Positions 1 to 64,000 of a DNA stretch of 64,000 nucleotides are shown in pieces (position 1 is the stretch's first letter; every line of letters begins with the position of its first letter). Source of the stretch: Psococerastis gibbosa (taxonomy: Eukaryota > Arthropoda > Insecta > Psocodea > Psocidae). Below the pieces are notes generated by a model. It was given only the letters and a program-made list of their open reading frames with translations, was not told the DNA's origin and searched no databases. Position numbers and translations under genes: made by a program. Location: NCBI GenBank assembly GCA_963971405.1, contig OZ020487.1, positions 20,135,371 to 20,199,370 on the forward strand. Direction: 5' to 3'.

Positions 1-267
1 TGTTAAGTTCAATACAATGAGCCAAAATAAGCAAAATTAAGACACCGTTATCATATCAAGACCTATAAAAAAAAAAAAAATAAGTAAATAGCTATTTTTT
101 TTATTCTTGTCGAATGAATTTTTTTAGCAACATTTAAACCGATAAACACGCAGGAGCAATTGCTCAATGTCAAGTACAATGCATTGAGCCAAAATAAGCA
201 AAATTAAGACACCTATATCTTTTAAAAACCTTTAAAAAAATAAAATAAGTAAATAGCTATTTTTCGT

Positions 268-280
268 ATTCTTGTCGAAT
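268..280. repeat. Short dyad ATTC-N5-GAAT (example)
   Basis: ATTC (268-271) and GAAT (277-280) are complementary arms separated by TTGTC. The element lies directly before the T-tract and recurs once per monomer. A monomer subtype in domain C reads TTGTCTTGTGAAT instead and so loses the dyad. This is the best-conserved block by eye and a useful monomer anchor. Any role in protein binding is inference. Confidence 0.6.
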
Positions 281-443
281 GAATTTTTTTTAGCTACATT
301 TACACCGATGAACACGCAGGAGCAATTGCTCAATGTTAAGTACAATACAATGAGCCAAAATAAGCCAAATTAAGACACCCGTGTCATATCAAGACCTTAA
401 AAAAAAATAAAATAAGTATATAGCTATTTTTCTTATTCTTTTC
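277..443 (+). repeat. Representative satellite monomer (167 bp)
   Basis: This is one full unit measured from the G after one TTGTC to the C of the next. In order it contains a T-tract of eight after GAATGAA, the AGCTACATTTACACCG segment, the GAGCAATTGCTC palindrome (320-331), the CAATGTTAAGTACAATACAATG segment with its internal ACAAT repeat, two AAAATAAG-like words, the variable segment after GACAC (here CCGTGTC), an A-tract after ACCTT, and a TATAGCTATTT version of the AT dyad. The variable segment after GACAC (TATATC, CATATC, TCATATC, GTTATC, CGTGTC, CTTATC) and the bases around CAATTG are the most useful columns for telling monomer types apart. It has no coding potential. Confidence 0.9.
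320..331. repeat. GAGCAATTGCTC perfect palindrome (example)
   Basis: These 12 bases read the same on both strands and are centred on CAATTG. The palindrome is intact in a large share of monomers in domains A and B. Common broken forms are GAGCAATTGCCT, GAGCAAGTGGCC and GAACAATTGCTC in A and B, and AAGCAACTGCTC, GAGCAATTGGTC and GAGCATTTGCTC in C. It is the GC-richest dyad of the monomer and a candidate protein-binding site; binding is not shown. Confidence 0.8.
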
Positions 444-577
444 GAATGAATTTTTTGTAGCTACATTTACACCGACGAACACGCAGGAGCAAGTGGCCAA
501 TGTTTAGTACAATACAATGAGCCTAAATAAGCAAAATTAAGACACCTATATCTTTATAAGACCTTTAAAAAAAATAA

Positions 578-604
578 AATAAGTAAATAGCTATTTTTCT
601 TATT
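578..604. repeat. Imperfect dyad around AAATAGCTATTT (example)
   Basis: The core AAATAGCTATTT (585-596) is a perfect 12-bp palindrome. It is flanked by AATAAG on the left (578-583) and its complement CTTATT on the right (599-604), with one unpaired base on one side and two on the other. The two arms together give about 12 paired positions. The same arrangement recurs in most monomers; some carry TATAGCTATTT, and in domain C some carry AAATATCTATTT, which breaks the core. It could be a cruciform-forming site or a dimer-binding site; no function is shown. Confidence 0.75.
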
Positions 605-3600
605 CTTGTCGAATGAATTTTTTTTAGCTACATTTAAACCGATGAACACAAAAGAACAATTTCTCCATGTTAAGTACAATACATTGAGCCAAAATAAGCA
701 AAATTAAGACACCTTTATCTTTTTGAAACCTTTAAAAAAAATAAAATAAGTAAATAGCTATTTTTCTTATTCTTGTCGAATGAATTTTTTTTAGCTACAT
801 TTACACCGATGAACACGCAGGAGCAATTGCTCAATGTTAAGTACAATACAATGAGCCAAAATAAGCAAAATTAAGACACCTATATCTTTTTAAAACCTTT
901 AAAAAAAATAAAATAAGTAAATAGCTATTTTTCATATTCTTGTCGAATGAATTTTTTTTAGCTACATTTACACCGATGAACACGCAGGAGCAATTGCTCA
1001 ATGTTAAGTACAATACAGTGAGCCAAAATAAGCAAACTTAAGACACTCATATCATATCAAGACCTTTAAAAAAAAAATAAGTATACAGCTATTTTTCGTA
1101 TTCTTGCCGAATGAATTTTTTGTAGGTACATTTACACCGATGAACACGCTGGAGCAATTGCCTAATGTTAGATACAGTACAATGAGCCAAAATAAGCAAA
1201 ATTAAGACACCTATATCTTTTTAAAACCTTTAAAAAAAATAAAATAAGTATATAGCTATTTTTCTTATTCTTGTCGAATGAAATTTTTTTAGCTACATTT
1301 ACACCGATCAACACGCAGGAGCAATTGCTCAATGTTAAGTACAATACAATGAGCCAAAATAAGCAAAATTAAGACACTCATATCATATTAAGACCTTTAA
1401 AAAAAAAAATAAGTATATAGCTATTTTTCGTATTCTTGTCGAATGAATTTTTTGTAGCTACATTTACACCGATGAACACGCTGGAGCAATTGCCTAATGT
1501 TAGATACAGTACAATGAGCCAAAATAAGCAAAATTAAGACACCTATATCTTTTAAAAACCTTTAAAAAAAATAAAATAAGTAATTAGCTATTTTTCGTAT
1601 TCTTGCCGTATGAATTTTTTTAAGCTACATTTACACCGATGAACACGCAGGAGCAATTGCTCAATGTTAAGTACAATACATTGAGCCAAAATAAGCAAAA
1701 TAAAGACACCTATATCTTTTTAAAACCTTTAAAAAAAATAAAATAAGTAAATAGCTATTTTTCTTATTCATGTCGAATGAATTTTTTTTAGCTACATTTA
1801 CACCGATGAACACGCAGGAGCAATTGCTCAATGTTAAGTACAATACAATGAGCCAAAATAAGCAAAATTAAGACACTCATATCATATCAAGACCTTTAAA
1901 AAAAAAAATAAGTATATAGCTATTTTTCGTATTCTTGTCGAATGAATTTTTTTTAGCCACATTTACACCGATGAACACGCATGAACAATTGCTTAATGTT
2001 AAGTTCAATACAATGAGCCAAAATAAGCAAAATTAAGACACCGTTATCATATCAAGACCTATAAAAAAAAATAAAATAAGTAAATAGCTATTTTTTTTAT
2101 TCTTGTCGAATGAATTTTTTTAGCAACATTTAAACCGATAAACACGCAGGAGCAATTGCTCAATGTTAAGTACAATACAATGAGCCAAAATAAGCCAAAT
2201 TAAGACACTCATATCATATCAAGACCTTGAAAAAAAAAAATAAGTAAATAGCTATTTTTCGTATTCTTGTCGAATGAATTTTTTGTAGCTACATTTACAC
2301 CGATGAACACGCTGGAGCAATTGCCTAATGTTAGATACAGTACAATGAGCCAAAATAAGCAAAATTAAGACACCTATATCTTTTTAAAACCTTTAAAAAA
2401 AATAAAATAAGTAAATAGCTATTTTTCTTATTCTTGTCGAATGAATTTTTTTTAGCCACATTTACACCGATGAACACGCAGGAACAATTGCTCAATGTTA
2501 AGTACAATACATTGAGCCAAAATAAGCAAAATTAAGACACCTATATCTTTTTAAAACCTTTAAAAAAAATAAAATAAGTAAATAGCTATTTTTCGTATTC
2601 TTGACGAATGAATTTTTTGTAGCTACATTTACACCGATGAACACGCTGGAGCAATTGCCTAATGTTAGATACAGTACAATGAGCCAAAATAAGCAAAATT
2701 AAGACACCTATATCTTTTTAAAACCTTTAAAAAAAATAAAATAAGCAAATAGCTATTTTTCTTATTCTTGTCGAATGAATTTTTTTTAGCCACATTTACA
2801 CCGATGAACACGCATGAACAATTGCTTAATGTTAAGTTCAATACAATGAGCCAAAATAAGCAAAATTAAGACACCGTTATCATATCAAGACCTATAAAAA
2901 AAAATAAAATAAGTAAATAGCTATTTTTTTTATTCTTGTCGAATGAATTTTTTTAGCAACATTTAAACCGATAAACACGCAGGAGCAATTGCTCAATGTC
3001 ACGTACAATGCATTGAGCCAAAATAAGCAAAATTAAGACACCTATATCTTTTAAAAACCTTTAAAAAAATAAAATAAGTAAATAGCTATTTTTCCTATTC
3101 TTGTCGAATGAATTTTTTTTAGCTACATTTACACCGATGAACACGCAGGAGCAATTCCTCAATGTTAAGTACAATACAATGAGCCAAAATAAGCCAAATT
3201 AAGACACCCGTGTCATATCAAGACCTTAAAAAAAAATAAAATAAGTATATAGCTATTTTTCTTATTCTTTTCGAATGAATTTTTTGTAGCTACATTTACA
3301 CCGATGAACACGCAGGAGCAAGTGGCCAATGTTATGTACAATACAATGAGCCTAAATAAGCAAAATTAAGACACCTATATCTTTATAAGACCTTTAAAAA
3401 AAATAAAATAAGTAAATAGCTATTTTTCTTATTCTTGTCGAATGAATTTTTTTTAGCTACATTTACACCGATGAACACAAAAGAACAATTTCTCCATGTT
3501 AAGTACAATACATTGAGCCAAAATAAGCAAAATTAAGACACCTATTTCTTTTTAAAACCTTTAAAAAAATAAAATAAGTAAATAGCTATTTTTCTGATTC

Positions 3601-4663
3601 CTGTCGAACGAATTTTTTTTAGCTACATTTACACCGATGAACACGCAGGAGCAATTGCTCAATGTTAAGTACAATACAATGAGCCAAAATAAGCCAAATT
3701 AAGACACCCGTGTCATATCAAGACCTTTAAAAAAAATAAAATATCTATTTAGCTATTTTTCGTATTCTTGTCGAATGAATTTTTTTAAGCTACATTTACA
3801 CCGACGAACACGCAGGAGCAATTGCTCAATGTTAAGTACAATACAATGAGCCAAAATAAGCAAAATTAAGACACTCATATCATATCAAGACCTTTAAAAA
3901 AAAAAAATAAGTAAATAGCTATTTTTCTGATTCCTGTCGAACGAATTTTTTTAAGCTACATTTACACCGATGAACACGCTGGAGCAATTGCCTAATGTTA
4001 GATACAGTACAATGAGCCAAAATAAGCAAAATTAAGACACCTATATCTTTTAAAAACCTTTAAAAAAAAATAAAATAAGTAATTAGCTATTTTTCGTATT
4101 CTTGCCGTATGAATTTTTTTAAGCTACATTTACACCGATGAACACTCAGGAGCAATTGCACAATGTTAAGTACAATACACTGAGCCAAAATAAGCAAAAT
4201 AAAGACACCTATATCTTTTTAAAACCTTTAAAAAAAATAAAATAAGTAAATAGCTATTTTTCTTATTCTTGTCGAATGAATTTTTTGTAGCTACATTTAC
4301 ACCGATGAACACGCTGGAGCAATTGCCTAATATTAGATACAGTACAATGAGCCAAAATAAGCAAAATTAAGACACCTATATCTTTTTAAAACCTTTAAAA
4401 AAAATAAAATAAGTAAATAGCTATTTTTCGTATTCTTGACGAATGAATTTTTTGTAGCTACATTTACACCGATGAACACGCTGGTGCAATTGCCTAATGT
4501 TAGATACAGTACAATGAGCCAAAATAAGCAAAATTAAGACACCTATATCTTTTTAAAACCTTTAAAAAAAATAAAATAAGTAAATAGCTATTTTTCTTAT
4601 TCTTGTCGAATGAATTTTTTTTAGCCACATTTACACCGATGAACACGCATGAACAATTGCTCA

Positions 4664-7660
4664 ATGTTAAGTTCAATACAATGAGCCAAAATAAGCAAAA
4701 TTAAGACACCGTTATCATATCAAGACCTATAAAAAAAAAAAATAAGTAAATAGCTATTTTTTTTATTCTTGTCGAATGAATTTTTTTAGCAACATTTAAA
4801 CCGATAAACACGCAGGAGCAATTGCTCAATGTCAAGTACAATGCAATGAGCCAAAATAAGCAAAATTAAGGCACCTATATCTTTTAAAAACCTTTAAAAA
4901 AATAAAATAAGTAAATAGCTATTTTTCCTATTCTTGTCGAATGAATTTTTTTTAGCTACATTTACACCGATGAACACTCAGGAGCAATTGCTCAATGTTA
5001 AGTACAATACAATGAGCCAAAATAAGCCAAATTAAGACACTCATATCATATCAAGACCTTGAAAAAAAAAAAATAAGTAAATAGCTGTTTTTCGTATTCT
5101 TGTCGAATGAATTTTTTGTAGCTACATTTACACCGATGAACACGCTGGAGCAATTGCCTGATGTTAGATACAGTACCATGAGCCAAAATAAGCAAAATTA
5201 AGACACCTATATCTTTTTAAAACCTTTAAAAAAAATAAAATAAGTAAATAGCTATTTTTCTTATTCTTGTCGAATGAATTTTTTTTAGCCACATTTACAC
5301 CGATGAACACGAAGGAACAATTGCTCAATGTTAAGTACAATACATTGAGCCAAAATAAGCAAAATTAAGACACCTATATCTTTTTAAAACCTTTAAAAAA
5401 AATAAAATAAGTAAATAGCTATTTTTCGTATTCTTGACGAATGAATTTTTTGTAGCTACATTTACACCGATGAACACGCTGGAGCAATTGCCTAATGTTA
5501 TATACAGTACAATGAGCCAAAATAAGCAAAATTAAGACACCTATATCTTTTTAAAACCTTTAAAAAAAATAAAATAAGTAAATAGCTATTTTTCTTATTC
5601 TTGTCGAATGAATTTTTTTTAGCCACATTTACACCGATGAACACGCATGAACAATTGCTTAATGTTAAGTTCAATACAATGAGCCAAAATAAGCAAAATT
5701 AAGACACCGTTATCATATCAAGACCTATAAAAAAAAAAAAAATAAGTAAATAGCTATTTTTTTTATTCTTGTCGAATGAATTTTTTTAGCAACATTTAAA
5801 CCGATAAACACGCAGGAGCAATTGCTCAATGTCAAGTACAATGCATTGAGCCAAAATAAGCAAAATTAAGACACCTATATCTTTTAAAAACCTTTAAAAA
5901 AATAAAATAAGTAAATAGCTATTTTTCGTATTCTTGTCGAATGAATTTTTTTTAGCTACATTTACACCGATGAACACGCAGGAGCAATTGCTCAATGTTA
6001 AGTACAATACAATGAGCCAAAATAAGCCAAATTAAGACACCCGTGTCATATCAAGACCTTAAAAAAAAATAAAATAAGTATATAGCTATTTTTCTTATTC
6101 TTTTCGAATGAATTTTTTGTAGCTACATTTACACCGACGAACACGCAGGAGCAAGTGGCCAATGTTTAGTACAATACAATGAGCCTAAATAAGCAAAATT
6201 AAGACACCTATATCTTTATAAGACCTTTAAAAAAAATAAAATAAGTAAATAGCTATTTTTCTTATTCTTGTCGAATGAATTTTTTTTAGCTACATTTAAA
6301 CCGATGAACACAAAAGAACAATTTCTCCATGTTAAGTACAATACATTGAGCCAAAATAAGCAAAATTAAGACACCTTTATCTTTTTGAAACCTTTAAAAA
6401 AAATAAAATAAGTAAATAGCTATTTTTCTTATTCTTGTCGAATGAATTTTTTTTAGCTACATTTACACCGATGAACACGCAGGAGCAATTGCTCAATGTT
6501 AAGTACAATACAATGAGCCAAAATAAGCAAAATTAAGACACCTATATCTTTTTAAAACCTTTAAAAAAAATAAAATAAGTAAATAGCTATTTTTCTTATT
6601 CTTGTCGAATGAATTTTTTTTAGCCACATTTACACCGATGAACACGCATGAACAATTGCTCAATGTTAAGTTCAATACAATGAGCCAAAATAAGCAAAAT
6701 TAAGACACCGTTATCATATCAAGACCTATAAAAAAAAAAAATAAGTAAATAGCTATTTTTTTTATTCTTGTCGAATGAATTTTTTTAGCAACATTTAAAC
6801 CGATAAACACGCAGGAGCAATTGCTCAATGTCAAGTACAATGCAATGAGCCAAAATAAGCAAAATTAAGGCACCTATATCTTTTAATAACCTTTAAAAAA
6901 ATAAAATAAGTAAATAGCTATTTTTCCTATTCTTGTCGAATGAATTTTTTTTAGCTACATTTACACCGATGAACACTCAGGAGCAATTGCTCAATGTTAA
7001 GTACAATACAATGAGCCAAAATAAGCCAAATTAAGACACTCATATCATATCAAGACCTTGAAAAAAAAAAATAAGTAAATAGCTGTTTTTCGTATTCTTG
7101 TCGAATGAATTTTTTGTAGCTACATTTACACCGATGAACACGCTGGAGCAATTGCCTAATGTTAGATACAGTACAATGAGCCAAAATAAGCAAAATTAAG
7201 ACACCTATATCTTTTTAAAACCTTTAAAAAAAATAAAATAAGTAAATAGCTATTTTTCTTATTCTTGTCGAATGAATTTTTTTTAGCCACATTTACACCG
7301 ATGAACACGCAGGAACAATTGCTCAATGTTAAGTACAATACATTGAGCCAAAATAAGCAAAATTAAGACACCTATATCTTTTTAAAACCTTTAAAAAAAA
7401 TAAAATAAGTAAATAGCTATTTTTCGTATTCTTGACGAATGAATTTTTTGTAGCTACGTTTACACCGATGAACACGCTGGAGCAATTGCCTAATGTTAGA
7501 TACAGTACAATGAGCCAAAATAAGCAAAATTAAGACACCTATATCTTTTTAAAACCTTTAAAAAAAATAAAATAAGTAAATAGCTATTTTTCTTATTCTT
7601 GTCGAATGAATTTTTTTTAGCCACATTTACACCGATGAACACGCATGAACAATTGCTTAA
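4664..7660 (+). repeat. Alternating 6-monomer sub-blocks within HOR copy 1
   Basis: The last 18 monomers of the unit are three blocks of about 1 kb, each opening with TGTTAAGTTCAATAC and the GTTATC monomer. The first (about 4664-5662) and third (about 6662-7660) match at an offset of 1,998 bp, both carrying AAGGCACC and CTGTTTTTCG. The middle block (5663 to about 6590) instead matches the start of the long unit at 1 and 7661, carrying AAGTGGCCAATGTTTAG and CTTTATCTTTTTGAAACC. The order is therefore alpha, beta, alpha, then beta again as the next unit starts. This suggests the long unit grew by duplication of a shorter 12-monomer unit. Confidence 0.75.
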
Positions 7661-10600
7661 TGTTAAGTTCAATACAATGAGCCAAAATAAGCAAAATTAA
7701 GACACCGTTATCATATCAAGACCTATAAAAAAAAAAAAAAAAAGTAAATAGCTATTTTTTTTATTCTTGTCGAATGAATTTTTTTAGCAACATTTAAACC
7801 GATAAACACGCAGGAGCAATTGCTCAATGTCAAGTACAATGCATTGAGCCAAAATAAGCAAAATTAAGACACCTATATCTTTTAAAAACCTTTAAAAAAA
7901 TAAAATAAGTAAATAGCTATTTTTCGTATTCTTGTCGAATGAATTTTTTTTAGCTACATTTACACCGATGAACACGCAGGAGCAATTGCTCAATGTCAAG
8001 TACAATACAATGAGCCAAAATAAGCCAAATTAAGACACCCGTGTCATATCAAGACCTTAAAAAAAAATAAAATAAGTATATAGCTATTTTTCTTATTCTT
8101 TTCGAATGAATTTTTTGTAGCTACATTTACACCGACGAACACGCAGGAGCAAGTGGCCAATGTTTAGTACAATACAATGAGCCTAAATAAGCAAAATTAA
8201 GACACCTATATCTTTATAAGACCTTTAAAAAAAATAAAATAAGTAAATAGCTATTTTTCTTATTCTTGTCGAATGAATTTTTTTTAGCTACATTTAAACC
8301 GATGAACACAAAAGAACAATTTCTCCATGTTAAGTACAATACATTGAGCCAAAATAAGCAAAATTAAGACACCTTTATCTTTTTGAAACCTTTAAAAAAA
8401 ATAAAATAAGTAAATAGCTATTTTTCTTATTCTTGTCGAATGAATTTTTTTTAGCTACATTTACACCGATGAACACGCAGGAGCAATTGCTCAATGTTAA
8501 GTACAATACAATGAGCCAAAATAAGCAAAATTAAGACACCTATATCTTTTTAAAACCTTTAAAAAAAATAAAATAAGTAAATAGCTATTTTTCATATTCT
8601 TGTCGAATGAATTTTTTTTAGCTACATTTACACCGATGAACACGCAGGAGCAATTGCTCAATGTTAAGTACAATACAGTGAGCCAAAATAAGCAAACTTA
8701 AGACACTCATATCATATCAAGACCTTTAAAAAAAAAAAAAGTATACAGCTATTTTTCGTATTCTTGCCGAATGAATTTTTTGTAGCTACATTTACACCGA
8801 TGAACACGCTGGAGCAATTGCCTAATGTTAGATACAGTACAATGAGCCAAAATAAGCAAAATTAAGACACCTATATCTTTTTAAAACCTTTAAAAAAAAT
8901 AAAATAAGTATATAGCTATTTTTCTTATTCTTGTCGAATGAAATTTTTTTAGCTACATTTACACCGATCAACACGCAGGAGCAATTGCTCAATGTTAAGT
9001 ACAATACAATGAGCCAAAATAAGCAAAATTAAGACACTCATATCATATTAAGACCTTTAAAAAAAAAAAATAAGTATATAGCTATTTTTCGTATTCTTGT
9101 CGAATGAATTTTTTGTAGCTACATTTACACCGATGAACACGCTGGAGCAATTGCCTAATGTTAGATACAGTACAATGAGCCAAAATAAGCAAAATTAAGA
9201 CACCTATATCTTTTAAAAACCTTTAAAAAAAATAAAATAAGTAATTAGCTATTTTTCGTATTCTTGCCGTATGAATTTTTTTAAGCTACATTTACACCGA
9301 TGAACACGCAGGAGCAATTGCTCAATGTTAAGTACAATACATTGAGCCAAAATAAGCAAAATAAAGACACCTATATCTTTTTAAAACCTTTAAAAAAAAT
9401 AAAATAAGTAAATAGCTATTTTTCTTATTCATGTCGAATGAATTTTTTTTAGCTACATTTACACCGATGAACACGCAGGAGCAATTGCTCAATGTTAAGT
9501 ACAATACAATGAGCCAAAATAAGCAAAATTAAGACACTCATATCATATCAAGACCTTTAAAAAAAAAAATAAGTATATAGCTATTTTTCGTATTCTTGTC
9601 GAATGAATTTTTTTTAGCCACATTTACACCGATGAACACGCATGAACAATTGCTTAATGTTAAGTTCAATACAATGAGCCAAAATAAGCAAAATTAAGAC
9701 ACCGTTATCATATCAAGACCTATAAAAAAAAATAAAATAAGTAAATAGCTATTTTTTTTATTCTTGTCGAATGAATTTTTTTAGCAACATTTAAACCGAT
9801 AAACACGCAGGAGCAATTGCTCAATGTTAAGTACAATACAATGAGCCAAAATAAGCCAAATTAAGACACTCATATCATATCAAGACCTTGAAAAAAAAAA
9901 TAAGTAAATAGCTATTTTTCGTATTCTTGTCGAATGAATTTTTTGTAGCTACATTTACACCGATGAACACGCTGGAGCAATTGCCTAATGTTAGATACAG
10001 TACAATGAGCCAAAATAAGCAAAATTAAGACACCTATATCTTTTTAAAACCTTTAAAAAAAATAAAATAAGTAAATAGCTATTTTTCTTATTCTTGTCGA
10101 ATGAATTTTTTTTAGCCACATTTACACCGATGAACACGCAGGAACAATTGCTCAATGTTAAGTACAATACATTGAGCCAAAATAAGCAAAATTAAGACAC
10201 CTATATCTTTTTAAAACCTTTAAAAAAAATAAAATAAGTAAATAGCTATTTTTCGTATTCTTGACGAATGAATTTTTTGTAGCTACATTTACACCGATGA
10301 ACACGCTGGAGCAATTGCCTAATGTTAGATACAGTACAATGAGCCAAAATAAGCAAAATTAAGACACCTATATCTTTTTAAAACCTTTAAAAAAAATAAA
10401 ATAAGCAAATAGCTATTTTTCTTATTCTTGTCGAATGAATTTTTTTTAGCCACATTTACACCGATGAACACGCATGAACAATTGCTTAATGTTAAGTTCA
10501 ATACAATGAGCCAAAATAAGCAAAATTAAGACACCGTTATCATATCAAGACCTATAAAAAAAAATAAAATAAGTAAATAGCTATTTTTTTTATTCTTGTC

Positions 10601-13600
10601 GAATGAATTTTTTTAGCAACATTTAAACCGATAAACACGCAGGAGCAATTGCTCAATGTCACGTACAATGCATTGAGCCAAAATAAGCAAAATTAAGACA
10701 CCTATATCTTTTAAAAACCTTTAAAAAAATAAAATAAGTAAATAGCTATTTTTCCTATTCTTGTCGAATGAATTTTTTTTAGCTACATTTACACCGATGA
10801 ACACGCAGGAGCAATTCCTCAATGTTAAGTACAATACAATGAGCCAAAATAAGCCAAATTAAGACACCCGTGTCATATCAAGACCTTAAAAAAAAATAAA
10901 ATAAGTATATAGCTATTTTTCTTATTCTTTTCGAATGAATTTTTTGTAGCTACATTTACACCGATGAACACGCAGGAGCAAGTGGCCAATGTTATGTACA
11001 ATACAATGAGCCTAAATAAGCAAAATTAAGACACCTATATCTTTATAAGACCTTTAAAAAAAATAAAATAAGTAAATAGCTATTTTTCTTATTCTTGTCG
11101 AATGAATTTTTTTTAGCTACATTTACACCGATGAACACAAAAGAACAATTTCTCCATGTTAAGTACAATACATTGAGCCAAAATAAGCAAAATTAAGACA
11201 CCTATTTCTTTTTAAAACCTTTAAAAAAATAAAATAAGTAAATAGCTATTTTTCTGATTCCTGTCGAACGAATTTTTTTTAGCTACATTTACACCGATGA
11301 ACACGCAGGAGCAATTGCTCAATGTTAAGTACAATACAATGAGCCAAAATAAGCCAAATTAAGACACCCGTGTCATATCAAGACCTTTAAAAAAAATAAA
11401 ATATCTATTTAACTATTTTTCGTATTCTTGTCGAATGAATTTTTTTAAGCTACATTTACACCGACGAACACGCAGGAGCAATTGCTCAATGTTAAGTACA
11501 ATACAATGAGCCAAAATAAGCAAAATTAAGACACTCATATCATATCAAGACCTTTAAAAAAAAAAAATAAGTAAATAGCTATTTTTCTGATTCCTGTCGA
11601 ACGAATTTTTTTAAGCTACATTTACACCGATGAACACGCTGGAGCAATTGCCTAATGTTAGATACAGTACAATGAGCCAAAATAAGCAAAATTAAGACAC
11701 CTATATCTTTTAAAAACCTTTAAAAAAAAATAAAATAAGTAATTAGCTATTTTTCGTATTCTTGCCGTATGAATTTTTTTAAGCTACATTTACACCGATG
11801 AACACTCAGGAGCAATTGCACAATGTTAAGTACAATACACTGAGCCAAAATAAGCAAAATAAAGACACCTATATCTTTTTAAAACCTTTAAAAAAAATAA
11901 AATAAGTAAATAGCTATTTTTCTTATTCTTGTCGAATGAATTTTTTTTAGCTACATTTACACCGATGAACACGCAGGAGCAATTGCTCAATGTTAAGTAC
12001 AATACAATGAGCCAAAATAAGCAAAATTTAGACACTCATATCATATCAAGACCTTTAAAAAAAAAAAATAAGTAAATAGCTATTTTTCGTATTCTTGTCG
12101 AATGAATTTTTTGTAGCTACATTTACACCGATGAACACGCTGGAGCAATTGCCTAATATTAGATACAGTACAATGAGCCAAAATAAGCAAAATTAAGACA
12201 CCTATATCTTTTTAAAACCTTTAAAAAAAATAAAATAAGTAAATAGCTATTTTTCGTATTCTTGACGAATGAATTTTTTGTAGCTACATTTACACCGATG
12301 AACACGCTGGTGCAATTGCCTAATGTTAGATACAGTACAATGAGCCAAAATAAGCAAAATTAAGACACCTATATCTTTTTAAAACCTTTAAAAAAAATAA
12401 AATAAGTAAATAGCTATTTTTCTTATTCTTGTCGAATGAATTTTTTTTAGCCACATTTACACCGATGAACACGCATGAACAATTGCTCAATGTTAAGTTC
12501 AATACAATGAGCCAAAATAAGCAAAATTAAGACACCGTTATCATATCAAGACCTATAAAAAAAAAAAATAAGTAAATAGCTATTTTTTTTATTCTTGTCG
12601 AATGAATTTTTTTAGCAACATTTAAACCGATAAACACGCAGGAGCAATTGCTCAATGTCAAGTACAATGCAATGAGCCAAAATAAGCAAAATTAAGGCAC
12701 CTATATCTTTTAAAAACCTTTAAAAAAATAAAATAAGTAAATAGCTATTTTTCCTATTCTTGTCGAATGAATTTTTTTTAGCTACATTTACACCGATGAA
12801 CACTCAGGAGCAATTGCTCAATGTTAAGTACAATACAATGAGCCAAAATAAGCCAAATTAAGACACTCATATCATATCAAGACCTTGAAAAAAAAAAAAT
12901 AAGTAAATAGCTGTTTTTCGTATTCTTGTCGAATGAATTTTTTGTAGCTACATTTACACCGATGAACACGCTGGAGCAATTGCCTAATGTTAGATACAGT
13001 ACAATGAGCCAAAATAAGCAAAATTAAGACACCTATATCTTTTTAAAACCTTTAAAAAAAATAAAATAAGTAAATAGCTATTTTTCTTATTCTTGTCGAA
13101 TGAATTTTTTTTAGCCACATTTACACCGATGAACACGCAGGAACAATTGCTCAATGTTAAGTACAATACATTGAGCCAAAATAAGCAAAATTAAGACACC
13201 TATATCTTTTTAAAACCTTTAAAAAAAATAAAATAAGTAAATAGCTATTTTTCGTATTCTTGACGAATGAATTTTTTGTAGCTACATTTACACCGATGAA
13301 CACGCTGGAGCAATTGCCTAATGTTAGATACAGTACAATGAGCCAAAATAAGCAAAATTAAGACACCTATATCTTTTTAAAACCTTTAAAAAAAATAAAA
13401 TAAGTAAATAGCTATTTTTCTTATTCTTGTCGAATGAATTTTTTTTTGCCACATTTACACCGATGAACACGCATGAACAATTGCTTAATGTTAAGTTCAA
13501 TACAATGAGCCAAAATAAGCAAAATTAAGACACCGTTATCATATCAAGACCTATAAAAAAAAAAAAAATAAGTAAATAGCTATTTTTTTTATTCTTGTCG

Positions 13601-15486
13601 AATGAATTTTTTTAGCAACATTTAAACCGATAAACACGCAGGAGCAATTGCTCAATGTCAAGTACAATGCATTGAGCCAAAATAAGCAAAATTAAGACAC
13701 CTATATCTTTTAAAAACCTTTAAAAAAATAAAATAAGTAAATAGCTATTTTTCGTATTCTTGTCGAATGAATTTTTTTTAGCTACATTTACACCGATGAA
13801 CACGCAGGAGCAATTGCTCAATGTTAAGTACAATACAATGAGCCAAAATAAGCCAAATTAAGACACCCGTGTCATATCAAGACCTTAAAAAAAAATAAAA
13901 TAAGTATATAGCTATTTTTCTTATTCTTTTCGAATGAATTTTTTGTAGCTACATTTACACCGACGAACACGCAGGAGCAAGTGGCCAATGTTTAGTACAA
14001 TACAATGAGCCTAAATAAGCAAAATTAAGACACCTATATCTTTATAAGACCTTTAAAAAAAATAAAATAAGTAAATAGCTATTTTTCTTATTCTTGTCGA
14101 ATGAATTTTTTTTAGCTACATTTAAACCGATGAACACAAAAGAACAATTTCTCCATGTTAAGTACAATACATTGAGCCAAAATAAGCAAAATTAAGACAC
14201 CTTTATCTTTTTGAAACCTTTAAAAAAAATAAAATAAGTAAATAGCTATTTTTCTTATTCTTGTCGAATGAATTTTTTTTAGCTACATTTACACCGATGA
14301 ACACGCAGGAGCAATTGCTCAATGTTAAGTACAATACAATGAGCCAAAATAAGCAAAATTAAGACACCTATATCTTTTTAAAACCTTTAAAAAAAATAAA
14401 ATAAGTAAATAGCTATTTTTCTTATTCTTGTCGAATGAATTTTTTTTAGCCACATTTACACCGATGAACACGCATGAACAATTGCTCAATGTTAAGTTCA
14501 ATACAATGAGCCAAAATAAGCAAAATTAAGACACCGTTATCATATCAAGACCTATAAAAAAAAAAATAAGTAAATAGCTATTTTTTTTATTCTTGTCGAA
14601 TGAATTTTTTTAGCAACATTTAAACCGATAAACACGCAGGAGCAATTGCTCAATGTCAAGTACAATGCAATGAGCCAAAATAAGCAAAATTAAGGCACCT
14701 ATATCTTTTAATAACCTTTAAAAAAATAAAATAAGTAAATAGCTATTTTTCCTATTCTTGTCGAATGAATTTTTTTTAGCTACATTTACACCGATGAACA
14801 CTCAGGAGCAATTGCTCAATGTTAAGTACAATACAATGAGCCAAAATAAGCCAAATTAAGACACTCATATCATATCAAGACCTTGAAAAAAAAAAAATAA
14901 GTAAATAGCTGTTTTTCGTATTCTTGTCGAATGAATTTTTTGTAGCTACATTTACACCGATGAACACGCTGGAGCAATTGCCTAATGTTAGATACAGTAC
15001 AATGAGCCAAAATAAGCAAAATTAAGACACCTATATCTTTTTAAAACCTTTAAAAAAAATAAAATAAGTAAATAGCTATTTTTCTTATTCTTGTCGAATG
15101 AATTTTTTTTAGCCACATTTACACCGATGAACACGCAGGAACAATTGCTCAATGTTAAGTACAATACATTGAGCCAAAATAAGCAAAATTAAGACACCTA
15201 TATCTTTTTAAAACCTTTAAAAAAAATAAAATAAGTAAATAGCTATTTTTCGTATTCTTGACGAATGAATTTTTTGTAGCTACATTTACACCGATGAACA
15301 CGCTGGAGCAATTGCCTAATGTTAGATACAGTACAATGAGCCAAAATAAGCAAAATTAAGACACCTATATCTTTTTAAAACCTTTAAAAAAAATAAAATA
15401 AGTAAATAGCTATTTTTCTTATTCTTGTCGAATGAATTTTTTTTAGCCACATTTACACCGATGAACACGCATGAACAATTGCTTAA
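7661..15486 (+). repeat. Domain A HOR copy 2 (47 monomers, 7,826 bp)
   Basis: This is the second tandem copy of the long unit. The marker CCGTTATCAT falls at 7705, 9702, 10534, 12535, 13532, 14534 and 15531, giving blocks of 12, 5, 12, 6, 6 and 6 monomers. The offset to copy 1 is 7,660 up to about 11,930 and 7,826 afterwards, because one extra monomer (about 11,936-12,101) is present here. It is more likely the full-length unit, although gain here and loss in copy 1 cannot be told apart from two copies. The A-tract after ACCTAT is unusually long near 7,726. Confidence 0.9.
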
Positions 15487-18400
15487 TGTTAAGTTCAATA
15501 CAATGAGCCAAAATAAGCAAAATTAAGACACCGTTATCATATCAAGACCTATAAAAAAAAAAAAAATAAGTAAATAGCTATTTTTTTTATTCTTGTCGAA
15601 TGAATTTTTTTAGCAACATTTAAACCGATAAACACGCAGGAGCAATTGCTCAATGTCAAGTACAATGCATTGAGCCAAAATAAGCAAAATTAAGACACCT
15701 ATATCTTTTAAAAACCTTTAAAAAAATAAAATAAGTAAATAGCTATTTTTCGTATTCTTGTCGAATGAATTTTTTTTAGCTACATTTACACCGATGAACA
15801 CGCAGGAGCAATTGCTCAATGTTAAGTACAATACAATGAGCCAAAATAAGCCAAATTAAGACACCCGTGTCATATCAAGACCTTAAAAAAAAATAAAATA
15901 AGTATATAGCTATTTTTCTTATTCTTTTCGAATGAATTTTTTGTAGCTACATTTACACCGACGAACACGCAGGAGCAAGTGGCCAATGTTTAGTACAATA
16001 CAATGAGCCTAAATAAGCAAAATTAAGACACCTATATCTTTATAAGACCTTTAAAAAAAATAAAATAAGTAAATAGCTATTTTTCTTATTCTTGTCGAAT
16101 GAATTTTTTTTAGCTACATTTAAACCGATGAACACAAAAGAACAATTTCTCCATGTTAAGTACAATACATTGAGCCAAAATAAGCAAAATTAAGACACCT
16201 TTATCTTTTTGAAACCTTTAAAAAAAATAAAATAAGTAAATAGCTATTTTTCTTATTCTTGTCGAATGAATTTTTTTTAGCTACATTTACACCGATGAAC
16301 ACGCAGGAGCAATTGCTCAATGTTAAGTACAATACAATGAGCCAAAATAAGCAAAATTAAGACACCTATATCTTTTTAAAACCTTTAAAAAAAATAAAAT
16401 AAGTAAATAGCTATTTTTCATATTCTTGTCGAATGAATTTTTTTTAGCTACATTTACACCGATGAACACGCAGGAGCAATTGCTCAATGTTAAGTACAAT
16501 ACAGTGAGCCAAAATAAGCAAACTTAAGACACTCATATCATATCAAGACCTTTAAAAAAAAAATAAGTATACAGCTATTTTTCGTATTCTTGCCGAATGA
16601 ATTTTTTGTAGCTACATTTACACCGATGAACACGCTGGAGCAATTGCCTAATGTTAGATACAGTACAATGAGCCAAAATAAGCAAAATTAAGACACCTAT
16701 ATCTTTTTAAAACCTTTAAAAAAAATAAAATAAGTATATAGCTATTTTTCTTATTCTTGTCGAATGAAATTTTTTTAGCTACATTTACACCGATCAACAC
16801 GCAGGAGCAATTGCTCAATGTTAAGTACAATACAATGAGCCAAAATAAGCAAAATTAAGACACTCATATCATATTAAGACCTTTAAAAAAAAAAAATAAG
16901 TATATAGCTATTTTTCGTATTCTTGTCGAATGAATTTTTTGTAGCTACATTTACACCGATGAACACGCTGGAGCAATTGCCTAATGTTAGATACAGTACA
17001 ATGAGCCAAAATAAGCAAAATTAAGACACCTATATCTTTTAAAAACCTTTAAAAAAAATAAAATAAGTAATTAGCTATTTTTCGTATTCTTGCCGTATGA
17101 ATTTTTTTAAGCTACATTTACACCGATGAACACGCAGGAGCAATTGCTCAATGTTAAGTACAATACATTGAGCCAAAATAAGCAAAATAAAGACACCTAT
17201 ATCTTTTTAAAACCTTTAAAAAAAATAAAATAAGTAAATAGCTATTTTTCTTATTCATGTCGAATGAATTTTTTTTAGCTACATTTACACCGATGAACAC
17301 GCAGGAGCAATTGCTCAATGTTAAGTACAATACAATGAGCCAAAATAAGCAAAATTAAGACACTCATATCATATCAAGACCTTTAAAAAAAAAAATAAGT
17401 ATATAGCTATTTTTCGTATTCTTGTCGAATGAATTTTTTTTAGCCACATTTACACCGATGAACACGCATGAACAATTGCTTAATGTTAAGTTCAATACAA
17501 TGAGCCAAAATAAGCAAAATTAAGACACCGTTATCATATCAAGACCTATAAAAAAAAATAAAATAAGTAAATAGCTATTTTTTTTATTCTTGTCGAATGA
17601 ATTTTTTTAGCAACATTTAAACCGATAAAAACGCAGGAGCAATTGCTCAATGTTAAGTACAATACAATGAGCCAAAATAAGCCAAATTAAGACACTCATA
17701 TCATATCAAGACCTTGAAAAAAAAAAATAAGTAAATAGCTATTTTTCGTATTCTTGTCGAATGAATTTTTTGTAGCTACATTTACACCGATGAACACGCT
17801 GGAGCAATTGCCAAATGTTAGATACAGTACAATGAGCCAAAATAAGCAAAATTAAGACACCTATATCTTTTTAAAACCTTTAAAAAAAATAAAATAAGTA
17901 AATAGCTATTTTTCTTATTCTTGTCGAATGAATTTTTTTTAGCCACATTTACACCGATGAACACGCAGGAACAATTGCTCAATGTTAAGTACAATACATT
18001 GAGCCAAAATAAGCAAAATTAAGACACCTATATCTTTTTAAAACCTTTAAAAAAAATAAAATAAGTAAATAGCTATTTTTCGTATTCTTGACGAATGAAT
18101 TTTTTGTAGCTACATTTACACCGATGAACACGCTGGAGCAATTGCCTAATGTTAGATACAGTACAATGAGCCAAAATAAGCAAAATTAAGACACCTATAT
18201 CTTTTTAAAACCTTTAAAAAAAATAAAATAAGCAAATAGCTATTTTTCTTATTCTTGTCGAATGAATTTTTTTTAGCCACATTTACACCGATGAACACGC
18301 ATGAACAATTGCTTAATGTTAAGTTCAATACAATGAGCCAAAATAAGCAAAATTAAGACACCGTTATCATATCAAGACCTATAAAAAAAAATAAAATAAG

Positions 18401-18929
18401 TAAATAGCTATTTTTTTTATTCTTGTCGAATGAATTTTTTTAGCAACATTTAAACCGATAAACACGCAGGAGCAATTGCTCAATGTCACGTACAATGCAT
18501 TGAGCCACAATAAGCAAAATTAAGACACCTATATCTTTATAAGACCTTTAAAAAAAATAAAATAAGTAAATAGCTATTTTTCTTATTCTTGTCGAATGAA
18601 TTTTTTTTAGCTACATTTACACCTATGAACACAAAAGAACAATTTCTCCATGTTAAGTACAATACATTGAGCCAAAATAAGCAAAATTAAGACACCTATT
18701 TCTTTTTAAAACCTTTAAAAAAATAAAATAAGTAAATAGCTATTTTTCTGATTCCTGTCGAACGAATTTTTTTTAGCTACATTTACACCGATGAACACGC
18801 AGGAGCAATTGCTCAATGTTAAGTACAATACAATGAGCCAAAATAAGCCAAATTAAGACACCCGTGTCATATCAAGACCTTTAAAAAAAATAAAATATCT
18901 ATTTAGCTATTTTTCGTATTCTTGTCGAA
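15487..18929 (+). repeat. Domain A HOR copy 3, partial and rearranged
   Basis: The third copy follows copy 2 in register, with CCGTTATCAT at 15531, 17528 and 18361 matching the first two blocks of the unit (12 and 5 monomers). At about 18,505 it jumps from the monomer after CAATGTCACG directly to the CTATATCTTTATAAGACC monomer, skipping two monomers that are present in copies 1 and 2. It continues through the GAACAATTTCTCCATG, CTGATTCCTGTCGAACG and AAATATCTATTTAGC monomers and then departs from the A pattern near 18,930, where GAATTTTTTGTAGC replaces GAATTTTTTTAAGC. This is the A/B transition; it happens within full-length monomers and without foreign sequence. Confidence 0.82.
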
Positions 18930-20979
18930 TGAATTTTTTGTAGCTACATTTACACCGATGAACACGCAGGAGCAAGTGGTTAATGTTAAGTACAATACAA
19001 TGAGCCTAAATAAGCAAAATTAAGACACCCTAGTCATATCAAGACCTTTAAAAAAAATAATATAAGTAATTAGCTATTTTTCTTATTCTTGTCGAATGAA
19101 TTTTTTTTAGCTACATTTACACCGATGAACACGCAGGAACAATTGCTCAATGTTAAGTAAAATACAATGAGCCAAAATAAGCAAAATTAAGACACTCATA
19201 TCATATCAAGACCTTTAAAAAAAAAAATAAGTATATAGCTATTTTTCGTATTCTTGTCGAATGAATTTTTTGTAGCTACATTTACTCCGATGAACACGCT
19301 GGAGCAATTGCCTGATGTTAGATACAGTACAGTGAGCCAAAATAAGCAATATTAAGACACCCATATCTTTTCAAGACCTTTAAAAAAAATTAAATAAGTA
19401 AATAGCTATTTTTCTTATTCTTGTCGAATGAATTTTTTTTAGCTACATTTACACCGACGAACACGCAGGAACAATTGCTCATTGTTAAGTACAATGCATT
19501 GAACCAAAATAAGCAAAATTAAGGCACCTATATCTTTTTAAAACCTTTAAAAAAATAAAATAAGTAAATAGCTATTTTTCTTATTCTTGTCGAATGAACT
19601 TTTTTTTAGCAACATTTAAACCGATGAACACGCAGGAGCAATTGTTTAATATCAAGTACGATACAATGAGCCAAAATAAGCAAAATTAAGACACCTATAT
19701 CTTTTTAAAACCTTTAAAAAAATAAAATAAGTAAATAGCTATTTTTCTTATTCTTGTCGAATGAATTTTTTTTAGCTACATTTACACCGACGAACACGCA
19801 GGAGCAATTTCTCAATGTTAATTACAATACAATGAGCCAAAATAAGCCAAATTAAGACACCCGTGTCATATCAACACCTTTAAAAAAAATAAAATAAGTA
19901 TATAGCTAATTTTCTTATTCTTGTCGAATGAATTTTTTTTAGCTACATTTACACCGATGAACACGCAGGAGCAATTGCTCAATGTTAAGTACAATACAAT
20001 GAGCCAAAATAAGCAAAATTTAGACACCCTCATCATATCAAGACCTTTAAAAAAAATAATATAAGTAAATAGCTATTTTTTTTATTCTTGTCGTATGAAT
20101 TTTTTTTAGCAACATTTAAACCGATGAACACGCAGGAGCAATTGCTCAATGTCAGGTACAATACAATGAGCCAAAATAAGCAAAATTAAGACACCTATAT
20201 CTTTTTAAAACCTTTAAAAAAATAAAATAAGTAAATAGCTATTTTTCTTATTCTTGTCGAATGAATTTTTCTAGCTACATTTACACCGATGAACACGCAG
20301 GAGCAATTGCTCAATGTTAATTACAATACAATGAGCCACAATAAGCCAAATTAAGACACCCGTTTCATATCAAGACCTTTAAAAAAAATAAAATAAGTAT
20401 ATAGCTATTTTTCGTATTCTTGTCGAATGAATTTTTTGTAGCTACATTTACACCGATGAACACGCAGGAGCAAGTGATCAATGTTAAGTACAATACAGTG
20501 AGCCTAAATAAGCAAAATTAAGACACCTATATCTTTTTAGGACCCTTAAAAAAAATAAAATAAGTAAATAGCTATTTTTCGTATTCTTGCCGTATGAATT
20601 TTTTTAAGCTACATTTACACCGACGAACACGCAGGAGCAATTGCTCAATATTAAATACAATACATTGAGCCAAAATAAGCAAAATTAAGACACCTATATC
20701 TTTAAAAGACCTTTAAAAAAAAAAAAGAAGTATATAGCTATTTTTCTTATTCTTGTCGAATGAATTTTTTTTAGCTACATTTACACCGATGAACACGCAG
20801 GAACAATTGCTCAATGTTAAGTACAATACATTGAGCCAAAATAAGCAAAATTAAGGCACCTATATCTTTTTAAAACCTTTAAAAAAAATAAAATAAGTAA
20901 ATAGCTATTTTTCGTATTCTTGTCGAATGAATTTTTTGTAGCTACATTTACACCGATGAACACGCAGGAGCAAGTGGTC
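18815..20979 (+). repeat. Domain B 13-monomer HOR, copy 1 (2,165 bp)
   Basis: The marker GCAAGTGGTTAATG and the following CCTAGTCATATC monomer occur near 18,971 and again near 21,136, an offset of 2,165 bp or 13 monomers. Other monomers in the same order are TTTACTCCGATG with GCCTGATG, AATTGTTTAATATC, ATTTCTCAATGTTAATTAC, CACAATAAGCC, TTTTTAGGACCCTT and GAAGTATATAGC. Its first monomer (AAATATCTATTTAGC) also occurs in domain A, so A and B share monomer types at their contact. Edges are approximate. Confidence 0.82.
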
Positions 20980-23010
20980 GATGTTAAGTACAATACAATG
21001 AGCCAAAATAAGCCAAATTAAGACACCCGTGTCATATCAAGACCTTTAAAAAAAATAAAATATCTATTTAGCTATTTTTCGTATTCTTGTCGAATGAATT
21101 TTTTGTAGCTACATTTACACCGATGAACACGCAGGAGCAAGTGGTTAATGTTAAGTACAATACAATGAGCCTAAATAAGCAAAATTAAGACACCCTAGTC
21201 ATATCAAGACCTTTAAAAAAAATAATATAAGTAATTAGCTATTTTTCTTATTCTTGTCGAATGAATTTTTTTTAGCTACATTTACACCGATGAACACGCA
21301 GGAACAATTGCTCAATGTTAAGTAAAATACAATGAGCCAAAATAAGCAAAATTAAGACACTCATATCATATCAAGACCTTTAAAAAAAAAAATAAGTATA
21401 TAGCTATTTTTCGTATTCTTGTCGAATGAATTTTTTGTAGCTACATTTACTCCGATGAACACGCTGGAGCAATTGCCTGATGTTAGATACAGTACAGTGA
21501 GCCAAAATAAGCAATATTAAGACACCCATATCTTTTCAAGACCTTTAAAAAAAATTAAATAAGTAAATAGCTATTTTTCTTATTCTTGTCGAATGAATTT
21601 TTTTTAGCTACATTTACACCGACGAACACGCAGGAACAATTGCTCAATGTTAAGTACAATGCATTGAACCAAAATAAGCAAAATTAAGGCACCTATATCT
21701 TTTTAAAACCTTTAAAAAAATAAAATAAGTAAATAGCTATTTTTCTTATTCTTGTCGAATGAACTTTTTTTTAGCAACATTTAAACCGATGAACACGCAG
21801 GAGCAATTGTTTAATATCAAGTACGATACAATGAGCCAAAATAAGCAAAATTAAGACACCTATATCTTTTTAAAACCTTTAAAAAAATAAAATAAGTAAA
21901 TAGCTATTTTTCTTATTCTTGTCGAATGAATTTTTTTTAGCTACATTTACACGGACGAACACGCAGGAGCAATTTCTCAATGTTAATTACAATAGAATGA
22001 GCCAAAATAAGCCAAATTAAGACACCCGTGTCATATCAACACCTTTAAAAAAAATAAAATAAGTATATAGCTAATTTTCTTATTCTTGTCGAATGAATTT
22101 TTTTTAGCTACATTTACACCGATGAACACGCAGAAGCAATTGCTCAATGTTAAGTACAATACAATGAGCCAAAATAAGCAAAATTTAGACACCCTTATCA
22201 TATCAAGACCTTTAAAAAAAATAATATAAGTAAATAGCTATTTTTTTTATTCTTGTCGAATGAATTTTTTTTAGCAACATTTAAACCGATGAACACGCAG
22301 GAGCAATTGCTCAATGTCAGGTACAATACAATGAGCCAAAATAAGCAAAATTAAGACACCTATATCTTTTTAAAACCTTTAAAAAAATAAAATAAGTAAA
22401 TAGCTATTTTTCTTATTCTTGTCGAATGAATTTTTCTAGCTACATTTACACCGATGAACACGCAGGAGCAATTGCTCAATGTTAATTACAATACAATGAG
22501 CCACAATAAGCCAAATTAAGACACCCGTTTCATATCAAGACCTTTAAAAAAAATAAAATAAGTATATAGCTATTTTTCGTATTCTTGTCGAATGAATTTT
22601 TTGTAGCTACATTTACACCGATGAACACGCAGGAGCAAGTGATCAATGTTAAGTACAATACAGTGAGCCTAAATAAGCAAAATTAAGACACCTATATCTT
22701 TTTAGGACCCTTAAAAAAAATAAAATAAGTAAATAGCTATTTTTCGTATTCTTGCCGTATGAATTTTTTTAAGCTACATTTACACCGACGAACACGCAGG
22801 AGCAATTGCTCAATATTAAATACAATACATTGAGCCAAAATAAGCAAAATTAAGACACCTATATCTTTAAAAGACCTTTAAAAAAAAAAAAGAAGTATAT
22901 AGCTATTTTTCTTATTCTTGTCGAATGAATTTTTTTTAGCTACATTTACACCGATGAACACGCAGGAACAATTGCTCAATGTTAAGTACAATACATTGAG
23001 CAAAAATAAG
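20980..23010 (+). repeat. Domain B 13-monomer HOR, copy 2 (end incomplete)
   Basis: This is a tandem copy of the preceding 13-monomer unit at a 2,165-bp offset, with the same order of diagnostic monomers and only scattered substitutions (for example ACACGGACGAAC near 21,950 and CAGAAGC near 22,130). It departs near 23,000: the expected AAGGCACC monomer is replaced by one reading GAGCAAAAATAAG and AAGACACC. The last part of a unit is therefore missing or overwritten. Confidence 0.8.
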
Positions 23011-25485
23011 CAAAATTAAGACACCTATATCTTTTTAAGACCTTTAAAAAAAATAAAATAGGTAAATAGCTATTTTTCTTATTCTTGTCGAATGAATTTT
23101 TTTTAGCTACATTTACACCGATGAACACGCAGGAACAATTGCTCAATGTTAAGTACAATACAATGAGCCAAAATAAGCCAAATTAAGACACCCGTGTCAT
23201 ATCAAGACCTTTAAAAAAAATAAAATAAGTATATAGCTATTTTTCTTATTCTTGTCGAATGAATTTTTTTTAGCTACATTTACACCGATGAACCCGCACG
23301 AACAATTGCTCAATGTTAAGTACAATACAATGAGCCAAAATAAGCCAAATTAAGACATTAAGACACCCGTGTCATATCAAGACCTTTAAAAAATAAAATA
23401 AGTATATAGCTATTTTTCTTATTCTTGTCGAATGAATTTTTTTTAGCTACATTTAAACCGATGAACACGCAGGAGCAATTGCTCAATGTCAAGTACAATA
23501 CAATGAGCCAAAATAAGCAAAATTAAGACACCTATATCTTTTTAAGACCTTTAAAAAAAATAAAATAAGTAAATAGCTTTTTTTCTTATTCTTGTCGAAT
23601 GAATTTTTTTTAGCTACATTTACACCGATGAACACGCAGGAGCAATTGCTCAATGTTAAGTACAATACATTGAGCCAAAATAAGCAAAATAAAGACACCT
23701 ATATCTTTTTAAGACCTTTAAAAAAAATAAAATAAGTAAATAGCTATTTTTCTTATTCTTGTCGAATGAATTTTTTTTAGCTACATTTACACCGATGAAC
23801 AATCAGGAGCAATTGCTCAATGTTAAGTTCAATACAATGAGCCAAAATAAGCAAAATTAAGACACCTTTATCATATCAAGACCTTTAAAAAAAATAAAAT
23901 AAGTAAATAGCTATTTTTTTTATTCTTGTCGAATGAATTTTTTTTAGCAACATTTCAAACCGATGAACACGCAGGAGCAATCGCTCAATGTCAAGTACAA
24001 TACAATGAGCCAAAAAAAGCAAAATTAAGACACCTATATCTTTTTAAAACCTTTAAAAAAATAAAATAAGTAAATAGCTATTTTTCTTATTCTTGTCGAA
24101 TGAATTTTTTTTAGCTACATTTACACCGATGAACACGCAGGAGCAATTGCTCAATGTTACTACAATACAATGAGCCAAAATAAGCCTAATTAAGACACCC
24201 GTGTCATATCAAGACCTTTAAAAAAAATAAAATAAGTATATAGCTATTTTTCGTATTCTTGTCGAATGAATTTTTTGTAGCTAAATTTACACCGATGAAC
24301 ACGCAGGAGCAATTGCTCAATGTTAAGTACAATACAATGAGCCACAAAAAGCAAAATTAAGACACCCTTATGATATCAAGACCTTTAAAAAAAATTAAAT
24401 AAGTAAATAGCTATTTTTTTTATTCTTGTCGAATGAATTTTTTTTAGCATTATTTAAACCGATGAACACGCAGGAGCAATTGCTCAATGTCAAGTACAAT
24501 ACAATGAGCCAAAATAAGCAAAATTAAGACACCTATATCTTTTTAAAACCTTTAAAAAAATAAAATAAGTAAATAGCTATTTTTCTTATTCTTGTCGAAT
24601 GAATTTTTTTTAGCCACATTTACACCGATGAACACGCAGGAGCAAGTGGCCAATGTTAAGTATAATACAATGAGCCTAAATAAGCAAAATTAAGACACCT
24701 ATATCTTTTTAAGACCTTTAAAGAAAATAAAATAAGTAAATAGCTATTTTTCTTATTCTTGTCGAATGAATTTTTTATAGCTACATTTACACCGGCGAAC
24801 ACGCAGGAGGAAGTGGCCAATGTTATGTACAATACAATGAGCCTAAATAAGCAAAATTAAGACACCTATATCTTTTTAAGACCTTTAAAAAAATAAAATA
24901 AGTAAATAGCTATTTTTCTTATTCTTATCGAATGAATTTTTTTTAGCAACATTTAAACCGATGAACACGCAGGAGCAATTGTTTAATATGAAGTACGATA
25001 CAATGAGCCAAAATAAGCAAAATTAAGACACCTATATCCTTTTAAAACCTTTAAAAAAATAAAATAAGTAAATAGCTATTTTTCTTATTCTTGTCGAATG
25101 AATTTTTTTTAGCTACATTTACAACGATGAACACGCAGAAGCAATGGCTCAATGTTAATTACAATACAATGAGCCAAAATAAGCCAAATTAAGACACCCG
25201 TGTCATATCAAGACCTTTAAAAAAAATAAAATAAGTATATAGCTAATTTTCTTATTCTTGTCGAATGAATTTTTTTTAGCTACATTTACACCGATGAACA
25301 CGCAGGAGCAATTGCTCAATGTTAAGTACAATACAATGAGCCAAAATAAGCAAAATTGAGACACCCTTATCATATCAAGACCTTTAAAAAAAATAATATA
25401 AGTAAATAGCTATTTTTTTTATTCTTGTCGAATGAATTTTTTTTAGCAACATTTAAACCGATGAACACGCAGGAGCAATTGCTCA
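23011..25485 (+). repeat. Domain B bridge of mixed monomers without clear HOR
   Basis: This stretch of about 15 monomers does not repeat as a block elsewhere in the window as far as I can see. Individual monomers resemble types in A and B, such as CCCGTGTC, AAGTGGCC, AATTGTTTAATAT and CTTATC. It includes an 8-bp microduplication at 23,349-23,364 and some one-off variants (CATTTCAAACC near 23,953, CAATGTTACTAC near 24,153, GGAGGAAGTGG near 24,807). The lack of higher-order order suggests older or less homogenised sequence between the two 13-mer regions. Confidence 0.6.
23349..23364 (+). repeat. 8-bp tandem microduplication (ATTAAGAC x2)
   Basis: The normal AAATTAAGACACCCG reads here with ATTAAGAC twice in a row, at 23,349-23,356 and 23,357-23,364. 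I saw this insertion in no other monomer, so it is a private mutation that marks this exact copy. Confidence 0.85.
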
Positions 25486-27910
25486 ATGTCAAGTACAATA
25501 CATTGAGCCAAAATAAGCAAAATTAAGACACCTATTTCTTTTAAAAACCTTTAAAAAAATAAAATAAGTAAATAGCTATTTTTCTGATTCCTGTCGAACG
25601 AATTTTTTTTAGCTACATTTACACCGATGAACACGCAGGAGCAATTGCTCAATGTTAAGTACAATACAATGAGCCAAAATAAGCCAAATTAAGACACCCG
25701 TGTCATATCAAGACCTTTAAAAAAAATAAAATATCTATTTAGCTATTTTTCGTATTCTTGTCGAATGAATTTTTTGTAGCTACATTTACACCGATGAACA
25801 CGCAGGAGCAAGTGGTCAATGTTAAGTACAATACAATGAGCCTAAATAAGCAAAATTAAGACACCCTAATCATATCAAGACCTTTAAAAAAAATAATATA
25901 AGTAATTAGCTATTTTTCTTATTCTTGTCGAATGAATTTTTTTTAGCTACATTTACACCGATAAACACGCAGGAACAATTGCTCAATGTTAAGTAAAATA
26001 CAATGAGCCAAAATAAGCAAAATTAAGACACCTATATCATTTCAAAACCTTTAAAAAAAATAAAATAAGTAAATAGCTATTTTTCTTATTCTTGTCGAAT
26101 GAATTTTTTTTAGCTACATTTACACCGATGAACACGCAGGAGCAATTGCTCAATGTTAAGTACAATACAATGAGCCAAAATAAGCAAAATTAAGACACTC
26201 ATATCATATCAAGACCTTTAAAAAAAAAAATAAGTATATAGCTATTTTTCGTATTCTTGTCGAATGAATTTTTTGTAGCTACATTTACTCCGATGAACAC
26301 GCTGGAGCAATTGCCTAATGTTAGATACAGTACAGTGAGCCAAAATAAGCAATATTAAGACACCCATATCTTTTCAAGACCTTTAAAAAAAATTAAATAA
26401 GTAAATAGCTATTTTTCTTATTCTTGTCGAATGAATTTTTTTTAGCTACATTTACACCGACGAACACGCAGGAACAATTGCTCAATGTTAAGTACAATGC
26501 ATTGAACCAAAATAAGCAAAATTAAGGCACCTATATCTTTTTAAAACCTTTAAAAAAATAAAATAAGTAAATAGCTATTTTTCTTATTCTTGTCGAATGA
26601 ACTTTTTTTTAGCAACATTTAAACCGATGAACACGCAGGAGCAATTGTTTAATATCAAGTACGATACAATGAGCCAAAATAAGCAAAATTAAGACACCTA
26701 TATCTTTTTAAAACCTTTAAAAAAATAAAATAAGTAAATAGCTATTTTTCTTATTCTTGTCGAATGAATTTTTTTTAGCTACATTTACACCGACGAACAC
26801 GCAGGAGCAATTTCTCAATGTTAATTACAATACAATGAGCCAAAATAAGCCAAATTAAGACACCCGTGTCATATCAACACCTTTAAAAAAAATAAAATAA
26901 GTATATAGCTAATTTTCTTATTCTTGTCGAATGAATTTTTTTTAGCTACATTTACACCGATGAACACGCAGGAGCAATTGCTCAATGTTAAGTACAATAC
27001 AATGAGCCAAAATAAGCAAAATTTAGACACCCTTATCATATCAAGACCTTTAAAAAAAATAATATAATTAAATAGCTATTTTTTTTATTCTTGTCGAATG
27101 AATTTTTTTTAGCAACATTTAAACCGATGAACACGCAGGAGCAATTGCTCAATGTCAGGTACAATACAATGAGCCAAAATAAGCAAAATTAAGACACCTA
27201 TATCTTTTTAAAACCTTTAAAAAAATAAAATAAGTAAATAGCTATTTTTCTTATTCTTGTCGAATGAATTTTTCTAGCTACATTTACACCGATGAACACG
27301 CAGGAGCAATTGCTCAATGTTAATTACAATACAATGAGCCACAATAAGCCAAATTAAGACACCCGTTTCATATCAAGACCTTTAAAAAAAATAAAATAAG
27401 TATATAGCTATTTTTCGTATTCTTGTCGAATGAATTTTTTGTAGCTACATTTACACCGATGAACACGCAGGAGCAAGTGATCAATGTTAAGTACAATACA
27501 GTGAGCCTAAATAAGCAAAATTAAGACACCTATATCTTTTAAGGACCCTTAAAAAAAATAAAATAAGTAAATAGCTATTTTTCGTATTCTTGCCGTATGA
27601 ATTTTTTTAAGCTACATTTACACCGACGAACACGCAGGAGCAATTGCTCAATATTAAATACAATACATTGAGCCAAAATAAGCAAAATTAAGACGCCTAT
27701 ATCTTTAAAAGACCTTTAAAAAAAAAAAAGAAGTATATAGCTATTTTTCTTATTCTTGTCGAATGAATTTTTTTTAGCTACATTTACACCGATCAACACG
27801 CAGGAACAATTGCTCAATGTTAAGTACAATACATTGAGCCAAAATAAGCAAAATTAAGGCACCTATATCTTTTTAAAACCTTTAAAAAAAATAAAATAAG
27901 TAAATAGCTA
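25486..27910 (+). repeat. Domain B 13-mer-like HOR, copy 3 with one extra monomer
   Basis: This block follows the same monomer order as 18,650-20,900: CTATTTCTTTT, CTGATTCCTGTCGAACG, AAATATCTATTT, AAGTGGTCAATG, CCTAATCATATC, TTTACTCCGATG, AATTGTTTAATATC, CACAATAAGCC, AAGGACCC and GAAGTATATAGC. Between the AAGTAAAATAC monomer and the TCATATCATATC monomer it has an additional monomer (about 26,020-26,186, with CTATATCATTTCAAAACC) that is absent in copies 1 and 2. Copy 3 lies about 4.67 kb beyond copy 2, separated by the bridge. Confidence 0.75.
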
Positions 27911-28230
27911 TTTTTCTTATTCTTGTCAAATGAATTTTTTTTAGCAACATTTAAACTGATGAACACGCAGGAGCAATTTTTTAATATCAAGTACGATACA
28001 TTGAGCCAAAATAAGCAAAATTTAGACACCCTTATCATATCAAGACCTTAAAAAAAATAATATAAGTAAATAGCTATTTTTTTTATTCTTGTCGAATGAA
28101 TTTTTTTTAGCAACATTTAAACCGATGAACACGCAGGAGCAATTGCTCAATGTCAGGTACAATACAATGAGCCAAAATAAGCAAAATTAAGACACCTATA
28201 TCTTTTTAAAACCTTTAAAAAAATAAAATA

Positions 28231-30725
28231 CGTAAATAGCTATTTTTCTTATTCTTGTCGAATGAATTTTTTTTAGCTACATTTACACCGATGAACACGC
28301 TGGAGCAATTGCTCAATGTTAATTACAATACAATGAGCCACAATAAGCCAAATTAAGACACCCGTGTCATATCAAGACCTTTAAAAAAAATAAAATAAGT
28401 ATATAGCAATTTTTCGTATTCTTGTCGAATGAATTTTTTGTAGCTACATTTACACCGATGAACACGCAGGAGCAAGTGGTCAATGTTAAGTACAATGCAT
28501 TGAGCCAAAATAAGCAAAATTAAGGCACCTATATCTTTTTAAAGCCTTTAAAAAAATAAAATAAGTAAATAGCTATTTTTCTTATTCTTGTCGAATGAAC
28601 GTTTTTTAGCAACATTTAAACCGATGAACACGCAGGAGCAATTGTTTAATATCAAGTACAATACAATGAGCCAAAATAAGCAAAATTAAGACACCTATAT
28701 CTTTTTAAAACCTTTAAAAAAATAAAATAAGTAAATAGCTATTTTTCTTATTCTTGTCGAATGAATTTTTTTTAGCTACATTTACACCAATGAACACGCA
28801 GGAGCAATTTCTCAATGTTAGTTACAATACAATGAGCCAAAATAAGCCAAATTAAGACACCCGTGTCATATCAACACCTTTAAAAAAAATAAAATAAGTA
28901 TATAGCTAATTTTCTTATTCTTGTCGAATGAATTTTTTTTAGCTACATTTACACCGATGAACACGCAGGAGCAATTGCTCAATGTTAAGTACAATACATT
29001 GAGCCAAAATAAGCAAAATTTAGACACCCTTATCATATCAAGACCTTTAAAAAAAATAATATAAGTAAATAGCTATTTTTTTTATTCTTGTCGAATGAAT
29101 TTTTTTTAGCAACATTTAAACCGATGAACACGCAGGAGCAATTGCTCAATGTCAGGTACAATTTAATGAGCCAAAATAAGCAAAATTAAGACACCTATAT
29201 CTTTTTAAAACCTTTAAAAAAATAAAATAAGTAAATAGCTATTTTTCTTATTCTTGTCGAATGAATTTTTTTAGCTACATTTACACCGATGAACACGCAG
29301 GAGCAATTGCTCAATGTTAATTACAATACAATGAGCCACAATAAGCCAAATTAAGACACCCGTTTCATATCAAGACCTTTAAAAAAAATAAAATAAGTAT
29401 ATAGCTATTTTTCGTATTCTTGTCGAATGAATTTTTTGTAGCTACATTTACACCGATTTACACGCAGGAGCAAGTGATCAATGTTAAGTACAATACAGTG
29501 AGCCTAAATAAGCAAAATTAAGACACCTATATCTTTTTAGGACCCTTAAAAAAAATAAAATAAGTAAATAGCTATTTTTCGTATTCTTGCCGTATGAATT
29601 TTTTTAAGCTACATTTACACCGACGAACACGCAGGAGCAATTGCTCAATATTAAATACAATACATTGAGCCAAAATAAGCAAAATTAAGACACCTATATC
29701 TTTAAAAGACCTTTAAAAAAAAAAAGAAGTATATAGCTATTTTTCTTATTCTTGTCGAATGAATTTTTTTTAGCTACATTTACACCGATGAACACGCAGG
29801 AACAATTGCTCAATGTTAAGTACAATACATTGAGCCAAAATAAGCAAAATTAAGGCACCTATATCTTTTTAAAACCTTTAAAAAAAATAAAATAAGTAAA
29901 TAGCTATTTTTCTTATTCTTGTCAAATGAATTTTTTTTAGCAACATTTAAACCGAGGAACACGCAGGAGCAATTTTTTAATATCAAGTACGATACATTGA
30001 GCCAAAATAAGCAAAATTTAGACACCCTTATCATATCAAGACCATAAAAAAAATAATATAAGTAAATAGCGTTTTTTTTATTCTTGTCGAATGAATTTTT
30101 TTTAGCAACATTTAAACCGATGAACACGCAGGAGCAATTGCTCAATGTCAGGTACCATACAATGAGCCAAAATAAGCAAAATTAAGACACCTATATCTTT
30201 TTAAAACCTTTAAAAAAATAAAATAAGTAAATAGCTATTTTTCTTATTCTTGTCGAATGAATTTTTTTAGCTACATTTACACCGATGAACACGCAGGAGC
30301 AATTGCTCAATGTTAATTACAATACAATGAGCCACAATAAGCCAAATTAAGACACCCGTTTCATATCAAGACCTTTAAAAAAAATAAAATAAGTATATAG
30401 CTATTTTTCGTATTCTTGTCGAATGAATTTTTTGTAGCTACATTTACACCGATTAACACGCAGGAGCAAGTGATCAATGTTACGTACAATACAGTGAGCC
30501 TAAATAAGCAAAATTAAGACACCTATATCTTTTTAGGACCTTTAAAAAAAATAAAATAAGTAAATAGCTATTTTTCTTATTCTTGTCGAATGAATTTTTT
30601 TTAGCTACATTTACACCGATGAACACGCAGGAGCAATTGCCTAATGTTAAATACAGTACAGTGAGACAAAATAAGCAATATTAAGACACCCATATCTTTT
30701 CAAGACCTTTAAAAAAAATAAAATA
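28231..30725 (+). repeat. Domain B 15-monomer HOR, copy 1 (2,495 bp)
   Basis: The rare AAAATACGTAAATAGC monomer is at 28,231 and again at 30,726. The rare ACACCAATGAACACG variant is at 28,786 and 31,281. Both give offsets of 2,495 bp, about 15 monomers. Between them the order includes CACGCTGGAG with CACAATAAGCC, ATATAGCAATTTTTCG, AAGTGGTCAATG, AATTGTTTAATATC, TCAGGTAC and TTTTTAGGACC. It appears to derive from the 13-mer unit, because most of its monomer types are shared. The segment 27,3xx-28,210 also recurs about 1,996 bp later, so a 12-monomer shift overlaps this unit. Confidence 0.72.
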
Positions 30726-33220
30726 CGTAAATAGCTATTTTTCTTATTCTTGTCGAATGAATTTTTTTTAGCTACATTTACACCGATGAACACGCTGGAG
30801 CAATTGCTCAATGTTAATTACAATACAATGAGCCACAATAAGCCAAATTAAGACACCCGTGTCATATCAAGACCTTTAAAAAAAATAAAATAAGTATATA
30901 GCAATTTTTCGTATTCTTGTCGAATGAATTTTTTGTAGCTACATTTACACCGATGAACACGCAGGAGCAAGTGGTCAATGTTAAGTACAATACATTGAGC
31001 CAAAATAAGCAAAATTAAGGCACCTATATCTTTTTAAAGCCTTTAAAAAAATAAAATAAGTAAATAGCTATTTTTCTTATTCTTGTCGAATGAACTTTTT
31101 TTAGCAACATTTAAACCGATGAACACGCAGGAGCAATTGTTTAATATCAAGTACGATACAATGAGCCAAAATAAGCAAAATTAAGACACCTATATCTTTT
31201 TAAAACCTTTAAAAAAATAAAATAAGTAAATAGCTATTTTTCTTATTCTTGTCGAATGAATTTTTTTTAGCTAAATTTACACCAATGAACACGCAGGAGC
31301 AATTTCTCAATGTTAATTACAATACAATGAGCCAAAATAAGCCAAATTAAGACACCCGTGTCATATCAACCCCTTTAAAAAAAATAAAATAAGTATATAG
31401 CTAATTTTCTTATTCTTGTCGAATGAATTTTTTTTAGCTACATTTACACCGATGAACACGCAGGAGCAATTGCCCAATGTTAACTACAATACATTGAGCC
31501 AAAATAAGCAAAATTTAGACACCCTTATCATATCAAGACCTTTAAAAAAAATAATATAAGTAAATAGCTATTTTTTTTATTCTTGTCGAATGAATTTTTT
31601 TTAGCAACATTTAAACCGATGAACACGCAGGAGCAATTGCTCAATGTCAGGTACAATACAATGAGCCAAAATAAGCAAAATTAAGACACCTATATCTTTT
31701 TAAAACCTTTAAAAAAATAAAATAAGTAAATAGCTATTTTTCTTATTCTTGTCGAATGAATTTTTTTAGCTACATTTACACCGATGAACACGCAGGAGCA
31801 ATTGCTCAATGTTAATTACAATACAATGAGCCACAATAAGCCAAATTAAGACACCCGTTTCATATCAAGACCTTTAAAAAAAATAAAATAAGTATATAGC
31901 TATTTTTCGTATTCTTGTCGAATGAATTTTTTGTAGCTACATTTACACCGATTTACACGCAGGAGCAAGTGATCAATGTTAAGTACAATACAGTGAGCCT
32001 AAATAAGCAAAATTAAGACACCTATATCTTTTTAGGACCTTTAAAAAAAATAAAATAAGTAAATAGCTATTTTTCTTATTCTTGTCGAATGAATTTTTTT
32101 TAGCTACATTTACACCGATGAACACGCAGGAGCAATTGCCTAATGTTAGATACAGTACAGTGAGACAAAATAAGCAATATTAAGACACCCATTTCTTTTC
32201 AAGACCTTTAAAAAAAATAAAATAAGTAAATAGCTATTTTTCGTATTCTTGCCGTATGAATTTTTTTAAGCTACATTTACACCGACGAACACGCAGGAGC
32301 AATTGCTCAATATTAAATACAATACATTGAGCCAAAATAAGCAAAATTAAGACACCTATATCTTTAAAAGACCTTTAAAAAAAAAAAAGAAGTATATAGC
32401 TATTTTTCTTATTCTTGTCGAATGAATTTTTTTTAGCTACATTTACACCGATGAACATGCCGGAACAATTGCTCAATGTTAAGTACAATACATTGAGCCA
32501 AAATAAGCAAAATTAAGGCACCTATATCTTTCTAAAACCTTTAAAAAAAATAAAATAAGTAAATAGCTATTTTTCTTATTCTTGTCGAATGAATTTTTTT
32601 TAGCAACATTTAAACCGATGAACACGCAAAAACAATTGCTCAGTGTTAAGTACGATACAATGAGCCAAAATAAGCAAAATTAAGACACCTATATCTTTTT
32701 AAAACCTTAAAAAAAATAAAATAAGTAAATAGCTATTTTTCTTATTCTTGTCGAATGAATTTTTTTTAGCTACATTTACACCGATGAACACGCAGGAGCA
32801 ATTGCTCAATGTTAAGTACAATACACTGAGCCAAAATAAGCAAAATTTAGACACCTGTATCTTTTTAAAACCTTTAGAAAAATAAAATTAGTAAATAGCT
32901 ATTTTTCTTATTCTTGTCGAATGAATTTTTTTTAGCTACATTTACACCGATGAACACGCAGGAGCAATTGCTCAATGTTAATTACAATACAGTGAGCCAA
33001 AATAAGCCAAATTAAGACACCCGTGTCATATCAAGACCTTTAAAAAAAATAAAATAAGTATATAGCTAATTTTCTTATTCTTGTCGAATGAATTTTTTTT
33101 AGCTACATTTACACCGATGAACACGCAGGAGCAATTGCCCAATGTTAAGTACAATACACTGAGCCAAAATAAGCAAAATTTAGACACCCTTATCATATCA
33201 AGACCTTAAAAAAAATAATA
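30726..33220 (+). repeat. Domain B 15-monomer HOR, copy 2
   Basis: This is the second copy of the 15-monomer unit, recognised by ATACGTAAATAGC at 30,726, ATATAGCAATTTTTCG near 30,895 and ACACCAATG at 31,281. A GAGACAAAATAAGCAATATTAAG monomer occurs near 30,660 and again near 32,160, an offset of about 9 monomers. The unit therefore also contains an internal shift and is not a clean copy. Its right edge is approximate. Confidence 0.65.
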
Positions 33221-34272
33221 TAAGTAAATAGCTATTTTTTTTATTCTTGTCGAATGAATTTTTATTAGCAACATTTAAACCGATGAACACGCAGGAGCAA
33301 TTGCTCAATGTCAGGTACAATACAATGAGCCAAAATAAGCAAAATTAAGACACCTATATCTTTTTAAAACCTTTAAAAAAATAAAATACGTAAATAGCTA
33401 TTTTTCTTATTCTTGTCGAATGAATTTTTTTTAGCTACATTTACACCGATGAACACGCAGGAGCAAGTGGTCAATGTTAAGTACAATACATTGAGCCAAA
33501 ATAAGCAAAATTAAGGCACCTATATCTTTTTAAAACCTTTAAAAAAATAAAATAAGTAAATAGCTATTTTTCTTATTCATGTCGAATGAACTTTTTTTAG
33601 CAACATTTAAACCGGTGAACACGCAGGAGCAATTGTTTAATATCAAGTACAATACAATGAGCCAAAATAAGCAAAATTAAGACACCTATATCTTTTTAAA
33701 ACTTTTAAAAAAATAAAATAAGTAAATAGCTATTTTTCTTATTCTTGTCGAATGAATTTTTTTTAGCTACATTTACACCAATGAACACGCAGGAGCAATT
33801 TCTCAATGTTAGTTACAATACAATGAGCCAAAATAAGCCAAATTAAGACACCCGTGTCATATCAACACCTTTAAAAAAAATAAAATAAGTATATAGCTAA
33901 TTTTCTTATTCTTGTCGAATGAATTTTTTTTAGCTACATTTACACCGATGAACACGCAGGAGCAATTGCTCAATGTTAAGTACAATACATTGAGCCAAAA
34001 TAAGCAAAATTTAGACACCCTTATCATATCAAGACCTTTAAAAAAAATAATATAAGTAAATAGCTATTTTTTTTATTCTTGTCGAATGAATTTTTTTTAG
34101 CAACATTTAAACCGATGAACACGCAGGAGCAATTGCTCAATGTCAGGTACAATACAATGAGCCAAAATAAGCAAAATTAAGACACCTATATCTTTTTAAA
34201 ACCTTTAAAAAAATAAAATAAGTAAATAGCTATTTTTCTTATTCTTGTCGAATGAATTTTTTTAGCTACATT
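33221..34272 (+). repeat. Domain B tail: truncated 15-mer copy 3
   Basis: ATACGTAAATAGC recurs at 33,389, 16 monomers after the previous copy, and ACACCAATG at 33,777, 15 monomers after its partner. The monomer carrying CACGCTGGAG and ATATAGCAATTTTT is missing here. The copy runs through TCAATGTTAGTTAC, CTTATC and TCAGGTAC monomers and stops at the incomplete monomer at the B/C boundary. Confidence 0.65.
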
Positions 34273-34354
34273 TATAAGCAAAATTAAGACACCTATATCT
34301 TTTTAAGACCTTTAAAAAAAAATTAACTAAATTGCTATTTTTCTTATTCTTGTC
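34249..34354 (+). repeat. Truncated monomer at the domain B/C boundary
   Basis: The anchor spacing falls to 105 bp (34,249 to 34,354). AGCTACATTTA is followed at once by TAAGCAAAATTAAG, so about 60 bp are missing: the CACCGATG segment, the GAGCAATTGCTC palindrome and the ACAATACAATGAGCC segment. To the left the monomers are domain B types. To the right they become domain C types, starting with TTAACTAAATTGC, TTGTCTTGTGAATTTTTAGTAGC and ACACGGATG. This is one of only two kinds of out-of-register joint in the window and has no more than a base or so of visible homology. Confidence 0.85.
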
Positions 34355-36360
34355 TTGTGAATTTTTAGTAGCTACATTTACACGGATGAACACGCAGGAG
34401 CATTTGCCCAATGTTAGGTACAGTACAATGAGCCAAAATAAGCAAAATTAGGACACCTATATCTTATTAAGACCTTAAAAAAAAGAAAATAACTAAATAG
34501 CTATTTTTCCGATTCCTGTCGAATGAATTTTTAGTAGCTACATTTACACGGATGAACACGCAGGAGCATTTGCTCAATGTTAGGTACATTACAATGAGCC
34601 AAAATTAGCAAAATTAGGACACCTATATCTTTTAAAGACCTTTAAAAAAATAAAATAAGTAAATAGCTATTTTTCTGATTCCTGTCGAATGAATTTTTTT
34701 TTAGCTACATTTACACCGATGAACACGCAGAAGCAACTGCTTAATGTTGAGTACTATACAATGAGCCAAAATAAGCAAAATTAAGACACCCATATCATTT
34801 CAAGACCTTTAAAAAAAAAAATAAGTAAATAGCTATTTTTCTTATTCTTGTCGAATGAATTTTTTTTAGCTACAATTACACCGATGAACACGCAGAAGCA
34901 ATTGGTCAATGTTAAGTACAATACATTGAGCCTAAATAACCGAAATTAAGACACCTATAGCTTTTTAAGACCTTTAAAAAAAGAAAATAACGAAATAGCT
35001 ATTTTTCTTATTCTTGTCGAATGAATTTTTTGTAGCTAAATTTACACCGACGAACACGCACGAGCAATTGCTCAATGTTAGGTACAATACAGTGAGCCAA
35101 CATAAGCAAAATTAAGACACCTATATCTTTTTAAGACCTTTAAAAAAAAAATTAACTAAATTGCTATTTTTCTTATTCTTGTCTTGTGAATTTTTAGTAG
35201 CTACATTTACACGGATGAACACGCAGGAGCATTTGCCCAATGTTAGGTACAGTACAATGAGCCAAAATAAGCAAAATTAGAACACCTATATCTTTTGAAG
35301 ACCTTTTAAAAAATAAAATAAGTAAATAGCTATTTTTCTGATTCCTGTCGAATGAATTTTTTTTAGCTACATTTACACCGATCAACACGCAGAAGCAACT
35401 GCTCAATGTTAAGTACAATGCAATGAGCCGAAATAAGCCAAATTAAGACACCCATACCATATCAAAACCTTTAAAAAAAATAAAATAAGTATATAGCTAT
35501 TTTTGGTATTCTTGTCGAATGAATTTTTTTTAGCTACATTTACACCGATGAACACGCACAAGCACTTGCTCAATGTTAAGTACTATACATTGAGCCAAAA
35601 TAAGCAAAATTAAGACACCCATATCATTTCAAGACCTTTAAAAAAATAAAATAAGTAAATAGCTATTTTTCTGATTCCTGTCGAATGAATTTTTTTTAGC
35701 TACATTTACACCGATGAACACGCAGAAGCAACTGCTCAATGTTTAATACAATACAATGAGCCAAAATAAGCAAAATTAAGACACCTATATCTTTTAAAGA
35801 CCTTTAAAAAAATAAAATAAGTAAATAGCTAATTTTCTGATTCCTGTCGAATGAATTTTTTTTAGCTACATTTACACCTTTGAACACGCAAAAGCAACTG
35901 CTCAATGTTAAGAACAATACAATGAGCCAAAATAAGCAAAATTAAGACACCCATATCATTTCAAGACCTTTAAAAAAAAAAAATAAGTAAATAGCTATTT
36001 TTCTTATTCTTGTCGAATGAATTTTTTTTAGCTACAATTACACCGATGAACACGCAGGAGCAATTGCTTAATATTATGTACAATACAATGAGCCGAAGTA
36101 AGCAAAATATGACACCCATATCGTATCAAAACCTTTAAAAAAAATAAAATAAGTATATAGCTATTTTTGGTATTCTTGTCGAATGAATTTTTTTTAGCTA
36201 CATTTACACCGATGAACACGCAGAAGCAATTGGTCAATGTTAAGTACAATACATTGAGCCAAAATAAGAAAAATTAAGACACCCATATCATTTCAAGACC
36301 TTTAAAAAAAAAATAAGTAAATAGCTATTTTTCTTATTCTTGTCGAATGAATTTTTTTTA
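34273..36360 (+). repeat. Domain C entry block
   Basis: Domain C monomers are recognised by ACACGGATG, CTGATTCCTGTC, AAGCAACTGCTC, GAGCAATTGGTC, TTACACCTTTGAAC and TTTTTGGTATTC. From about 34,620 this stretch matches 56,630 onward at an offset of 22,010 bp, including the rare CTTAATGTTGAGTACTATAC monomer (34,740 and 56,750) and the CGCACAAGCACTTG monomer (35,558 and 57,568). The first two monomers after the boundary (TCTTATTAAGACC, TTCCGATTCC) lie outside that match. Confidence 0.75.
34355..34520 (+). repeat. TTGTCTTGTG monomer subtype (first of about nine)
   Basis: In this subtype the conserved TTGTCGAATGAATT is replaced by TTGTCTTGTGAATTTTTAG, which removes the ATTC-N5-GAAT dyad and shortens the T-tract to five. 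The substitution recurs near 35,184, 37,671, 41,489, 45,804, 51,004, 55,535, 57,195 and 60,344, always before ACACGGATGAACACGCAGGAGCATTTGCC. It occurs only in domain C and serves as a phase marker for its HOR. The preceding bases are either TTCTTGTC or TTCATGTC, giving two sub-subtypes. Confidence 0.75.
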
Positions 36361-37684
36361 GCTACATTTACACGGATGAACACGCAGGAGCATTTGCTCA
36401 ATGTTAGGTACATTACAATGAGCCAAAATTAGCAAAATTAGGACACCTATATCTTTTAAAGACCTTTAAAAAAATAAAATAAGTAAATAGCTATTTTTCT
36501 GATTCCTGTCGAATGAATTTTTTTTTAGCTACATTTACCCCGATGAACACGCAGAAGCAACTGCTCAATGTTGAGTACTATACAATGAGCCAAAATAAGC
36601 AAAATTAAGACACCCATATCATTTCAAGACCTTTAAAAAAAAAAATAAGTAAATAGCTATTTTTCTTATTCTTGTCGAATGAATTTTTTTTAGCTACAAT
36701 TACACCGATGAACACGCAGAAGCAATTGGTCAATGTTAAGTACAATACATTGAGCCTAAATAACCAAAATTACGACACCTATATCTTTTTAAGACCTTTA
36801 AAAAAAGAAAATAACGAAATAGCTATTTTTCTTATTCTTGTCGAATGAATTTTTTGTAGCTAAATTTACACCGACGAACACGCACGAGCAATTGCTCAAT
36901 GTTAGGTACAATACAGTGAGCCAACATAAGCAAAATTAAGACACCTATATCTTTTTAAGACCTTTAAAAAAAAAATTAACTAAATAGCTATTTTTCTTAT
37001 TCTTGTCGAATGAATTTTTAGTAGCTACATTTACACGGATGAACACGCAGGAGCATTTGCTCAATGTTAGGTACATTACAATGAGCCAAAATTAGCAAAA
37101 TTAGGACACCTATATCTTTTAAAGACCTTTAAAAAAATAAAATAAGTAAATAGCTATTTTTCTGATTCCTGTCGAATGAATTTTTTTTTAGCTACATTTA
37201 CACCGATGAACACGCAGAAGCAACTGCTCAATGTTGAGTACTATACAATGAGCCAAAATAAGCAAAATTAAGACACCCATATCATTTCAAGACCTTTAAA
37301 AAAAAAAATAAGTAAATAGCTATTTTTCTTATTCTTGTCGAATGAATTTTTTTTAGCTACAATTACACCGATGAACACGCAGAAGCAATTGGTCAATGTT
37401 AAGTACAATACATTGAGCCTAAATAACCAAAATTACGACACCTATATCTTTTTAAGACCTTTAAAAAAAGAAAATAACGAAATAGCTATTTTTCTTATTC
37501 TTGTCGAATGAATTTTTTGTAGCTAAATTTACACCGACGAACACGCACGAGCAATTGCTCAATGTTAGGTACAATACAGTGAGCCAACATAAGCAAAATT
37601 AAGACACCTATATCTTTTTAAGACCTTTAAAAAAAAAAATTAACTAAATTGCTATTTTTCTTATTCATGTCTTGTGAATTTTTA
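36361..37684 (+). repeat. 4-monomer tandem repeat, two copies (~663 bp each)
   Basis: Four monomers are repeated in tandem: ACACGGATG with AAAATTAGC, AAGCAACTGC with TTGAGTAC, GAGCCTAAATAACC with ATTACGACACC, and GACGAACACGCACGAG with CCAACATAAG. The ATTACGACACC marker falls at 36,771 and 37,434. The corresponding place in the second long block has three copies. Confidence 0.8.
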
Positions 37685-40600
37685 GTAGCTACATTTACAC
37701 GGATGAACACGCAGGAGCATTTGCCCAATGTTAGGTACAGTACAATGAGCCAAAATAAGCAAAATTAGGACACCTATATCTTTTAAAGACCTTTAAAAAA
37801 ATAAAATAAGTAAATAGCTATTTTTCTGATTCCTGTCGAATGAATTTTTTTTAGCTACATTTACACCGATGAACACGCAGGAGCAATTGGTCAATGTTAA
37901 GTACAATACAATGAGCCGAAATAAGCCAAATTAAGACACCCATACCATATCAAAACCTTTAAAAAAAATAAAATAAGTATATAGCTATTTTTGGTATTCT
38001 TGTCGAATGAATTTTTTTTAGCTACATTTACACCGATGAACACGCAGAAGCACTTGCTCAATGTTAAGTACTATACATTGAGCCAAAATAAGCAAAATTA
38101 AGACACCCATATCATTTCAAGACCTTTAAAAAAATAAAATAAGTAAATAGCTATTTTTCTGATTCCTGTCGAATGAATTTTTTTTAGCTACATTTACACC
38201 GATGAACACGCAGAAGCAACTGCTCAATGTTTAATACAATACAATGAGCCAAAATAAACAAAATTAAGACACCTTTATCTTTTAAAGACCTTTAAAAAAA
38301 TAAAATAAGTAAATAGCTATTTTTCTGATTCCTGTCGAATGAATTTTTTTTAGCTACATTTACACCTTTGAACACGCAAAAGCAACTGCTCAATGTTAAG
38401 AACAATACAATGAGCCAAAATAAGCAAAATTAAGACACCCATATCATTTCAAGACCTTTAAAAAAAAAAATAAGTAAATAGCTATTTTTCTAATTCTTGT
38501 CGAATGAATTTTTTTTAGCTACAATTACACCGATGAACACGCAGGAGCAATTGCTTAATGTTATGTACAATACAATGAGCCGAAGTAAGCAAAATATGAC
38601 ACCCATATCATATCAAAACCTTTAAAAAAAATAAAATAAGTATATAGCTATTTTTGGTATTCTTGTCGAATGAATTTTTTTTAGCTACATTTACACCGAT
38701 GAACACGCAGAAGCAATTGGTCAATGTTAAGTACAATACATTGAGCCAAAATAAGAAAAATTAAGACACCCATATCATTTCAAGACCTTTAAAAAAAAAA
38801 TAAGTAAATAGCTATTTTTCTTATTCTTGTCGAATGAATTTTTTTTAGCTACAATTACACAGATGAACACGCAGGAGCAATTGCTCAATGTTATGTACAA
38901 TACAATGAGCCGAAATAAGCAAAATTATGACACCCATATCATATCAAAACCTTTAAAAAAAAGAAAATAATGAAATAGCTATTTTTCTTATTCTTGTCGA
39001 ATAAATTTTATGTAGCTACATTTGCACCGATGAACACGCTGGAGCAATTGCTAAATGTAAGGTACAATACAGTGAGCCAAAGTAAGCAAAACTAGGACAC
39101 CCATATCTATTCAAGACCTTTAAAAAAAATAAAATAAGTATGTAGCTATTTTTCTTATTCTTGTCGAATGAATTTTTAGTAGCTACATTTACACGGATGA
39201 ACACGCAGGAGCATTTACTCAATGTTAGGTACAATACAATGAGCCAACATAAGCAAAATTAAGACACCTATATCTTATTAAGACCTTAAAAAAAAGAAAA
39301 TAAGTAAATAGCTATTTTTCTGATTCCTGTCGAATGAATTTTTTTTAGCTACATTTACACCGATGAACACGTTGAAGCAACAGCTTAATGTTAAGTACAA
39401 TACAATGAGCCAAAATAAGCAAAATTAAGACACCCATATCATTTCAAGACCTTTAAAAAAAATAAAATAAGGAAATATCTATTTTTCTTATTCTTGTCGA
39501 ATGAATTTTTTTTAGCTACATTTACACCTATGAACTCGCAGGAGCAATTGCTCAATCTTAAGCACAATACGGTGAGCCACAATAAGCAAAATAAAGACTC
39601 CCATATCATAACAAGACCTTTAAAAAAAATAAAATAAGTAAATAGCTATTTTTCTGATTCTTATCGAATGAATTTTTTTTAGCTACATTTACACCGATGA
39701 ACATGCAGGAGCAATTGCTCAATGTTAGTGCAATACAATGAGGCAAAATAAGCAAAATTAAGACACCCATATCATTTCAAGACCTTTAAAAAAAATAAAA
39801 TAAGGAAATATCTATTTTTCTTATTCTTGTCGAATGAATTTTTTTTAGCTACATTTACACCTATGAACTGGCAGGAGCAATTGCTCAATCTTAAGCACAA
39901 TACGGTGAGCCAAAATAAGCAAAATAAAGACTCCCATATCATAACAAGACCTTTAAAAAAAATAAAATAAGTAAATAGCTATTTTTCTGATTCCTGTCGA
40001 ATGAATTTTTTGAGCTACATTTACACCGATGAACACGCAGAAGCAACTGCTCAATGTTTAGTACAATACAATGAGCCAAAATAAGCAAAATTAAGACACC
40101 TATATCTTTTAAGGACCTTTAAAAAAATAAAATAAGTAAGTAGCTATTTTTCTGATTCCTGTCGAATGAATTTTTTTTAGCTATATTTACACCTTTGAAC
40201 ACGCAAAAGCAACTGCTCAATGTTACGAACAATACAATGAGCACAAATAAGCAAAATTAAGACACCCATATCATTTCAAGACCTTTAAAAAAAAAAAATA
40301 AGTAAATAGCTATTTTTCATATTCTTGTCGAATGAATTTTTATTAGCTACAATTACACCGATGAACACGCAGGAGCAATTGCTTAATGTTAAGTACAATA
40401 CAATGAGCCGAAATAAGCAAAATTATGACACCCATATCATATCAAAACCTTTAAAAAAAATAAAATAAGTATATAGCTATTTTTGGTATTCTTGTCGAAT
40501 GAATTTTTTTTAGCTACATTTACACCGATGAACACGCAGAAGCAATTGGTCAATGTTAAGTACAATACATTGAGCCAAAATAAGAAAAATTAAGACACCC

Positions 40601-40800
40601 ATATCATTTCAAGACCTTTAAAAAAAAAATAAGTAAATAGCTATTTTTCTTATTCTTGTCGAATGAATTTTTTTTAGCTACAATTACACCGATGAACACG
40701 CAGGAGCAATTGCTCAATGTTATGTACAATACAATGAGCCGAAATAAGCAAAATTAAGACACCCATATCATTTCAAGACCTTTAAAAAAAATAAAATAAG
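37685..40800 (+). repeat. Domain C block shared with later HOR units
   Basis: This stretch carries the order TTGTCTTGTG, AAGCAACTGC, CATACCATATC, CGCAGAAGCACTTG, TTTAATAC, TTACACCTTTG, CGAAGTAAGC, ACACAGATG, AATAAATTTTATG, CATTTACTC, CGTTGAAGCAACAGC, ACCTATGAACTCGC and AACATGCAGG. The same order recurs from about 41,490, 45,800 and 60,340. Against the other copies it lacks one monomer near 38,955 and two monomers near 40,300. Confidence 0.72.
38930..38975 (+). repeat. One-monomer deletion joint in the A-tract
   Basis: The monomer with ATCATATCAAAACCTTT is joined here directly to AGAAAATAATGAAATAGC. In the copies at about 42,770, 47,080, 51,610 and 61,620 these two parts are separated by a whole monomer (CTCCACTTACACC, AATTGGT, GAGCCTAAATAACC). 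The switch happens inside the A-tract after CCTTT, so about 166 bp were lost by exchange between A-tracts of neighbouring monomers, or the monomer was gained in the ancestor of the others. Confidence 0.75.
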
Positions 40801-43800
40801 GAAATATCTATTTTTCTTATTCTTGTCGAATGAATTTTTTTTAGCTACATTTACACGGATGAACAAGCAGGAGCATTTGCTCAATGTTAGGTACATTACA
40901 TTGAGCCAAAATTAGCAAAATTAGGACACCTATATCTTTTAAAGACCTTTAAAAAAATAAAATAAGTAAATAGCTATTTTTCTGATTCCTGTCGAATGAA
41001 TTTTTTTTTAGCTACATTTACACCGATGAACACGCAGAAGCAACTGCTCAATGTTGAGTACTATACAATGAGCCAAAATAAGCAAAATTAAGACACCCAT
41101 ATCATTTCAAGACCTTTAAAAAAAAAAATAAGTAAATAGCTATTTTTCTTATTCTTGTCGAATGAATTTTTTTTAGCTACAATTACACCGATGAACACGC
41201 AGAAGCAATTGGTCAATGTTAAGTACAATACATTGAGCCTAAATAACCAAAATTACGACACCTATATCTTTTTAAGACCTTTAAAAAAAGAAAATAACGA
41301 AATAGCTATTTTTCTTATTCTTGTCGAATGAATTTTTTGTAGCTAAATTTACACCGACGAACACGCACGAGCAATTGCTCAATGTTAGGTACAATACAGT
41401 GAGCCAACATAAGCAAAATTAAGACACCTATATCTTTTTAAGACCTTTAAAAAAAAAAATTAACTAAATTGCTATTTTTCTTATTCATGTCTTGTGAATT
41501 TTTAGTAGCTACATTTACACGGATGAACACGCAGGAGCATTTGCCCAATGTTAGGTACAGTACAATGAGCCAAAATAAGCAAAATTAGGACACCTATATC
41601 TTTTAAAGACCTTTAAAAAAATAAAATAAGTAAATAGCTATTTTTCTGATTCCTGTCGAATGAATTTTTTTTAGCTACATTTACACCGATGAACACGCAG
41701 AAGCAACTGCTCAATGTTAAGTACAATACAATGAGCCGAAATAAGCCAAATTAAGACACCCATACCATATCAAAACCTTTAAAAAAAATAAAATAAGTAT
41801 ATAGCTATTTTTGGTATTCTTGTCGAATGAATTTTTTTTAGCTACATTTACACCGATGAACACGCAGAAGCACTTGCTCAATGTTAAGTACTATACATTG
41901 AGCCAAAATAAGCAAAATTAAGACACCCATATCATTTCAAGACCTTTAAAAAAATAAAATAAGTAAATAGCTATTTTTCTGATTCCTGTCGAATGAATTT
42001 TTTTTAGCTACATTTACACCGATGAACACGCAGAAGCAACTGCTCAATGTTTAATACAATACAATGAGCCAAAATAAACAAAACTAAGACACCTTTATCT
42101 TTTAAAGACCTTTAAAAAAATAAAATAAGTAAATAGCTATTTTTCTGATTCCTGTCGAATGAATTTTTTTTAGCTACATTTACACCTTTGAACACGCAAA
42201 AGCAACTGCTCAATGTTAAGAACAATACAATGAGCCAAAATAAGCAAAATTAAGACACCCATACCATTTCAAGACCTTTAAAAAAAAAAAATAAGTAAAT
42301 AGCTATTTTTCTTATTCTTGTCGAATGAATTTTTTTTAGCTACAATTACACCGATGAACACGCAGGAGCAATTGCTTAATGTTATGTACAATACAATGAG
42401 CCGAAGTAAGCAAAATATGACACCCATATCATAACAAAACCTTAAAAAAAAATAAAATAAGTATATAGCTATTTTTGGTATTCTTGTCGAATGAATTTTT
42501 TTTAGCTACATTTACACCGATGAACACGCAGAAGCAATTGGTCAATGTTAAGTACAATACGTTGAGCCAAAATAAGAAAAATTAAGACACCCATATCATT
42601 TCAAGACCTTTAAAAAAAAATAAGTAAATAGCTATTTTTCTTATTCTTGTCGAATGAATTTTTTTTAGCTACAATTACACAGATGAACACGCAGGAGCAA
42701 TTGCTCAATGTTATGTACAATACAATGAGCCGAAATAAGCAAAATTATGACACCCATATCATATCAAAACCTTTAAAAAAAATAAAATAAGTATATAGCT
42801 ATTTTTCTTATTCTTGTCGAATGAATTTTTTTTAGCTCCACTTACACCGATGAACACGCAGGAGCAATTGGTCAATGTTAAGTACAATACAGTGAGCCTA
42901 AATAACCAAAATTAAGACACCTATATCTTTTTAAGACCTTTAAAAAAAAGAAAATAATGAAATAGCTATTTTTCTTATTCTTGTCGAATAAATTTTATGT
43001 AGCTACATTTGCACCGATGAACACGCTGGAGCAATTGCTGAATGTAAGGTACAATACAGTGAGCCAAATTAAGCAAAACTAGGACACCCATATCTATTCA
43101 AGACCTTTAAAAAAAATAAAATAAGTATGTAGCTATTTTTCTTATTCTTGTCGAATGAATTTTTAGTAGCTACATTTACACGGATGAACACGCAGGAGCA
43201 TTTACTCAATGTTAGGTACAATACAATGAGCCAACATAAGCAAAATTAAGACACCTATATCTTATTAAGACCTTAAAAAAAAGAAAATAAGTAAATAGCT
43301 ATTTTTCTGATTCCTGTCGAATGAATTTTTTTTAGCTACATTTACACCGATGAACACGCTGAAGCAACAGCTTAATGTTAAGTACAATACAATGAGCCAA
43401 AATAAGCAAAATTAAGACACCCATATCATTTCAAGACCTTTAAAAAAAATAAAATAAGGAAATATCTATTTTTCTTATTCTTGTCGAATGAATTTTTTTT
43501 AGCTACATTTACACCTATGAACTCGCAGGAGCAATTGCTCAATCTTAAGCACAATACGGTGAGCCAAAATAAGCAAAATAAAGACTCCCATATCATAACA
43601 AGACCTTTAAAAAAAATAAAATAAGTAAATAGCTATTTTTCTGATTCTTATCGAATGAATTTTTTTTAGCTACATTTACACCGATGAACATGCAGGAGCA
43701 ATTGCTCAATGTTAGTGCAATACAATGAGGCAAAATAAGCAAAATTAAGACACCCACATCATTTCAAGACCTTTAAAAAAAATAAAATAAGGAAATATCT

Positions 43801-45117
43801 ATTTTTCTTATTCTTGTCGAATGAATTTTTTTTAGCTACATTTACACCTATGAACTCGCAGGAGCAATTGCTCAATCTTAAGCACAATACGGTGAGCCAA
43901 AATAAGCAAAATAAAGACTCCCATATCATAACAAGACCTTTAAAAAAAATAAAATAAGTAAATAGCTATTTTTCTGATTCCTGTCGAATGAATTTTTTGA
44001 GCTACATTTACACCGATGAACACGCAGAAGCAACTGCTCAATGTTTAGTACAATACAATGAGCCAAAATAAGCAAAATTAAGACACCTATATCTTTTAAG
44101 GACCTTTAAAAAAATAAAATAAGTAAGTAGCTATTTTTCTGATTCCTGTCGAATGAATTTTTTTTAGCTATATTTACACCTTTGAACACGCAAAAGCAAC
44201 TGCTCAATGTTACGAACAATACAATGAGCACAAATAAGCAAAATTAAGATACCCATATCATTTCAAGACCTTTAAAAAAAAAAATAAGTAAATAGCTATT
44301 TTTCTTATTCTTGTCGAATGAATTTTTGTTAGCTACAATTACACCGATGAACACGCAGGAGCAATTGCTTAATGTTAGGTACAATACAATGAGCCAAAAT
44401 AAGCAAAATTAAGACACCTATATCATTTAAAGACCTTTAAAAAAATAAAATAAGTAAATAGCTATTTTTCTGATTCCTGTCGAATGAATTTTTTTTAGCT
44501 ACATTTACACCTTTGAACACGCAGAAGCAACTGCTCAATGTTAAGAACAATACAGTGAGCCAAAATAAGCAAAATTAAGACACCCATATCATTTCAAGAC
44601 CTTTAAAAAAAAAAATAAGTAAATAGCTATTTTTCTTATTCTTGTCGAATGAATTTTTTTTAGCTACAATTACACCGATGAACACGCAGGAGCAATTGCT
44701 TAATGTTAAGTACAATACAATGAGCCGAAATAAGCAAAATTATGACACCCATATTATATCAAAACCTTTAAAAAAAATAAAATAAGTATATAGCTATTTT
44801 TGGTATTCTTGTCGAATGAATTTTTTTTAGCTACATTTACACCGATGAACACGCAGAAGCAATTGGTCAATGTTAAGTACAATACATTGAGCCAAAATAA
44901 GAAAAATTAAGACACCCATATCATTTCAAGACCTTTAAAAAAAAAATAAGTAAATAGCTATTTTTCTTATTCTTGTCGAATGAATTTTTTTTAGCTACAA
45001 TTACACCGATGAACACGCAGGAGCAATTGCTCAATGTTATGTACAATACAATGAGCCGAAATAAGCAAAATTAAGACACCCATATCATTTCAAGACCTTT
45101 AAAAAAAATAAAATAAG
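40801..45117 (+). repeat. Domain C 26-monomer HOR, copy 1 (~4,317 bp)
   Basis: Markers repeat with a shift of about 4,316 bp: GGAAATATC followed by ACGGATGAACAAGCAGG (40,801 and 45,118), ACACAGATG (42,681 and 46,997) and AACATGCAGG (43,691 and 48,007). That is 26 monomers. The unit holds all domain C monomer types in fixed order, including the GAAC-TCGC monomers with CAATCTTAAGCACAATACGG, two of which flank the TTAGTGCAATACAATGAGGC monomer. Confidence 0.83.
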
Positions 45118-48100
45118 GAAATATCTATTTTTCTTATTCTTGTCGAATGAATTTTTTTTAGCTACATTTACACGGATGAACAAGCAGGAGCATTTGCTCA
45201 ATGTTAGGTACATTACAATGAGCCAAAATTAGCAAAATTAGGACACCTATATCTTTTAAAGACCTTTAAAAAAATAAAATAAGTAAATAGCTATTTTTCT
45301 GATTCCTGTCGAATGAATTTTTTTTTAGCTACATTTACACCGATGAACACGCAGAAGCAACTGCTCAATGTTGAGTACTATACAATGAGCCAAAATAAGC
45401 AAAATTAAGACACCCATATCATTTCAAGACCTTTAAAAAAAAAATAAGTAAATAGCTATTTTTCTTATTCTTGTCGAATGAATTTTTTTTAGCTACAATT
45501 ACACCGATGAACACGCAGAAGCAATTGGTCAATGTTAAGTACAATACATTGAGCCTAAATAACCAAAATTACGACACCTATATCTTTTTAAGACCTTTAA
45601 AAAAAGAAAATAACGAAATAGCTATTTTTCTTATTCTTGTCGAATGAATTTTTTGTAGCTAAATTTACACCGACGAACACGCACGAGCAATTGCTCAATG
45701 TTAGGTACAATACAGTGAGCCAACATAAGCAAAATTAAGACACCTATATCTTTTTAAGACCTTTAAAAAAAAAAATTAACTAAATTGCTATTTTTCTTAT
45801 TCATGTCTTGTGAATTTTTAGTAGCTACATTTACACGGATGAACACGCAGGAGCATTTGCCCAATGTTAGGTACAGTACAATGAGCCAAAATAAGCAAAA
45901 TTAGGACACCTATATCTTTTAAAGACCTTTAAAAAAATAAAATAAGTAAATAGCTATTTTTCTGATTCCTGTCGAATGAATTTTTTTTAGCTACATTTAC
46001 ACCGATGAACACGCAGAAGCAACTGCTCAATGTTAAGTACAATACAATGAGCCGAAATAAGCCAAATTAAGACACCCATACCATATCAAAACCTTTAAAA
46101 AAAATAAAATAAGTATATAGCTATTTTTGGTATTCTTGTCGAATGAATTTTTTTTAGCTACATTTACACCGATGAACACGCAGAAGCACTTGCTCAATGT
46201 TAAGTACTATACATTGAGCCAAAATAAGCAAAATTAAGACACCCATATCATTTCAAGACCTTTAAAAAAATAAAATAAGTAAATAGCTATTTTTCTGATT
46301 CCTGTCGAATGAATTTTTTTTAGCTACATTTACACCGATGAACACGCAGAAGCAACTGCTCAATGTTTAATACAATACAATGAGCCAAAATAAACAAAAC
46401 TAAGACACCTTTATCTTTTAAAGACCTTTAAAAAAATAAAATAAGTAAATAGCTATTTTTCTGATTCCTGTCGAATGAATTTTTTTTAGCTACATTTACA
46501 CCTTTGAACACGCAAAAGCAACTGCTCAATGTTAAGAACAATACAATGAGCCAAAATAAGCAAAATTAAGACACCCATACCATTTCAAGACCTTTAAAAA
46601 AAAAAAATAAGTAAATAGCTATTTTTCTTATTCTTGTCGAATGAATTTTTTTTAGCTACAATTACACCGATGAACACGCAGGAGCAATTGCTTAATGTTA
46701 TGTACAATACAATGAGCCGAAGTAAGCAAAATATGACACCCATATCATAACAAAACCTTAAAAAAAAATAAAATAAGTATATAGCTATTTTTGGTATTCT
46801 TGTCGAATGAATTTTTTTTAGCTACATTTACACCGATGAACACGCAGAAGCAATTGGTCAATGTTAAGTACAATACGTTGAGCCAAAATAAGAAAAATTA
46901 AGACACCCATATCATTTCAAGACCTTTAAAAAAAAATAAGTAAATAGCTATTTTTCTTATTCTTGTCGAATGAATTTTTTTTAGCTACAATTACACAGAT
47001 GAACACGCAGGAGCAATTGCTCAATGTTATGTACAATACAATGAGCCGAAATAAGCAAAATTATGACACCCATATCATATCAAAACCTTTAAAAAAAATA
47101 AAATAAGTATATAGCTATTTTTCTTATTCTTGTCGAATGAATTTTTTTTAGCTCCACTTACACCGATGAACACGCAGGAGCAATTGGTCAATGTTAAGTA
47201 CAATACAGTGAGCCTAAATAACCAAAATTAAGACACCTATATCTTTTTAAGACCTTTAAAAAAAAGAAAATAATGAAATAGCTATTTTTCTTATTCTTGT
47301 CGAATAAATTTTATGTAGCTACATTTGCACCGATGAACACGCTGGAGCAATTGCTGAATGTAAGGTACAATACAGTGAGCCAAATTAAGCAAAACTAGGA
47401 CACCCATATCTATTCAAGACCTTTAAAAAAAATAAAATAAGTATGTAGCTATTTTTCTTATTCTTGTCGAATGAATTTTTAGTAGCTACATTTACACGGA
47501 TGAACACGCAGGAGCATTTACTCAATGTTAGGTACAATACAATGAGCCAACATAAGCAAAATTAAGACACCTATATCTTATTAAGACCTTAAAAAAAAGA
47601 AAATAAGTAAATAGCTATTTTTCTGATTCCTGTCGAATGAATTTTTTTTAGCTACATTTACACCGATGAACACGCTGAAGCAACAGCTTAATGTTAAGTA
47701 CAATACAATGAGCCAAAATAAGCAAAATTAAGACACCCATATCATTTCAAGACCTTTAAAAAAAATAAAATAAGGAAATATCTATTTTTCTTATTCTTGT
47801 CGAATGAATTTTTTTTAGCTACATTTACACCTATGAACTCGCAGGAGCAATTGCTCAATCTTAAGCACAATACGGTGAGCCAAAATAAGCAAAATAAAGA
47901 CTCCCATATCATAACAAGACCTTTAAAAAAAATAAAATAAGTAAATAGCTATTTTTCTGATTCTTATCGAATGAATTTTTTTTAGCTACATTTACACCGA
48001 TGAACATGCAGGAGCAATTGCTCAATGTTAGTGCAATACAATGAGGCAAAATAAGCAAAATTAAGACACCCACATCATTTCAAGACCTTTAAAAAAAATA

Positions 48101-49433
48101 AAATAAGGAAATATCTATTTTTCTTATTCTTGTCGAATGAATTTTTTTTAGCTACATTTACACCTATGAACTCGCAGGAGCAATTGCTCAATCTTAAGCA
48201 CAATACGGTGAGCCAAAATAAGCAAAATAAAGACTCCCATATCATAACAAGACCTTTAAAAAAAATAAAATAAGTAAATAGCTATTTTTCTGATTCCTGT
48301 CGAATGAATTTTTTGAGCTACATTTACACCGATGAACACGCAGAAGCAACTGCTCAATGTTTAGTACAATACAATGAGCCAAAATAAGCAAAATTAAGAC
48401 ACCTATATCTTTTAAGGACCTTTAAAAAAATAAAATAAGTAAGTAGCTATTTTTCTGATTCCTGTCGAATGAATTTTTTTTAGCTATATTTACACCTTTG
48501 AACACGCAAAAGCAACTGCTCAATGTTACGAACAATACAATGAGCACAAATAAGCAAAATTAAGATACCCATATCATTTCAAGACCTTTAAAAAAAAAAA
48601 TAAGTAAATAGCTATTTTTCTTATTCTTGTCGAATGAATTTTTGTTAGCTACAATTACACCGATGAACACGCAGGAGCAATTGCTTAATGTTAGGTACAA
48701 TACAATGAGCCAAAATAAGCAAAATTAAGACACCTATATCATTTAAAGACCTTTAAAAAAATAAAATAAGTAAATAGCTATTTTTCTGATTCCTGTCGAA
48801 TGAATTTTTTTTAGCTACATTTACACCTTTGAACACGCAGAAGCAACTGCTCAATGTTAAGAACAATACAGTGAGCCAAAATAAGCAAAATTAAGACACC
48901 CATATCATTTCAAGACCTTTAAAAAAAAAAATAAGTAAATAGCTATTTTTCTTATTCTTGTCGAATGAATTTTTTTTAGCTACAATTACACCGATGAACA
49001 CGCAGGAGCAATTGCTTAATGTTAAGTACAATACAATGAGCCGAAATAAGCAAAATTATGACACCCATATTATATCAAAACCTTTAAAAAAAATAAAATA
49101 AGTATATAGCTATTTTTGGTATTCTTGTCGAATGAATTTTTTTTAGCTACATTTACACCGATGAACACGCAGAAGCAATTGGTCAATGTTAAGTACAATA
49201 CATTGAGCCAAAATAAGAAAAATTAAGACACCCATATCATTTCAAGACCTTTAAAAAAAAAATAAGTAAATAGCTATTTTTCTTATTCTTGTCGAATGAA
49301 TTTTTTTTAGCTACAATTACACCGATGAACACGCAGGAGCAATTGCTCAATGTTATGTACAATACAATGAGCCGAAATAAGCAAAATTAAGACACCCATA
49401 TCATTTCAAGACCTTTAAAAAAAATAAAATAAG
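45118..49433 (+). repeat. Domain C 26-monomer HOR, copy 2 (~4,316 bp)
   Basis: This is the second tandem copy of the 26-monomer unit, matching copy 1 with few differences in the stretches compared. After its end the next monomer reads ACCTATGAACTCGC with CTTAAACACAATAAGG (near 49,490) instead of ACGGATGAACAAGC, so the strict 26-mer order stops there. Its second half is also part of the 4,532-bp tandem duplication. Confidence 0.82.
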
Positions 49434-51122
49434 GAAATATCTATTTTTCTTATTCTTGTCGAATGAATTTTTTTTAGCTACATTTACACCTATGAACTCG
49501 CAGGAGCAATTGCTCAATCTTAAACACAATAAGGTGAGCCAAAATAAGCAAAATAAAGACTCCCATGTCATATCAAGACCTTTAAAAAAAATAAAATAAG
49601 TAAATAGCTATTTTTCTGATTCCTGTCGAATGAATTTTTTTTAGCTACATTTACACCGATGAACACGCAGAAGCAACTGCTCAATGTTTAGTACAATACA
49701 ATGAGCCAAAATAAGCAAAATTAAGACCGCTATATCTTTTAAAGACCTTTAAAAAAATAAAATAAGTAAATAGCTATTTTTCTGATTCCTGTCGAATGAA
49801 TTTTTTTTAGCTACATTTACACCTTTGAACACGCAAAAGCAACTGCTCAATGTTACGAACAATACAATGAGCACAAATAAGCAAAATTAAGACACCCATA
49901 TCATTTCAAGACCTTTAAAAAAAAAATAAGTAAATAGCTATTTTTCTTATTCTTGTCGAATGAATTTTTCTTAGCTACAATTACACCGATGAACACGCAG
50001 GAGCAATTGCTTAATGTTAGGTACAATACAATGAGCCAAAATAAGCAAAATTAAGACACCTATATCTTTTAAAGACCTTTAAAAAAATAAAATAAGTAAA
50101 TAGCTATTTTTCTGATTCCTGTCGAATGAATTTTTTTAGCTACATTTACACCTTTGAACACGCAGAAGCAACTGCTCAATGTTAAGAACAATGCAATGAG
50201 CCAAAATAAGCAAAATTAAGACACCCATATCATTTCAAGACCTTTAAAAAAAAAAATAAGTAAATAGCTATTTTTCTTATTCTTGTCGAATGAATTTTTT
50301 TTAGCTACAATTACACCGATGAACACGCAGGAGCAATTGCTCAATGTAAGTGCAATACAATGAGGCAAAATAAGCAAAATTAAGACACCCATATCATTTC
50401 AAGACCTTTAAAAAAAATAAAATAAGGAAATATCTATTTTTCTTATTCTTGTCGAATGAATTTTTTTAGCTACATTTACACCTATGAACTCGCAGGAGCA
50501 ATTGCTCAATCTTAAGCACAATACGGTGAGCCAAAATAAGCAAAATAAAGACTCCCATATCATATCAAGACCTTTAAAAAAAAAAAATAAGTAAATAGCT
50601 ATTTTTCTTATTCTTGTCGAATGAATTTTTCTTAGCTACAATTACACCGATGAACACGCAGGAGCAATTGCTTAATGTTAGGTACAATACAATGAGCCAA
50701 AATAAGCAAAATTAAGACACCTATATCTTTTAAAGACCTTTAAAAAAATAAAATGAGTAAATAGCTATTTTTCTGATTCCTGTCGAATGAATTTTTTTTA
50801 GCTACATTTACGAAATAGCTATTTTTCTTATTCTTGTCGAATGAATTTTTTGTAGCTAAATTTACACCGACGAACACGCACGAGCAATTGCTCAATGTTA
50901 GGTACAATACAGTGAGCCAACATAAGCAAAATTAAGACACCTATATCTTTTTAAGACCTTTAAAAAAAAAAATTAACTAAATTGCTATTTTTCTTATTCT
51001 TGTCTTGTGAATTTTTAGTAGCTACATTTACACGGATGAACACGCAGGAGCATTTGCCAAATGTTAGGTACAGTACAATGAGCCAAAATAAGCAAAATTA
51101 GAACACGTATATCTTTTGAAGA
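46591..51122 (+). repeat. 4,532-bp tandem duplication, left copy
   Basis: From CCTTT plus A-tract at 46,591 every marker recurs 4,532 bp later: ACACAGATG (46,997 and 51,529), AACATGCAGG (48,007 and 52,539), GGAAATATC (49,434 and 53,966), AAGACCGCTATATC (about 49,724 and 54,256) and the truncated monomer joint (50,811 and 55,343). The period equals 27 whole monomers plus the short remnant. The right end (51,122) joins ATCTTTTGAAGA to the CCTTT of the second copy. Confidence 0.87.
50784..50838 (+). repeat. 54-bp monomer remnant (first copy)
   Basis: The anchor spacing here is only 54 bp (50,784 to 50,838). AGCTACATTTA is followed directly by CGAAATAGCTATTTTTC, so about 112 bp are missing, from CACCGATG through the A-tract. 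Only the T-tract, the AGCTAC segment and the AT dyad remain. It is a non-integer deletion and thus a unique tag; its presence again at 55,343 shows that the deletion came before the 4,532-bp duplication. Confidence 0.88.
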
Positions 51123-54100
51123 CCTTTAAAAAAAAAAAATAAGTAAATAGCTATTTTTCTTATTCTTGTCGAATGAATTTTTTTTAGCTACAATTACACC
51201 GATGAACACGCAGGAGCAATTGCTTAATGTTATGTACAATACAATGAGCCGAAGTAAGCAAAATATGACACCCATATCATAACAAAACCTTAAAAAAAAA
51301 TAAAATAAGTATATAGCTATTTTTGGTATTCTTGTCGAATGAATTTTTTTTAGCTACATTTACACCGATGAACACGCAGAAGCAATTGGTCAATGTTAAG
51401 TACAATACGTTGAGCCAAAATAAGAAAAATTAAGACACCCATATCATTTCAAGACCTTTAAAAAAAAATAAGTAAATAGCTATTTTTCTTATTCTTGTCG
51501 AATGAATTTTTTTTAGCTACAATTACACAGATGAACACGCAGGAGCAATTGCTCAATGTTATGTACAATACAATGAGCCGAAATAAGCAAAATTATGACA
51601 CCCATATCATATCAAAACCTTTAAAAAAAATAAAATAAGTATATAGCTATTTTTCTTATTCTTGTCGAATGAATTTTTTTTAGCTCCACTTACACCGATG
51701 AACACGCAGGAGCAATTGGTCAATGTTAAGTACAATACAGTGAGCCTAAATAACCAAAATTAAGACACCTATATCTTTTTAAGACCTTTAAAAAAAAGAA
51801 AATAATGAAATAGCTATTTTTCTTATTCTTGTCGAATAAATTTTATGTAGCTACATTTGCACCGATGAACACGCTGGAGCAATTGCTGAATGTAAGGTAC
51901 AATACAGTGAGCCAAATTAAGCAAAACTAGGACACCCATATCTATTCAAGACCTTTAAAAAAAATAAAATAAGTATGTAGCTATTTTTCTTATTCTTGTC
52001 GAATGAATTTTTAGTAGCTACATTTACACGGATGAACACGCAGGAGCATTTACTCAATGTTAGGTACAATACAATGAGCCAACATAAGCAAAATTAAGAC
52101 ACCTATATCTTATTAAGACCTTAAAAAAAAGAAAATAAGTAAATAGCTATTTTTCTGATTCCTGTCGAATGAATTTTTTTTAGCTACATTTACACCGATG
52201 AACACGCTGAAGCAACAGCTTAATGTTAAGTACAATACAATGAGCCAAAATAAGCAAAATTAAGACACCCATATCATTTCAAGACCTTTAAAAAAAATAA
52301 AATAAGGAAATATCTATTTTTCTTATTCTTGTCGAATGAATTTTTTTTAGCTACATTTACACCTATGAACTCGCAGGAGCAATTGCTCAATCTTAAGCAC
52401 AATACGGTGAGCCAAAATAAGCAAAATAAAGACTCCCATATCATAACAAGACCTTTAAAAAAAATAAAATAAGTAAATAGCTATTTTTCTGATTCTTATC
52501 GAATGAATTTTTTTTAGCTACATTTACACCGATGAACATGCAGGAGCAATTGCTCAATGTTAGTGCAATACAATGAGGCAAAATAAGCAAAATTAAGACA
52601 CCCACATCATTTCAAGACCTTTAAAAAAAATAAAATAAGGAAATATCTATTTTTCTTATTCTTGTCGAATGAATTTTTTTTAGCTACATTTACACCTATG
52701 AACTCGCAGGAGCAATTGCTCAATCTTAAGCACAATACGGTGAGCCAAAATAAGCAAAATAAAGACTCCCATATCATAACAAGACCTTTAAAAAAAATAA
52801 AATAAGTAAATAGCTATTTTTCTGATTCCTGTCGAATGAATTTTTTGAGCTACATTTACACCGATGAACACGCAGAAGCAACTGCTCAATGTTTAGTACA
52901 ATACAATGAGCCAAAATAAGCAAAATTAAGACACCTATATCTTTTAAGGACCTTTAAAAAAATAAAATAAGTAAGTAGCTATTTTTCTGATTCCTGTCGA
53001 ATGAATTTTTTTTAGCTATATTTACACCTTTGAACACGCAAAAGCAACTGCTCAATGTTACGAACAATACAATGAGCACAAATAAGCAAAATTAAGATAC
53101 CCATATCATTTCAAGACCTTTAAAAAAAAAAATAAGTAAATAGCTATTTTTCTTATTCTTGTCGAATGAATTTTTGTTAGCTACAATTACACCGATGAAC
53201 ACGCAGGAGCAATTGCTTAATGTTAGGTACAATACAATGAGCCAAAATAAGCAAAATTAAGACACCTATATCATTTAAAGACCTTTAAAAAAATAAAATA
53301 AGTAAATAGCTATTTTTCTGATTCCTGTCGAATGAATTTTTTTTAGCTACATTTACACCTTTGAACACGCAGAAGCAACTGCTCAATGTTAAGAACAATA
53401 CAGTGAGCCAAAATAAGCAAAATTAAGACACCCATATCATTTCAAGACCTTTAAAAAAAAAAATAAGTAAATAGCTATTTTTCTTATTCTTGTCGAATGA
53501 ATTTTTTTTAGCTACAATTACACCGATGAACACGCAGGAGCAATTGCTTAATGTTAAGTACAATACAATGAGCCGAAATAAGCAAAATTATGACACCCAT
53601 ATTATATCAAAACCTTTAAAAAAAATAAAATAAGTATATAGCTATTTTTGGTATTCTTGTCGAATGAATTTTTTTTAGCTACATTTACACCGATGAACAC
53701 GCAGAAGCAATTGGTCAATGTTAAGTACAATACATTGAGCCAAAATAAGAAAAATTAAGACACCCATATCATTTCAAGACCTTTAAAAAAAAAATAAGTA
53801 AATAGCTATTTTTCTTATTCTTGTCGAATGAATTTTTTTTAGCTACAATTACACCGATGAACACGCAGGAGCAATTGCTCAATGTTATGTACAATACAAT
53901 GAGCCGAAATAAGCAAAATTAAGACACCCATATCATTTCAAGACCTTTAAAAAAAATAAAATAAGGAAATATCTATTTTTCTTATTCTTGTCGAATGAAT
54001 TTTTTTTAGCTACATTTACACCTATGAACTCGCAGGAGCAATTGCTCAATCTTAAACACAATAAGGTGAGCCAAAATAAGCAAAATAAAGACTCCCATGT

Positions 54101-55654
54101 CATATCAAGACCTTTAAAAAAAATAAAATAAGTAAATAGCTATTTTTCTGATTCCTGTCGAATGAATTTTTTTTAGCTACATTTACACCGATGAACACGC
54201 AGAAGCAACTGCTCAATGTTTAGTACAATACAATGAGCCAAAATAAGCAAAATTAAGACCGCTATATCTTTTAAAGACCTTTAAAAAAATAAAATAAGTA
54301 AATAGCTATTTTTCTGATTCCTGTCGAATGAATTTTTTTTAGCTACATTTACACCTTTGAACACGCAAAAGCAACTGCTCAATGTTACGAACAATACAAT
54401 GAGCACAAATAAGCAAAATTAAGACACCCATATCATTTCAAGACCTTTAAAAAAAAAATAAGTAAATAGCTATTTTTCTTATTCTTGTCGAATGAATTTT
54501 TCTTAGCTACAATTACACCGATGAACACGCAGGAGCAATTGCTTAATGTTAGGTACAATACAATGAGCCAAAATAAGCAAAATTAAGACACCTATATCTT
54601 TTAAAGACCTTTAAAAAAATAAAATAAGTAAATAGCTATTTTTCTGATTCCTGTCGAATGAATTTTTTTAGCTACATTTACACCTTTGAACACGCAGAAG
54701 CAACTGCTCAATGTTAAGAACAATGCAATGAGCCAAAATAAGCAAAATTAAGACACCCATATCATTTCAAGACCTTTAAAAAAAAAAATAAGTAAATAGC
54801 TATTTTTCTTATTCTTGTCGAATGAATTTTTTTTAGCTACAATTACACCGATGAACACGCAGGAGCAATTGCTCAATGTAAGTGCAATACAATGAGGCAA
54901 AATAAGCAAAATTAAGACACCCATATCATTTCAAGACCTTTAAAAAAAATAAAATAAGGAAATATCTATTTTTCTTATTCTTGTCGAATGAATTTTTTTA
55001 GCTACATTTACACCTATGAACTCGCAGGAGCAATTGCTCAATCTTAAGCACAATACGGTGAGCCAAAATAAGCAAAATAAAGACTCCCATATCATATCAA
55101 GACCTTTAAAAAAAAAAAATAAGTAAATAGCTATTTTTCTTATTCTTGTCGAATGAATTTTTCTTAGCTACAATTACACCGATGAACACGCAGGAGCAAT
55201 TGCTTAATGTTAGGTACAATACAATGAGCCAAAATAAGCAAAATTAAGACACCTATATCTTTTAAAGACCTTTAAAAAAATAAAATGAGTAAATAGCTAT
55301 TTTTCTGATTCCTGTCGAATGAATTTTTTTTAGCTACATTTACGAAATAGCTATTTTTCTTATTCTTGTCGAATGAATTTTTTGTAGCTAAATTTACACC
55401 GACGAACACGCACGAGCAATTGCTCAATGTTAGGTACAATACAGTGAGCCAACATAAGCAAAATTAAGACACCTATATCTTTTTAAGACCTTTAAAAAAA
55501 AAAATTAACTAAATTGCTATTTTTCTTATTCTTGTCTTGTGAATTTTTAGTAGCTACATTTACACGGATGAACACGCAGGAGCATTTGCCAAATGTTAGG
55601 TACAGTACAATGAGCCAAAATAAGCAAAATTAGAACACGTATATCTTTTGAAGA
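51123..55654 (+). repeat. 4,532-bp tandem duplication, right copy
   Basis: This is the second copy of the preceding block. Its left joint is at CCTTT plus A-tract (51,123): the left side reads ACACGTATATCTTTTGAAGA, as at about 55,635-55,654, while the right side continues as at 46,591. At the far end (55,655) the same ACACGTATATC monomer continues into TTAAAAAAATAAAATAAG and CTGATTCC, which is probably the original context. Both breakpoints are in the same position of the monomer, at CCTTT and the A-tract. Confidence 0.87.
55316..55370 (+). repeat. 54-bp monomer remnant (second copy)
   Basis: This is the same AGCTACATTTA-CGAAATAGC joint as at 50,811, found 4,532 bp downstream with the same flanks. 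It was carried along by the tandem duplication. Confidence 0.87.
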
Positions 55655-56629
55655 CCTTTAAAAAAATAAAATAAGTAAATAGCTATTTTTCTGATTCCTG
55701 TCGAATGAATTTTTTTTAGCTACATTTACACCGATGAACACGCAGAAGCAACTGCTCAATGTTAAGTACAATGCAATGAGCCGAAATAAGCCAAATTATG
55801 ACACCCATACCATATCAAAACCTTTAAAAAAAATAAAATAAGTATATAGCTATTTTTGGTATTCTTGTCGAATGAATTTTTTTTAGCTACATTTACACCG
55901 ATGAACACGCAGAAGCACTTGCTCAATGTTAAGTACTATACATTGAGGCAAAATAAGCAAAATTAAGACACCCATATCATTTCAAGACCTTTAAAAAAAT
56001 AAAATAAGTAAATAGCTATTTTTCTGATTCCTGTCGAATGAATTTTTTTTAGCTACATTTACACCGATGAACACGCAGAAGCAACTGCTCAATGTTTAAT
56101 ACAATACAATGAGCCAAAATAAGCAAAATTAAGACACCTATATCTTTTAAAGACCTTTAAAAAAATAAAATAAGTAAATAGCTATTTTTCTGATTCCTGT
56201 CGAATGAATTTTTTTTAGCTACATTTACACCTTTGAACACGCAAAAGCAACTGCTCAATGTTACGAACAATACAATGAGCACAAATAAGCAAAATTAAGA
56301 TACCCATATCATTTCAAGACCTTTAAAAAAAAAATAAGTAAATAGCTATTTTTCTTATTCTTGTCGAATGAATTTTTTTTAGCTACAATTACACCGATGA
56401 ACACGCAGGAGCATTTACTCAATGTTAGGTACAATACAATGAGCCGAAATAAGCAAAATTATGACACCCATATCATATCAAAACCTTTAAAAAAAAAAAT
56501 AAGTAAATAGCTATTTTTCTTATTCTTGTCGAATGAATTTTTTTTAGCTACAATTACACCGATGAACACGCAGGAGCATTTGCCCAATGTTAGGTACAGT
56601 ACAATGAGCCAAAATAAGCAAAATTAGAA
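55655..56629 (+). repeat. Domain C linker between duplication and second long block
   Basis: The first monomers (AAGCAACTGC, CATACCATATC, CGCAGAAGCACTTG, TTTAATAC, TTACACCTTTG) follow the 26-mer order as at about 45,950-46,560. Then come two monomers with mixed character: CAATTACACCGATG joined to CATTTACTC and CCGAAATAAG (about 56,391), and CAATTACACCGATG joined to CATTTGCCC (about 56,555). These look like recombinant monomers leading into the block that starts near 56,630. Confidence 0.6.
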
Positions 56630-59600
56630 CACCTATATCTTTTAAAGACCTTTAAAAAAATAAAATAAGTAAATAGCTATTTTTCTGATTCCTGTCGAAT
56701 GAATTTTTTTTTAGCTACATTTACACCGATGAACACGCAGAAGCAACTGCTTAATGTTGAGTACTATACAATGAGCCAAAATAAGCAAAATTAAGACACC
56801 CATATCATTTCAAGACCTTTAAAAAAAAAAATAAGTAAATAGCTATTTTTCTTATTCTTGTCGAATGAATTTTTTTTAGCTACAATTACACCGATGAACA
56901 CGCAGAAGCAATTGGTCAATGTTAAGTACAATACATTGAGCCTAAATAACCGAAATTAAGACACCTATATCTTTTTAAGACCTTTAAAAAAAGAAAATAA
57001 CGAAATAGCTATTTTTCTTATTCTTGTCGAATGAATTTTTTGTAGCTAAATTTACACCGACGAACACGCACGAGCAATTGCTCAATGTTAGGTACAATAC
57101 AGTGAGCCAACATAAGCAAAATTAAGACACCTATATCTTTTTAAGACCTTTAAAAAAAAAATTAACTAAATTGCTATTTTTCTTATTCTTGTCTTGTGAA
57201 TTTTTAGTAGCTACATTTACACGGATGAACACGCAGGAGCATTTGCCCAATGTTAGGTACAGTACAATGAGCCAAAATAAGCAAAATTAGAACACCTATA
57301 TCTTTTGAAGACCTTTAAAAAAATAAAATAAGTAAATAGCTATTTTTCTGATTCCTGTCGAATGAATTTTTTTTAGCTACATTTACACCGATCAACACGC
57401 AGAAGCAACTGCTCAATGTTAAGTACAATGCAATGAGCCGAAATAAGCCAAATTAAGACACCCATACCATATCAAAACCTTTAAAAAAAATAAAATAAGT
57501 ATATAGCTATTTTTGGTATTCTTGTCGAATGAATTTTTTTTAGCTACATTTACACCGATGAACACGCACAAGCACTTGCTCAATGTTAAGTACTATACAT
57601 TGAGCCAAAATAAGCAAAATTAAGACACCCATATCATTTCAAGACCTTTAAAAAAATAAAATAAGTAAATAGCTATTTTTCTGATTCCTGTCGAATGAAT
57701 TTTTTTTAGCTACATTTACACCGATGAACACGCAGAAGCAACTGCTCAATGTTTAATACAATACAATGAGCCAAAATAAGCAAAATTAAGACACCTATAT
57801 CTTTTAAAGACCTTTAAAAAAATAAAATAAGTAAATAGCTAATTTTCTGATTCCTGTCGAATGAATTTTTTTTAGCTACATTTACACCTTTGAACACGCA
57901 AAAGCAACTGCTCAATGTTAAGAACAATACAATGAGCCAAAATAAGCAAAATTAAGACACCCATATCATTTCAAGACCTTTAAAAAAAAAAAATAAGTAA
58001 ATAGCTATTTTTCTTATTCTTGTCGAATGAATTTTTTTTAGCTACAATTACACCGATGAACACGCAGGAGCAATTGCTTAATATTATGTACAATACAATG
58101 AGCCGAAGTAAGCAAAATATGACACCCATATCGTATCAAAACCTTTAAAAAAAATAAAATAAGTATATAGCTATTTTTGGTATTCTTGTCGAATGAATTT
58201 TTTTTAGCTACATTTACACCGATGAACACGCAGAAGCAATTGGTCAATGTTAAGTACAATACATTGAGCCAAAATAAGAAAAATTAAGACACCCATATCA
58301 TTTCAAGACCTTTAAAAAAAAAATAAGTAAATAGCTATTTTTCTTATTCTTGTCGAATGAATTTTTTTTAGCTACATTTACACGGATGAACACGCAGGAG
58401 CATTTGCTCAATGTTAGGTACATTACAATGAGCCAAAATTAGCAAAATTAGGACACCTATATCTTTTAAAGACCTTTAAAAAAATAAAATAAGTAAATAG
58501 CTATTTTTCTGATTCCTGTCGAATGAATTTTTTTTTAGCTACATTTACCCCGATGAACACGCAGAAGCAACTGCTCAATGTTGAGTACTATACAATGAGC
58601 CAAAATAAGCAAAATTAAGACACCCATATCATTTCAAGACCTTTAAAAAAAAAAATAAGTAAATAGCTATTTTTCTTATTCTTGTCGAATGAATTTTTTT
58701 TAGCTACAATTACACCGATGAACACGCAGAAGCAATTGGTCAATGTTAAGTACAATACATTGAGCCTAAATAACCAAAATTACGACACCTATATCTTTTT
58801 AAGACCTTTAAAAAAAGAAAATAACGAAATAGCTATTTTTCTTATTCTTGTCGAATGAATTTTTTGTAGCTAAATTTACACCGACGAACACGCACGAGCA
58901 ATTGCTCAATGTTAGGTACAATACAGTGAGCCAACATAAGCAAAATTAAGACACCTATATCTTTTTAAGACCTTTAAAAAAAAAAATTAACTAAATAGCT
59001 ATTTTTCTTATTCTTGTCGAATGAATTTTTAGTAGCTACATTTACACGGATGAACACGCAGGAGCATTTGCTCAATGTTAGGTACATTACAATGAGCCAA
59101 AATTAGCAAAATTAGGACACCTATATCTTTTAAAGACCTTTAAAAAAATAAAATAAGTAAATAGCTATTTTTCTGATTCCTGTCGAATGAATTTTTTTTT
59201 AGCTACATTTACACCGATGAACACGCAGAAGCAACTGCTCAATGTTGAGTACTATACAATGAGCCAAAATAAGCAAAATTAAGACACCCATATCATTTCA
59301 AGACCTTTAAAAAAAAAAATAAGTAAATAGCTATTTTTCTTATTCTTGTCGAATGAATTTTTTTTAGCTACAATTACACCGATGAACACGCAGAAGCAAT
59401 TGGTCAATGTTAAGTACAATACATTGAGCCTAAATAACCAAAATTACGACACCTATATCTTTTTAAGACCTTTAAAAAAAGAAAATAACGAAATAGCTAT
59501 TTTTCTTATTCTTGTCGAATGAATTTTTTGTAGCTAAATTTACACCGACGAACACGCACGAGCAATTGCTCAATGTTAGGTACAATACAGTGAGCCAACA

Positions 59601-62600
59601 TAAGCAAAATTAAGACACCTATATCTTTTTAAGACCTTTAAAAAAAAAAATTAACTAAATAGCTATTTTTCTTATTCTTGTCGAATGAATTTTTAGTAGC
59701 TACATTTACACGGATGAACACGCAGGAGCATTTGCTCAATGTTAGGTACATTACAATGAGCCAAAATTAGCAAAATTAGGACACCTATATCTTTTAAAGA
59801 CCTTTAAAAAAATAAAATAAGTAAATAGCTATTTTTCTGATTCCTGTCGAATGAATTTTTTTTTAGCTACATTTACACCGATGAACACGCAGAAGCAACT
59901 GCTCAATGTTGAGTACTATACAATGAGCCAAAATAAGCAAAATTAAGACACCCATATCATTTCAAGACCTTTAAAAAAAAAAATAAGTAAATAGCTATTT
60001 TTCTTATTCTTGTCGAATGAATTTTTTTTAGCTACAATTACACCGATGAACACGCAGAAGCAATTGGTCAATGTTAAGTACAATACATTGAGCCTAAATA
60101 ACCAAAATTACGACACCTATATCTTTTTAAGACCTTTAAAAAAAGAAAATAACGAAATAGCTATTTTTCTTATTCTTGTCGAATGAATTTTTTGTAGCTA
60201 AATTTACACCGACGAACACGCACGAGCAATTGCTCAATGTTAGGTACAATACAGTGAGCCAACATAAGCAAAATTAAGACACCTATATCTTTTTAAGACC
60301 TTTAAAAAAAAAAATTAACTAAATTGCTATTTTTCTTATTCATGTCTTGTGAATTTTTAGTAGCTACATTTACACGGATGAACACGCAGGAGCATTTGCC
60401 CAATGTTAGGTACAGTACAATGAGCCAAAATAAGCAAAATTAGGACACCTATATCTTTTAAAGACCTTTAAAAAAATAAAATAAGTAAATAGCTATTTTT
60501 CTGATTCCTGTCGAATGAATTTTTTTTAGCTACATTTACACCGATGAACACGCAGAAGCAACTGCTCAATGTTAAGTACAATACAATGAGCCGAAATAAG
60601 CCAAATTAAGACACCCATACCATATCAAAACCTTTAAAAAAAATAAAATAAGTATATAGCTATTTTTGGTATTCTTGTCGAATGAATTTTTTTTAGCTAC
60701 ATTTACACCGATGAACACGCAGAAGCACTTGCTCAATGTTAAGTACTATACATTGAGCCAAAATAAGCAAAATTAAGACACCCATATCATTTCAAGACCT
60801 TTAAAAAAATAAAATAAGTAAATAGCTATTTTTCTGATTCCTGTCGAATGAATTTTTTTTAGCTACATTTACACCGATGAACACGCAGAAGCAACTGCTC
60901 AATGTTTAATACAATACAATGAGCCAAAATAAACAAAATTAAGACACCTCTATCTTTTAAAGACCTTTAAAAAAATAAAATAAGTAAATAGCTATTTTTC
61001 TGATTCCTGTCGAATGAATTTTTTTTAGCTACATTTACACCTTTGAACACGCAAAAGCAACTGCTCAATGTTAAGAACAATACAATGAGCCAAAATAAGC
61101 AAAATTAAGACACCCATATCATTTCAAGACCTTTAAAAAAAAAAATAAGTAAATAGCTATTTTTCTAATTCTTGTCGAATGAATTTTTTTTAGCTACAAT
61201 TACACCGATGAACACGCAGGAGCAATTGCTTAATGTTATGTACAATACAATGAGCCGAAGTAAGCAAAATATGACACCCATATCATATCAAAACCTTTAA
61301 AAAAAATAAAATAAGTATATAGCTATTTTTGGTATTCTTGTCGAATGCATTTTTTTTAGCTACATTTACACCGATGAACACGCAGAAGCAATTGGTCAAT
61401 GTTAAGTACAATACATTGAGCCAAAATAAGAAAAATTAAGACACCCATATCATTTCAAGACCTTTAAAAAAAAAATAAGTAAATAGCTATTTTTCTTATT
61501 CTTGTCGAATGAATTTTTTTTAGCTACAATTACACAGATGAACACGCAGGAGCAATTGCTCAATGTTATGTACAATACAATGAGCCGAAATAAGCAAAAT
61601 TATGACACCCATATCATATCAAAACCTTTAAAAAAAATAAAATAAGTATATAGCTATTTTTCTTATTCTTGTCGAATGAATTTTTTTTAGCTCCACTTAC
61701 ACCGATGAACACGCAGGAGCAATTGGTAAATGTTAAGTACAATACAGTGAGCCTAAATAACCAAAATTAAGACACCTATATCTTTTTAAGACCTTTAAAA
61801 AAAAGAAAATAATGAAATAGCTATTTTTCTTATTCTTGTCGAATAAATTTTATGTAGCTACATTTGCACCGATGAACACGCTGGAGCAATTGCTAAATGT
61901 AAGGTACAATACAGTGAGCCAAAGTAAGCAAAACTAGGACACCCATATCTATTCAAGACCTTTAAAAAAAATAAAATAAGTATGTAGCTATTTTTCTTAT
62001 TCTTGTCGAATGAATTTTTAGTAGCTACATTTACACGGATGAACACGCAGGAGCATTTACTCAATGTTAGGTACAATACAGTGAGCCAACATAAGCAAAA
62101 TTAAGACACCTGTATCTTATTAAGACCTTAAAAAAAAGAAAATAAGTAAATAGCTATTTTTCTGATTCCTGTCGAATGAATTTTTTTTAGCTACATTTAC
62201 ACCGATGAACACGTTGAAGCAACAGCTTAATGTTAAGTACAATACAATGAGCCAAAATAAGCAAAATTAAGACACCCATATCATTTCAAGACCTTTAAAA
62301 AAAATAAAATAAGGAAATATCTATTTTTCTTATTCTTGTCGAATGAATTTTTTTTAGCTACATTTACACCTATGAACTCGCAGGAGCAATTGCTCAATCT
62401 TAAGCACAATACGGTGAGCCACAATAAGCAAAATAAAGACTCCCATATCATAACAAGACCTTTAAAAAAAATAAAATAAGTAAATAGCTATTTTTCTGAT
62501 TCTTATCGAATGAATTTTTTTTAGCTACATTTACACCGATGAACATGCAGGAGCAATTGCTCAATGTTAGTGCAATACAATGAGGCAAAATAAGCAAAAT

Positions 62601-64000
62601 TAAGACACCCATATCATTTCAAGACCTTTAAAAAAAATAAAATAAGGAAATATCTATTTTTCTTATTCTTGTCGAATGAATTTTTTTTAGCTACATTTAC
62701 ACCTATGAACTGGCAGGAGCAATTGCTCAATCTTAAGCACAATACGGTGAGCCAAAATAAGCAAAATAAAGACTCCCATATCATAACAAGACCTTTAAAA
62801 AAAATAAAATAAGTAAATAGCTATTTTTCTGATTCCTGTCGAATGAATTTTTTGAGCTACATTTACACCGATGAACACGCAGAAGCAACTGCTCAATGTT
62901 TAGTACAATACAATGAGCCAAAATAAGCAAAATTAAGACACCTATATCTTTTAAGGACCTTTAAAAAAATAAAATAAGTAAGTAGCTATTTTTCTGATTC
63001 CTGTCGAATGAATTTTTTTTAGCTATATTTACACCTTTGAACACGCAAAAGCAACTGCTCAATGTTACGAACAATACAATGAGCACAAATAAGCAAAATT
63101 AAGACACCCATATCATTTCAAGACCTTTAAAAAAAAAAAATAAGTAAATAGCTATTTTTCTTATTCTTGTCGAATGAATTTCTTAGCTACAATTACACCG
63201 ATGAACACGCAGGAGCAATTGCTTAATGTTAGGTACAATACAATGAGCCAAAATAAGCAAAATTAAGACACCTATATCATTTAAAGACCTTTAAAAAAAT
63301 AAAATAAGTAAATAGCTATTTTTCTGATTCCTGTCGAATGAATTTTTTTTAGCTACATTTACACCTTTGAACACGCAAAAGCAACTGCTCAATGTTAAGA
63401 ACAATACAGTGAGCCAAAATAAGCAAAATTAAGACACCCATATCATTTCAAGACCTTTAAAAAAAAAAAATAAGTAAATAGCTATTTTTCATATTCTTGT
63501 CGAATGAATTTTTATTAGCTACAATTACACCGATGAACACGCAGGAGCAATTGCTTAATGTTAAGTACAATACAATGAGCCGAAATAAGCAAAATTATGA
63601 CACCCATATCATATCAAAACCTTTAAAAAAAATAAAATAAGTATATAGCTATTTTTGGTATTCTTGTCGAATGAATTTTTTTTAGCTACATTTACACCGA
63701 TGAACACGCAGAAGCAATTGGTCAATGTTAAGTACAATACATTGAGCCAAAATAAGAAAAATTAAGACACCCATATCATTTCAAGACCTTTAAAAAAAAA
63801 ATAAGTAAATAGCTATTTTTCTTATTCTTGTCGAATGAATTTTTTTTAGCTACAATTACACCGATGAACACGCAGGAGCAATTGCTCAATGTTATGTACA
63901 ATACAATGAGCCGAAATAAGCAAAATTAAGACACCCATATCATTTCAAGACCTTTAAAAAAAATAAAATAAGGAAATATCTATTTTTCTTATTCTTGTCG
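56630..64000 (+). repeat. Second copy of the 34,620-40,828 block, with three extra segments
   Basis: The match begins at an offset of 22,010 bp (34,691 and 56,701; 36,028 and 58,038). It rises to about 22,675 after an extra 4-monomer copy, to 22,842 after an extra monomer at about 61,650-61,810 (39,704 and 62,546) and to 23,172 after two more monomers at about 63,125-63,450 (40,341 and 63,513). All steps are whole monomers (4, 1 and 2). Long stretches look identical, including rare errors such as ACATTTACCCCG (36,533 and 58,543). The window ends inside this block. Confidence 0.85.
58371..60362 (+). repeat. 4-monomer tandem repeat, three copies (664 bp each)
   Basis: The copies start at 58,371, 59,035 and 59,699, each at GCTACATTTACACGGATG, with the ATTACGACACC marker at 58,781, 59,445 and 60,109. 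The first two end with TTAACTAAATAGC and the last with TTAACTAAATTGC plus TTCATGTCTTGTG, as in the two-copy version at 36,361-37,684. The extra copy is therefore a duplication of the first type. Confidence 0.82.

What the first reader, a model, noticed from the sequence alone, without database searches (positions are those of the whole stretch)
1..15486. Very long satellite HOR of 46-47 monomers (7.66 and 7.83 kb)
Two tandem copies line up over their full length at offsets of 7,660 and then 7,826 bp, with a third beginning at 15,487. HORs of this many monomers are uncommon; well-known satellite HORs are usually a few to about 20 monomers. The near identity over almost 8 kb implies recent large-scale amplification, or gene conversion over long tracts.
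Basis: seen in the sequence. Interest (0 to 1): 0.7.

Follow-up and report, generated by a model that had tools for sequence, protein, structure and literature searches.

The report
Locally duplicated barkfly satellite DNA
The long repeat is real, but it is one of many tandem duplications of all sizes inside a megabase-sized satellite block of a barkfly chromosome, present in about two and a half copies, and not a regular very long higher-order repeat.

Summary
In detail: 1-7660 and 7661-15486 are 99.86% identical (11 substitutions, four 1-bp indels, one missing 166-bp monomer). The interpretation only partly holds. The repeat spans window -1146 to 18,500: a 46-mer, a 47-mer and a 25-monomer fragment, about 2.5 copies; nothing continues upstream. 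The unit is not irreducible: its 46 monomers are 25 types, with an internal 12-monomer repeat. In 264 kb of contiguous array 54 tandem duplications of 2-55 monomers were called, 51 of them at no more than 2.15 copies; a 55-mer is longer. No period dominates.

Best mechanism: in-register unequal exchange or break-induced replication; the 46/47 difference is a chimeric-monomer deletion. A new member of a known kind. Two side results are more interesting: the assembled "Y" is about half this satellite although cytogenetics calls the species X(0), and large interstitial blocks contrast with reported terminal C-bands.

The parts
1..6514 (+). Copy A (46 monomers, 7661 bp; it begins 1147 bases before the window, at C12:20134224)
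   Evidence: monomer identity A/B 98.2-100% for the 32 monomers from -1146 to 4180, 92.2% in the monomer just before
6515..14340 (+). Copy B (47 monomers, 7826 bp)
14341..18500 (+). Copy C, partial (25 monomers, 4160 bp), ends abruptly
   Evidence: A/C and B/C identity falls from 100% to 91.6% at unit position 3015 (window 18501)
4182..4348 (+). Chimeric monomer in copy A; explains 46 against 47 monomers
   Evidence: identical to B monomer 11842-12008 over bases 1-105 and to B monomer 12009-12174 over bases 83-167
11842..12174 (+). The two B monomers whose parts make up the chimeric A monomer
4516..8512 (+). Internal 12-monomer tandem pair (2.0 copies, 99.45%) straddling the A/B boundary; the same arrangement recurs at 12342-16338
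18835..22997 (+). Next tandem duplication, 13 monomers (1.92 copies, 99.65%)
34274..34275 (.). Out-of-register junction between two stretches of the array that share no monomer type at 2%

Best explanation
The region is part of a roughly 2-Mb block of a 166/167-bp satellite on chromosome 4 of the barkfly Psococerastis gibbosa. The array is reshaped by frequent, mostly local, in-register tandem duplications and deletions of blocks of 2 to about 55 monomers, by unequal sister-chromatid exchange or by break-induced replication restarting one block behind. The 46/47-mer is one such recent duplication. A 47-monomer segment (7.83 kb) that held a 12-monomer tandem pair was duplicated and partly triplicated (2.5 copies), and copy A then lost exactly one monomer by exchange between neighbours, which left a chimeric monomer. 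Shown: copies, extents, identity, nesting, the chimera, the range of periods. Inferred: which recombination pathway, the order and direction of events, and recency.
For: 99.86% A/B identity and exact extents. Chimeric monomer. 54 tandem duplications of 2-55 monomers called in 1560 monomers (97% identity, run at least 0.8 of the period), 51 of 54 with 2.15 copies or fewer, 1089 of 1560 monomers inside one. No dominant period: of offsets 1-199 the best (34 monomers) has 104 pairs at 98% or better out of 1526 possible. In 264 kb near-identity is mostly shared within stretches of tens of kb to over 100 kb, although the median identity between any two 10-kb blocks is 87-90%. A neutral simulation of random in-register duplication and deletion without a favoured period gave, at one mutation per step, 59, 81 and 55 tandem pairs per 1560 monomers, longest period 42, 35 and 40, and 84-94% with 2.15 copies or fewer.
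Against: The simulation's parameters were chosen, not fitted, and its infinite-alleles labels differ from the 97% identity criterion. Over its 12 arrays it gave 14-109 pairs, 57-100% with 2.15 copies or fewer, and longest periods of 21-66; only 3 of 12 reached 46 and 1 of 12 reached the observed 55. The 54 called duplications are not independent: some are copies of each other inside larger ones. Sharing is not strictly local: window 1-500 has matches of 98-99% about 0.4-0.8 Mb away on the same chromosome and of 98% on C14 and C21. No reads were examined, so an assembly artefact is not excluded. Unequal exchange and break-induced replication cannot be told apart here. The 12-monomer boundary coincides with the unit boundary, which this model does not explain by itself.
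Confidence: 0.85

Rival explanations
1. A true long higher-order repeat of 46-47 monomers, amplified as a unit, of which the window shows the edge.
For: Two full copies and a partial one at 99.75-99.86%.
Against: The 264 kb of contiguous sequence around it hold no further full copy. The unit consists of 25 types in 46 monomers with internal repeats. Many other periods are equally conserved.
Confidence: 0.06
2. Assembly artefact: one 7.8-kb block, or two allelic versions, was assembled twice in tandem.
For: Highly repetitive region. The genome note reports 91 misjoins or missing joins corrected and 20 haplotypic duplications removed. The copies are near-identical.
Against: A and B differ at 11 sites, four 1-bp indels and one monomer, with successive differences at most about 1.5 kb apart, whereas mean HiFi read length is about 9.4 kb (22.19 Gb / 2.36 M reads) and primary QV is 60.4. 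Such reads should separate the copies. Duplications of this kind are called 54 times in 264 kb. There is no N in the 264 kb.
Confidence: 0.07
3. Gene conversion over long tracts, rather than duplication, keeps the copies alike.
For: Conversion would also give near-identity and could explain variants shared over tens of kb or between distant places.
Against: Conversion does not create new tandem copies or abrupt ends at -1146 and 18,500. The differences are scattered along A/B.
Confidence: 0.1

Closest known systems
Alpha-satellite higher-order repeats (human; longest given as 34 monomers, Y chromosome, in PMC8997354, passages only)
   Same: About 170-bp AT-rich monomers (alpha figure recalled), head to tail; multi-monomer blocks nearly identical between copies while monomers inside a block are about 89% alike; nested structure.
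   Different: About 2.5 copies; no dominant period; unit contains repeated sub-blocks; monomers much closer to each other than the 50-70% quoted for pairs within an alpha HOR; no CENP-B-box match; holokinetic species.
Irregular, local higher-order repeats of the Arabidopsis centromere satellite (recalled; my one search listed a single other paper, not read)
   Same: Duplications of many sizes, mostly local, no fixed HOR.
   Different: Other organism; no CENH3 data; period lengths not compared.
Megabase satellite arrays as holocentromere units, Chionographis japonica (PMC10264360, abstract and passages)
   Same: Megabase satellite blocks on chromosomes of a holocentric species.
   Different: There 7-11 evenly spaced CENH3-positive units per chromosome with 23/28-bp monomers; here no even spacing shown, no chromatin data, 167-bp monomer.

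Membership tests
Satellite DNA (megabase tandem array) | Long head-to-tail arrays of a monomer of one length | tested here: met
   1560 + strand monomer matches in 264 kb, 1513 of them 162-167 bp; 58,855 exact 17-mer hits genome-wide, 0 for the reversed control
Higher-order repeat (HOR) | Multi-monomer unit repeated in tandem with near-identity, monomers inside clearly more diverged | tested here: met
   99.86% between units against a median of about 89% between monomers of the window
Higher-order repeat (HOR) | Unit is an irreducible n-mer | tested here: not met
   46 monomers = 25 types at 2%, internal 12-mer pair
Higher-order repeat (HOR) | Unit repeated many times and dominates its array | tested here: not met
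   about 2.5 copies; 54 called duplications of other or similar periods in the 264 kb read
Active centromere satellite | CENP-A or kinetochore occupancy | not testable with these tools
   no chromatin data; a CENP-C family search did not complete
Active centromere satellite | CENP-B box (motif recalled) | tested here: not met
   0 matches with up to 1 mismatch in 64 kb, 2.08 expected by chance; many centromeric satellites lack it, so weak
Holocentromere unit (Chionographis type) | Several evenly spaced megabase arrays per chromosome | tested here: inconclusive
   Sparse map of 22 rare-variant hits: C12 18.89-21.00 Mb (6), C14 0.13 (1) and 11.63-11.83 Mb (4), C16 0.56-0.57 (3), C19 34.63-34.68 of 35.30 Mb (6), C21 10.49 (1), C35 (1); further maps did not complete

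The most novel reading that the evidence does not exclude
The megabase satellite blocks of P. gibbosa are kinetochore-recruiting units of a holocentric insect chromosome, and their HOR-like churning is driven there without CenH3; to my knowledge (no search was aimed at this) that would be the first repeat-based holocentromere in insects. The weaker form is that HOR-like nested duplication arises in a satellite block that is no localised centromere at all, so it needs no kinetochore-induced fork stalling. That form is more likely (I would give it about 0.4).
Probability: 0.05. Interest if true: 0.8.

Novelty: new member of a known kind. Interest (0 to 1): 0.28.

Why it matters
It corrects a 'record-length HOR' to a plausible outcome of random in-register tandem duplication, and shows how a two-copy duplication can look like a giant HOR in a short window. 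It also documents HOR-like turnover in a species with holokinetic chromosomes, where one proposed explanation of HORs (kinetochore-driven fork stalling and break-induced replication at a localised centromere, reviewed in PMC8997354, passages) may not apply. That makes this species a test case for whether HOR-like structure needs a centromere.

Tried and rejected
Rejected: a canonical 46/47-mer HOR (copy number and irreducibility fail). Rejected: a shorter single period explaining everything. Rejected: inverted structure (no reverse HSP in the self-BLAST, which was capped at 3000 HSPs; no minus-strand monomer match above 60 bits in 264 kb). The first 2 kb of the window have no match in plasmid records, and five consensus fragments are in no held paper. 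I first took the 2.9-kb insertion at C12:20224515 for a P-element-like transposon; Pfam gave no family for either ORF, so I leave it unassigned. A per-chromosome satellite map and a CENP-C search could not be finished because the genome search mostly did not answer. Literature on psocid satellites: two searches of the held open-access library gave no paper and one paper on ribosomal genes that I did not open; most subscription journals are not held.
Full report
What is there. The window is G000:C12:20135371-20199370 and consists entirely of a 166/167-bp AT-rich satellite (28-30% GC), with 387 + strand monomer matches and only weak partial minus-strand ones. 1-7660 against 7661-15486: 7647 identities, 11 mismatches, 170 gap columns, 99.86%. 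The differences are 11 substitutions, four single-base indels and one 166-bp gap. 15487-23312 against B is only 94.2%, because the match stops at 18,500.

Extent. With the contiguous flanks (100 kb on each side) the homology runs from C12:20134224 (window -1146) to window 18,500. Copy A is 46 monomers, B 47 and C 25, about 2.5 copies in 19.6 kb. Monomer identity rises from 92.2 to 99.4% at the left end and falls from 100 to 91.6% at the right end. No further full copy exists in the 264 kb; the rest of the block was not read.

Internal structure. At a 2% cut the first 46 monomers of the window fall into 25 types. Types 1-4 and 14-17 recur, and a 12-monomer block is tandemly paired at 4516-8512 and again at 12342-16338. 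The unit is therefore itself a product of earlier duplications.

The 46/47 difference. Monomer 4182-4348 of A equals B monomer 11842-12008 over its bases 1-105 and B monomer 12009-12174 over its bases 83-167, so bases 83-105 are identical to both. I infer that A is the derived, one-monomer-shorter form, because B holds sequence that A lacks. This is what an in-register exchange between neighbours leaves.

The surroundings. In 1560 monomers (264 kb) 54 tandem duplications with periods from 2 to 55 monomers were called (97% identity, run at least 0.8 of the period, so at least 1.8 copies by construction). 51 of 54 have 2.15 copies or fewer, and 1089 of 1560 monomers lie in at least one; the calls are not independent, since some are copies of each other. 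In that list the 47-mer counts once and is the second longest; a 55-mer (offset 9150 bp; 99.83%) lies at C12:20042023-20058988. Of offsets 1-199 none dominates. In 20 shuffles of monomer order the longest run at 98% was 2-3 monomers, while 785 of 1560 real monomers lie in runs of 20 or more.

Domains. Near-identical monomers are mostly shared within stretches. The 10-kb blocks lying wholly between window -31.5 and 27 kb share 0% of monomers at 98% or better with the blocks from 37 to 164 kb, and the block that contains the junction at 34,274 shares with both sides. The left stretch (-100 to -41 kb) and the right one share 0-19%. Against strict locality: window 1-500 has 98-99% matches near 19.68-19.72 and 20.78-20.94 Mb of C12, and 98% matches on C14 and C21.

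Simulation. Random in-register duplication and deletion with exponential lengths (mean 15 monomers) and no favoured period gives comparable spectra at one mutation per step (55-81 pairs per 1560 monomers, longest period 35-42). Over all 12 arrays: 14-109 pairs, longest period 21-66, 3 of 12 at 46 or more and 1 of 12 at 55 or more. The parameters were chosen, not fitted.

Where it comes from. G000 has 409,210,807 bases in 68 contigs and a 17,084-base contig with COX1. Nine contig lengths that I saw are 53.62, 50.33, 49.17, 47.05, 46.55, 34.83, 35.30, 22.82 and 12.03 Mb. The Psococerastis gibbosa genome note (PMC12559846, abstract and passages) gives 409.21 Mb, 69 scaffolds, a 17.08-kb mitochondrion and the same lengths, with 47.06 for 47.05. 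C12 is then chromosome 4, C20 is X and C21 is 'Y'. The inference rests on sizes, not on a name given by a tool.

The block. Of 20 probes on C12, satellite fills all 8 from 19.0 to 19.9 Mb and both at 20.95 and 21.0 Mb, and part of those at 20.6 and 20.8 Mb (retroelement sequence with RNase H, at 20.6 Mb also reverse transcriptase). None was found in the 8 probes at 18.0, 18.5, 20.4, 21.1, 21.3, 21.6, 22 and 23 Mb. A rare-variant search adds 18.89 Mb. So the block runs from somewhere between 18.5 and 18.9 Mb to between 21.0 and 21.1 Mb of 49.17 Mb, with at least one non-satellite stretch near 20.4 Mb. Genome-wide the 17-mer count (58,855) scaled by the local density (809 in 264 kb) suggests about 19 Mb of satellite (4.7%), if density is alike elsewhere.

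Biology. Psocoptera have holokinetic chromosomes, and P. gibbosa itself was studied: 2n = 16 + X(0), with small terminal AT-rich C-blocks reported for it and two other species (PMC6910881 and PMC8490342, passages). CenH3 was not found in lice and bugs (PMC4359364, passages; the word Psocoptera does not occur there). A large satellite block in this species is therefore not automatically a centromere. Whether it recruits kinetochores is untested here; the CENP-C search did not complete.

Mechanism. In-register unequal exchange or break-induced replication (both reviewed in PMC8997354, passages) explains tandem pairs of arbitrary size, the nesting and the chimera. The A/B divergence (0.14%) is below the reported heterozygosity (0.64%), so the duplication is probably young and may be polymorphic (inference).

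Verdict. The repeat is real, the 'very long HOR' label is an over-reading, and it is a new member of a known kind.

Noticed in passing
G000:C21 (12,031,718 bp, the assembled 'Y'): 9 of the 10 probes from 6.0 to 11.4 Mb are this satellite and 0 of 10 below 6.0 Mb, which fits the 34% GC in the genome note. Cytogenetics describes the species as 2n=16+X(0), so the 'Y' may be a B chromosome, a regional Y, or collected heterochromatin contigs.
   Followed up: partly
G000:C12 about 18.9-21.0 Mb and C14 hits at 11.6-12.5 Mb: Interstitial satellite (about 2 Mb on C12), while only small terminal AT-rich C-blocks were reported. Of 10 chromosome starts looked at, 4 (C2, C13, C14, C20) begin in satellite, 4 (C1, C3, C15, C21) do not and 2 (C12, C19) read N. 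Scaffolding error or unseen bands.
   Followed up: partly
window 34274: Out-of-register junction between two stretches of satellite that share no monomer type at 2%.
   Followed up: partly
window 50694-50912 and 55226-55444: Pair of truncated monomers (118 + 100 bp), present in both copies of a 28-monomer tandem pair of 100.0% identity (4532-bp offset).
   Followed up: no
C12:20224515-20227412 (L021:5145-8042): 2.9-kb coding insertion in the satellite, ORFs of 564 and 186 aa separated by a stop, no Pfam family at E 0.01.
   Followed up: partly
C12:20071407, 20074345, 20078449: Three non-satellite gaps of 834-837 bp; the two that I printed are the same sequence, apparently carried along by the tandem duplications there.
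   Followed up: no
C14:11085363-11086704: Near-complete second copy of COX1 (two adjoining matches) about 0.5 Mb from the nearest C14 satellite hit; 43 COX1 matches in the genome, most of them short, which looks like nuclear mitochondrial DNA.
   Followed up: no
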